A stretch of 64,000 nt of DNA from Limnomonas spitsbergensis (lineage: Eukaryota > Chlorophyta > Chlorophyceae > Chlamydomonadales). Shown here in pieces: positions 1 to 64,000 of this stretch. The first letter of the stretch is position 1. Every line of letters begins with the position of its first letter. The stretch is from the NCBI GenBank assembly GCA_037349105.1, contig JAYJMM010000041.1:1426001-1490000 (forward strand), given 5' to 3'. Made by a program: the position numbers and the translations under genes. The notes beneath the pieces are model-generated. The model was not told the DNA's origin and did not search any database. It saw only the letters and a program-made list of their open reading frames with translations.

Positions 1-410
1 ATCTGTCATTGACCCAGACAGGCCATGCATCATATCTGTCACTGACCCAGACAGGCCATGCATCACATCTGCAAGACTGTAACTGACCCAGACAGGCCTT
101 GCATCACATCTGCAAGACTGTTACTGACCCAGACAGGCCATGCATCATATCTGCAAGACTGTTACTGACCCAGACAGGACATGCATCATATCTATCACTG
201 ACCCAGACAGGCCTTGCATCACATCTGCAAGACTGTTACTGACCCAGGCAGGCCATGCATCATATCTGCAAGACTGTCACTGACCCAGACAGGCCCTGCA
301 TCACATCTGCAAGATTGTCACTGACTCAGACAGGCCCTGCATCACATCTGCAAGACTGTTACTGACCCAGACAGGCCTTGCATCACATCTGTCACTGACC
401 CAGACAGGCC

Positions 411-3400
411 ATGCATCACATCTGCAAGACTGTTACTGACCCAGACAGGCCTTGCATCATATCTGTCACTGACCCAGACAGGCCTTGCATCACATCTGTC
501 ACTCACCCAGACAGGCCCTGCATCACATCTGCAAGACTGTTACTGACCCAGACAGGCCTTGCATCACATCTGTCACTGACCCAGACAGGCCATGCATCAT
601 ATCTGTCACTGACCCAGACAGGCCTTGCATCACATCTGTCACTGACCCAGACAGGCCCTGCATCACATCTGCAAGACTGTTACTGACCCAGACAGGCCTT
701 GCATCACATCTGTCACTGACCCAGACAGGCCATGCATCATATCTGTCACTGACCCAGACAGGCCTTGCATCACATCTGTCACTGACCCAGACAGGCCCTG
801 CATCACATCTGCAAGACTGTTACTGACCCAGACAGGCCTTGCATCACATCTGTCACTGACCCAGACAGGCCATGCATCATATCTGCAAGACTGTTACTGA
901 CCCAGACAGGCCATGCATCATATCTGTCACTGACCCAGACAGGCCCTGCATCACATCTGCAAGACTGTAACTGACCCAGACAGGCCATGCATCACATCTG
1001 TCACTGACCCAGACAGGCCATGCATCATATCTGCAAGACTGTTACTGACCCAGACAGGCCATGCATCATATATGTCACTGACCCATACAGGCCTTGCATC
1101 ACATCTGTCACTCACCCAGACAGGCCTTGCATCACATCTGGCACTGACCTAGACAGGCCATGCATCATATCTGTCACTGACCCAGACAGGCCTTGCATCA
1201 CATCTGTCACTGACCCAGACAGGCCATGCATCATATCTGTCACTGACCCAGACAGGCCATGCATCATATCTGTCACTGACCCAGACAGGCCATGCATCAC
1301 ATCTGCAAGACTGTAACTGACCCAGACAGGCCTTGCATCACATCTGTCACGGACCCAGACAGGCCCTGCATCACATCTGCAAGTCTGTTACTGACCCAGA
1401 CAGGCTATGCATCATATCTGTCACTGACCCAGACAGGCCTTGCATCACATCTGCAAGACTGTTACTGACCCAGACAGGCCATGCATCATATCTGCAAGAC
1501 TGTTACTGACCCAGACAGGCCTTGCATCACATCTGCAAGACTGTTACTGACCCAGACAGGCCATGCATCACATCTGTCACTGACCCAGACAGGCCATGCA
1601 TCACATCTGCAAGACTGTTACTGACCCAGACAGGCCATGCATCACATCTGTCACTGACCCAGACAGGCCTTGCATCATATCTGTCATTGACCCAGACAGG
1701 CCATGCATCACATCTGCAAGACTGTTACTGACCCAGACAGGCCTTGCATCACATCTGTCACAGACCCAGACAGGCCATGCATCATATCTGCAAGACTGTT
1801 ACTGACCCAGACAGGCCATGCATCATATCTGTCACTGACCCAGACAGGCCTTGCATCACATCTGCAAGACTGTAACTGACCCAGACAGGCCATGCATCAC
1901 ATCTGTCACTGACCCAAACAGGCCATGCATCATATCTGCAAGACTGTTACTGACCCAGACAGGCCATGCATCATATATGTCACTGACCCAGACAGGCCTT
2001 GCATCACATCTGTCACTGACCCAGACAGGCCTTGCATCACATCTGTCACTGACCCAGACAGGCCATGCATCATATCTGTCACTGACCCAGACAGGCCTTG
2101 CATCACATCTGTCACTGACCCAGACAGGCCATGCATCATATCTGTCACTGACCCAGACAGGCCATGCATCATATCTGTCACTGACCCAGACAGGCCATGC
2201 ATCACATCTGCAAGACTGTAACTGACCCTGACAGGCCATGCATCACATCTGTCACTGACCCAGACAGGCCCTGCATCACATCTGCAAGACTGTTACTGAC
2301 CCAGACAGGCCATGCATCATATCTGTCACTGACCCAGACAGGCCTTGCATCACATCTGCAAGACTGTTACTGACCCAGACAGGCCATGCATCATATCTGC
2401 AAGACTGTTACTGACCCAGACAGGCCTTGCATCACATCTGCAAGACTGTAACTGACCCAGACAGGCCATGCATCACATCTGTCACTGACCCAGACAGGCC
2501 ATGCATCACATCTGCAAGACTGTTACTGACCGAGACAGGCCATGCATCATATCTGTCACTGACCCAGACAGGCCATGCATCATATCTGTCACAGACCCAG
2601 ACAGGCCTTGCATCATATCTGTCACTGACCCAGACAGGCCTTGCATCACATCTGCAAGACTGTTACTGACCCAGACAGGCCATGCATCATATCTGCAAGA
2701 CTGTTACTGACCCAGGCAGGCCATGTTTCACATCTGTCACTGACCCAGACAGGCCTTGCATCACATCTGTTACTAACCCAGACAGGCCATGCATCATATA
2801 TGTCACTGACCCAGACAGGCCATGCATCATATCTGTCACTGACCCAGACAGGCTTTGCATCACATCTGCAAGACTGTTACTGACCCAGACAGGCCATGCA
2901 TCATATGTGTCACTGACCCAGACAGGCCTTGCATCACATCTGCAAGACTGTTACTGACCCAGACAGGCCATGCATCATATCTGTCGCTGACCCAGACAGG
3001 CCCTGCATCACATCTGCAAGACAGTAACTGACCCAGACAGGCCATGCATCACATCTGTCACTGACCCAGACAGCCCATGCATCATATCTGCAAGACTGTC
3101 ATTGACCCAGACAGGCCATGCATCATATCTGTCACTGACCCAGACAGGCCATGCATCATATCTGCAAGACTGTTACTGACCCAGACAGGCCTTGCATCAT
3201 ATCTGTCACTGACCCAGACAGGCCTTGCATCACATCTGCAAGACTGTTATTGACCCAGACAGGCCATGCATCATATCTGTTACTGACCTAGACAGGCCTT
3301 GCATCACATCTGTCACTGACCCAGACAGGCCATGCATCATATCTGTCACTGACCCAGACAGGCCATGCATCATATCTGTCACTGACCCAGACAGGCCATG

Positions 3401-5660
3401 CATCACATCTGCAAGACTGTAACTGACCCAGACAGGCCATGCATCACATCTGTCATTGACCCAGACAGGCCATGCATCATATCTGTCACTGACCCAGACA
3501 GGCCATGCATCACATCTGCAAGACTGTAACTGACCCAGACAGGCCTTGCATCACATCTGCAAGACTGTTACTGACCCAGACAGGCCATGCATCATATCTG
3601 CAAGACTGTTACTGACCCAGACAGGACATGCATCATATCTATCACTGACCCAGACAGGCCTTGCATCACATCTGCAAGACTGTTACTGACCCAGGCAGGC
3701 CATGCATCATATCTGCAAGACTGTCACTGACCCAGACAGGCCCTGCATCACATCTGCAAGATTGTCACTGACTCAGACAGGCCCTGCATCACATCTGCAA
3801 GACTGTTACTGACCCAGACAGGCCTTGCATCACATCTGTCACTGACCCAGACAGGCCATGCATCACATCTGCAAGACTGTTACTGACCCAGACAGGCCTT
3901 GCATCATATCTGTCACTGACCCAGACAGGCCTTGCATCACATCTGTCACTCACCCAGACAGGCCCTGCATCACATCTGCAAGACTGTTACTGACCCAGAC
4001 AGGCCTTGCATCACATCTGTCACTGACCCAGACAGGCCATGCATCATATCTGTCACTGACCCAGACAGGCCTTGCATCACATCTGTCACTGACCCAGACA
4101 GGCCCTGCATCACATCTGCAAGACTGTTACTGACCCAGACAGGCCTTGCATCACATCTGTCACTGACCCAGACAAGCCATGCATCATATCTGCAAGACTG
4201 TTACTGACCCAGACAGGCCATGCATCATATCTGTCACTGACCCAGACAGGCCCTGCATCACATCTGCAAGACTGTAACTGACCCAGACAGGCCATGCATC
4301 ACATCTGTCACTGACCCAGACAGGCCATGCATCATATCTGCAAGACTGTTACTGACCCAGACAGGCCATGTATCATATATGTCACTGACCCATACAGGCC
4401 TTGCATCACATCTGTCACTGACCCAGACAGGCCTTGCATCACATCTGGCACTGACCTAGACAGGCCATGCATCATATCTGTCACTGACCCAGACAGGCCT
4501 TGCATCACATCTGTCACTGACCCAGACAGGCCATGCATCATATCTGTCACTGACCCAGACAGGCCATGCATCATATCTGTCACTGACCCAGACAGGCCAT
4601 GCATCACATCTGCAAGACTGTAACTGACCCTGACAGGCCTTGCATCACATCTGTCACGGACCCAGACAGGCCCTGCATCACATCTGCAAGTCTGTTACTG
4701 ACCCAGACAGGCTATGCATCATATCTGTCACTGACCCAGACAGGCCTTGCATCACATCTGCAAGACTGTTACTGACCCAGACAGGCCATGCATCATATCT
4801 GCAAGACTGTTACTGACCCAGACAGGCCTTGCATCACATCTGCAAGACTGTTACTGACCCAGACAGGCCATGCATCACATCTGTCACTGACCCAGACAGG
4901 CCATGCATCACATCTGCAAGACTGTTACTGACCCAGACAGGCCATGCATCACATCTGTCACTGACCCAGACAGGCCTTGCATCATATCTGTCACTGACCC
5001 AGACAGGCCATGCATCACATCTGCAAGACTGTTACTGACCCAGACAGGCCTTGCATCACATCTGTCACTGACCCAGACAGGCCATGCATCATATCTGCAA
5101 GACTGTTACTGACCCAGACAGGCCATGCATCATATCTGTCACTGACCCAGACAGGCCTTGCATCACATCTGCAAGACTGTAACTGACCCAGACAGGCCAT
5201 GCATCACATCTGTCACTGACCCAAACAGGCCATGCATCATATCTGCAAGACTGTTACTGACCCAGACAGGCCATGCATCATATATGTCACTGACCCATAC
5301 AGGCCTTGCATCACATCTGTCACTGACCCAGACAGGCCTTGCATCACATCTGTCACTGACCCAGACAGGCCATGCATCATATATGTCACTGACCCAGACA
5401 GGCCTTGCATCACATCTGTCACTGACCCAGACAGGCCATGCATCATATCTGTCACTGACCCAGACAGGCCATGCATCATATCTGTCACTGACCCAGACAG
5501 GCCATGCATCACATCTGCAAGACTGTAACAGACCCAGACAGGCCATGCATCACATCTGTCACTGACCCAGACAGGCCCTGCATCACATCTGCAAGACTGT
5601 TACTGACCCAGACAGGCCATGCATCATATCTGCAAGACTGTTACTGACCGAGACAGGCCT
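411..5660 (+). repeat. Higher-order duplication, offset about 3.45 then 3.3 kb
   Basis: The arrangement of 33- and 41-bp units and rare variants at about 411-2,400 recurs at about 3,858-5,650. The offset is 3,447 bp at first and 3,307 bp from about 800 onward, so the copies differ by a small internal gain or loss of units. Shared diagnostic variants include GGCACTGACCTAGACAGG (near 1,140 and 4,447) and the CACTCACCCAG variant (near 500 and 3,950). Confidence 0.85.
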
Positions 5661-8600
5661 TGCATCACATCTGCAAGACTGTAACTGACCCAGACAGGCC
5701 ATGCATCACATCTGTCACTGACCCAGACAGGCCATGCATCACATCTGCAAGACTGTTACTGACCGAGACAGGCCATGCATCACATCTGTCACTGACCCAG
5801 ACAGGCCTTGCATCATATCTGTCACTGACCCAGACAGGCCATGCATCACATCTGCAAGGCTGTTACTGGCCCAGACAGGCCTTGCATCACATCTGTCACT
5901 GACCCAGACAGGCCTTGCATCATATATGTCACTGACCCAGACAGGCCATGCATCATATCTGCAAGACTGTTACTGACCCAGACAGGCCATGCATCATATA
6001 TGTCACTGACCCAGACAGGCCTTGCATCACATCTGTCACTAACAGAGACAGGCCTTGCATCATATCTGTCACTGACCCAGACAGGCCCTGCATCACATCT
6101 GCAAGACTGTAACTGACCCAGACAGGCCATGCATCATATCTGCAAGACTGTTACTGACCCAGACAGGCCTTGCATCACATATGTCACTGACCCAGACAGG
6201 CCTTGCATCACATCTGCAAGACTGTAACTGACCCAGACAGGCCATGCATCACATCTGTCACTGACCCAGACAGGCCTTGCATCACATCTGCAAGACTGTC
6301 ACTGACCCAGACAGGCCTTGCATCACATCTGTCACTGACCCAGACAGGCCTTGCATCACATCTGCAAGACTGTTACTGACCCCGACAGGCCATGCATCAT
6401 ATCTGCAAGACTGTTACTGACCCAGACAGGCCTTGCATCACATCTGCAAGACTGTAACTGACCCAGACAGGCCATGCATCACATCTGTCACTGACCCAGA
6501 CAGGCCATGCATCACATCTGCAAGACTGTTACTGACCGAGACAGGCCATGCATCACATCTGTCACTGACCCAGACAGGCCTTGCATCACATCTGTCACTG
6601 ACCCAGACAGGCCATGCATCACATCTGCAAGACTGTTACTGACCGAGACAGGCCATGCATCACATCTGTCACTGACCCAGACAGGCCTTGCATCATATCT
6701 GTCACTGACCCAGACAGGCCATGCATCACATCTGCAAGACTGTTACTGGCCCAGACAGGCCTTGCATCACATCTGTCACTGACCCAGACAGGCCTTGCAT
6801 CATATATGTCACTGACCCAGACAGGCCATGCATCATATCTGCAAGACTGTTACTGACCCAGACAGGCCATGCATCATATATGTCACTGACCCAGACAGGC
6901 CTTGCATCACATCTGTCACTGACAGAGACAGGCCTTGCATCATATCTGTCACTGACCCAGACAGGCCCTGCATCACATCTGCAAGACTGTAACTGACCCA
7001 GACAGGCCATGCATCATATCTGCAAGACTGTTACTGACCCAGACAGGCCTTGCATCACATATGTCACTGACCCAGACAGGCCTTGCATCACATCTGCAAG
7101 ACTGTAACTGACCCAGACAGGCCATGCATCACATCTGTCACTGACCCAGACAGGCCTTGCATCACATCTGCAAGACTGTTACTGACCCAGACAGGCCATG
7201 CATCATATCTGTCACTGACCCAGACAGGCCTTGCATCACATCTGCAAGACTGTTACTGACCCAGACAGGCCATGCATCATATCTGCAAGACTGTTACTGA
7301 CCCAGACAGGCCTTGCATCACATCTGCAAGACTGTAACTGACCCAGACAGGCCATGCATCACATCTGTCACTGACCCAGACAGGCCATGCATCACATCTG
7401 CAAGACTGTTACTGACCCAGACAGGCCTTGCATCACATCTGTCACGGACCCAGACAGGCCCTGCATCACATCTGCAAGTCTGTTACTGACCCAGACAGGC
7501 TATGCATCATATCTGTCACTGACCCAGACAGGCCTTGCATCACATCTGCAAGACTGTTACTGACCCAGACAGGCCATGCATCATATCTGCAAGACTGTTA
7601 CTGACCCAGACAGGCCTTGCATCACATCTGCAAGACTGTTACTGACCCAGACAGGCCATGCATCACATCTGTCACTGACCCAGACAGGCCATGCATCACA
7701 TCTGCAAGACTGTTACTGACCCAGACAGGCCATGCATCACATCTGTCACTGACCCAGACAGGCCTTGCATCATATCTGTCACTGACCCAGACAGGCCATG
7801 CATCACATCTGCAAGACTGTTACTGACCCAGACAGGCCTTGCATCACATCTGTCACTGACCCAGACAGGCCATGCATCATATCTGCAAGACTGTTACTGA
7901 CCCAGACAGGCCTTGCATCATATCTGTCACTGACCCAGACAGGCCTTGCATCACATCTGCAAGACTGTAACTGACCCAGACAGGCCATGCATCACATCTG
8001 TCACTGACCCAAACAGGCCATGCATCATATCTGCAAGACTGTTACTGACCCAGACAGGCCATGCATCATATATGTCACTGACCCATACAGGCCTTGCATC
8101 ACATCTGTCACTGACCCAGACAGGCCTTGCATCACATCTGTCACTGACCCAGACAGGCCATGCATCATATATGTCACTGACCCAGACAGGCCTTGCATCA
8201 CATCTGTCACTGACCCAGACAGGCCATGCATCATATCTGTCACTGACCCAGACAGGCCATGCATCATATCTGTCACTGACCCAGACAGGCCATGCATCAC
8301 ATCTGCAAGACTGTAACAGACCCAGACAGGCCATGCATCACATCTGTCACTGACCCAGACAGGCCCTGCATCACATCTGCAAGACTGTTACTGACCCAGA
8401 CAGGCCATGCATCATATCTGCAAGACTGTTACTGACCGAGACAGGCCTTGCATCACATCTGCAAGACTGTAACTGACCCAGACAGGCCATGCATCACATC
8501 TGTCACTGACCCAGACAGGCCATGCATCACATCTGCAAGACTGTTACTGACCGAGACAGGCCATGCATCACATCTGTCACTGACCCAGACAGGCCTTGCA

Positions 8601-10190
8601 TCATATCTGTCACTGACCCAGACAGGCCATGCATCACATCTGCAAGGCTGTTACTGGCCCAGACAGGCCTTGCATCACATCTGTCACTGACCCAGACAGG
8701 CCTTGCATCATATATGTCACTGACCCAGGCAGGCCATGCATCATATCTGCAAGACTGTTACTGACCCAGACAGGCCATGCATCATATATGTCACTGACCC
8801 AGACTGGCCTTGCATCACATCTGTCACTAACAGAGACAGGCCTTGCATCATATCTGTCACTGACCCAGACAGGCCCTGCATCACATCTGCAAGACTGTAA
8901 CTGACCCAGACAGGCCATGCATCATATCTGCAAGACTGTTACTGACCCAGACAGGCCTTGCATCACATATGTCACTGACCCAGACAGGCCTTGCATCACA
9001 TCTGCAAGACTGTAACTGACCCAGACAGGCCATGCATCACATCTGTCACTGACCCAGACAGGCCTTGCATCACATCTGCAAGACTGTCACTGACCCAGAC
9101 AGGCCTTGCATCACATCTGTCACTGACCCAGACAGGCCTTGCATCACATCTGCAAGACTGTTACTGACCCCGACAGGCCATGCATCATATCTGCAAGACT
9201 GTTACTGACCGAGACAGGCCTTGCATCACATCTGCAAGACTGTAACTGACCCAGACAGGCCATGCATCACATCTGTCACTGACCCAGACAGGCCATGCAT
9301 CACATCTGCAAGACTGTTACTGACCGAGACAGGCCATGCATCACATCTGTCACTGACCCAGACAGGCCTTGCATCACATCTGTCACTGACCCAGACAGGC
9401 CATGCATCACATCTGCAAGACTGTTACTGACCGAGACAGGCCATGCATCACATCTGTCACTGACCCAGACAGGCCTTGCATCATATCTGTCACTGACCCA
9501 GACAGGCCATGCATCACATCTGCAAGACTGTTACTGGCCCAGACAGGCCTTGCATCACATCTGTCACTGACCCAGACAGGCCTTGCATCATATATGTCAC
9601 TGACCCAGACAGGCCATGCATCATATCTGCAAGACTGTTACTGACCCAGACAGGCCATGCATCATATATGTCACTGACCCAGACAGGCCTTGCATCACAT
9701 CTGTCACTGACAGAGACAGGCCTTGCATCATATCTGTCACTGACCCAGACAGGCCCTGCATCACATCTGCAAGACTGTAACTGACCCAGACAGGCCATGC
9801 ATCATATCTGCAAGACTGTTACTGACCCAGACAGGCCTTGCATCACATATGTCACTGACCCAGACAGGCCTTGCATCACATCTGCAAGACTGTAACTGAC
9901 CCAGACAGGCCATGCATCACATCTGTCACTGACCCAGACAGGCCTTGCATCACATCTGCAAGACTGTTACTGACCCAGACAGGCCATGCATCATATCTGT
10001 CACTGACCCAGACAGGCCTTGCATCACATCTGCAAGACTGTTACTGACCCAGACAGGCCATGCATCATATCTGCAAGACTGTTACTGACCCAGACAGGCC
10101 TTGCATCACATCTGCAAGACTGTAACTGACCCAGACAGGCCATGCATCACATCTGTCACTGACCCAGACAGGCCATGCATCACATCTGCA
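4829..10190 (+). repeat. Higher-order duplication, offset 2,788 bp
   Basis: The unit order at about 4,829-7,010 recurs at about 7,617-9,798 with a constant offset of 2,788 bp. Shared markers include CTGTAACAGACCC (near 5,525 and 8,313) and CAAGGCTGTTACTGGCCC (near 5,855 and 8,643). Single-base differences, such as CCAGGCAGG at about 8,726 against CCAGACAGG in the partner, show later mutation. Confidence 0.85.
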
Positions 10191-13100
10191 AGACTGTTAC
10201 TGACCGAGACAGGCCATGCATCACATCTGTCACTGACCCAGACAGGCCTTGCATCATATCTGTCACTGACCCAGACAGGCCATGCATCACATCTGCAAGA
10301 CTGTTACTGGCCCAGACAGGCCTTGCATCACATCTGTCACTGACCCAGACAGGCCATGCATCATATCTGTCACTGACCCAGACAGGCCTTGCATCATATA
10401 TGTCACTGACCCAGACAGGCCATGCATCATATCTGCAAGACTGTTACTGACCCAGGCAGGCCATGCATCATATCTGTCACTGACCCAGACAGGCCTTGCA
10501 TCACATCTGTCACTGACCCAGACAGGCCCTGCATCACATCTGCAAGACTGTTACTGACCCAGACAGGCCTTGCATCATATCTGTCACTGACCCAGACAGG
10601 CCATGCATCATATCTGTCACAGACCCAGACAGGCCTTGCATCATATCTGTCACTGACCCAGACAGGCCTTGCATCACATTTGCAAGACTGTTACTGACCC
10701 AGACAGGCCATGCATCATATATGTCACTGACCCAGACAGGCCTTGCATCACATCTGTTACTAACCCAGACAGGCCATGCATCATATATGTCACTGACCCA
10801 GACAGGCCATGCACCATATCTGTCACTGACCCTGACAGGCCTTGCATCACATCTGCAAGACTGTTACTGACCCAGACAGGCCATGCATCATATGTGTCAC
10901 TGACCCAGACAGGCCTTGCATCACATCTGCAAGACTGTTACTGACCCAGACAGGCCATGCATCATATCTGTCGCTGACCCAGACAGGCCCTGCATCACAT
11001 CTGCAAGACAGTAACTGACCCAGACAGGCCATGCATCACATCTGTCACTGACCCAGACAGCCCATGCATCATATCTGCAAGACTGTCATTGACCCAGACA
11101 GGCCATGCATCATATATGTCACTGACCCAGACAGGCCATGCATCACATCTGCAAGACTGTAACTGACCCAGACAGGCCATGCATCACATCTGTCACTGAC
11201 CCAGACAGGCCTTGCATCACATCTGCAAGACTGTTACTGACCCAGACAGGCCATGCATCATATCTGTCACTGACCCAGACAGGCCTTGCATCACATCTGC
11301 AAGACTGTTACTGACCCAGACAGGCCATGCATCATATCTGCAAGACTGTTACTGACCGAGACAGGCCTTGCATCACATCTGCAAGACTGTAACTGACCCA
11401 GACAGGCCATGCATCACATCTGTCACTGACCCAGACAGGCCATGCATCACATCTGCAAGACTGTAACTGACCCAGACAGGCCATGCATCACATCTGTCAC
11501 TGACCCAGACAGGCCATGCATCACATCTGCAAGACTGTTACTGACCGAGACAGGCCATGCATCACATCTGTCACTGACCCAGACAGGCCTTGCATCATAT
11601 CTGTCACTGACCCAGACAGGCCATGCATCACATCTGCAAGACTGTTACTGGCCCAGACAGGCCTTGCATCACATCTGTCACTGACAGAGACAGGCCTTGC
11701 ATCATATATGTCACTGACCCAGACAGGCCATGCATCATATCTGCAAGACTGTTACTGGCCCAGACAGGCCTTGCATCACATCTGTCACTGACCCAGACAG
11801 GCCTTGCATCATATATGTCACTGACCCAGACAGGCCATGCATCATATCTGCAAGACTGTTACTGACCCAGACAGGCCATGCATCATATATGTCACTGACC
11901 CAGACAGGCCTTGCATCACATCTGTCACTGACAGAGACAGGCCTTGCATCATATCTGTCACTGACCCAGACAGGCCCTGCATCACATCTGCAAGACTGTA
12001 ACTGACCCAGACAGGCCATGCATCATATCTGCAAGACTGTTACTGACCCAGACAGGCCTTGCATCACATATGTCACTGACCCAGACAGGCCTTGCATCAC
12101 ATCTGCAAGACTGTAACTGACCCAGACAGGCCATGCATCACATCTGTCACTGACCCAGACAGGCCTTGCATCACATCTGCAAGACTGTTACTGACCCAAA
12201 CAGGCCATGCATCATATCTGTCACTGACCCAGACAGGCCTTGCATCACATCTGCAAGACTGTTACTGACCCAGACAGGCCATGCATCATATCTGCAAGAC
12301 TGTTACTGACCCAGACAGGCCTTGCATCACATCTGCAAGACTGTAACTGACCCAGACAGGCCATGCATCACATCTGTCACTGACCCAGACAGGCCATGCA
12401 TCACATCTGCAAGACTGTTACTGACCGAGACAGGCCATGCATCACATCTGTCACTGACCCAGACAGGCCTTGCATCATATCTGTCACTGACCCAGACAGG
12501 CCATGCATCACATCTGCAAGACTGTTACTGGCCCAGACAGGCCTTGCATCACATCTGTCACTGACCCAGACAGGCCATGCATCATATCTGTCACTGACCC
12601 AGACAGGCCTTGCATCATATATGTCACTGACCCAGACAGGCCATGCATCATATCTGCAAGACTGTTACTGACCCAGGCAGGCCATGCATCATATCTGTCA
12701 CTGACCCAGACAGGCCTTGCATCACATCTGTCACTGACCCAGACAGGCCCTGCATCACATCTGCAAGACTGTTACTGACCCAGACAGGCCTTGCATCATA
12801 TCTGTCACTGACCCAGACAGGCCATGCATCATATCTGTCACAGACCCAGACAGGCCTTGCATCATATCTGTCACTGACCCAGACAGGCCTTGCATCACAT
12901 TTGCAAGACTGTTACTGACCCAGACAGGCCATGCATCATATATGTCACTGACCCAGACAGGCCTTGCATCACATCTGTTACTAACCCAGACAGGCCATGC
13001 ATCATATATGTCACTGACCCAGACAGGCCATGCACCATATCTGTCACTGACCCTGACAGGCCTTGCATCACATCTGCAAGACTGTTACTGACCCAGACAG

Positions 13101-16100
13101 GCCATGCATCATATGTGTCACTGACCCAGACAGGCCTTGCATCACATCTGCAAGACTGTTACTGACCCAGACAGGCCATGCATCATATCTGTCGCTGACC
13201 CAGACAGGCCCTGCATCACATCTGCAAGACAGTAACTGACCCAGACAGGCCATGCATCACATCTGTCACTGACCCAGACAGCCCATGCATCATATCTGCA
13301 AGACTGTCATTGACCCAGACAGGCCATGCATCATATATGTCACTGACCCAGACAGGCCATGCATCACATCTGCAAGACTGTAACTGACCCAGACAGGCCA
13401 TGCATCACATCTGTCACTGACCCAGACAGGCCCTGCATCACATCTGCAAGACTGTTACTGACCCAGACAGGCCATGCATCATATCTGTCACTGACCCAGA
13501 CAGGCCTTGCATCACATCTGCAAGACTGTTACTGACCCAGACAGGCCATGCATCATATCTGCAAGACTGATACTGACCGAGACAGGCCTTGCATCACATC
13601 TGCAAGACTGTAACTGACCCAGACAGGCCATGCATCACATCTGTCACTGACCCAGACAGGCCATGCATCACATCTGCAAGACTGTAACTGACCCAGACAG
13701 GCCATGCATCACATCTGTCACTGACCCAGACAGGCCATGCATCACATCTGCAAGACTGTTACTGACCGAGACAGGCCATGCATCACATCTGTCACTGACC
13801 CAGACAGGCCTTGCATCATATCTGTCACTGACCCAGACAGGCCATGCATCACATCTGCAAGACTGTTACTGGCCCAGACAGGCCTTGCATCACATCTGTC
13901 ACTGACCCAGACAGGCCTTGCATCATATATGTCACTGACCCAGACAGGCCATGCATCATATCTGCATGACTGTTACTGACCCAGACAGGCCATGCATCAT
14001 ATATGTCACTGACCCAGACAGGCCTTGCATCACATCTGTCACTAACAGAGACAGGCCTTGCATCATATCTGTCACTGACCCAGACAGGCCCTGCATCACA
14101 TCTGCAAGACTGTAACTGACCCAGACAGGCCATGCATCATATCTGCAAGACTGTTACTGACCCAGACAGGCCTTGCATCACATATGTCACTGACCCAGAC
14201 AGGCCTTGCATCACATCTGCAAGACTGTAACTGACCCAGACAGGCCATGCATCACATCTGTCACTGACCCAGACAGGCCTTGCATCATATCTGTCACTGA
14301 CCCAGACAGGCCATGCATCACATCTGCAAGACTGTTACTGGCCCAGACAGGCCTTGCATCACATCTGTCACTGACCCAGACAGGCCTTGCATCATATATG
14401 TCACTGACCCAGACAGGCCATGCATCATATCTGCAAGACTGTTACTGACCCAGACAGGCCATGCATCATATATGTCACTGACCCAGACAGGCCTTGCATC
14501 ACATCTGTCACTGACAGAGACAGGCCTTGCATCATATCTGTCACTGACCCAGACAGGCCCTGCATCACATCTGCAAGACTGTAACTAACCCAGACAGGCC
14601 ATGCATCATATCTGCAAGACTGTTACTGACCCAGACAGGCCTTGCATCACATATGTCACTGACCCAGACAGGCCTTGCATCACATCTGCAAGACTGTAAC
14701 TGACCCAGACAGGCCATGCATCACATCTGTCACTGACCCAGACAGGCCTTGCATCACATCTGCAAGACTGTTACTGACCCAGACAGGCCATGCATCATAT
14801 CTGTCACTGACCCAGACAGGCCTTGCATCACATCTGCAAGACTGTTACTGACCCAGACAGGCCATGCATCATATCTGCAAGACTGTTACTGACCCAGACA
14901 GGCCTTGCATCACATCTGCAAGACTGTAACTGACCCAGACAGGCCATGCATCACATCTGTCACTGACCCAGACAGGCCATGCATCACATCTGCAAGACTG
15001 TTACTGACCGAGACAGGCCATGCATCACATCTGTCACTGACCCAGACAGGCCTTGCATCATATCTGTCACTGACCCAGACAGGCCATGCATCACATCTGC
15101 AAGACTGTTACTGGCCCAGACAGGCCTTGCATCACATCTGTCACTGACCCAGACAGGCCATGCATCATATCTGTCACTGACCCAGACAGGCCTTGCATCA
15201 TATATGTCACTGACCCAGACAGGCCATGCATCATATCTGCAAGACTGTTACTGACCCAGGCAGGCCATGCATCATATCTGTCACTGACCCAGACAGGCCT
15301 TGCATCACATCTGTCACTGACCCAGACAGGCCCTGCATCACATCTGCAAGACTGTTACTGACCCAGACAGGCCTTGCATCATATCTGTCACTGACCCAGA
15401 CAGGCCATGCATCATATCTGTCACAGACCCAGACAGGCCTTGCATCATATCTGTCACTGACCCAGACAGGCCTTGCATCACATTTGCAAGACTGTTACTG
15501 ACCCAGACAGGCCATGCATCATATATGTCACTGACCCAGACAGGCCATGCACCATATCTGTCACTGACCCTAACAGGCCTTGCATCACATCTGCAAGACT
15601 GTTACTGACCCAGACAGGCCATGCATCATATGTGTCACTGACCCAGACAGGCCTTGCATCACATCTGCAAGACTGTTACTGACCCAGACAGGCCATGCAT
15701 CATATCTGTCGCTGACCCAGACAGGCCCTGCATCACATCTGCAAGACAGTAACTGACCCAGACAGGCCATGCATCACATCTGTCACTGACCCAGACAGCC
15801 CATGCATCATATCTGCAAGACTGTCATTGACCCAGACAGGCCATGCATCATATATGTCACTGACCCAGACAGGCCATGCATCACATCTGCAAGACTGTAA
15901 CTGACCCAGACAGGCCATGCATCACATCTGTCACTGACCCAGACAGGCCCTGCATCACATCTGCAAGACTGTTACTGACCCAGACAGGCCATGCATCATA
16001 TCGGTCACTGACCCAGACAGGCCTTGCATCACATCTGCAAGACTGTTACTGACCCAGACAGGCCATGCATCATATCTGCAAGACTGTTACTGACCGAGAC

Positions 16101-18300
16101 AGGCCTTGCATCACATCTGCAAGACTGTAACTGACCCAGACAGGCCATGCATCACATCTGTCACTGACCCAGACAGGCCATGCATCACATCTGCAAGACT
16201 GTAACTGACCCAGACAGGCCATGCATCACATCTGTCACTGACCCAGACAGGCCATGCATCACATCTGCAAGACTGTTACTGACCGAGACAGGCCATGCAT
16301 CACATCTGTCACTGACCCAGACAGGCCTTGCATCATATCTGTCACTGACCCAGACAGGCCATGCATCACATCTGCAAGACTGTTACTGGCCCAGACAGGC
16401 CTTGCATCACATCTGTCACTGACCCAGACAGGCCTTGCATCATATATGTCACTGACCCAGACAGGCCATGCATCATATCTGCATGACTGTTACTGACCCA
16501 GACAGGCCATGCATCATATATGTCACTGACCCAGACAGGCCTTGCATCACATCTGTCACTAACAGAGACAGGCCTTGCATCATATCTGTCACTGACCCAG
16601 ACAGGCCCTGCATCACATCTGCAAGACTGTAACTGACCCAGACAGGCCATGCATCATATCTGCAAGACTGTTACTGACCCAGACAGGCCTTGCATCACAT
16701 ATGTCACTGACCCAGACAGGCCTTGCATCACATCTGCAAGACTGTAACTGACCCAGACAGGCCATGCATCACATCTGTCACTGACCCAGACAGGCCTTGC
16801 ATCATATCTGTCACTGACCCAGACAGGCCATGCATCACATCTGCAAGACTGTTACTGGCCCAGACAGGCCTTGCATCACATCTGTCACTGACCCAGACAG
16901 GCCTTGCATCATATATGTCACTGACCCAGACAGGCCATGCATCATATCTGCAAGACTGTTACTGACCCAGACAGGCCATGCATCATATATGTCACTGACC
17001 CAGACAGGCCTTGCATCACATCTGTCACTGACAGAGACAGGCCTTGCATCATATCTGTCACTGACCCAGACAGGCCCTGCATCACATCTGCAAGACTGTA
17101 ACTGACCCAGACAGGCCATGCATCATATCTGCAAGACTGTTACTGACCCAGACAGGCCTTGCATCACATATGTCACTGACCCAGACAGGCCTTGCATCAC
17201 ATCTGCAAGACTGTAACTGACCCAGACAGGCCATGCATCACATCTGTCACTGACCCAGACAGGCCTTGCATCACATCTGCAAGACTGTTACTGACCCAGA
17301 CAGGCCATGCATCATATCTGTCACTGACCCAGACAGGCCTTGCATCACATCTGCAAGACTGTTACTGACCCAGACAGGCCATGCATCATATCTGCAAGAC
17401 TGTTACTGACCCAGACAGGCCTTGCATCACATCTGCAAGACTGTAACTGACCCAGACAGGCCATGCATCACATCTGTCACTGACCCAGACAGGCCATGCA
17501 TCACATCTGCAAGACTGTTACTGACCGAGACAGGCCATGCATCACATCTGTCACTGACCCAGACAGGCCTTGCATCATATCTGTCACTGACCCAGACAGG
17601 CCATGCATCACATCTGCAAGACTGTTACTGGCCCAGACAGGCCTTGCATCACATCTGTCACTGACCCAGACAGGCCATGCATCATATCTGTCACTGACCC
17701 AGACAGGCCTTGCATCATATATGTCACTGACCCAGACAGGCCATGCATCATATCTGCAAGACTGTTACTGACCCAGGCAGGCCATGCATCATATCTGTCA
17801 CTGACCCAGACAGGCCTTGCATCACATCTGTCACTGACCCAGACAGGCCCTGCATCACATCTGCAAGACTGTTACTGACCCAGACAGGCCTTGCATCATA
17901 TCTGTCACTGACCCAGACAGGCCATGCATCATATCTGTCACAGACCCAGACAGGCCTTGCATCACATTTGCAAGACTGTTACTGACCCAGACAGGCCATG
18001 CATCATATATGTCACTGACCCAGACAGGCCTTGCATCACATCTGTTACTAACCCAGACAGGCCATGCATCATATATGTCACTGACCCAGACAGGCCATGC
18101 ATCATATCTGTCACTGACCCAGACAGGCCTTGCATCACATCTGCAAGACTGTTACTGACCCAGACAGGCCATGCATCATATGTGTCACTGACCCAGACAG
18201 GCCTTGCATCACATCTGCAAGACTGTTACTGACCCAGACAGGCCATGCATCATATCTGTCGCTGACCCAGACAGGCCCTGCATCACATCTGCAAGACAGT
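10101..18300 (+). repeat. Serial higher-order copies, offsets 2,221 and about 2,517-2,550 bp
   Basis: The block at about 10,101-11,680 recurs at 12,322-13,900 (offset 2,221). The block from about 13,663 recurs from 16,180 (offset 2,517), and the end near 15,585 recurs near 18,135 (offset 2,550). Shared rare variants include ATGCACCATATC (near 10,809, 13,030 and 15,549), CATTTGCAAGACTG, and GACAGCCC followed by CTGTCATTGACCC. The offsets drift by whole units, which fits unequal exchange. Confidence 0.85.
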
Positions 18301-21300
18301 AACTGACCCAGACAGGCCATGCATCACATCTGTCACTGACCCAGACAGCCCATGCATCATATCTGCAAGACTGTCATTGACCCAGACAGGCCATGCATCA
18401 TATCTGTCACTGACCCCGACAGGCCATGCATCACATCTGCAAGACTGTAACTGACCCAGACAGGCCATGCATCACATCTGTCACTGACCCAGACAGGCCC
18501 TGCATCACATCTGCAAGACTGTTACTGACCCAGACAGGCCATGCATCATATCTGTCACTGACCCAGACAGGCCTTGCATCACATCTGCAAGACTGTTACT
18601 GACCCAGACAGGCCATGCATCATATCTGCAAGACTGTTACTGACCGAGACAGGCCTTGCATCACATCTGCAAGACTGTAACTGACCCAGACAGGCCATGC
18701 ATCACATCTGTCACTGACCCAGACAGGCCATGCATCACATCTGCAAGACTGTAACTGACCCAGACAGGCCATGCATCACATCTGTCACTGACCCAGACAG
18801 GCCATGCATCACATCTGCAAGACTGTTACTGACCGAGACAGGCCATGCATCACATCTGTCACTGACCCAGACAGGCCTTGCATCATATCTGTCACTGACC
18901 CAGACAGGCCATGCATCACATATGCAAGACTGTTACTGGCCCAGACAGGCCTTGCATCACATCTGTCACTGACCCAGACAGGCCTTGCATCATATATGTC
19001 ACTGACCCAGACAGGCCATGCATCATATCTGCATGACTGTTACTGACCCAGACAGGCCATGCATCATATATGTCACTGACCCAGACAGGCCTTGCATCAC
19101 ATCTGTCACTAACAGAGACAGGCCTTGCATCATATCTGTCACTGACCCAGACAGGCCCTGCATCACATCTGCAAGACTGTAACTGACCCAGACAGGCCAT
19201 GCATCATATCTGCAAGACTGTTACTGACCCAGACAGGCCTTGCATCACATATGTCACTGACCCAGACAGGCCTTGCATCACATCTGCAAGACTGTAACTG
19301 ACCCAGACAGGCCATGCATCACATCTGTCACTGACCCAGACAGGCCTTGCATCACATCTGCAAGACTGTCACTGACCCAGACAGGCCTTGCATCACATCT
19401 GTCACTGACCCAGACAGGCCTTGCATCACATCTGCAAGACTGTTACTGACCCAGACAGGCCATGCATCATATCTGCAAGACTGTTACTGACCCAGACAGG
19501 CCTTGCATCACATCTGCAAGACTGTAACTGACCCAGACAGGCCATGCATCACATCTGTCACTGACCCAGACAGGCCATGCATCACATCTGCAAGACTGTT
19601 ACTGACCGAGACAGGCCATGCATCACATCTGTCACTGACCCAGACAGGCCTTGCATCACATCTGTCACTGACCCAGATAGGCCATGCATCACATCTGCAA
19701 GACTGTTACTGACCGAGACAGGCCATGCATCACATCTGTCACTGACCCAGACAGGCCTTGCATCATATCTGTCACTGACCCAGACAGGCCATGCATCACA
19801 TCTGCAAGACTGTTACTGGCCCAGACAGGCCTTGCATCACATCTGTCACTGACCCAGACAGGCCTTGCATCATATATGTCACTGACCCAGACAGGCCATG
19901 CATCATATCTGCAAGACTGTTACTGACCCAGACAGGCCATGCATCATATATGTCACTGACCCAGACAGGCCTTGCATCACATCTGTCACTGACAGAGACA
20001 GGCCTTGCATCATATCTGTCACTGACCCAGACAGGCCCTGCATCACATCTGCAAGACTGTAACTGACCCAGACAGGCCATGCATCATATCTGCAAGACTG
20101 TTACTGACCCAGACAGGCCTTGCATCACATATGTCACTGACCCAGACAGGCCTTGCATCACATCTGCAAGACTGTAACTGACCCAGACAGGCCATGCATC
20201 ACATCTGTCACTGACCCAGACAGGCCTTGCATCACATCTGCAAGACTGTTACTGACCCAGACAGGCCATGCATCATATCTGTCACTGACCCAGACAGGCC
20301 ATGCATCACATCTGCAAGACTGTTACTGACCCAGACAGGCCATGCATCATATCTGCAAGACTGTTACTGACCCAGACAGGCCTTGCATCACATCTGCAAG
20401 ACTGTAACTGACCCAGACAGGCCATGCATCACATTTGTCACTGACCCAGACAGGCCATGCATCACATCTGCAAGACTGTTACTGACCGAGACAGGCCATG
20501 CATCACATCTGTCACTGACCCAGACAGGCCTTGCATCATATCTGTCACTGACCCAGACAGGCCATGCATCACATCTGCAAGACTGTTACTGGCCCAGACA
20601 GGCCTTGCATCACATCTGTCACTGACCCAGACAGGCCATGCATCATATCTGTCACTGACCCAGACAGGCCATGCATCATATCTGTCATTGACCCAGACAG
20701 GCCTTGCATCATATATGTCACTGACCCAGACAGGCCATGCATCATATCTGCAAGACTGTTACTGACCCAGGCAGGCCATGCATCATATCTGTCACTGACC
20801 CAGACAGGCCTTGCATCACATCTGTCACTGACAGAGACAGGCCTTGCATCATAGCTGTCACTGACCCAGACAGGCCCTGCATCACATCTGCAAGACTGTA
20901 ACTGACCCAGACAGGCCATGCATCATATCTGCAAGACTGTTACTGACCTAGACAGGCCTTGCATCACATATGTCACTGACCCAGACAGGCCTTGCATCAC
21001 ATCTGCAAGACTGTAACTGACCCAGACAGGCCATGCATCACATCTGTCACTGACCCAGACAGGCCTTGCATCACATCTGCAAGACTGTTACTGACCCAGA
21101 CAGGCCATGCATCATATCTGTCACTGACCCAGACAGGCCTTGCATCACATCTGCAAGACTGTTACTGACCCAGACAGGCCATGCATCATATCTGCAAGAC
21201 TGTTACTGACCCAGACAGGCCTTGCATCACATCTGCAAGACTGTAACTGACCCAGACAGGCCATGCATCACATCTGTCACTGGCCCAGACAGGCCATGCA

Positions 21301-24300
21301 TCACATCTGCAAGACTGTTACTGACCGAGACAGGCCATGCATCACATCTGTCACTGACCCAGACAGGCCTTGCATCATATCTGTCACTGACCCAGACAGG
21401 CCATGCATCACATCTGCAAGACTGTTACTGGCCCAGACAGGCCTTGCATCACATCTGTCACTGACCCAGACAGGCCATGCATCATATCTGTCACTGACCC
21501 AGACAGGCCTTGCATCATATATGTCACTGACCCAGACAGGCCATGCATCATATCTGCAAGACTGTTACTGACCCAGGCAGGCCATGCATCATATCTGTCA
21601 CTGACCCAGACAGGCCTTGCATCACATCTGTCACTGACCCAGACAGGCCCTGCATCACATCTGCAAGACTGTAACTGACCCAGACAGGCCTTGCATCATA
21701 TCTGTCACTGACCCAGACAGGCCATGCATCATATCTGTCACAGACCCAGACAGGCCTTACATCATATCTGTCACTGACCCAGACAGGCCTTGCATCACAT
21801 TTGCAAGACTGTTACTGACCCAGACAGGCCATGCATCATATATGTCACTGACCCAGACAGGCCTTGCATCACATCTGTTACTAACCCAGACAGGCCATGC
21901 ATCATATATGTCACTGACCCAGACAGGCCATGCATCATATCTGTCACTGACCCAGACAGGCCTTGCATCACATCTGCAAGACTGTTACTGACCCAGACAG
22001 GCCATGCATCATATGTGTCACTGACCCAGACAGGCCTTGCATCACATCTGCAAGACTGTTACTGACCCAGACAGGCCATGCATCATATCTGTCGCTGACC
22101 CAGACAGGCCCTGCATCACATCTGCAAGACAGTAACTGACCCAGACAGGCCATGCATCACATCTGTCACTGACCCAGACAGCCCATGCATCATATCTGCA
22201 AGACTGTCATTGACCCAGACAGGCCATGCATCATATCTGTCACTGACCCAGACAGGCCATGCATCACATCTGCAAGACTGTAACTGACCCAGACAGGCCA
22301 TGCATCACATCTGTCACTGACCCAGACAGGCCCTGCATCACATCTGCAAGACTGTTACTGACCCAGACAGGCCATGCATCATATCTGTCACTGACCCAGA
22401 CAGGCCTTGCATCACATCTGCAAGACTGTTACTGACCCAGACAGGCCATGCATCATATCTGCAAGACTGTTACTGACCGAGACAGGCCTTGCATCACATC
22501 TGCAAGACTGTAACTGACCCAGACAGGCCATGCATCATATCTGCAAGACTGTTACTGACCCAGACAGGCCTTGCATCACATATGTCACTGACCCAGACAG
22601 GCCTTGCATCACATCTGCAAGACTGTAACTGACCCAGACAGGCCATGCATCACATCTGTCACTGACCCAGACAGGCCTTGCATCACATCTGCAAGACTGT
22701 TACTGACCCAGACAGGCCATGCATCATATCTGTCACTGACCCAGACAGGCCTTGCATCACATCTGCAAGACTGTTACTGACCCAGACAGGCCATGCATCA
22801 TATCTGCAAGACTGTTACTGACCCAGACAGGCCTTGCATCACATCTGCAAGACTGTAACTGACCCAGACAGGCCATGCATCACATCTGTCACTGACCCAG
22901 ACAGGCCATGCATCACATCTGCAAGACTGTTACTGACCGAGACAGGCCATGCATCACATCTGTCACTGACCCAGACAGGCCTTGCATCATATCTGTCACT
23001 GACCCAGACAGGCCATGCATCACATCTGCAAGACTGTTACTGGCCCAGACAGGCCTTGCATCACATCTGTCACTGACCCAGACAGGCCATGCATCATATC
23101 TGTCACTGACCCAGACAGGCCTTGCATCATATATGTCACTGACCCAGACAGGCCATGCATCATATCTGCAAGACTGTTACTGACCCAGGCAGGCCATGCA
23201 TCATATCTGTCACTGACCCAGACAGGCCTTGCATCACATCTGTCACTGACCCAGACAGGCCCTGCATCACATCTGCAAGACTGTTACTGACCCAGACAGG
23301 CCTTGCATCATATCTGTCACTGACCCAGACAGGCCATGCATCATATCTGTCACAGACCCAGACAGGCCTTGCATCATATCTGTCACTGACCCAGACAGGC
23401 CTTGCATCACATTTGCAAGACTGTTACTGACCCAGACAGGCCATGCATCATATATGTCACTGACCCAGACAGGCCTTGCATCACATCTGTTACTAACCCA
23501 GACAGGCCATGCATCATATATGTCACTGACCCAGACAGGCCATGCATCATATCTGTCACTGACCCAGACAGGCCTTGCATCACATCTGCAAGACTGTTAC
23601 TGACCCAGACAGGCCATGCATCATATGTGTCACTGACCCAGACAGGCCTTGCATCACATCTGCAAGACTGTTACTGACCCAGACAGGCCATGCATCATAT
23701 CTGTCGCTGACCCAGACAGGCCCTGCATCACATCTGCAAGACAGTAACTGACCCAGACAGGCCATGCATCACATCTGTCACTGACCCAGACAGCCCATGC
23801 ATCATATCTGCAAGACTGTCATTGACCCAGACAGGCCATGCATCATATCTGTCACTGACCCCGACAGGCCATGCATCACATCTGCAAGACTGTAACTGAC
23901 CCAGACAGGCCATGCATCACATCTGTCACTGACCCAGACAGGCCCTGCATCACATCTGCAAGACTGTTACTGACCCAGACAGGCCATGCATCATATCTGT
24001 CACTGACCCAGACAGGCCTTGCATCACATCTGCAAGACTGTTACTGACCCAGACAGGCCATGCATCATATCTGCAAGACTGTTACTGACCGAGACAGGCC
24101 TTGCATCACATCTGCAAGACTGTAACTGACCCAGACAGGCCATGCATCACATCTGTCACTGACCCAGACAGGCCATGCATCACATCTGCAAGACTGTAAC
24201 TGACCCAGACAGGCCATGCATCACATCTGTCACTGACCCAGACAGGCCATGCATCACATCTGCAAGACTGTTACTGACCGAGACAGGCCATGCATCACAT

Positions 24301-27300
24301 CTGTCACTGACCCAGACAGGCCTTGCATCATATCTGTCACTGACCCAGACAGGCCATGCATCACATATGCAAGACTGTTACTGGCCCAGACAGGCCTTGC
24401 ATCACATCTGTCACTGACCCAGACAGGCCTTGCATCATATATGTCACTGACCCAGACAGGCCATGCATCATATCTGCATGACTGTTACTGACCCAGACAG
24501 GCCATGCATCATATATGTCACTGACCCAGACAGGCCTTGCATCACATCTGTCACTAACAGAGACAGGCCTTGCATCATATCTGTCACTGACCCAGACAGG
24601 CCCTGCATCACATCTGCAAGACTGTAACTGACCCAGACAGGCCATGCATCATATCTGCAAGACTGTTACTGACCCAGACAGGCCTTGCATCACATATGTC
24701 ACTGACCCAGACAGGCCTTGCATCACATCTGCAAGACTGTAACTGACCCAGACAGGCCATGCATCACATCTGTCACTGACCCAGACAGGCCTTGCATCAC
24801 ATCTGCAAGACTGTCACTGACCCAGACAGGCCTTGCATCACATCTGTCACTGACCCAGACAGGCCTTGCATCACATCTGCAAGACTGTTACTGACCCAGA
24901 CAGGCCATGCATCATATCTGCAAGACTGTTACTGACCCAGACAGGCCTTGCATCACATCTGCAAGACTGTAACTGACCCAGACAGGCCATGCATCACATC
25001 TGTCACTGACCCAGACAGGCCATGCATCACATCTGCAAGACTGTTACTGACCGAGACAGGCCATGCATCACATCTGTCACTGACCCAGACAGGCCTTGCA
25101 TCACATCTGTCACTGACCCAGACAGGCCATGCATCACATCTGCAAGACTGTTACTGGCCCAGACAGGCCTTGCATCACATCTGTCACTGACCCAGACAGG
25201 CCTTGCATCATATATGTCACTGACCCAGACAGGCCATGCATCATATCTGCAAGACTGTTACTGACCCAGACAGGCCATGCATCATATATGTCACTGACCC
25301 AGACAGGCCTTGCATCACATCTGTCACTGACAGAGACAGGCCTTGCATCATATCTGTCACTGACCCAGACAGGCCCTGCATCACATCTGCAAGACTGTAA
25401 CTGACCCAGACAGGCCATGCATCATATCTGCAAGACTGTTACTGACCCAGACAGGCCTTGCATCACATATGTCACTGACCCAGACAGGCCTTGCATCACA
25501 TCTGCAAGACTGTAACTGACCCAGACAGGCCATGCATCACATCTGTCACTGACCCAGACAGGCCTTGCATCACATCTGCAAGACTGTTACTGACCCAGAC
25601 AGGCCATGCATCATATCTGTCACTGACCCAGACAGGCCATGCATCACATCTGCAAGACTGTTACTGACCCAGACAGGCCATGCATCATATCTGCAAGACT
25701 GTTACTGACCCAGACAGGCCTTGCATCACATCTGCAAGACTGTAACTGACCCAGACAGGCCATGCATCACATTTGTCACTGACCCAGACAGGCCATGCAT
25801 CACATCTGCAAGACTGTTACTGACCGAGACAGGCCATGCATCACATCTGTCACTGACCCAGACAGGCCTTGCATCATATCTGTCACTGACCCAGACAGGC
25901 CATGCATCACATCTGCAAGACTGTTACTGGCCCAGACAGGCCTTGCATCACATCTGTCACTGACCCAGACAGGCCATGCATCATATCTGTCACTGACCCA
26001 GACAGGCCATGCATCATATCTGTCATTGACCCAGACAGGCCTTGCATCATATATGTCACTGACCCAGACAGGCCATGCATCATATCTGCAAGACTGTTAC
26101 TGACCCAGGCAGGCCATGCATCATATCTGTCACTGACCCAGACAGGCCTTGCATCACATCTGTCACTGACAGAGACAGGCCTTGCATCATAGCTGTCACT
26201 GACCCAGACAGGCCCTGCATCACATCTGCAAGACTGTAACTGACCCAGACAGGCCATGCATCATATCTGCAAGACTGTTACTGACCTAGACATGCCTTGC
26301 ATCACATATGTCACTGACCCAGACAGGCCTTGCATCACATCTGCAAGACTGTAACTGACCCAGACAGGCCATGCATCACATCTGTCACTGACCCAGACAG
26401 GCCTTGCATCACATCTGCAAGACTGTTACTGACCCAGACAGGCCATGCATCATATCTGTCACTGACCCAGACAGGCCTTGCATCACATCTGCAAGACTGT
26501 TACTGACCCAGACAGGCCATGCATCATATCTGCAAGACTGTTACTGACCCAGACAGGCCTTGCATCACATCTGCAAGACTGTAACTGACCCAGACAGGCC
26601 ATGCATCACATCTGTCACTGGCCCAGACAGGCCATGCATCACATCTGCAAGACTGTTACTGACCGAGACAGGCCATGCATCACATCTGTCACTGACCCAG
26701 ACAGGCCTTGCATCATATCTGTCACTGACCCAGACAGGCCATGCATCACATCTGCAAGACTGTTACTGGCCCAGACAGGCCTTGCATCACATCTGTCACT
26801 GACCCAGACAGGCCATGCATCATATCTGTCACTGACCCAGACAGGCCTTGCATCATATATGTCACTGACCCAGACAGGCCATGCATCATATCTGCAAGAC
26901 TGTTACTGACCCAGGCAGGCCATGCATCATATCTGTCACTGACCCAGACAGGCCTTGCATCACATCTGTCACTGACCCAGACAGGCCCTGCATCACATCT
27001 GCAAGACTGTAACTGACCCAGACAGGCCTTGCATCATATCTGTCACTGACCCAGACAGGCCATGCATCATATCTGTCACAGACCCAGACAGGCCTTACAT
27101 CATATCTGTCACTGACCCAGACAGGCCTTGCATCACATTTGCAAGACTGTTACTGACCCAGACAGGCCATGCATCATATATGTCACTGACCCAGACAGGC
27201 CTTGCATCACATCTGTTACTAACCCAGACAGGCCATGCATCATATATGTCACTGACCCAGACAGGCCATGCATCATATCTGTCACTGACCCAGACAGGCC

Positions 27301-27700
27301 TTGCATCACATCTGCAAGACTGTTACTGACCCAGACAGGCCATGCATCATATGTGTCACTGACCCAGACAGGCCTTGCATCACATCTGCAAGACTGTTAC
27401 TGACCCAGACAGGCCATGCATCATATCTGTCGCTGACCCAGACAGGCCCTGCATCACATCTGCAAGACAGTAACTGACCCAGACAGGCCATGCATCACAT
27501 CTGTCACTGACCCAGACAGCCCATGCATCATATCTGCAAGACTGTCATTGACCCAGACAGGCCATGCATCATATCTGTCACTGACCCAGACAGGCCATGC
27601 ATCACATCTGCAAGACTGTAACTGACCCAGACAGGCCATGCATCACATCTGTCACTGACCCAGACAGGCCCTGCATCACATCTGCAAGACTGTTACTGAC
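18283..27700 (+). repeat. Tandem higher-order duplication, offset about 5.4 kb
   Basis: About 18,283-19,700 matches about 23,728-25,130 at an offset of 5,445 bp. About 19,800-22,300 matches about 25,130-27,640 at 5,338 bp. The 107-bp difference equals 33+33+41, a loss of three units. Markers in both copies include CTGACCCCGACAGG (near 18,412 and 23,857), CATAGCTGTCACTG (near 20,851 and 26,189) and GGCCTTACATC (near 21,752 and 27,090). A private change, GACATGCC near 26,289 against GACAGGCC in its partner, arose after duplication. Confidence 0.88.
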
Positions 27701-30700
27701 CCAGACAGGCCATGCATCATATCTGTCACTGACCCAGACAGGCCTTGCATCACATCTGCAAGACTGTTACTGACCCAGACAGGCCATGCATCATATCTGC
27801 AAGACTGTTACTGACCGAGACAGGCCTTGCATCACATCTGCAAGACTGTAACTGACCCAGACAGGCCATGCATCACATCTGTCACTGACCCAGACAGGCC
27901 ATGCATCACATCTGCAAGACTGTAACTGACCCAGACAGGCCATGCATCACATCTGTCACTGACCCAGACAGGCCATGCATCACATCTGCAAGACTGTTAC
28001 TGACCGAGACAGGCCATGCATCACATCTGTCACTGACCCAGACAGGCCTTGCATCATATCTGTCACTGACCCAGACAGGCCATGCATCACATCTGCAAGA
28101 CTGTTACTGGCCCAGACAGGCCTTGCATCACATCTGTCACTGACCCAGACAGGCCTTGCATCATATATGTCACTGACCCAGACAGGCCATGCATCATATC
28201 TGCAAGACTGTTACTGACCCAGACAGGCCATGCATCATATATGTCACTGACCCAGACAGGCCTTGCATCACATCTGTCACTAACAGAGACAGGCCTTGCA
28301 TCATATCTGTCACTGACCCAGACAGGCCCTGCATCACATCTGCAAGACTGTAACTGACCCAGACAGGCCATGCATCATATCTGCAAGACTGTTACTGACC
28401 CAGACAGGCCTTGCATCACATATGTCACTGACCCAGACAGGCCTTGCATCACATCTGCAAGACTGTAACTGACCCAGACAGGCCATGCATCACATCTGTC
28501 ACTGACCCAGACAGGCCTTGCATCACATCTGCAAGACTGTCACTGACCCAGACAGGCCTTGCATCACATCTGTCACTGACCCAGACAGGCCTTGCATCAC
28601 ATCTGCAAGACTGTTACTGACCCAGACAGGCCATGCATCATATCTGCAAGACTGTTACTGACCCAGACAGGCCTTGCATCACATCTGCAAGACTGTAACT
28701 GACCCAGACAGGCCATGCATCACATCTGTCACTGACCCAGACAGGCCATGCATCACATCTGCAAGACTGTTACTGACCGAGACAGGCCATGCATCACATC
28801 TGTCACTGACCCAGACAGGCCTTGCATCACATCTGTCACTGACCCAGACAGGCCATGCATCACATCTGCAAGACTGTTACTGACCGAGACAGGCCATGCA
28901 TCACATCTGTCACTGACCCAGACAGGCCTTGCATCATATCTGTCACTGACCCAGACAGGCCATGCATCACATCTGCAAGACTGTTACTGGCCCAGACAGG
29001 CCTTGCATCACATCTGTCACTGACCCAGACAGGCCTTGCATCATATATGTCACTGACCCAGACAGGCCATGCATCATATCTGCAAGACTGTTACTGACCC
29101 AGACAGGCCATGCATCATATATGTCACTGACCCAGACAGGCCTTGCATCACATCTGTCACTGACAGAGACAGGCCTTGCATCATATCTGTCACTGACCCA
29201 GACAGGCCCTGCATCACATCTGCAAGACTGTAACTGACCCAGACAGGCCATGCATCATATCTGCAAGACTGTTACTGACCCAGACAGGCCTTGCATCACA
29301 TATGTCACTGACCCATACAGGCCTTGCATCACATCTGCAAGACTGTAACTGACCCAGACAGGCCATGCATCACATCTGTCACTGACCCAGACAGGCCTTG
29401 CATCACATCTGCAAGACTGTTACTGACCCAGACAGGCCATGCATCATATCTGTCACTGACCCAGACAGGCCTTGCATCACATCTGCAAGACTGTTACTGA
29501 CCCAGACAGGCCATGCATCATATCTGCAAGACTGTTACTGACCCAGACAGGCCTTGCATCACATCTGCAAGACTGTAACTGACCCAGACAGGCCATGCAT
29601 CACATTTGTCACTGACCCAGACAGGCCATGCATCACATCTGCAAGACTGTTACTGACCGAGACAGGCCATGCATCACATCTGTCACTGACCCAGACAGGC
29701 CTTGCATCATATCTGTCACTGACCCAGACAGGCCATGCATCACATCTGCAAGACTGTTACTGGCCCAGACAGGCCTTGCATCACATCTGTCACTGACCCA
29801 GACAGGCCATGCATCATATCTGTCACTGACCCAGACAGGCCATGCATCATATCTGTCATTGACCCAGACAGGCCTTGCATCATATATGTCACTGACCCAG
29901 ACAGGCCATGCATCATATCTGCAAGACTGTTACTGACCCAGGCAGGCCATGCATCATATCTGTCACTGACCCAGACAGGCCTTGCATCACATCTGTCACT
30001 GACCCAGACAGGCCCTGCATCACATCTGCAAGACTGTTACTGACCCAGACAGGCCTTGCATCATATCTGTCACTGACCCAGACAGGCCATGCATCATATC
30101 TGTCACAGACCCAGACAGGCCTTGCATCATATCTGTCACTGACCCAGACAGGCCTTGCATCACATCTGCAAGACTGTTACTGACCCAGACAGGCCATGCA
30201 TCATATATGTCACTGACCCAGACAGGCCTTGCATCACATCTGTTACTAACCCAGACAGGCCATGCATCATATATGTCACTGACCCAGACAGGCCATGCAT
30301 CATATCTGTCACTGACCCAGACAGGCCTTGCATCACATCTGCAAGACTGTTACTGACCCAGACAGGCCATGCATCATATGTGTCACTGACCCAGACAGGC
30401 CTTGCATCACATCTGCAAGACTGTTACTGACCCAGACAGGCCATGCATCACATCTGTCACTGACCCAGACAGCCCATGCATCATATCTGCAAGACTGTCA
30501 TTGACCCAGACAGGCCATGCATCATATCTGTCACTGACCCAGACAGGCCATGCATCACATCTGCAAGACTGTAACTGACCCAGACAGGTCATGCATCACA
30601 TCTGTCACTGACCCAGACAGGCCCTGCATCACATCTGCAAGACTGTTACTGACCCAGACAGGCCATGCATCATATCTGTCACTGACCCAGACAGGCCTTG

Positions 30701-31552
30701 CATCACATCTGCAAGACTGTTACTGACCCAGACAGGCCATGCATCATATCTGCAAGACTGTTACTGACCGAGACAGGCCTTGCATCACATCTGCAAGACT
30801 GTAACTGACCCAGACAGGCCATGCATCACATCTGTCACTGACCCAGACAGGCCATGCATCACATCTGCAAGACTGTTACTGACCGAGACAGGCCATGCAT
30901 CACATCTGTCACTGACCCAGACAGGCCTTGCATCATATCTGTCACTGACCCAGACAGGCCATGCATCACATCTGCAAGACTGTTACTGGCCCAGACAGGC
31001 CTTGCATCACATCTGTCACTGACCCAGACAGGCCTTGCATCATATATGTCACTGACCCAGACAGGCCATGCATCATATCTGCAAGACTGTTACTGACCCA
31101 GACAGGCCATGCATCATATATGTCACTGACCCAGACAGGCCTTGCATCACATCTGTCACTAACAGAGACAGGCCTTGCATCATATCTGTCACTGACCCAG
31201 ACAGGCCCTGCATCACATCTGCAAGACTGTAACTGACCCAGACAGGCCATGCATCATATATGCAAGACTGTTACTGACCCAGACAGGCCTTGCATCACAT
31301 ATGTCACTGACCCAGACAGGCCTTGCATCACATCTGCAAGACTGTAACTGACCCAGACAGGCCATGCATCACATCTGTCACTGACCCAGACAGGCCTTGC
31401 ATCACATCTGCAAGACTGTCACTGACCCAGACAGGCCTTGCATCACATCTGTCACTGACCCAGACAGGCCTTGCATCACATCTGCAAGACTGTTACTGAC
31501 CCAGACAGGCCATGCATCATATCTGCAAGACTGTTACTGACCCAGACAGGCC

Positions 31553-34500
31553 TTGCATCACATCTGCAAGACTGTAACTGACCCAGAAAGGCCATGCATC
31601 ACATCTGTCACTGACCCTGACAGGCCATGCATCACATCTGCAAGACTGTTACTGACCGAGACAGGCCATGCATCACATCTGTCACTGACCCAGACAGGCC
31701 TTGCATCACATCTGTCACTGACCCAGACAGGCCATGCATCACATCGGCAAGACTGTTACTGACCGAGACAGGCCATGCATCACATCTGTCACTGACCCAG
31801 ACAGGCCTTGCATCATATCTGTCACTGACCCAGACAGGCCATGCATCACATCTGCAAGATTGTTACTGGCCCGGACAGGCCTTGCATCACATCTGTCACT
31901 GACCCAGACAGGCCTTGCATCATATATGTCACTGACCCAGACAGGCCATGCATCATATCTGCAAGACTGTTACTGACCCAGACAGGCCATGCATCATATA
32001 TGTCACTGACCCAGACAGGCCTTGCATCACATCTGTCACTGACAGAGACAGGCCTTGCATCATATCTGTCACTGACCCAGACAGGCCCTGCATCACATCT
32101 GCAAGACTGTAACTGACCCAGACAGGCCATGCATCATATCTGCAAGACTGTTACTGACCCAGACAGGCCTTGCATCACATATGTCACTGACCCAGACAGG
32201 CCTTGCATCACATCTGCAAGACTGTAACTGACCCAGACAGGCCATGCATCACATCTGTCACTGACCCAGACAGGCCTTGCATCACATCTGCAAGACTGTT
32301 ACTGACCCAGACAGGCCATGCATCATATCTGTCACTGACCCAGACAGGCCTTGCATCACATCTGCAAGACTGTTACTGACCCAGACAGGCCATGCATCAT
32401 ATCTGCAAGACTGTTACTGACCCAGACAGGCCTTGCATCACATCTGCAAGACTGTAACTGACCCAGACAGGCCATGCATCACATCTGTCACTGACCCAGA
32501 CAGGCCATGCATCACATCTGCAAGACTGTTACTGACCGAGACAGGCCATGCATCACATCTGTCACTGACCCAGACAGGCCTTGCATCATATCTGTCACTG
32601 ACCCAGACAGGCCATGCATCACATCTGCAAGACTGTTACTGGCCCAGACAGGCCTTGCATCACATCTGTCACTGACCCAGACAGGCCATGCATCATATCT
32701 GTCACTGACCCAGACAGGCCATGCATCATATCTGTCATTGACCCAGACAGGCCTTGCATCATATATGTCACTGACCCAGACAGGCCATGCATCATATCTG
32801 CAAGACTGTTACTGACCCAGGCAGGCCATGCATCATATCTGTCACTGACCCAGACAGGCCTTGCATCACATCTGTCACTGACCCAGACAGGCCCTGCATC
32901 ACATCTGCAAGACTGTTACTGACCCAGACAGGCCTTGCATCATATATGTCACTGACCCAGACAGGCCATGCATCATATCTGTCACAGACCCAGACAGGCC
33001 TTGCATCATATCTGTCACTGACCCAGACAGGCCTTGCATCACATCTGCAAGACTGTTACTGACCCAGACAGGCCATGCATCATATTTGCAAGACTGTTAC
33101 TGACCCAGGCAGGCCATGCATCACATCTGTCACTGACCCAGACAGGCCTTGCATCACATCTGTTACTAACCCAGACAGGCCATGCATCATATATGTCACT
33201 GACCCAGACAGGCCATGCATCATATCTGTCACTGACCCAGACAGGCCTTGCATCACATCTGCAAGACTGTTACTGACCCAGACAGGCCATGCATCATATG
33301 TGTCACTGACCCAGACAGGCCTTGCATCACATCTGCAAGACTGTTACTGACCCAGACAGGCCATGCATCATATCTGTCGCTGACCCAGACAGGCCCTGCA
33401 TCACATCTGCAAGACAGTAACTGACCCAGACAGGCCATGCATCACATCTGTCACTGACCCAGACAGCCCATGCATCATATCTGCAAGACTGTCATTGGCC
33501 CAGACAGGCCATGCATCATATCTGTCACTGACCCAGACAGGCCATGCATCATATCTGCAAGACTGTTACCGACCCAGACAGGCCTTGCATCATATCTGTC
33601 ACTGACCCAGACAGGCCTTGCATCACATCTGCAAGACTGTTATTGACCTAGACAGGCCATGCATCATATCTGTTATTGACCCAGACAGGCCTTGCATCAC
33701 ATCTGTCACTGACCCAGACAGGCCATGCATCATATCTGTCACTGACCCAGACAGGCCATGCATCACATCTGCAAGACTGTAACTGACCCAGACAGGCCTT
33801 GCATCACATCTGTCATTGACCCAGACAGGCCATGCATCATATATGTCACTGACCCAGACAGGCCATGCATCACATCTGCAAGACTGTAACAGACCCAGAC
33901 AGGCCTTGCATCACATCTGCAAGACTGTTACTGACCCAGACAGGCCATGCATCATATCTGCAAGACTGTTACTGACCCAGACAGGACATGCATCATATCT
34001 GTCACTGACCCAGACAGGCCTTGCATCACATCTGCAAGACTGTTACTGACCCAGGCAGGCCATGCATCATATCTGCAAGACTGTCACTGACCCAGACAGG
34101 CCCTGCATCACATCTGCAAGACTGTCACTGACTCAGACAGGCCCTGCATCACATCTGCAAGACTGTTACTGACCCAGACAGGCCTTGCATCACATCTGTC
34201 ACTGACCCAGACAGGCCATGCATCACATCTGCAAGACTGTTACTGACCCAGACAGGCCTTGCATCATATCTGTCACTGACCCAGACAGGCCTTGCATCAC
34301 ATCTGTCACTCACCCAGACAGGCCCTGCATCACATCTGCAAGACTGTTACTGACCCAGACAGGCCTTGCATCACATATGTCACTGACCCAGACAGGCCAT
34401 GCATCATATCTGTCACTGACCCAGACAGGCCTTGCATCACATCTGTCACTGACCCAGACAGGCCCTGCATCACATCTGCAAGACTGTTACTGACCCAGAC

Positions 34501-37500
34501 AGGCCTTGCATCACATCTGTCACTGACCCAGACAGGCCATGCATCATATCTGCAAGACTGTTACTGACCCAGACAGGCCTTGCATCACATCTGCAAGACT
34601 GTAACTGACCCAGAAAGGCCATGCATCACATCTGTCACTGACCCAGACAGGCCATGCATCACATCTGCAAGACTGTTACTGACCGAGACAGGCCATGCAT
34701 CACATCTGTCACTGACCCAGACAGGCCTTGCATCACATCTGTCACTGACCCAGACAGGCCATGCATCACATCGGCAAGACTGTTACTGACCGAGACAGGC
34801 CATGCATCACATCTGTCACTGACCCAGACAGGCCTTGCATCATATCTGTCACTGACCCAGACAGGCCATGCATCACATCTGCAAGATTGTTACTGGCCCG
34901 GACAGGCCTTGCATCACATCTGTCACTGACCCAGACAGGCCTTGCATCATATATGTCACTGACCCAGACAGGCCATGCATCATATCTGCAAGACTGTTAC
35001 TGACCCAGACAGGCCATGCATCATATATGTCACTGACCCAGACAGGCCTTGCATCACATCTGTCACTGACAGAGACAGGCCTTGCATCATATCTGTCACT
35101 GACCCAGACAGGCCCTGCATCACATCTGCAAGACTGTAACTGACCCAGACAGGCCATGCATCATATCTGCAAGACTGTTACTGACCCAGACAGGCCTTGC
35201 ATCACATATGTCACTGACCCAGACAGGCCTTGCATCACATCTGCAAGACTGTAACTGACCCAGACAGGCCATGCATCACATCTTTCACTGACCCAGACAG
35301 GCCTTGCATCACATCTGCAAGACTGTTACTGACCCAGACAGGCCATGCATCATATCTGTCACTGACCCAGACAGGCCTTGCATCACATCTGCAAGACTGT
35401 TACTGACCCAGACAGGCCATGCATCATATCTGCAAGACTGTTACTGACCCAGACAGGCCTTGCATCACATCTGCAAGACTGTAACTGACCCAGACAGGCC
35501 ATGCATCACATCTGTCACTGACCCAGACAGGCCATGCATCACATCTGCAAGACTGTTACTGACCGAGACAGGCCATGCATCACATCTGTCACTGACCCAG
35601 ACAGGCCTTGCATCATATCTGTCACTGACCCAGACAGGCCATGCATCACATCTGCAAGACTGTTACTGGCCCAGACAGGCCTTGCATCACATCTGTCACT
35701 GACCCAGACAGGCCATGCATCATATCTGTCACTGACCCAGACATGCCATGCATCATATCTGTCATTGACCCAGACAGGCCTTGCATCATATATGTCACTG
35801 ACCCAGACAGGCCATGCATCATATCTGCAAGACTGTTACTGACCCAGGCAGGCCATGCATCATATCTGTCACTGACCCAGACAGGCCTTGCATCACATCT
35901 GTCACTGACCCAGACAGGCCCTGCATCACATCTGCAAGACTGTTACTGACCCAGACAGGCCTTGCATCATATATGTCACTGACCCAGACAGGCCATGCAT
36001 CATATCTGTCACAGACCCAGACAGGCCTTGCATCATATCTGTCACTGACCCAGACAGGCCTTGCATCACATCTGCAAGACTGTTACTGACCCAGACAGGC
36101 CATGCATCATATTTGCAAGACTGTTACTGACCCAGGCAGGCCATGCATCACATCTGTCACTGACCCAGACAGGCCTTGCATCACATCTGTTACTAACCCA
36201 GACAGGCCATGCATCATATATGTCACTGACCCAGACAGGCCATGCATCATATCTGTCACTGACCCAGACAGGCCTTGCATCACATCTGCAAGACTGTTAC
36301 TGACCCAGACAGGCCATGCATCATATGTGTCACTGACCCAGACAGGCCTTGCATCACATCTGCAAGACTGTTACTGACCCAGACAGGCCATGCATCATAT
36401 CTGTCGCTGACCCAGACAGGCCCTGCATCACATCTGCAAGACAGTAACTGACCCAGACAGGCCATGCATCACATCTGTCACTGACCCAGACAGCCCATGC
36501 ATCATATCTGCAAGACTGTCATTGGCCCAGACAGGCCATGCATCATATCTGTCACTGACCCAGACAGGCCATGCATCATATCTGCAAGACTGTTACTGAC
36601 CCAGACAGGCCTTGCATCATATCTGTCACTGACCCAGACAGGCCTTGCATCACATCTGCAAGACTGTTATTGACCTAGACAGGCCATGCATCATATCTGT
36701 TACTGACCCAGACAGGCCTTGCATCACATCTGTCACTGACCCAGACAGGCCATGCATCATATCTGTCACTGACCCAGACAGGCCATGCATCATATCTGTC
36801 ATTGACCCAGACAGGCCTTGCATCATATATGTCACTGACCCAGACAGGCCATGCATCATATCTGCAAGACTGTTACTGACCCAGGCAGGCCATGCATCAT
36901 ATCTGTCACTGACCCAGACAGGCCTTGCATCACATCTGTCACTGACCCAGACAGGCCCTGCATCACATCTGCAAGACTGTTACTGACCCAGACAGGCCTT
37001 GCATCATATCTGTCACTGACCCAGACAGGCCATGCATCATATATGTCACAGACCCAGACAGGCCTTGCATCATATCTGTCACTGACCCAGACAGGCCTTG
37101 CATCACATCTGCAAGACTGTTACTGACCCAGACAGGCCATGCATCATATATGTCACTGACCCAGACAGGCCTTGCATCACATCTGTTACTAACCCAGACA
37201 GGCCATGCATCATATATGTCACTGACCCAGACAGGCCATGCATCATATCTGTCACTGACCCAGACAGGCCTTGCATCACATCTGCAAGACTGTTACTGAC
37301 CCAGACAGGCCATGCATCATATGTGTCACTGACCCAGACAGGCCTTGCATCACATCTGCAAGACTGTTACTGACCCAGACAGGCCATGCATCACATCTGT
37401 CACTGACCCAGACAGCCCATGCATCATATCTGCAAGACTGTCATTGACCCAGACAGGCCATGCATCATATCTGTCACTGACCCAGACAGGCCATGCATCA

Positions 37501-40500
37501 CATCTGCAAGACTGTAACTGACCCAGACAGGTCATGCATCACATCTGTCACTGACCCAGACAGGCCCTGCATCACATCTGCAAGACTGTTACTGACCCAG
37601 ACAGGCCATGCATCATATCTGTCACTGACCCAGACAGGCCTTGCATCACATCTGCAAGACTGTTACTGACCCAGACAGGCCATGCATCATATCTGCAAGA
37701 CTGTTACTGACCGAGACAGGCCTTGCATCACATCTGCAAGACTGTAACTGACCCAGACAGGCCATGCATCACATCTGTCACTGACCCAGACAGGCCATGC
37801 ATCACATCTGCAAGACTGTTACTGACCGAGACAGGCCATGCATCACATCTGTCACTGACCCAGACAGGCCTCGCATCATATCTGTCACTGACCCAGACAG
37901 GCCATGCATCACATCTGCAAGACTGTTACTGGCCCAGACAGGCCTTGCATCACATCTGTCACTGACCCAGACAGGCCTTGCATCATATATGTCACTGACC
38001 CAGACAGGCCATGCATCATATCTGCAAGACTGTTACTGACCCAGACAGGCCATGCATCATATATGTCACTGACCCAGACAGGCCTTGCATCACATCTGTC
38101 ACTAACAGAGACAGGCCTTGCATCATATCTGTCACTGACCCAGACAGGCCCTGCATCACATCTGCAAGACTGTAACTGACCCAGACAGGCCATGCATCAT
38201 ATATGCAAGACTGTTACTGACCCAGACAGGCCTTGCATCACATATGTCACTGACCCAGACAGGCCTTGCATCACATCTGCAAGACTGTAACTGACCCAGA
38301 CAGGCCATGCATCACATCTGTCACTGACCCAGACAGGCCTTGCATCACATCTGCAAGACTGTCACTGACCCAGACAGGCCTTGCATCACATCTGTCACTG
38401 ACCCAGACAGGCCTTGCATCACATCTGCAAGACTGTTACTGACCCAGACAGGCCATGCATCATATCTGCAAGACTGTTACTGACCCAGACAGGCCTTGCA
38501 TCACATCTGCAAGACTGTAACTGACCCAGAAAGGCCATGCATCACATCTGTCACTGACCCTGACAGGCCATGCATCACATCTGCAAGACTGTTACTGACC
38601 GAGACAGGCCATGCATCACATCTGTCACTGACCCAGACAGGCCTTGCATCACATCTGTCACTGACCCAGACAGGCCATGCATCACATCGGCAAGACTGTT
38701 ACTGACCGAGACAGGCCATGCATCACATCTGTCACTGACCCAGACAGGCCTTGCATCATATCTGTCACTGACCCAGACAGGCCATGCATCACATCTGCAA
38801 GATTGTTACTGGCCCGGACAGGCCTTGCATCACATCTGTCACTGACCCAGACAGGCCTTGCATCATATATGTCACTGACCCAGACAGGCCATGCATCATA
38901 TCTGCAAGACTGTTACTGACCCAGACAGGCCATGCATCATATATGTCACTGACCCAGACAGGCCTTGCATCACATCTGTCACTGACAGAGACAGGCCTTG
39001 CATCATATATGTCACTGACCCAGACAGGCCCTGCATCACATCTGCAAGACTGTAACTGACCCAGACAGGCCATGCATCATATCTGCAAGACTGTTACTGA
39101 CCCAGACAGGCCTTGCATCACATATGTCACTGACCCAGACAGGCCTTGCATCACATCTGCAAGACTGTAACTGACCCAGACAGGCCATGCATCACATCTG
39201 TCACTGACCCAGACAGGCCTTGCATCACATCTGCAAGACTGTTACTGACCCAGACAGGCCATGCATCATATCTGTCACTGACCCAGACAGGCCTTGCATC
39301 ACATCTGCAAGACTGTTACTGACCCAGACAGGCCATGCATCATATCTGCAAGACTGTTACTGACCCAGACAGGCCTTGCATCACATCTGCAAGACTGTAA
39401 CTGACCCAGACAGGCCATGCATCACATCTGTCACTGACCCAGACAGGCCATGCATCACATCTGCAAGACTGTTACTGACCGAGACAGGCCATGCATCACA
39501 TCTGTCACTTACCCAGACAGGCCTTGCATCATATCTGTCACTGACCCAGACAGGCCATGCATCACATCTGCAAGACTGTTACTGGCCCAGACAGGCCTTG
39601 CATCACATCTGTCACTGACCCAGACAGGCCATGCATCATATCTGTCACTGACCCAGACAGGCCATGCATCATATCTGTCATTGACCCAGACAGGCCTTGC
39701 ATCATATATGTCACTGACCCAGACAGGCCATGCATCATATCTGCAAGACTGTTACTGACCCAGGCAGGCCATGCATCACATCTGTCACTGACCCAGACAG
39801 GCCTTGCATCACATCTGTCACTGACCCAGACAGGCCCTGCATCACATCTGCAAGACTGTTACTGACCCAGACAGGCCTTGCATCATATATGTCACTGACC
39901 CAGACAGGCCTTGCATCATATCTGTCACTGACCCAGACAGGCCTTGCATCACATCTGCAAGACTGTTACTGACCCAGACAGGCCATGCATCATATTTGCA
40001 AGACTGTTACTGACCCAGGCAGGCCATGCATCACATCTGTCACTGACCCAGACAGGCCTTGCATCACATCTGTTACTAACCCAGACAGGCCATGCATCAT
40101 ATATGTCACTGACCCAGACAGGCCATGCATCATATCTGTCACTGACCCAGACAGGCCTTGCATCACATCTGCAAGACTGTTACTGACCCAGACAGGCCAT
40201 GCATCATATGTGTCACTGACCCAGACAGGCCTTGCATCACATCTGCAAGACTGTTACTGACCCAGACAGGCCATGCATCATATCTGTCGCTGACCCAGAC
40301 AGGCCCTGCATCACATCTGCAAGACAGTAACTGACCCAGACAGGCCATGCATCACATCTGTCACTGACCCAGACAGCCCATGCATCATATCTGCAAGACT
40401 GTCATTGGCCCAGACAGGCCATGCATCATATCTGTCACTGACCCAGACAGGCCATGCATCATATCTGCAAGACTGTTACCGACCCAGACAGGCCTTGCAT

Positions 40501-43500
40501 CATATCTGTCACTGACCCAGACAGGCCTTGCATCACATCTGCAAGACTGTTATTGACCTAGACAGGCCATGCATCATATCTGTTATTGACCCAGACAGGC
40601 CTTGCATCACATCTGTCACTGACCCAGACAGGCCATGCATCATATCTGTCACTGACCCAGACAGGCCATGCATCACATCTGCAAGACTGTAACTGACCCA
40701 GACAGGCCTTGCATCACATCTGTCATTGACCCAGACAGGCCATGCATCATATCTGTCACTGACCCAGACAGGCCATGCATCACATCTGCAAGACTGTAAC
40801 AGACCCAGACAGGCCTTGCATCACATCTGCAAGACTGTTACTGACCCAGACAGGCCATGCATCATATCTGCAAGACTGTTACTGACCCAGACAGGACATG
40901 CATCATATCTGTCACTGACCCAGACAGGCCTTGCATCACATCTGCAAGACTGTTACTGACCCAGGCAGGCCATGCATCATATCTGCAAGACTGTCACTGA
41001 CCCAGACAGGCCCTGCATCACATCTGCAAGACTGTCACTGACTCAGACAGGCCCTGCATCACATCTGCAAGACTGTTACTGACCCAGACAGGCCTTGCAT
41101 CACATCTGTCACTGACCCAGACAGGCCATGCATCACATCTGCAAGACTGTTACTGACCCAGACAGGCCTTGCATCATATCTGTCACTGACCCAGACAGGC
41201 CTTGCATCACATCTGTCACTCACCCAGACAGGCCCTGCATCACATCTGCAAGACTGTTACTGACCCAGACAGGCCTTGCATCACATATGTCACTGACCCA
41301 GACAGGCCATGCATCATATCTGTCACTGACCCAGACAGGCCTTGCATCACATCTGTCACTGACCCAGACAGGCCCTGCATCACATCTGCAAGACTGTTAC
41401 TGACCCAGACAGGCCTTGCATCACATCTGTCACTGACCCAGACAGGCCATGCATCATATCTGCAAGACTGTTACTGACCCAGACAGGCCTTGCATCACAT
41501 CTGCAAGACTGTAACTGACCCAGAAAGGCCATGCATCACATCTGTCACTGACCCAGACAGGCCATGCATCACATCTGCAAGACTGTTACTGACCGAGACA
41601 GGCCATGCATCACATCTGTCACTGACCCAGACAGGCCTTGCATCACATCTGTCACTGACCCAGACAGGCCATGCATCACATCTGCAAGACTGTTACTGAC
41701 CGAGACAGGCCATGCATCACATCTGTCACTGACCCAGACAGGCCTTGCATCACATCTGTCACTGACCCAGACAGGCCATGCATCACATCGGCAAGACTGT
41801 TACTGACCGAGACAGGCCATGCATCACATCTGTCACTGACCCAGACAGGCCTTGCATCATATCTGTCACTGACCCAGACAGGCCATGCATCACATCTGCA
41901 AGATTGTTACTGGCCCGGACAGGCCTTGCATCACATCTGTCACTGACCCAGACAGGCCTTGCATCATATATGTCACTGACCCAGACAGGCCATGCATCAT
42001 ATCTGCAAGACTGTTACTGACCCAGACAGGCCATGCATCATATATGTCACTGACCCAGACAGGCCTTGCATCACATCTGTCACTGACAGAGACAGGCCTT
42101 GCATCATATCTGTCACTGACCCAGACAGGCCCTGCATCACATCTGCAAGACTGTAACTGACCCAGACAGGCCATGCATCATATCTGCAAGACTGTTACTG
42201 ACCCAGACAGGCCTTGCATCACATATGTCACTGACCCAGACAGGCCTTGCATCACATCTGCAAGACTGTAACTGACCCAGACAGGCCATGCATCACATAT
42301 GTCACTGACCCAGACAGGCCTTGCATCACATCTGCAAGACTGTTACTGACCCAGACAGGCCATGCATCATATCTGTCACTGACCCAGACAGGCCTTGCAT
42401 CACATCTGCAAGACTGTTACTGACCCAGACAGGCCATGCATCATATCTGCAAGACTGTTACTGACCCAGACAGGCCTTGCATCACATCTGCAAGACTGTA
42501 ACTGACCCAGACAGGCCATGCATCACATCTGTCACTGACCCAGACAGGCCATGCATCACATCTGCAAGACTGTTACTGACCGAGACAGGCCATGCATCAC
42601 ATCTGTCACTGACCCAGACAGGCCTTGCATCATATCTGTCACTGACCCAGACAGGCCATGCATCACATCTGCAAGACTGTTACTGGCCCAGACAGGCCTT
42701 GCATCACATCTGTCACTGACCCAGACAGGCCATGCATCATATCTGTCACTGACCCAGACAGGCCATGCATCATATCTGTCATTGACCCAGACAGGCCTTG
42801 CATCATATATGTCACTGACCCAGACAGGCCATGCATCATATCTGCAAGACTGTTACTGACCCAGGCAGGCCATGCATCATATCTGTCACTGACCCAGACA
42901 GGCCTTGCATCACATCTGTCACTGACCCAGACAGGCCCTGCATCACATCTGCAAGACTGTTACTGACCCAGACAGGCCTTGCATCATATATGTCACTGAC
43001 CCAGACAGGCCATGCATCATATCTGTCACAGACCCAGACAGGCCTTGCATCATATCTGTCACTGACCCAGACAGGCCTTGCATCACATCTGCAAGACTGT
43101 TACTGACCCAGACAGGCCATGCATCATATTTGCAAGACTGTTACTGACCCAGGCAGGCCATGCATCACATCTGTCACTGACCCAGACAGGCCTTGCATCA
43201 CATCTGTTACTAACCCAGACATGCCATGCATCATATATGTCACTGACCCAGACAGGCCATGCATCATATCTGTCACTGACCCAGACAGGCCTTGCATCAC
43301 ATCTGCAAGACTGTTACTGACCCAGACAGGCCATGCATCATATGTGTCACTGACCCAGACAGGCCTTGCATCACATCTGCAAGACTGTTACTGACCCAGA
43401 CAGGCCATGCATCATATCTGTCGCTGACCCAGACAGGCCCTGCATCACATCTGCAAGACAGTAACTGACCCAGACAGGCCATGCATCACATCTGTCACTG

Positions 43501-45450
43501 ACCCAGACAGCCCATGCATCATATCTGCAAGACTGTCATTGGCCCAGACAGGCCATGCATCATATCTGTCACAGACCCAGACAGGCCATGCATCATATCT
43601 GCAAGACTGTTACTGACCCAGACAGGCCTTGCATCATATCTGTCACTGACCCAGACAGGCCTTGCATCACATCTGCAAGACTGTTATTGACCTAGACAGG
43701 CCATGCATCATATCTGTTACTGACCCAGACAGGCCTTGCATCACATCTGTCACTGACCCAGACAGGCCATGCATCATATCTGTCACTGACCCAGACAGGC
43801 CATGCATCACATCTGCAAGACTGTAACTGACCCAGACAGGCCTTGCATCACATCTGTCATTGACCCAGACAGGCCATGCATCATATCTGTCACTGACCCA
43901 GACAGGCCATGCATCACATCTGCAAGACTGTAACTGACCCAGACAGGCCTTGCATCACATCTGCAAGACTGTTACTGACCCAGACAGGCCATGCATCATA
44001 TCTGCAAGACTGTTACTGACCCAGACAGGACATGCATCATATCTGTCACTGACCCAGACAGGCCTTGCATCACATCTGCAAGACTGTTACTGACCCAGGC
44101 AGGCCATGCATCATATCTGCAAGACTGTCACTGACCCAGACAGGCCCTGCATCACATCTGCAAGACTGTCACTGACTCAGACAGGCCCTGCATCACATCT
44201 GCAAGACTGTTACTGACCCAGACAGGCCTTGCATCACATCTGTCACTGACCCAGACAGGCCATGCATCACATATGCAAGACTGTTACTGACCCAGACAGG
44301 CCTTGCATCATATCTGTCACTGACCCAGACAGGCCTTGCATCACATCTGTCACTCACCCAGACAGGCCCTGCATCACATCTGCAAGACTGTTACTGACCC
44401 AGACAGGCCTTGCATCACATATGTCACTGACCCAGACAGGCCATGCATCATATCTGTCACTGACCCAGACAGGCCTTGCATCACATCTGTCACTGACCCA
44501 GACAGGCCCTGCATCACATCTGCAAGACTGTTACTGACCCAGACAGGCCTTGCATCACATCTGTCACTGACCCAGACAGGCCATGCATCATATCTGCAAG
44601 ACTGTTACTGACCCAGACAGGCCATGCATCATATCTGTCACTGACCCAGACAGGCCATGCATCACATCTGCAAGACTGTAACTGACCCAGACAGGCCATG
44701 CATCACATCTGTCACTGACCCAGACAGGCCATGCATCATATCTGCAAGACTGTTACTGACCCAGACAGGCCATGCATCATATATGTCACTGACCCATACA
44801 GGCCTTGCATCACATCTGTCACTGACCCAGACAGGCCTTGCATCACATCTGGCACTGACCTAGACAGGCCATGCATCATATCTGTCACTGACCCAGACAG
44901 GCCTTGCATCACATCTGTCACTGACCCAGACAGGCCATGCATCATATCTGTCACTGACCCAGACAGGCCATGCATCATATCTGTCACTGACCCAGACAGG
45001 CCATGCATCACATCTGCAAGACTGTAACTGACCCAGACAGGCCTTGCATCACATCTGTCACGGACCCAGACAGGCCCTGCATCACATCTGCAAGACTGTA
45101 ACTGACCCAGACAGGCCATGCATCACATCTGTCACTGACCCAGACAGGCCTTGCATCACATCTGCAAGACTGTTACTGACCCAGACAGGCCATGCATCAT
45201 ATCTGTCACTGACCCAGACAGGCCTTGCATCACATCTGCAAGAATGTTACTGACCCAGACAGGCCATGCATCATATCTGCAAGACTGTTACTGACCCAGA
45301 CAGGCCTTGCATCACATCTGCAAGACTGTAACTGACCCAGACAGGCCATGCATCACATCTGTCACTGACCCAGACAGGCCATGCATCACATCTGCAAGAC
45401 TGTTACTGACCGAGACAGGCCATGCATCACATCTGTCACTGACCCAGACA
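31553..45450 (+). repeat. Nested higher-order duplications, offsets about 3.03 and 6.9 kb
   Basis: The rare CCAGAAAGGCC variant occurs near 31,587, 34,614, 38,530 and 41,524, each time with the same neighbouring units, including CATCGGCAAGACTG and CAAGATTGTTACTGGCCCGG. The spacings (3,027, 3,916 and 2,994 bp) and the matches 31,553 to 38,496 (6,943 bp) and 34,218 to 41,128 (6,910 bp) indicate a roughly 3-kb tandem duplication, followed by tandem duplication of a block of about 6.9 kb that contained it. Confidence 0.85.
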
Positions 45451-48400
45451 GGCCTTGCATCATATCTGTCACTGACCCAGACAGGCCATGCATCACATCT
45501 GCAAGACTGTTACTGGCCCAGACAGGCCTTGCATCACATCTGTCACAGACCCAGACAGGCCATGCATCATATCTGTCACTGACCCAGACAGGCCATGCAT
45601 CATATCTGTCATTGACCCAGACAGGCCTTGCATCATATATGTCACTGACCCAGACAGGCCATGCATCATATCTGCAAGACTGTTACTGACCCAGGCAGGC
45701 CATGCATCATATCTGTCACTGACCCAGACAGGCCTTGCATCACATATGTCACTGACCCAGACAGGCCCTGCATCACATCTGCAAGACTGTTACTGACCCA
45801 GACAGGCCTTGCATCATATCTGTCACTGACCCAGACAGGCCATGCATCATATCTGTCACAGACCCAGACAGGCCTTGCATCATATCTGTCACTGACCCAG
45901 ACAGGCCTTGCATTACATCTGCAAGACTGTTACTGACCCAGACAGGCCATGCATCATATTTGCAAGACTGTTACTGACCCAGGCAGGCCATGCATCACAT
46001 CTGTCACTGACCCAGACAGGCCTTGCATCACATCTGTTACTAACCCAGACAGGCCATGCATCATATATGTCACTGACCCAGACAGGCCATGCATCATATC
46101 TGTCACTGACCCAGACAGGCCTTGCTTCACATCTGCAAGACTGTTACTGACCCAGACAGGCCATGCATCATATGTGTCACTGACCCAGACAGGCCTTGCA
46201 TCACATCTGCAAGACTGTTACTGACCCAGACAGGCCATGCATCATATCTGTCGCTGACCCAGACAGGCCCTGCATCACATCTGCAAGACAGTAACTGACC
46301 CAGACAGGCCATGCATCACATCTGTCACTGACCCAGACAGCCCATGCATCATATCTGCAAGACTGTCATTGACCCAGACAGGCCATGCATCATATCTGTC
46401 ACTGACCCAGACAGGCCATGCATCATATCTGCAAGACTGTTACTGACCCAGACAGGCCTTGCATCATATCTGTCACTGACCCAGACAGGCCTTGCATCAC
46501 ATCTGCAAGACTGTTATTGACCTAGACAGGCCATGCATCATATCTGTTACTGACCCAGACAGGCCTTGCATCACATCTGTCACTGACCCAGACAGGCCAT
46601 GCATCATATCTGTCACTGACCCAGACAGGCCATGCATCACATCTGCAAGACTGTAACTGACCCAGACAGGCCTTGCATCACATCTGTCATTGACCCAGAC
46701 AGGCCATGCATCATATCTGTCACTGACCCAGACAGGCCATGCATCACATCTGCAAGACTGTAACTGACCCAGACAGGCCTTGCATCACATCTGCAAGACT
46801 GTTACTGACCCAGACAGGCCATGCATCATATCTGCAAGACTGTTACTGACCCAGACAGGACATGCATCATATCTGTCACTGACCCAGACAGGCCTTGCAT
46901 CACATCTGCAAGACTGTTACTGACCGAGGCAGGCCATGCATCATATCTGCAAGACTGTCACTGACCCAGACAGGCCCTACATCACATCTGCAAGACTGTC
47001 ACTGACTCAGACAGGCCCTGCATCACATCTGCAAGACTGTTACTGACCCAGACAGGCCTTGCATCACATCTGTCACTGACCCAGACAGGCCATGCATCAC
47101 ATCTGCAAGACTGTTACTGACCCAGACAGGCCTTGCATCATATCTGTCACTGACCCAGACAGGCCTTGCATCACATCTGTCACTCACCCAGACAGGCCAT
47201 GCATCACATCTGCAAGACTGTTACTGACCCAGACAGGCCTTGCATCACATCTGTCACTGACCCAGACAGGCCATGCATCATATCTGTCACTGACCCAGAC
47301 AGGCCTTGCATCACATCTGTCACTGACCCAGACAGGCCCTGCATCACATCTGCAAGACTGTTACTGACCCAGACAGGCCTTGCATCACATCTGTCACTGA
47401 CCCAGACAGGCCATGCATCATATCTGCAAGACTGTTACTGACCCAGACAGGCCATGCATCATATCTGTCACTGACCCAGACAGGCCATGCATCACATCTG
47501 CAAGACTGTAACTGACCCAGACAGGCCATGCATCACATCTGTCACTGACCCAGACAGGCCATGCATCATATCTGCAAGACTGTTACTGACCCAGACAGGC
47601 CATGCATCATATATGTCACTGACCCATACAGGCCTTGCATCACATCTGTCACTGACCCAGACAGGCCTTGCATCACATCTGGCACTGACCTAGACAGGCC
47701 ATGCATCATATCTGTCACTGACCCAGACAGGCCTTGCATCACATCTGTCACTGACCCAGACAGGCCATGCATCATATCTGTCACTGACCCAGACAGGCCA
47801 TGCATCATATCTGTCACTGACCCAGACAGGCCATGCATCACATCTGCAAGACTGTAACTGACCCAGACAGGCCTTGCATCACATCTGTCACGGACCCAGA
47901 CAGGCCCTGCATCACATCTGCAAGTCTGTTACTGACCCAGACAGGCTATGCATCATATCTGTCACTGACCCAGACAGGCCTTGCATCACATCTGCAAGAC
48001 TGTTACTGACCCAGACAGGCCATGCATCATATCTGCAAGACTGTTACTGACCCAGACAGGCCTTGCATCACATCTGTCACTGACCCAGACAGGCCATGCA
48101 TCATATCTGCAAGACTGTTACTGACCCAGACAGGCCATGCATCATATCTGTCACTGACCCAGACAGGCCTTGCATCACATCTGCAAGACTGTAACTGACC
48201 CAGACAGGCCATGCATCACATCTGTCACTGACCCAAACAGGCCATGCATCATATCTGCAAGACTGTTACTGACCCAGACAGGCCATGCATCATATATGTC
48301 ACTGACACACACAGGCCTTGCATCACATCTGTCACTGACCCAGACAGGCCTTGCATCACATCTGTCACTGACCCAGACAGGCCATGCATCATATCTGTCA

Positions 48401-49250
48401 CTGACCCAGACAGGCCTTGCATCACATCTGTCACTGACCCAGACAGGCCATGCATCATATCTGTCACTGACCCAGACAGGCCATGCATCATATCTGTCAC
48501 TGACCCAGACAGGCCATGCATCACATCTGCAAGACTGTAACTGACCCAGACAGGCCATGCATCACATCTGTCACTGACCCAGACAGGCCCTGCATCACAT
48601 CTGCAAGACTGTTACTGACCCAGACAGGCCATGCATCATATCTGTCACTGACCCAGACAAGCCTTGCATCACATATGCAAGACTGTTACTGACCCAGACA
48701 GGCCATGCATCATATCTGCAAGACTGTTACTGACCCAGACAGGCCTTGCATCACATCTGCAAGACTGTAACTGACCCAGACAGGCCATGCATCACATATG
48801 TCACTGACCCAGACAGGCCATGCATCACATCTGCAAGACTGTTACTGACCGAGACAGGCCATGCATCACATCTGTCACTGACCCAGACAGGCCTTGCATC
48901 ATATCTGTCACTGACCCAGACAGGCCATGCATCACATCTGCAAGACTGTTACTGGCCCAGACAGGCCTTGCATCACATCTGTCACTGACCCAGACAGGCC
49001 TTGCATCATATATGTCACTGACCCAGACAGGCCATGCATCATATCTGCAAGACTGTTACTGACCCAGACAGGCCATGCATCATATATGTCACTGACCCAG
49101 ACAGGCCTTGCATCACATCTGTCACTGACAGAGACAGGCCTTGCATCATATCTGTCACTGACCCAGACAGGCCCTGCATCACATCTGCAAGACTGTAACT
49201 GACCCAGACAGGCCATGCATCATATCTGCAAGACTGTTACTGACCCAGAC
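44262..49250 (+). repeat. Higher-order duplication, offset 2,830 bp
   Basis: The unit order from about 44,262-45,030 recurs at about 47,092-47,860, and the segments ending near 46,310 and 43,480 are related to each other. This part carries the same GGCACTGACCTAGACAGG and GACCCATACAGG variants as the left end of the window (near 1,090 and 4,390). The right end of the array is therefore closer to the left end than to the middle in unit content. Confidence 0.75.
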
Positions 49251-49654
49251 AGGCCTTGCATCACATATGTCACTGACCCAGACAGGCCTTGCATCACATC
49301 TGCAAGACTGTTACTGACCCAGACAGGCCTTGCATCACATCTGTCACTGACCCAGACAGGCCTTGCATCACATCTGCAAGACTGTTACTGACCCAGACAG
49401 GCCTTGCATCACATCTGCAAGACTGTTACTGACCCAGACAGGCCATGCATCATATCTGTCACTGACCCAGACAGGCCCTGCATCACATCTGCAAGACTGT
49501 AACTGACCCAGACAGGCCATGCATCACATCTGTCACTGACCCAGACAGGCCATGCATCATATCTGTCACTGACCCAGACAGGCCTTGCATCATATCTGTC
49601 ACTGACCCAGACAGGCCCTGCATCACATCTGCAAGACTGTTACTGACCCAGACA

Positions 49655-50065
49655 GGCCATGCATCATATATGTCACTGACCCAGACAGGCCTTGCATCAC
49701 ATCTGTCACTGACCCAGACAGGCCATGCATCATATCTGTCACTCACCCAGACAGGCCATGCATCATATATGTCACTGACCCAGACAGGCCTTGCATCACA
49801 TCTGTCACTGACCCAGACAGGCCATGCATCATATCTGTCACTGACCCAGACAGGCCATGCATCATATCTGTCACTGACCCAGACAGGCCATGCATCATAT
49901 CTGTCACTGACCCAGACAGGCCCTGCATCATATATGTCACTGACCCAGACAGGCCATGCATCATATCTGTCACTGACCCAGACAGGCCATGCATCATATA
50001 TGTCACTGACCCAGACAGGCCCTGCATCATATCTGTCACTGACCCAGACAGGCCTTGCATCACAT
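49655..50065 (+). repeat. Pure 33-bp block near the array's right edge
   Basis: About twelve consecutive 33-bp units occur here without a single 41-bp unit, which is the longest uninterrupted run in the window. Because 33 is a multiple of three, frames stay open across it (for example 137 codons at 49,670-50,083). That openness follows from unit length and is not evidence of coding. Confidence 0.85.
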
Positions 50066-50300
50066 CTGCAAGACTGTCACTGACCCAGACAGGCCATGCA
50101 TCACATCTGTCACTGACCCAGACAGGCCATGCACCAGATCCATAACTGACCCAGACAGGCCATGCATCATATATGTAACTGACCCAGACAGGCCCTGCAC
50201 CAGATCCCCAACTGACCCAGACAGGCCCTGCACCAGATCCCCAACTGACCTAGGCTCTGCACTGCGCCCTGAACCCTGATCCCCAACCTTACCTAAACAG
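50066..50300 (+). repeat. Degenerating array edge merging into a splice acceptor
   Basis: The last units replace GCATCACATCTG with GCACCAGATCCCCAA. They then shorten (CTGACCTAGGCTCTGCAC) and run into GATCCCCAACCTTACC, TAAACAG|GCTATAC. This final stretch aligns with a preceding unit (GATCCCCAACTGACCC, AGACAG|GCCCTGC) with one gap and few mismatches. The 3' splice AG (50,299-50,300) coincides with the invariant ACAG|GC of the satellite unit. Confidence 0.8.
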
Positions 50301-51014
50301 GCTATACTGGGCGCTCCGTTTGCCCTGGCGGCCCTCCTGCTCCCGGCTGTACAGCTCCGGAGCCATGATCTGGCAGGGGAGCTTGACATGGGCAGGGTCT
50401 CCCCGGAGAAGTATCGGGGCACGTACGTTGCGGCGGCAGCAGCAGCGCCCGCCGGCGTTGAACTGTCTGCTGATCCGGGGGGTGAGCTTGCTAAGCAAGG
50501 CGTGTGCGGCGTGAGTGGCAGCAGGGCGCTTCTGGGAGATGCTGAACATGTCGCCAAGCCCGCCGAGCGGTGGCTGTGGGGCGGCGCGGGCCAGGATGCG
50601 AGCGGCAGCAGGGCGCCTCTTGGCGATGCTGCACATGCCGCCCAGCCTGCTGATCCGGGGGCGAAGTCTGCTGAACGTGGGTCTGAGCCTGCTGATCCGT
50701 GGACCAAACCTGTTGATTCGGGGGCCGAGCCTGATGAGCGGAATCCACGGGAGGCGCGAGGCAGCAGGGTGCATGCCGTGAATGTCACAGCCGGCATGAG
50801 AGAGGTAGGACCGCTGGCCACGGCTACTTCTCCTGGTGCTACTGGTCCGGCTGGTACTACTGGTCCGGCTGGTATTGCTTGTACTGCCGGTGTTCCTTGT
50901 ACTGCTGCTGGTACCGCTGTCTCCAAGACCTGGAATGTTCTGTTTGATCACGGAGGTTGCGACAAGAACCTCGACGCAGCGCGAGGGATACGGTTCCCGG
51001 GATGTCTGATGCAG
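50301..51014 (+). CDS. SPNS: Transporter exon 1 in window: TM6 and low-complexity loop
   Basis: The exon follows AAACAG at 50,295-50,300 and ends at GATGCAG|GTGGGC. The frame is closed upstream by TGA at 50,277-50,279. A hydrophobic helix precedes the first ATG (50,388), so the exon probably starts at the splice site and not at that ATG. The order AIL..PFALA....PAVQL resembles the TM6 region of plant Spinster homologues. Next comes RVSPEKY, then a loop of about 170 residues with an 87-bp direct repeat (50,514 and 50,601; SGSRA.LGDA.H) and collagen-like GPAG triplets. The last part, from about TWNVLF to CLMQ, matches nothing I recognise. The opposite strand is also open over most of the exon, which I attribute to base composition. 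Confidence 0.7.
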
Positions 51015-54000
51015 GTGGGCAGCAGCAGGATCTACATGCTTACGTGCAACACTATATGTGCCAACTCTGAAGTCTGAACCCCATGCAATCCCAATGCAGA
51101 CCCTAATAACCTAAATCCTAAACCCCATGCAAGCCATGTGCAAATCTATGTATAACCTTAAGCTCATGGAAAACCTAAACCCCGTGCAAACCATGTGCAA
51201 ATCCTGAGGCCTAAACCCTATGAAAATCCCAAACCCCATGCACGCCCTTATGCCCATGCAAATCCTTTGGATTCTGAAACCACCCAATACACTATATGTA
51301 CATACCGTTTATAATATACACATACCGTATACCCAATACGCGAACACTATATGTATGTTCGTTGTACCCTATGCACAGGGGTGGGTCACCCAGGCCACTG
51401 CCCTCAGTTTTAAATAATCTGCTGAGCGGCCAAGACATAAACTTCGTGACCCCCTTGCCACTTATGCTGCGACAGAGAGTTTCCGATTTCCCTCTAGCCT
51501 GTCAGGGTTCAGGTTCTGGGGGACCTGATTGCCCTGGGGCCTGTCAACCTCCAGTTGAAGGTGAAGGGTTAAGGGCCCGATTTCCCTCTGATCTGCCGGG
51601 TATTTTTGAGTTAAAAGTCTAAAATGTTAGGAGCTAGATCCATTCCTTAACCCTGAATGACCCCTATTTCTTGTGTTCGTGGTCAAGGGCTATGGGTTGA
51701 AGGTAAACGATCCAAGGACCCAGCACCACTCCTGAATTCCTGAACAACCACTGTATTAATTGCGCCCAGGTTGCAAGCGTCCCTCTGAAGGCTGTGGATG
51801 AAGGTTCAGGGTATAAGGGTTGAAGATCCATGAAGAAAGCCTCACTTCTAAACCCTAATTGAACCCTCTTGGTTCCGTCCAGGGTGTGATGGTCCCTCAG
51901 AAGGCTGTAGATGTGGGCGGCGACTGTATGAAACCGGCGCGTGAGATCAGCGTACGAGTGTTCGAGGGCGCCAGCCAGCACATGAGTGGTGGCCCATGTG
52001 TTGGTCAGGAGGGGGGACATGTTCCGCCTGCCACGTGAGTCAATAGATTGGGCACGGGTTAGTACCACTACCCGGCACGGGAACAGAAAATGGCATGTAT
52101 AGCGACCGGGGCGTTGAGCCAGGGGGGAAGAGATGGCATGCCAGCCACATGACTTCATCAATAGGGCCTGGCTAGTATGATCAGTACCGTGCCCGGCGTG
52201 GTTGATAAATTGATCAATATATAAAAGACATGGTTGGAGGCCAAGGTGCTGGACGGGATGGGAAGACGTCCTGCCGGCTATGTCAGTATATATTAGGCAA
52301 TTATAAGTATATTAAGTACATAGCGTGGTCAATCGGTTAAGAAACCCTAAACAAGATGCCCTGGGTGGAGGCCAAGGTGCTGGGCGGGAGGGAAAGACGT
52401 GCCGCGGGCCACACCAGTTCATCAATCAGCACACAGCACCTGTAGATGTGCTACGCCGTCCCTCGTAATCACGTTGAGTTGGGGGTGAGGAATACATGAA
52501 AATACTACTGATGGAGCTTCAGAGCCTGGTCCCAATCGGAAATGGAGATTTCCCCCAATATTTTGCCCTGAAGAAAGGCTTAAACAAATAATCAATTCAT
52601 ACCCCAGGGAAAACAAATCAAATCTATGGCACCCAAGAATGTGCTGGGACTGAGGGATAGATACAATGTTAATTATGGCTGGGTGACGCCAGTTTCCAAT
52701 CGAGATTATTGTGTAAGTATTCTGCCCTCACGGCAGTATTGATGGCGGCTGACTCCCCCCCCCTGCCCCCCGCCTTCCCTGACTCCCCACCCTCCACCTT
52801 TTGCCCCCCTCCTTCCCTGCCCCTGCCACTGCGCCCTCCTGGTGCTGAGCTGGTGGCAGCTGACTCCCTCCTCCCCTCCCTTCTCCAATGCACCTGTCTC
52901 TTGCCAGGCTGGCTGTCTGGCTGGTGCTGAGGTGGCGGCGAGTGCTGCAGGTTCTGGTACACAGCGCCTGGAATTTCAACAACTTTGGCTACCTCCCGAT
53001 TGAGTTCATCTTGCAGGTCAGATGTGTGCTTCTTGTTGTGCAGCGCAGCTACTGTTCAGCTACTGTTCAGCTTATCTTCAGCTACAGTTCAGCTAGGGTA
53101 CTCCTACCTCTCGGCCTCCGGCCAAAGTCCTCATGCGCCAGCCATGCTGCTTGGGCTTGTGTCTGTAAGCTGCTGGTTTGCCCCAGCCGAACCCTTGGCG
53201 GCTGCAGGACGACCCGCACAAGAAGGACTCGTAGTCCCCACCAAAAACAAAGAAACGCTGCAGGAATGCCGACCAAAGGATAAGCTTTCTGAGTGGAAAT
53301 CTGTTTGGCGTGGCAGTCAGATACCCTAAACCCTTGATAGGTCAAAGGTAGGGTTAGCGTGAGAGGTGTTTTTTGCGTCACAAACATATTCTGTGTTCTT
53401 CGGCGTGCGCTATACCACCTTTATAGGGCCAGCCTGGCAGCCATCACTGGTCCCATCAGGATCAAGCAAACAATGGTGGCATCATCCGGCTGAACATGTG
53501 CCGTATTACTTCGTTTTGTGCCATACCCTGCTATTGTGTAAGTACAATCCGTCTTCACCTGTGCAGTATCGCACAGCATCATGCCGTCACGTGATGCCAT
53601 GGATCAAACCTTGACCGGCCCTTCATCCCCTCCATCCCCTGCCCTCCATCCCCTCCCACTGCCTGTCTGCCTATCTGCCTGCCCCCCTTGTTCCCCTTAA
53701 CTGCCTGCCTGCCCTCCATACCCTCCCCCTGCCTGCCCCCTATCTCCTCCCCTTACCTGCCTGCCTGCCCTCCATCCCCTCCCCCTGTCTGCCTGCCAGC
53801 CTGCCCTTCATCCCCTCCCACTGCCTCTCTGCCTACCTGCCTGCCCCCCTCTCCTCCCATTACCTGCCTGCCTGCCCCCCATACCCTCCCACTGTCAGCC
53901 TACCCTCCATCTCCTCCCACTGCCAGCCTGCCCCCCATCCCCTCCCACTGCCTGCTTGCGTACCTGCCTGCCCCCCATCCCATCCCCCTGCCTGCCTGTC

Positions 54001-57000
54001 TGCCTGCCTGCCAGTTTGCCAGCCTGCCCCCTCCACCCACCCCCCCTTTGCCTGTCTGCCTGCCCCATGCAGCTGTTCTCGTATTGGGGACCGTACGTGG
54101 CCATGCAGCTCTATTCCCTGAAGAGCAGCGAGAGTGACCTGGCGGTGGGCGCAACGGCGCTGGCAGCAGGTACTCAACCTTTAGCCATGCATCCTTAAGC
54201 CTCAGCTGTAGAGGAACCCCAAGCTTTAAGATGTGGTTGATCCGTGAACCCTACACCCCAAGCTGTAGCTCAACTCCATGAAGAGCAGCGACAGTGGCCA
54301 TAGGTGCAACGGCGCTGGTTGTAGGTACAAATTGGTTGCCATGAACCCTCAACCCTCAAGCCTAAGCCCTTCGCCCTGTGGCTTTACCGTAAACCCTACA
54401 CCCCAAGCTGTGGCTGAACTATAAAACCTATGCTGTAGCTGAACCCTAAACCGTAAGCTGTGGCTTAACCCTTTAATGCAACCTGCAGGTGAATCCTAAG
54501 CCCTGAACCTTAAGCTCTAGGTGTATTGTAAAAATGTAAACCCTAAACCCTGTGCATTAGCTGTATCCTAAATCCTAGGCTGAAGCTCGGTCATAAACCC
54601 TGAACCTAAGATGTAGCTAACCCTTTAACCCTAAACCTCCAGCTGTAACTGATCTGTAAACCGTGAACAAATACTGCTTCAAGAAGGGAGATGATACAAC
54701 CCAACGTAAAGCTAAGCCCCCCAGCCCAATACTGTTCATGCCCGACATCTTTATCAACCTACAATTCAGCTACCATTCAGATCAGATTCATCTGTGATTC
54801 AGCTACATTGCGGTATTTGTCTGTGTGGAGGCCTGGCCCGGCGAGTCCTGCTGCTTGGGCCACCGGCTGCTAGCCGATCTATCTTTGGTCCCCATTCAAC
54901 CCTGTCTTGGCTGCCCTGCCACAGGCTGTCTGGTGTGTAGTACATTGAAATCGCCCTGCATCATGGATTAAGGAACAGTGCAGGGCAATTCATGGTCATG
55001 ATGGTCGACCTTTTGACGTTGCAACAAAAAGTAAGGTCATTCTGTCAACATTTACTGTTTCATGGTGTAACACCCTGATTTACGTTATACCTGAGTCCAT
55101 TTTACGGGGTCACAGCGCAACGCTGTTAAATAAGCCACCCGTTCAGCCGTGGCACAAAGTAGGCGACCATGTAGGGTGTGCACTATTATAAACAAGCACT
55201 GCTGATTCCGCTCACAAATGGGCAGGCGCTCTGCAGCTGGTCGAAAACTGGCCCTAGGGTCACCATTTGGTGGAACTTGGACCACAGGCTGTACCAGGAA
55301 CTGGGCGCCGAACGGGTTCCAAGCCCATAACTGCCGAATATGAGAATGTAAGAAAATTAGGCACTGCAACCTTTCCTCGGTAACTTATTTTGAACGAGTC
55401 AGGTGATGCAAGCAACCACACATGCCAGCACGTGTCATGCAAGCAAGCAGGTCAGGTCAGCTTCTTCATGCAGCCTGGCAGGTGCATTTTTACTGCTTGC
55501 CCTTCAGTCTTTCCCCAAGCCCTGTCTTCCTCAGCCTGCCCTCTGGCCTGCCTACCTGCAAGGATCGTGGGCAATCAACTATATGAAGCTGTTTTGTGTC
55601 ATGCTAAGCCTCATATCAGGCTTCGATACTTCTTATCCTCCTGCCCTCTGGCCTGCCTACCCGCAGGGATGGTGGGCAATCGATTATAACTGAAGATGTT
55701 GCAGGCATCATACCCGGCTGCAATGCTTCTTAACCGCCTACCCTTTGCCCTCTGGCCTGCTTGCCTGCAGGGATCGTTGGCAACTAACTATCCAAAGCTG
55801 CGCTAAATCCGGTTAAGGCGGCATATCCGGCTCCGAAGCTTATGAACCGCCCACCCTCTGCCCTCTGGCCTGCTTACTTGCAGGAGTCAAGTGCAATCAA
55901 CTCACTTGCGGCAGGTGTCGTTTTACTGCCTAAACCTGAAACCCTAAAATCCTCTGTCCTTCTTGCAGGGATCGTGGGTAGCCTGGGCGGGGGGCTGCTG
56001 CTGGATAAGGCTGGGCCGTCACTGAAGAACGGCTTCATGTGAGAGGGGGCATTTGACTTTGGTAGCATAATCCGGCTACAATTGGGATGCGCAGTACCAT
56101 GCTACCTTGCTTTGACAGGGGATGGTCATGCACCCCTAAGTATGCCCTAAGGGTGACCTAAATCAATGCCCTGGTGGATGTTTCCGGCCAGGCTGTGACG
56201 GGGGAGTCATGCGAGAGTGGGCTTTTGACAGGGGAGGGTCATGCGTACGTCCTGAAGTGTGACTTTCAACATGGGTAGCATCATCCGGCTAAGCCTGTAA
56301 CGAGCCATATCATGCTTCCTTGCTCTTGATAGGGGCTTGATCTTGGATGTCCACTTTTGCCCTTAACCCTGAGCCCTGGATGGGTTCATGTGAGGGGCGA
56401 TACTTGACAGGGGCTTGCCATGCACCTTTCAAGCCGTTGTGACCAGGTACTCCGATACAAACGCACGCTGCTCTCGTGGCCGTGAAATACATTGCTTAAC
56501 AGGGGGGGAAATGAAAGTTAAATCGAACTCTCCCCCGTCCCCAGGTTCTCAGCTTTCAGCACCCTGCTTTCCTGCATTTTCTACTCGGCGGCCATGGCAA
56601 CCCGCTCGCTGACATTGACCTCATTTCTGGTCCTCATTGGCCTCGGGACCACCTTCGCAGCCGCAGTCAATCCCATGAACTACGCACTGAGCATGTGGAC
56701 GGTGCATCCCGGTGCTAGGTGGGTTGCAGGTCTATAAGCTTTGTGGCTGGAATCTGGATGGTTAGCAGTTGGGATCCGGATGGTTGGTAGTTAGGATCCG
56801 TATGGTGGACGGTTGGGATCTAAGTGCCTTGTGGTTGGGATCTGATCTAAGAGCAGATCGCAGCCGCAGTCAATCCAATGAACTACGCACTGAGCATGTG
56901 GACGGTGCATCCCGCCGCTCAGTGGGTTGCAGGGTTAGGGGTGGAGTTAGAGGTTAGGGTTAGAGGGCTACATTAAGGGTTAGAGGTTTCGATTTAGGTT

Positions 57001-58492
57001 AAGCATTACAGGGTTTAGGGTAAGGGTTGGAGGGTTGGATTGAGGGGTTTGAGTAAAAAAGGGGCATTGTGGGGGACTAGAGTAAGGAATGGAGGTCTAA
57101 GGCTTCAAGCTGGATGTTTATAGATAAGGATGTAGGGTAAGAGGGTAAAATGTTTCGGTGAAGGGTTGAAGGCTGGTGCTTCCCAGCGCTTGGTGGGTCG
57201 CAGGGTTACAAATTTAAGTTCAAGGTTTTTGTTTAGGGTGATGAATCAGTGCATTCCGGTAAATGGTGGGTTGCAGGTTTGCAGGATTAAGTCCATGGGT
57301 TTAGGGTTTACACTGCTACCCTCTCCCTCATGCTGTGTGGCAGGCCCATGAGGTTGGGGTTCATGTTTTAGCCTGCTCCCGCCCCCCACCCTCCTGCTGT
57401 GTGGCAGGCCCATGTCCCAGGCTCTGCTGATCTTCAGCCAGCGGCTCATCTCCGACATCCCAGCCCCGCCTATTGCCGGAGCGATCCAGGGCCGGCTGGA
57501 TGACTGGCGGACGACCACCAACATCTGCATATGCTACATGGTGGTCGGCATGGTGTTGTACGCAGCGGGCTGGTGGACAGCCGACAAATCTCCAGATTAT
57601 CGGAGGTTGTACGATGAGCAAGGTGATAAGGGTTAAGGCCCTGTTTGTGTTCCCCCCCCGCTTTGTGTTCCTCCCCCCTTTCTTACACAATGAGCCAGTT
57701 GATTCAGGTTACGGGTTTAGGCGGATGAGCGTTTAGGGTGTAGTACTACCTCCAACTACTGTAGGCAGTAGGACCCGCAAGTGTGCCGACCCGAATCTAT
57801 ATGATGGTTGGGATTTCAAGGGCTGGGGAAATGCCTGGTGGTTGGGATCCGGATGGTTGATTTAGGGATAAATTGGTAGGTGATTTGGATCCGAATGGTT
57901 GTTGGTTGGGATCCGTATGGTTGGCGCTTGGGATCTCAGTGCCAGGTGGTGATGATCTGCATGGATGGGTGGTTTAAATCCAGACAGCAGGCAATTGGGA
58001 TATAAAAGCCAGGTGGTTGGCTTCTGGGTGGTTGGAGGTTGGGGTCTTGATAGTTGGTGGTTGGGATCCAGGTACCCTCCTGATCTCGTCTTCTAGCTAT
58101 GATTGGCATGTGACAACGTGTCAGTTGGCATGTGACAGCGTGTCAGAAGCATGTGACAGCGTGTCAGTTGGATACAGGGCCTGGAGTTGATTTTTGTATC
58201 ACCTCGCTGTGAATTTGCAGCGGGGTTGCAAGCCTTTCCTGGCTTGATGGCTTTTATACCTAGCTCTTTGGCGCTTTCAGGACTGGTTGCTTCCTGTCTC
58301 TCTGGTTTTCAAAGCCTGTGTGGCTTTCAGGACTCAAGCTGCTATCTTGTTTCGAAGCGCAGCTGGTGCACTGAACCGCCATCTCGTTTCCTGTGTGCAG
58401 AGGCTCGGGACATTGCAGAGGCGTTGGGGCAAGCACAGGCGCTAGCACAGGGGCAAGCACAGGGACAGGCGATGGGGCAACTACAGGCGTAA
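50301..58492 (+). CDS. SPNS: Spinster-like MFS transporter, 3' half (partial, seven exons)
   Basis: This encodes the C-terminal half of a major facilitator of the Spinster family, which includes proton-coupled lysolipid and sphingolipid transporters and a plant branch; the substrate here is unknown. Reconstructed exons are 50301-51014, 52951-53016, 54073-54169, 55969-56038, 56545-56718, 57408-57622 and 58401-58492, and all phases are compatible. Visible landmarks are TM6 (ILGAPFALAALLLPAVQL), a long Ala/Pro/Gly-rich central loop, TM7 with FSYWGPYVAM, TM8 with GIVGSLGGGLLLDKAG, TM9-10 ending NPMNYALSMWTVHP, TM11 with SDIPAPPIAGAIQGRLDDW, and TM12 (ICICYMVVGMVLYAAGWW). The YWGP, GIVG..GG..LD and D.P.PP..G motifs are Spinster hallmarks, although the usual GD before the prolines is SD here. 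TM1-5 must be upstream of the satellite, outside the window. An alternative end is a stop at 57634-57636 if the last intron is retained. The 5' edges of exons 1 and 2 are the least certain. Confidence 0.85.
51015..52950 (+). repeat. Transporter intron 1-2: telomere-like and direct repeats
   Basis: Non-coding. At 51,080-51,260 there are degenerate AAACCCCATGCAAACC and CCATGTGCAAATC repeats, resembling decayed CCCTAAA tracts. The segment GGAGGCCAAGGTGCTGG occurs at about 52,237 and again at about 52,366. The pyrimidine-rich 3' part (52,740-52,907) contains diverged copies of the GCTGGTGCTGAGGTGG segment that precedes exon 2, at about 52,839 and 52,921. A 165-codon open frame on the - strand (51,664-52,161) has no recognisable domain. 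Confidence 0.65.
52951..53016 (+). CDS. SPNS: Transporter exon 2: start of TM7
   Basis: This is a 22-codon exon (VLVHSAWNF to EFILQ) between GTGCTGCAG and GTCAGATG. It joins the next exon as FILQ|LFSYWGP, matching the family pattern of a GY....F segment followed by YWGP. An alternative, better-looking acceptor with a long pyrimidine tract at 52,907 would start the exon at 52,908 in phase 2. It is not phase-compatible with the donor at 51,015, so 52,951 is preferred. Confidence 0.65.
53017..54072 (+). repeat. Transporter intron 2-3: CAGCTACTGTT repeats and CCTGCC minisatellite
   Basis: At 53,045-53,100 a CAGCTACTGTT-like motif repeats (a related AATTCAGCTACCATTCAG tract recurs near 54,762). 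From about 53,610 to 54,070 there is a pyrimidine-rich minisatellite of CCCTCCATCCCCTCCC and CTGCCTGCCTGCC blocks. Its last member forms the pyrimidine tract of the exon 3 acceptor. Open frames here on either strand are composition artefacts. Confidence 0.8.
54073..54169 (+). CDS. SPNS: Transporter exon 3: TM7/TM8
   Basis: The exon lies between CCCCATGCAG and the donor GTACTC. It encodes FSYWGPYVAMQLYS, an acidic and polar linker (KSSESD), and the start of TM8 (LAVGATALAAG). It ends in phase 1, and the split Gly codon is completed by the GG that opens exon 4. A degraded copy of its 3' end and donor lies about 155 bp downstream. Confidence 0.88.
54170..55968 (+). repeat. Transporter intron 3-4: donor copy, telomere-like array, acceptor copies
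   Basis: Near 54,277-54,330 is a mutated copy of the exon 3 end and donor (GAAGAGCAGCGACAG to GTAGGTACAA). From 54,200 to 54,670 there are degenerate AACCCTAA(A/G)CTGTAGCTG repeats of about 25-30 bp. From 55,530 to 55,968 the segment CCCTCTGGCCTGC, CTACCTGCAG|GGATCGTGGGCAATC repeats at roughly 104-bp spacing. Its look-alike AGs are at about 55,562, 55,666, 55,770 and 55,883, before the real one at 55,967-55,968. Confidence 0.85.
55969..56038 (+). CDS. SPNS: Transporter exon 4: TM8 glycine motif
   Basis: This is a 70-nt exon after TCTTGCAG and before GTGAGAGG. It encodes IVGSLGGGLLLDKAGPSLKN, the family GIvG..gGg..D motif. It ends with AT, which becomes Met with the first G of exon 5. Four look-alike acceptors lie upstream, and copies of its 3' boundary lie downstream. 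Confidence 0.9.
56039..56544 (+). repeat. Transporter intron 4-5: about 175-bp tandem copies of the exon 4 donor
   Basis: The junction TTCAT|GTGAGAGGGGGC followed by TTTGAC recurs as GTCATGCGAGAGTGGGC near 56,206 (GC instead of GT) and as GGTTCATGTGAGGGGCG near 56,383 (GT kept). The inner segment GGTAGCAT(A/C)ATCCGGCTA is also repeated, near 56,061 and 56,275. The spacing is about 172-179 bp. Confidence 0.8.
56545..56718 (+). CDS. SPNS: Transporter exon 5: TM9 and TM10
   Basis: The exon lies between CGTCCCCAG and the donor GTGGGT. It encodes two hydrophobic helices (FSTLLSCIFYSAAMA and SFLVLIGLGTTFAAAVNP), followed by MNYALSMWTVHPGA. The pattern is like the family's AP.N....VP...R signature. 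The split Arg codon AG|G joins exon 6. Confidence 0.9.
   Translation, partial: VLSFQHPAFLHFLLGGHGNPLADIDLISGPHWPRDHLRSRSQSHELRTEHVDGASRC
56719..57407 (+). repeat. Transporter intron 5-6: exon-end copies and a duplicated acceptor
   Basis: 56,858-56,933 is a near-identical 76-bp copy of the exon 5 3' end plus donor (original 56,655-56,730, offset 203). Shorter diverged copies lie near 57,172-57,205 and 57,250-57,278. The acceptor ATGCTGTGTGGCAG|GCCCATG at 57,342-57,343 duplicates the real one (57,406-57,407). Between them are GGTTGGGATCC repeats (56,760-56,845) and AGGGTTAGAGG telomere-like repeats (56,930-57,060). Confidence 0.88.
57408..57622 (+). CDS. SPNS: Transporter exon 6: TM11 and TM12
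   Basis: The exon starts after GTGTGGCAG and reads PMSQALLIFSQRL, then DIPAPPIAGAIQGRLDDWR and TM12 (CYMVVGMVLYAAGWW). It continues to YRRLYDEQ, with a donor GTGATA after 57,622. If that donor is not used, the frame runs 12 more bases to TAA at 57,634-57,636. Confidence 0.88.
57623..58400 (+). repeat. Probable transporter intron 6-7: GGTTGGGATCC repeats
   Basis: From about 57,805 to 58,075 the motif GGTTGGGATCCGGATGGTTGG recurs imperfectly every 30-40 bp. At 58,100-58,170 the 18-mer CATGTGACAGCGTGTCAG occurs three times with one variant base. Near 58,275 and 58,327 the segment GGC(G/T)(C)TTTCAGGACT is duplicated. If the terminal intron is not spliced, this is 3' untranslated or intergenic sequence. 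Confidence 0.75.
58401..58492 (+). CDS. SPNS: Possible last transporter exon: Gln/Ala-rich tail
   Basis: It begins after a good acceptor (TTTCCTGTGTGCAG) and is in phase with the donor at 57,623, which gives EQ|EARDIAEALGQ. A hydrophilic Q/A/G repeat tail made of near-copies of GGGGCAAGCACAGG follows. Stop is TAA at 58,490-58,492. Support comes from phase agreement and a TGTAA about 310 nt downstream. Against it, low-complexity sequence opens frames easily and the family has no conserved tail here. Confidence 0.5.
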
Positions 58493-58801
58493 GCATAAAG
58501 GCAGCGCAGGGGCAAGCACAGGCGCAGACGCATGCCGCCATGGCCCCTCATCACTTCTTGGAGCCAGCATCGACTCATCATGGCCAGATGGAGGATGCTG
58601 GGGGACAGGGGGGCGCCTACACTCAAGCCCTATGCCTGAGGACAGTGGGGCGCCCTGGGGATTGGAAAGGATAGGGAAATGCCGGGTGGTTGGGATCCGC
58701 ATGGTTGGCAGTCGGGATCGAAGTGCCGGGTGGCTGGATGGAGGATGCCTTGTTTCTTCTAGCGTATTTCGAGGTGAGTACCGGGCATTTGGGCAACGAC
58801 C

Positions 58802-58806
58802 TGTAA
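58802..58806 (+). promoter_or_regulatory. Possible polyadenylation signal TGTAA (transporter)
   Basis: TGTAA is the usual green-algal poly(A) signal. This is the first + strand copy I found downstream of 57,636, and it lies about 310 nt after the possible stop at 58,492. That fits the seven-exon model better than a stop at 57,636 (1.17 kb away). A pentamer is weak evidence alone. Confidence 0.4.
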
Positions 58807-59717
58807 ATATGGCTCATGGTGTCCGCCAAATTATCGGGGCACTGCAGATTACCGTAAACGTCCTTTTGCCTTTGCGAGAGGCAATTACCGGTCATTAGAG
58901 TTTGTTACAACCTTTTGTTTGGAAAAACTGTTTTTATTAACCCGCAAGGGGCATCAAATTTAGTTGAATGTAATCCATTAAGCCTGTGATGGAAAGTCGG
59001 CGCTATGCTACCGAGATTAGGCGCAAGTACTGCAGAGGGTGCATACCATATTACAGTATGCCTTCAGCAATGAGGACTTGTGGAGATCTGGGGCGAAGAT
59101 GTGGCCATGCCACACATACCGGTAATTCAGGATACGGTTTGCCCGACCTTTGTGTTAGTCTTGTTTGGTGGGTGAACTTGCTTTCCTTTCTTTCCTCTTG
59201 TGCCTTCTCCCTTGACTTTCCTATCTGCTTTTTTGTTTGCCGTTGTGGCCGAGCTTCATTTCAGCATGGCCCAGAGGTTTAACGTCATTGACTGCAGGAA
59301 GCAATGGGAACGCGTACATCATGATGATCATAACACCCGTGCATTTGTAGCAGCGTGTAGGGAATTTGTGCGATACCGCTATTGATGTGCCCTGCGTGTA
59401 TGAGTTAATGACCATTTGAGGTAATGAGTTAATGACCAGTTAATTACCATACTTGATTACTTAACAAACCACATAATTTTCCGCGTGGTCCAACTAACAA
59501 TTGAAACAGTGTAACCTAACATCAAACGGTGTGAAGGCAGAGGATGTGTACAGTGGTCGCTGGTATTTGAGCGGCAAGAAGTGTCTGAACATTTATAACT
59601 CCACGTACCGGCCTGAATATACATATATCGAGTGCATTTTTCTGTGATGCCGAAACTCCCCGCAATTACAAAAAGCTCAACTTGCCTTCATTGAAGACTT
59701 GGGCCATACCAGAACCC

Positions 59718-59722
59718 TTACA
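59718..59722 (-). promoter_or_regulatory. Possible polyadenylation signal TGTAA (SerRS)
   Basis: TTACA on the + strand reads TGTAA for the - strand gene, about 126 nt after the seryl-tRNA synthetase stop codon. A second copy lies near 59,665. Confidence 0.4.
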
Positions 59723-59847
59723 ATTCCGGTCCTTGTACGGGCATTGCAAAACACATGTATCATCACTAGGCGGCCATTCCAGCCATTCATCGTAGGTGCC
59801 TTGAATTGTGTCAAGCTATTGGACATGACCATTTCATTTTAGACACA

Positions 59848-59952
59848 CTATTCCGTCTTGGGGGCGGGTGGACGATCTACTAGCTTTCCCTTGGCGTCAA
59901 GCATCTTCCGGAATGGGATGAATTCAATACCCATCATATACGGTTGCAGGAC
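59848..59952 (-). CDS. SARS1: SerRS last exon
   Basis: Encodes [14 protein letters not shown], then a basic/proline tail ending PPAPKTE, stop TAG at 59,850-59,848. Starts after CCTCTTGCAG. Confidence 0.95.
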
Positions 59953-62900
59953 CTGCAAGAGGGGTTGCAAGAGCACAACGTGTGTATGTGTGTCAAAGCT
60001 GGAATATTGTGTGCAAAGAAAACATATATTTGCTCTGAAGGGGCTAGGGGGTAGACAATGCCATGTACCCACACATACACCTTTAAATCATAAAATGGGC
60101 CCCACATCCAGCCCCTATACATTACCTTTGGCACGCGCACGCCATCTGGAGTCTGGAAATTCTCCAGCACACAGCATAGTGTCCGCTCAGTTGCCGTCAG
60201 TGTGCTGTTCAACATGTGCACAAAGCGGTTGCCGCCCTGTTCGCCGGCCTGGCCCTTGGGCACGCGCAGCCGGATGTCCAAGCGGCGCGACTGGTCCAGG
60301 GTTAGAAGCACACCACTCAGACACGCCGGGTGCAAACATCAGACGGCTTGGCAGCATCAAATCCCCCAATAAATGCATAGCGTATGCCATGGACCATGGA
60401 TGCCTTATCACACTTCAAGGAAACTTGACCCCCCCCATACAATGCATGCAGGAAGAGACATCCTCGCCAACTGGGCTGTGGCACACCAGCCCAACTGGCA
60501 TTTGAATCACGCAGCCTTACCTGGTAGTCTGTGCAGTTGGAGCAGGAGACAAGCTCTCGGAACGTTTTACTGGCCGGGAACCAGGCCTCAAGGTCATACC
60601 TGAATACAAAGATTGCAGTCCTTGAGTAATTATCTAGCATCTGAACATGGAGATTGAAAACAAGCTGTGTGTTTGCAGGAGCACACCATCCGTTTGGCTA
60701 TTCATTGGTCAGGCGCAAGAGCGTAAGTTTGCTTGTTTCTTTCATGGCTGGTGTCTTGCAGCCATATCCTATCACTCTGAAGGGTAAAAAATAAGCGGCT
60801 TCAAGTTGCAGGGCAGCACCGTGCCACACTTTTAGCTGCATAAATAGCATGCCTGGACAAGGACTCTGCACCCAGGCAAAATACAGTGCATGTCTCTCTA
60901 TCCCCACCCTTACCCATTACCCATTGCTCGCATCCTTTCAAGCTCATAATGGCTACAACCCGCCAGTAAGTAAATAAACAACATCCACCCCTTAAATTGA
61001 AGGGCAATGTTGGACCTTTCAAATTGCACCCATACTTACTTCTTGGCCGCTGCGTTGTTCAGCTCTCCAGAAACAATGTTGACCACACGGTAAGGCAGCT
61101 CCAGACCCTGAAGCAGCCAAAAGAGAAGACACACGAGCGCATTTTAAAACGTCAGGCATTCAAGTTTTATTTATCAGTTATTGGCAAGGTAAGGCCATTT
61201 GCCGGTATTCCAAACACATTTGCTTCACGACAGGCAAGTTGTTTTCAAAGGCTGCACATATGCGCCGTAGTGCGTGCATAAAGACCCTATTGATTATAAA
61301 TGTTAGCAGCCACCAGCCCAGCAGCCACCAGCCACCAGCCCAGCAGCCACCAGCCCAGCAGCCACCAGCCACCAGCCCAGCAGCCACCAGCCACCAGCCC
61401 AGCAGCCACCAGCCCACCAGCCCAGCAGCCACCAGCCCAGCAGCCAGCAGCCACCAGCCCAGCAGCCAGCATCCGCACACAGGAAACATCCCCAAGGCCC
61501 ACACAAGCAGCATGCACACCAACACAAGCCAAGCTCCGCGCTGTCTCTCTCCCTGGCAGCCATGACCCATAATGCAAGAACAAAGCATAATGATCATGCA
61601 TCCACACACCACGGAATAGCAACCCGATATGCGTCATACTGGGCATTAAGCCCTTGTTTTTTTTGTACCGTTACAATGGGCAAAGCAATTACCCTGACGA
61701 CATGGTCGACGGCTCCCCCCTGATGGCTACAGCAAAGCGGTGTGTTAAGAGCGAAATTAAGAGTGAATACAACAAGCCTTCCGTTCTTCTGTATACCCTG
61801 GTGGTGCTTGGGTTCCTTGATGTGCACATAAAGGAAGTGTCAAGTCCCATCCAGCCCAGGTCAAGGGAGTGTACAGCTCTCCCCAGGGCACACCTAATAG
61901 AAGCCGTTTGATTTGCTCAGCATCGCCTCCCTCAGCAAAACCTGGTAGAAGCGCACTACATTGCCTAGCATTGCTTCCTCAGCGCACCTGATAGAAGCCC
62001 TCTGCATTGCCCAGCATTTCCTCCATGATCTCCCATGAGGCGTTGCCCTCGGGGGAGCAGATGGCAAACTGCTCAATCTTCTCAAACTGGTGAATTCTGC
62101 AAGAAAGCAGAGAAGCACACCCGGCAGGGATCAAGCATCAGGGATGCCCTATAATGGCTATGAACACACAATAAGGAGGCGGGTCAGAGGACACAATGCT
62201 TTGAGCATGGCTTGCAGACAAGAGCATCTTACCAATGTGTTAAATCGACAAAAAAAATGAGTCAAGTCGTCAGGAAGCACAGGACGCCAACCATGACTTG
62301 GCGGTTACATCTTGCACTGGCCTACCGTCCCTCTGTCAAACCACTCTTTTACCTGCATAATTGTCACTCCTCCGCATAGACAGCAATGGAATGTCGAGTT
62401 TCACATTGTCATGGCTCCCTACTCTTATTTGACTACAAAACCTCGCAGCACCTCTACCCGAAGAGCCGAGCCCCTTCACCCTAGGTCATACGTCCCTTAT
62501 CCCTCCCTTAAGCCTTCCACTTCCCTTCACCCTCTACCCTCCTGTCCCTCCTCCAAGCATCATTGCTCCTCCACCCCCTCTCAACCAAGCATACAATTGC
62601 AGAAGATGTCCGGTGTGTCCCTGCAGTACCACCCACCCACCTGAAGATGCCGAGTGTGTCTCTGCCATGGCTTCCAACCTCTTTCCTGAAGCAGGTCGAG
62701 TAGCCAACATACCTGCAGAGCAGCAATGCAGGGGCGGCCGAGTAAGGGGGGGGAAGGGGGTAAATGAGAACAAGATATCAGGTATGCGAGTGGGATGTGG
62801 CCAGGATCAAGTTCGGCGTCATATCATATATTCATATCTTACAAGATATCCGCAAGTCTAAGATCATGTACAACAGTACAATGCTCCAAAGTAGAGCAGG

Positions 62901-63939
62901 ACTGGCAGCTGCGACCCACTTCCCGTTTATAGTTTGTCACTCCCCATTTCCGTGTTAAGTTTCAGGCTCCCTGTTTCTTACTTCCCCTGGCTATTGTGTG
63001 CCCACTGGGGTTCCAGCTGAGCAAGTCAGCGACAGAGCCAATCAGGCTGGGGATACTGCAATACGTTTTACCTGACAGTGCCAAGAGGTAGGTATGGAAC
63101 TGACAGTGACACGAGTAAGGAAACCCTTAAATAGAAGGGCGGGTGACAGCTGCAGCTGATCAGAGCATCCGAGACTGCCCGGTCCCCTCTCCATCCAATC
63201 CACCGGGTCAGGGCAGGACGAAGTTCAAAGTGCTGCACCCCCCACCTACTTGAGAGGCAGGTCCGGCTTCTCAAACCAGCCCTGACGGTGCAGCGCACAT
63301 AGCGTCTGCTCGCTGGTGGCAATGAGGTACTTGTCATCCCCGTCACCTACACACAGCCGGTGGGTAGAGTTGAAGGTGAATTACTGAACAGTACAGAATA
63401 TATTGGCCCAGGATAGGGGCACCAGGATGCCCCAACGCCTTTCACCAGGCAGCCCCCCTGCCCCTCGCTTGTGGCCGTGTATCACCCCACCATCCATGAC
63501 CTAGAAATGCCTCGCTCCTGAACCTTCACTCGTGCCCTTGTACTGCCCCCATCACCCACGACCTGTTACTGCCTCCTCTCCCCTGACATATGTCCTTGTA
63601 CTGCCCCATGAACTGCGACCTTGTACTGCCTCCTCTCCCCTGACATGTGACTTTGTACTATCCCATCACCCACTACCGTGCACTGCTTCCTCTCTCCCAA
63701 AACATGATCTTCCGCTGCCCTGTCACCCATGACCTGCCCCCCCATCTGTGACCCCGCACCCCCCTAACCCACGCCTTCAACCTGCCTCCTCCCCCCTAAC
63801 CTGTGACCTTGTACAGCTCGTCGTCAAACTGGCTGAGCTGCGCGCACTCCGCCATGATCTCTTGCCGCATGAAAAAGGGCGTCTGCACCGGCTTGTAGTC
63901 CCGCTTGTACGCAAACTGCAGCCCGTAATTGATGAGCGC
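59848..63939 (-). CDS. SARS1: Cytosolic seryl-tRNA synthetase, C-terminal 277 residues (partial, eight exons)
   Basis: This class II aminoacyl-tRNA synthetase charges tRNA-Ser (and tRNA-Sec) with serine in the cytosol. Exons in transcription order are 63939-63801, 63346-63250, 62712-62641, 62096-61988, 61107-61040, 60599-60521, 60290-60126 and 59952-59848. All junctions are GT-AG and phase-compatible. Visible landmarks are the motif 1 region ([22 protein letters not shown]), the TSEQ serine-binding loop ([13 protein letters not shown]), motif 2 ([29 protein letters not shown]), the [18 protein letters not shown] and [16 protein letters not shown] segments, and motif 3 ([18 protein letters not shown]). 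The C-terminus ends PPAPKTE. The [12 protein letters not shown] motif 3 is plant/algal cytosolic in type. The N-terminal tRNA-binding coiled coil and start codon are beyond the right edge. No catalytic residue appears lost. Confidence 0.95.
60126..60290 (-). CDS. SARS1: SerRS exon: motif 3
   Basis: Exactly 55 codons, SRRLDIRL to DGVRVPK, containing [18 protein letters not shown], where ATER.L supplies the motif 3 arginine. The insert [14 protein letters not shown] is somewhat Gly/Gln-rich relative to the plant consensus. Confidence 0.97.
60291..61039 (-). other. Two short SerRS introns (60,291-60,520 and 60,600-61,039)
   Basis: Ordinary GT-AG introns flanking the exon at 60,521-60,599. No repeat or secondary feature was noticed in either. 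Confidence 0.8.
60521..60599 (-). CDS. SARS1: SerRS exon: DLEAWFP and CSNCTDYQ
   Basis: Encodes [16 protein letters not shown] and [10 protein letters not shown] between TATTCAG and GTAAGG. These are the most conserved eukaryotic SerRS signatures, including residues around the serine and zinc-free active site. Confidence 0.97.
61040..61107 (-). CDS. SARS1: SerRS exon: [11 protein letters not shown] segment
   Basis: A 68-nt exon, [20 protein letters not shown] and AK plus a split Lys, with donor GTAAGTATG. It aligns without gaps to the family's FYQ....PY..V.IVSG..N.AA.KK pattern. Confidence 0.95.
61108..61987 (-). repeat. SerRS intron: donor triplication and GGCTGGTGGCTG microsatellite
   Basis: On the + strand, TGATAGAAGCCCTCTGCATTG at the true exon end is followed leftwards by TGGTAGAAGCGC and TAATAGAAGCCG copies. 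These put AG|GT-like donors at 61,988, 61,942 and 61,894 (46 and 48 bp apart). From 61,308 to 61,475 is a (CAGCCACCAGCC)n microsatellite on the + strand. Confidence 0.85.
61988..62096 (-). CDS. SARS1: SerRS exon after motif 2
   Basis: Encodes [36 protein letters not shown]. The acceptor is TTCTTGCAG and the donor CAG|GTGCGC. Two degenerate copies of its 3' end and donor follow in tandem. Confidence 0.95.
62097..62640 (-). repeat. SerRS intron with a copy of the motif 2 exon end
   Basis: GAAGATGTCCGGTGTGTCCC at 62,602-62,621 (+ strand) duplicates the exon end GAAGATGCCGAGTGTGTCTC at 62,643, offset 41 bp. The remainder is pyrimidine-rich on the + strand and otherwise featureless. Confidence 0.7.
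62641..62712 (-). CDS. SARS1: SerRS exon: motif 2
   Basis: Encodes [20 protein letters not shown] and GIF plus a split Arg. FRKE holds the motif 2 arginine that binds the ATP alpha-phosphate. A partial copy of its 3' end lies just downstream in the intron. Confidence 0.95.
62713..63249 (-). other. SerRS intron between the TSEQ loop and motif 2 exons
   Basis: A 537-bp intron. No clear tandem copies or other features were seen apart from a short GAGGTAGGTATGG resembling its donor near 63,085. Confidence 0.6.
63250..63346 (-). CDS. SARS1: SerRS exon: TSEQ loop
   Basis: Encodes [19 protein letters not shown], then [12 protein letters not shown] and a split Lys. The donor is CTCAA|GTAGGT. TSE in this loop contacts seryl-adenylate in the family. 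Confidence 0.95.
63347..63800 (-). repeat. SerRS intron: tandem copies of the upstream donor junction
   Basis: The + strand form of the junction (CCCTAAC|CTGTGACCTTGTAC) has diverged copies containing CCTTGTACTGCCTCCTCTCCC-like text near 63,535, 63,594, 63,617 and 63,650. The real exon boundary is at 63,801. The copies keep the exon's last codons but mostly lose the GT. Confidence 0.75.
63801..63939 (-). CDS. SARS1: SerRS exon: motif 1 region
   Basis: Encodes [35 protein letters not shown] in phase 0 after TCGTCAG. It ends ACAG|GTTAGG in phase 1, and the split Gly joins the next exon. The Pro in TPFF is the motif 1 proline at the dimer interface. Confidence 0.92.
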
Positions 63940-64000
63940 CTGACGAGGGGTAGGGGTTAGGACTCGAGTCAATGCGAGACCCTTTAGTGCAGCACATAGC

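Follow-up and report, generated by a model that had tools for sequence, protein, structure and literature searches.

Introduction

A satellite array that stops exactly at a splice acceptor raises the question of which came first, the junction or the satellite. We examined this question at a locus of the green alga Limnomonas spitsbergensis, using a window of 64,000 nucleotides (C41:1426001-1490000) from an assembly of 260.2 Mb in 124 contigs. The array in this window runs up to the predicted 3′ end of an intron in a transporter gene, and the original prediction was that it had been seeded by that intron end. To our knowledge, the birth of a satellite has rarely been caught next to its source.

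Organization of the satellite array

The array spans 68.8 kb rather than the 50 kb first proposed, extending left past the window from position 50244 to C41:1407430. It comprises 1895 chained units, 1110 of 33 bp and 785 of 41 bp, and none of the 1895 has any other length. This uniformity of unit length is seen in an assembly for which continuous long reads were probably used. The bulk satellite (plus strand, 1..50112 in the window and leftward to C41:1407430) is built of 33-bp units with the consensus CTGACCCAGACAGGCCATGCATCATATCTGTCA and of 41-bp units. It is followed by four edge units on the same strand (50113..50244), three of which carry the variant CACCAGATCCCCAA or CACCAGATCCATAA. The hexamer ACAGGC, previously described as invariant in every unit, was found at its position in 1796 of the 1895 units, and the CAG within it in 1881. 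Inside the array, a unit carries 1.3-1.5 differences from the consensus on average; at the right edge the number rises to as many as 7 of 33, the value for the last two units. The locus has the long head-to-tail array, the short unit and the interior more uniform than the worn edge by which satellite DNA is recognized.

Large blocks of the array are duplicated. Exact recurrence was observed for 68% of its 300-mers, and the longest exact repeat was 3577 bp at a spacing of 10,351 bp. A search of the array for a regular higher-order repeat gave a best lag of 287 units, with a unit-type identity of only 15%.

An exact bulk 26-mer occurs 396 times in the assembly, on the forward strand only, and all 396 copies lie within the array; this search of the assembly gave no further locus of the family. 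The edge 20-mer CACCAGATCCCCAACTGACC (up to two mismatches) has three matches assembly-wide, each at the right edge of the array. A 16-mer unit core, also with up to two mismatches, matched 2084 times in the forward and 246 times in the reverse orientation; 1886 forward and no reverse matches fall in the array stretch, which leaves 198 forward and 246 reverse matches elsewhere. Because these short lookalikes exceed the control (the reversed pattern, with 49 and 69 matches), related short sequences may occur elsewhere, and the case for a local birth of the satellite depends on the exact 26-mer together with the edge variant.

The transporter gene and its predicted acceptor

The array is followed on the plus strand by the exons of an OATP/MFS-like transporter. 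Exon A (50301..51014), identified by homology, covers approximately helix 6 and a variable loop and is in phase 0 at both ends. Exon B (51883..52034) was assigned from its open frame and matching splice phases only, with no homologue seen. Exons C (52908-53016), D (54073-54169), E (55969-56038), F (56545-56718) and the stop-containing exon G (57408-57636) follow. Together, exons A-G form a single open frame of 514 codons plus stop, in which AG precedes each exon and GT follows all but the last. A query of exons A and C-G, with C cut and B omitted, gave 30.2 bits against PF03137 (OATP; cut-off 25.8), while its score for MFS_1 (PF07690) was under the cut-off (16.5 vs 33.4). The transporter query retrieved one green-algal protein, which in turn retrieved four more. 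The 3′ exons are closest to Chlamydomonas eustigma P0002; a search of solved structures with the 3′ half gave no match.

Exon A begins AILGAPFALAALLLPAVQLRS, and the corresponding exon of a paralogue on C34 begins AGLALPFVLFCVFMPALKIKS after CAG, likewise in phase 0; C. eustigma P0002 has AGLGLPFVIAAALMPPVGIQT at this position. Both AILGAPF of exon A and AGLALPF of the C34 paralogue follow CAG, use GCx as their first codon and start in phase 0. The predicted splice point at 50300|50301 is therefore supported by homology, since the position of the exon start is common to the C34 paralogue, and this support extends to the splice point of the earlier reading. Exon A had also been called exon 1. 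This label is incorrect because homologues place the start of exon A near transmembrane helix 6; judged from its position in the protein, the exon probably starts where helix 6 starts.

The left border of the array and the missing 5′ half

Helices of the transporter were found only from approximately helix 6 onward, short of the full set. The 181 kb from C41:1226001 to the array gave no tblastn hit (E up to 10) to the 5′ half. In the whole assembly, the 5′ half of P0002 gave nine matches at E up to 10, namely three on C34 and six weak ones elsewhere (E 0.06 to 4.2), and the 5′-half matches of P0001 were on C34. None of the whole-assembly matches could be assigned to the array-side gene, in a homology search that scored the best candidates only, so that small diverged exons could escape. 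The C34 paralogue was considered as the lost 5′ half and rejected, as it is a separate gene matched by both halves. C124, which has one of the weak P0002 5′-half matches and also a 3′-half match (E 0.002), is a candidate location for a third member of the transporter family.

On its left side the array ends abruptly: ordinary bulk units adjoin a dispersed repeat that has 26 assembly matches including itself and no Pfam match, and the border at C41:1407419/1407420 cuts this repeat mid-body. A copy of the repeat on C17 matches up to C41:1407419 and then proceeds into different sequence, a continuation that is present at 25 places in the assembly. The left border is therefore a breakpoint, either real or made by the assembly. 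An open frame with a DSGA motif, which we take to be retropepsin-like, lies approximately 3.6 kb further left.

An assembly misjoin, in which the array was joined to a copy of the repeat and a contig with the transporter 5′ half was lost, is a serious candidate that we place just short of an even balance. It is favored by the breakage of the repeat at the array edge while its continuation is kept at 25 other places, and by the 3′ exons, which are open and in phase, so that a real loss would need to be recent. The reported assembly procedure also allows for it: PacBio continuous long reads were assembled with Canu and polished, and weakly supported contigs were removed, according to the genome report (PMC11228838). 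However, the contig that holds the array is 10.7 Mb long, and the same facts fit a single genuine deletion that runs from the repeat into the array; if the breakpoint is real, such a deletion would explain why the repeat is cut and why the exons are missing. A misjoin bears on the fate of the gene, not on the homology of the junction, and can be combined with either origin of the array.

The intron 3′ end lies in the decayed edge of the array

By alignment, two decayed units continue the array beyond its last whole unit (50245..50302, plus strand), and the second of them holds the acceptor CAG|GC at 50300|50301. The final 56 intron bases lie beyond the last whole unit (50212-50244), and their alignment to the edge unit requires small insertions. 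The best gapped alignment at the intron end is GATCCCCAACCTTACCTAAACAGGC against GATCCCCAA-CTGACCCAGACAGGC, and the full match of 62 columns (50241-50302) reaches back into the last whole unit. The acceptor CAG|GC falls on the ACAG|GC of the unit, in register with the array. This confirms the coincidence of the splice AG|GC with the ACAG|GC of the unit that had been noted earlier from two strings, both of which exist, the junction at window 50278-50307 and an edge unit at 50203-50231.

The significance of the terminal match was evaluated with 2000 dinucleotide shuffles and with 5000 random non-array windows of the array's contig. The 56 intron bases scored 31 against a tripled edge unit, which was reached by one of the 2000 shuffles and none of the 5000 windows. 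When four preceding array bases and ten exon bases were added, the score was 37 (0/2000 shuffles and 0/4999 windows). Against the bulk 33-bp consensus, the same 56 bases scored 13, which is at chance level (p 0.39 for shuffles and 0.18 for genomic windows). The proposed comparison of the intron end and the unit with shuffled sequence was thus passed by the edge units and failed by the bulk consensus. Because the match to the bulk unit is no better than chance, the link from the junction to the bulk passes via the edge units. An 18-nt ungapped stretch over the junction, picked post hoc, agrees with the bulk at 14 of 18 positions (p 0.001 and 0.009). For the 19-nt junction piece alone compared with the edge unit, p was 0.03 by shuffling and 0.046 by genomic windows. 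No match to the unit was seen in the first 60 nt of exon A (p 0.42 for edge and 0.99 for bulk). The exon sequence shared with the unit is GC only, two bases where "a few" had been supposed.

We searched for a smooth gradient of junction likeness into the array by scoring against the terminal 33 bases, and found none. The stretch that ends with the last whole unit scored 29 and one near-edge unit scored 19, and the units excluding the last 20 averaged 14.7 with a maximum of 20. The wear of the array is one-sided, with a decayed right edge and ordinary bulk units at the left edge, suggesting that its oldest part adjoins the acceptor. The intron 3′ end, including the predicted acceptor, belongs to the decayed right edge of the array, and its homology to the array edge is well supported.

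Copies of splice junctions in other introns

A repeat search revealed that further introns of the transporter hold copies of their own junctions. In a junction test, 25 bases on each side of a junction were compared with its own intron, with the inverted intron, with the other introns of the gene (array excluded) and with shuffles in three-base blocks (200 or 300 each). A junction was counted as positive at a score of at least 28, which no shuffle reached. The intron before exon A entered the test as its last 1.3 kb only, and the acceptor of exon B was included although this exon was assigned from frame and phase.

In the transporter, 8 of 13 junctions were positive; in seven of these the copy spans the junction, and that of the exon D acceptor is confined to the intron side. 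All of the following copies are on the plus strand. The exon B acceptor junction is copied (span −10..+25) at 51760..51800 (end approximate) according to the junction test. Both searches detected one copy that includes the 3′ end of exon D and its donor (54264..54330, end approximate) and four copies of the exon E acceptor junction (55537..55913, spacing 105/104/113), the best of which includes 10 nt of the exon. For the donor junction of exon E, a copy (span −4..+19) lies at 56207..56235 (end approximate; junction test). The exon F 3′ end and donor are copied within 56858..57278, with 76 nt at 93% identity (56858-56933) and 30-nt copies at 57176 and 57249. The exon G acceptor junction has a copy at 57319..57350, which is 91% identical over 32 nt and lies 64 bp upstream of the real junction.

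A minus-strand gene with eight exons at window 59848-63939 and a PF00587 match, presumably a seryl-tRNA synthetase as named from its sequence, was positive at 2 of 14 junctions. Both are donor junctions copied in adjacent introns on the minus strand. A 57-bp tandem repeat (63536..63694) contains the best copy of the exon S1 donor junction (copy start 63658), and the exon S4 donor junction is copied (span −21..+21) at 61920..61962 (low end approximate; junction test). Separately, an array of CCACCAGCC-type units was observed at window 61305-61468, inside an intron of this gene.

The C34 paralogue was positive at three of seven junctions. Pooling the three genes, 13 of 34 junctions were positive, with no positive score for inverted introns (0/34) or for other introns of the gene (0/34). 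Junction-crossing direct copies were found at 12 of 34, which is no genome-wide estimate because the genes, from one genome, were picked non-randomly by nearness or availability. The copies lie in the intron adjoining the copied boundary at the exon A acceptor and at 11 other junctions of the 34. The crossing reaches least far into the exon at the satellite junction (2 bases), the exon E donor (4) and the exon G acceptor (7), while nine crossings reach 10-25 exon bases (acceptors of B, E, P2 and P4; donors of D, F, S1, S4 and P2).

For chaperonin genes, we used 28 of 47 matches, in six stretches, whose ends are set by the model match rather than by the exact junction. With the threshold again at a score of 28, 8 of these 56 ends had a direct copy and 2 of 56 an inverted one. 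When tiles were compared, direct copies occurred in 21 of the 201 edge tiles and in 11 of the 519 interior ones, and inverted copies in 4 and 3, respectively. At least two of the eight end copies look intron-sided on inspection. A repeat match of this appearance adjoins a chaperonin exon near C37:672743 (L048). In the C62 chaperonin gene (L043 2501-3008), which we take to be CCT6-like, a 120-bp unit containing the exon end, the donor and intron bases is repeated 4.2 times. The direction of copying is clear in this array if the exon part of the unit is conserved coding sequence, as we assume it to be. Amplification from a splice junction is thus shown more clearly at other junctions of the genome than at the 69-kb array, and these copies suggest that an intron can lengthen through duplication of its own ends.

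Comparison with known systems and intron growth

Tandem repeats of intron-exon boundaries, termed mirages, are described in lancelets for Adh, the globins BflGb6 and BflGb9, and TnC, with similar repeats in PGBD5 (PMC3087553, PMC3902484). The algal junction copies resemble them in the tandem duplication of a boundary and in the placement of the copies in the adjoining intron. The amphioxus units are 10-160 bp long with 3 to 6 copies where counted, whereas the alga has copies in several unrelated genes and one 1895-unit array that shares two bases with the exon. The introns of Drosophila kl-3 and kl-5 likewise hold satellite DNA within protein-coding genes, but these gigantic introns are described as megabase-sized, unlike the 69-kb algal array (PMC6508621). 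The Rogers model of intron gain by tandem genomic duplication also links tandem duplication within genes to intron evolution (PMC4974935, PMC3087553); in contrast, the algal data concern existing introns that are apparently growing, and no new intron is shown. We found no report of boundary-spanning minisatellites in green algae in the open-licence literature, which does not prove their absence, and the accessible parts of two further papers contain nothing on them (PMC5966456, PMC12628747).

The accessible part of one study leaves open what drives the atypical long introns of Chlamydomonas reinhardtii and its relatives (PMC8226300). As a tentative and somewhat doubtful generalization, tandem duplication of junctions might be a main engine of intron growth in this alga, many introns being sediments of decayed copies, with an occasional runaway into a private satellite, here 69 kb from a single acceptor. 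If true, this would explain concretely how introns become long in Chlamydomonas-like algae and offer a route by which satellites are born. Should junction duplication prove common in this alga, intron length and satellite birth could be counted in one genome by scoring each junction for self-copies. It also raises a question for splicing, as many near-copies adjoin the splice site that must be used.

Origin of the array

We lean towards the reading that the array is a locally born satellite, seeded by the splice junction at which the transporter's helix-6 exon begins and lying in the intron upstream of that exon. Approximately 33 bp ending two bases beyond the acceptor (−31..+2) would have been duplicated in tandem, as at other junctions. 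The copy adjoining the intact exon would have retained the splice function, and the upstream copies, free of coding constraint, may have diverged into the bulk type. Such duplication would be tolerated while the outer copy keeps splicing, and copies can therefore accumulate in introns. Unequal exchange and duplication of multi-kilobase blocks could then have amplified the bulk copies to 69 kb, and a later breakpoint would have cut the left end within the dispersed repeat, through either a real loss of the 5′ half or an assembly fault.

The original proposal of seeding by the intron 3′ end remains plausible. It stands as to the homology of the array edge, and junction amplification is clearer elsewhere, but its direction does not follow from the array itself. 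Since the unit and the exon share only GC, the array lacks the mark that shows direction at other junctions, which leaves room for the opposite order. In that order, an array from within the intron spread to the intron end, and its last unit became or replaced the acceptor. We regard this order as the less likely one. The absence of exon sequence other than GC from the unit agrees with it, as does the difference of the last two edge units from the bulk at 7 of 33 positions, which is expected where edges escape homogenization; intron-only arrays that abut an acceptor also occur, as in the chaperonin gene of L048. However, because the exon boundary is shared with the paralogue, an acceptor supplied by the satellite must have landed exactly on the old boundary in the ACAG|GC register, and junction duplication is frequent among the tested genes. 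We therefore favor seeding by the junction, on the grounds of the shared boundary and the exact register, although a CAG is to be expected at any acceptor.

Convergence, in which acceptor-like motifs make the unit resemble any intron end, draws on this requirement for CAG and on the modest p values of the 19-nt piece, but it is very improbable and was disfavored by the shuffle and genomic-window tests: the full match continues the array in register, only one of the shuffles and none of the windows scored as high, and the other introns of the transporter score at most 18 against 28.
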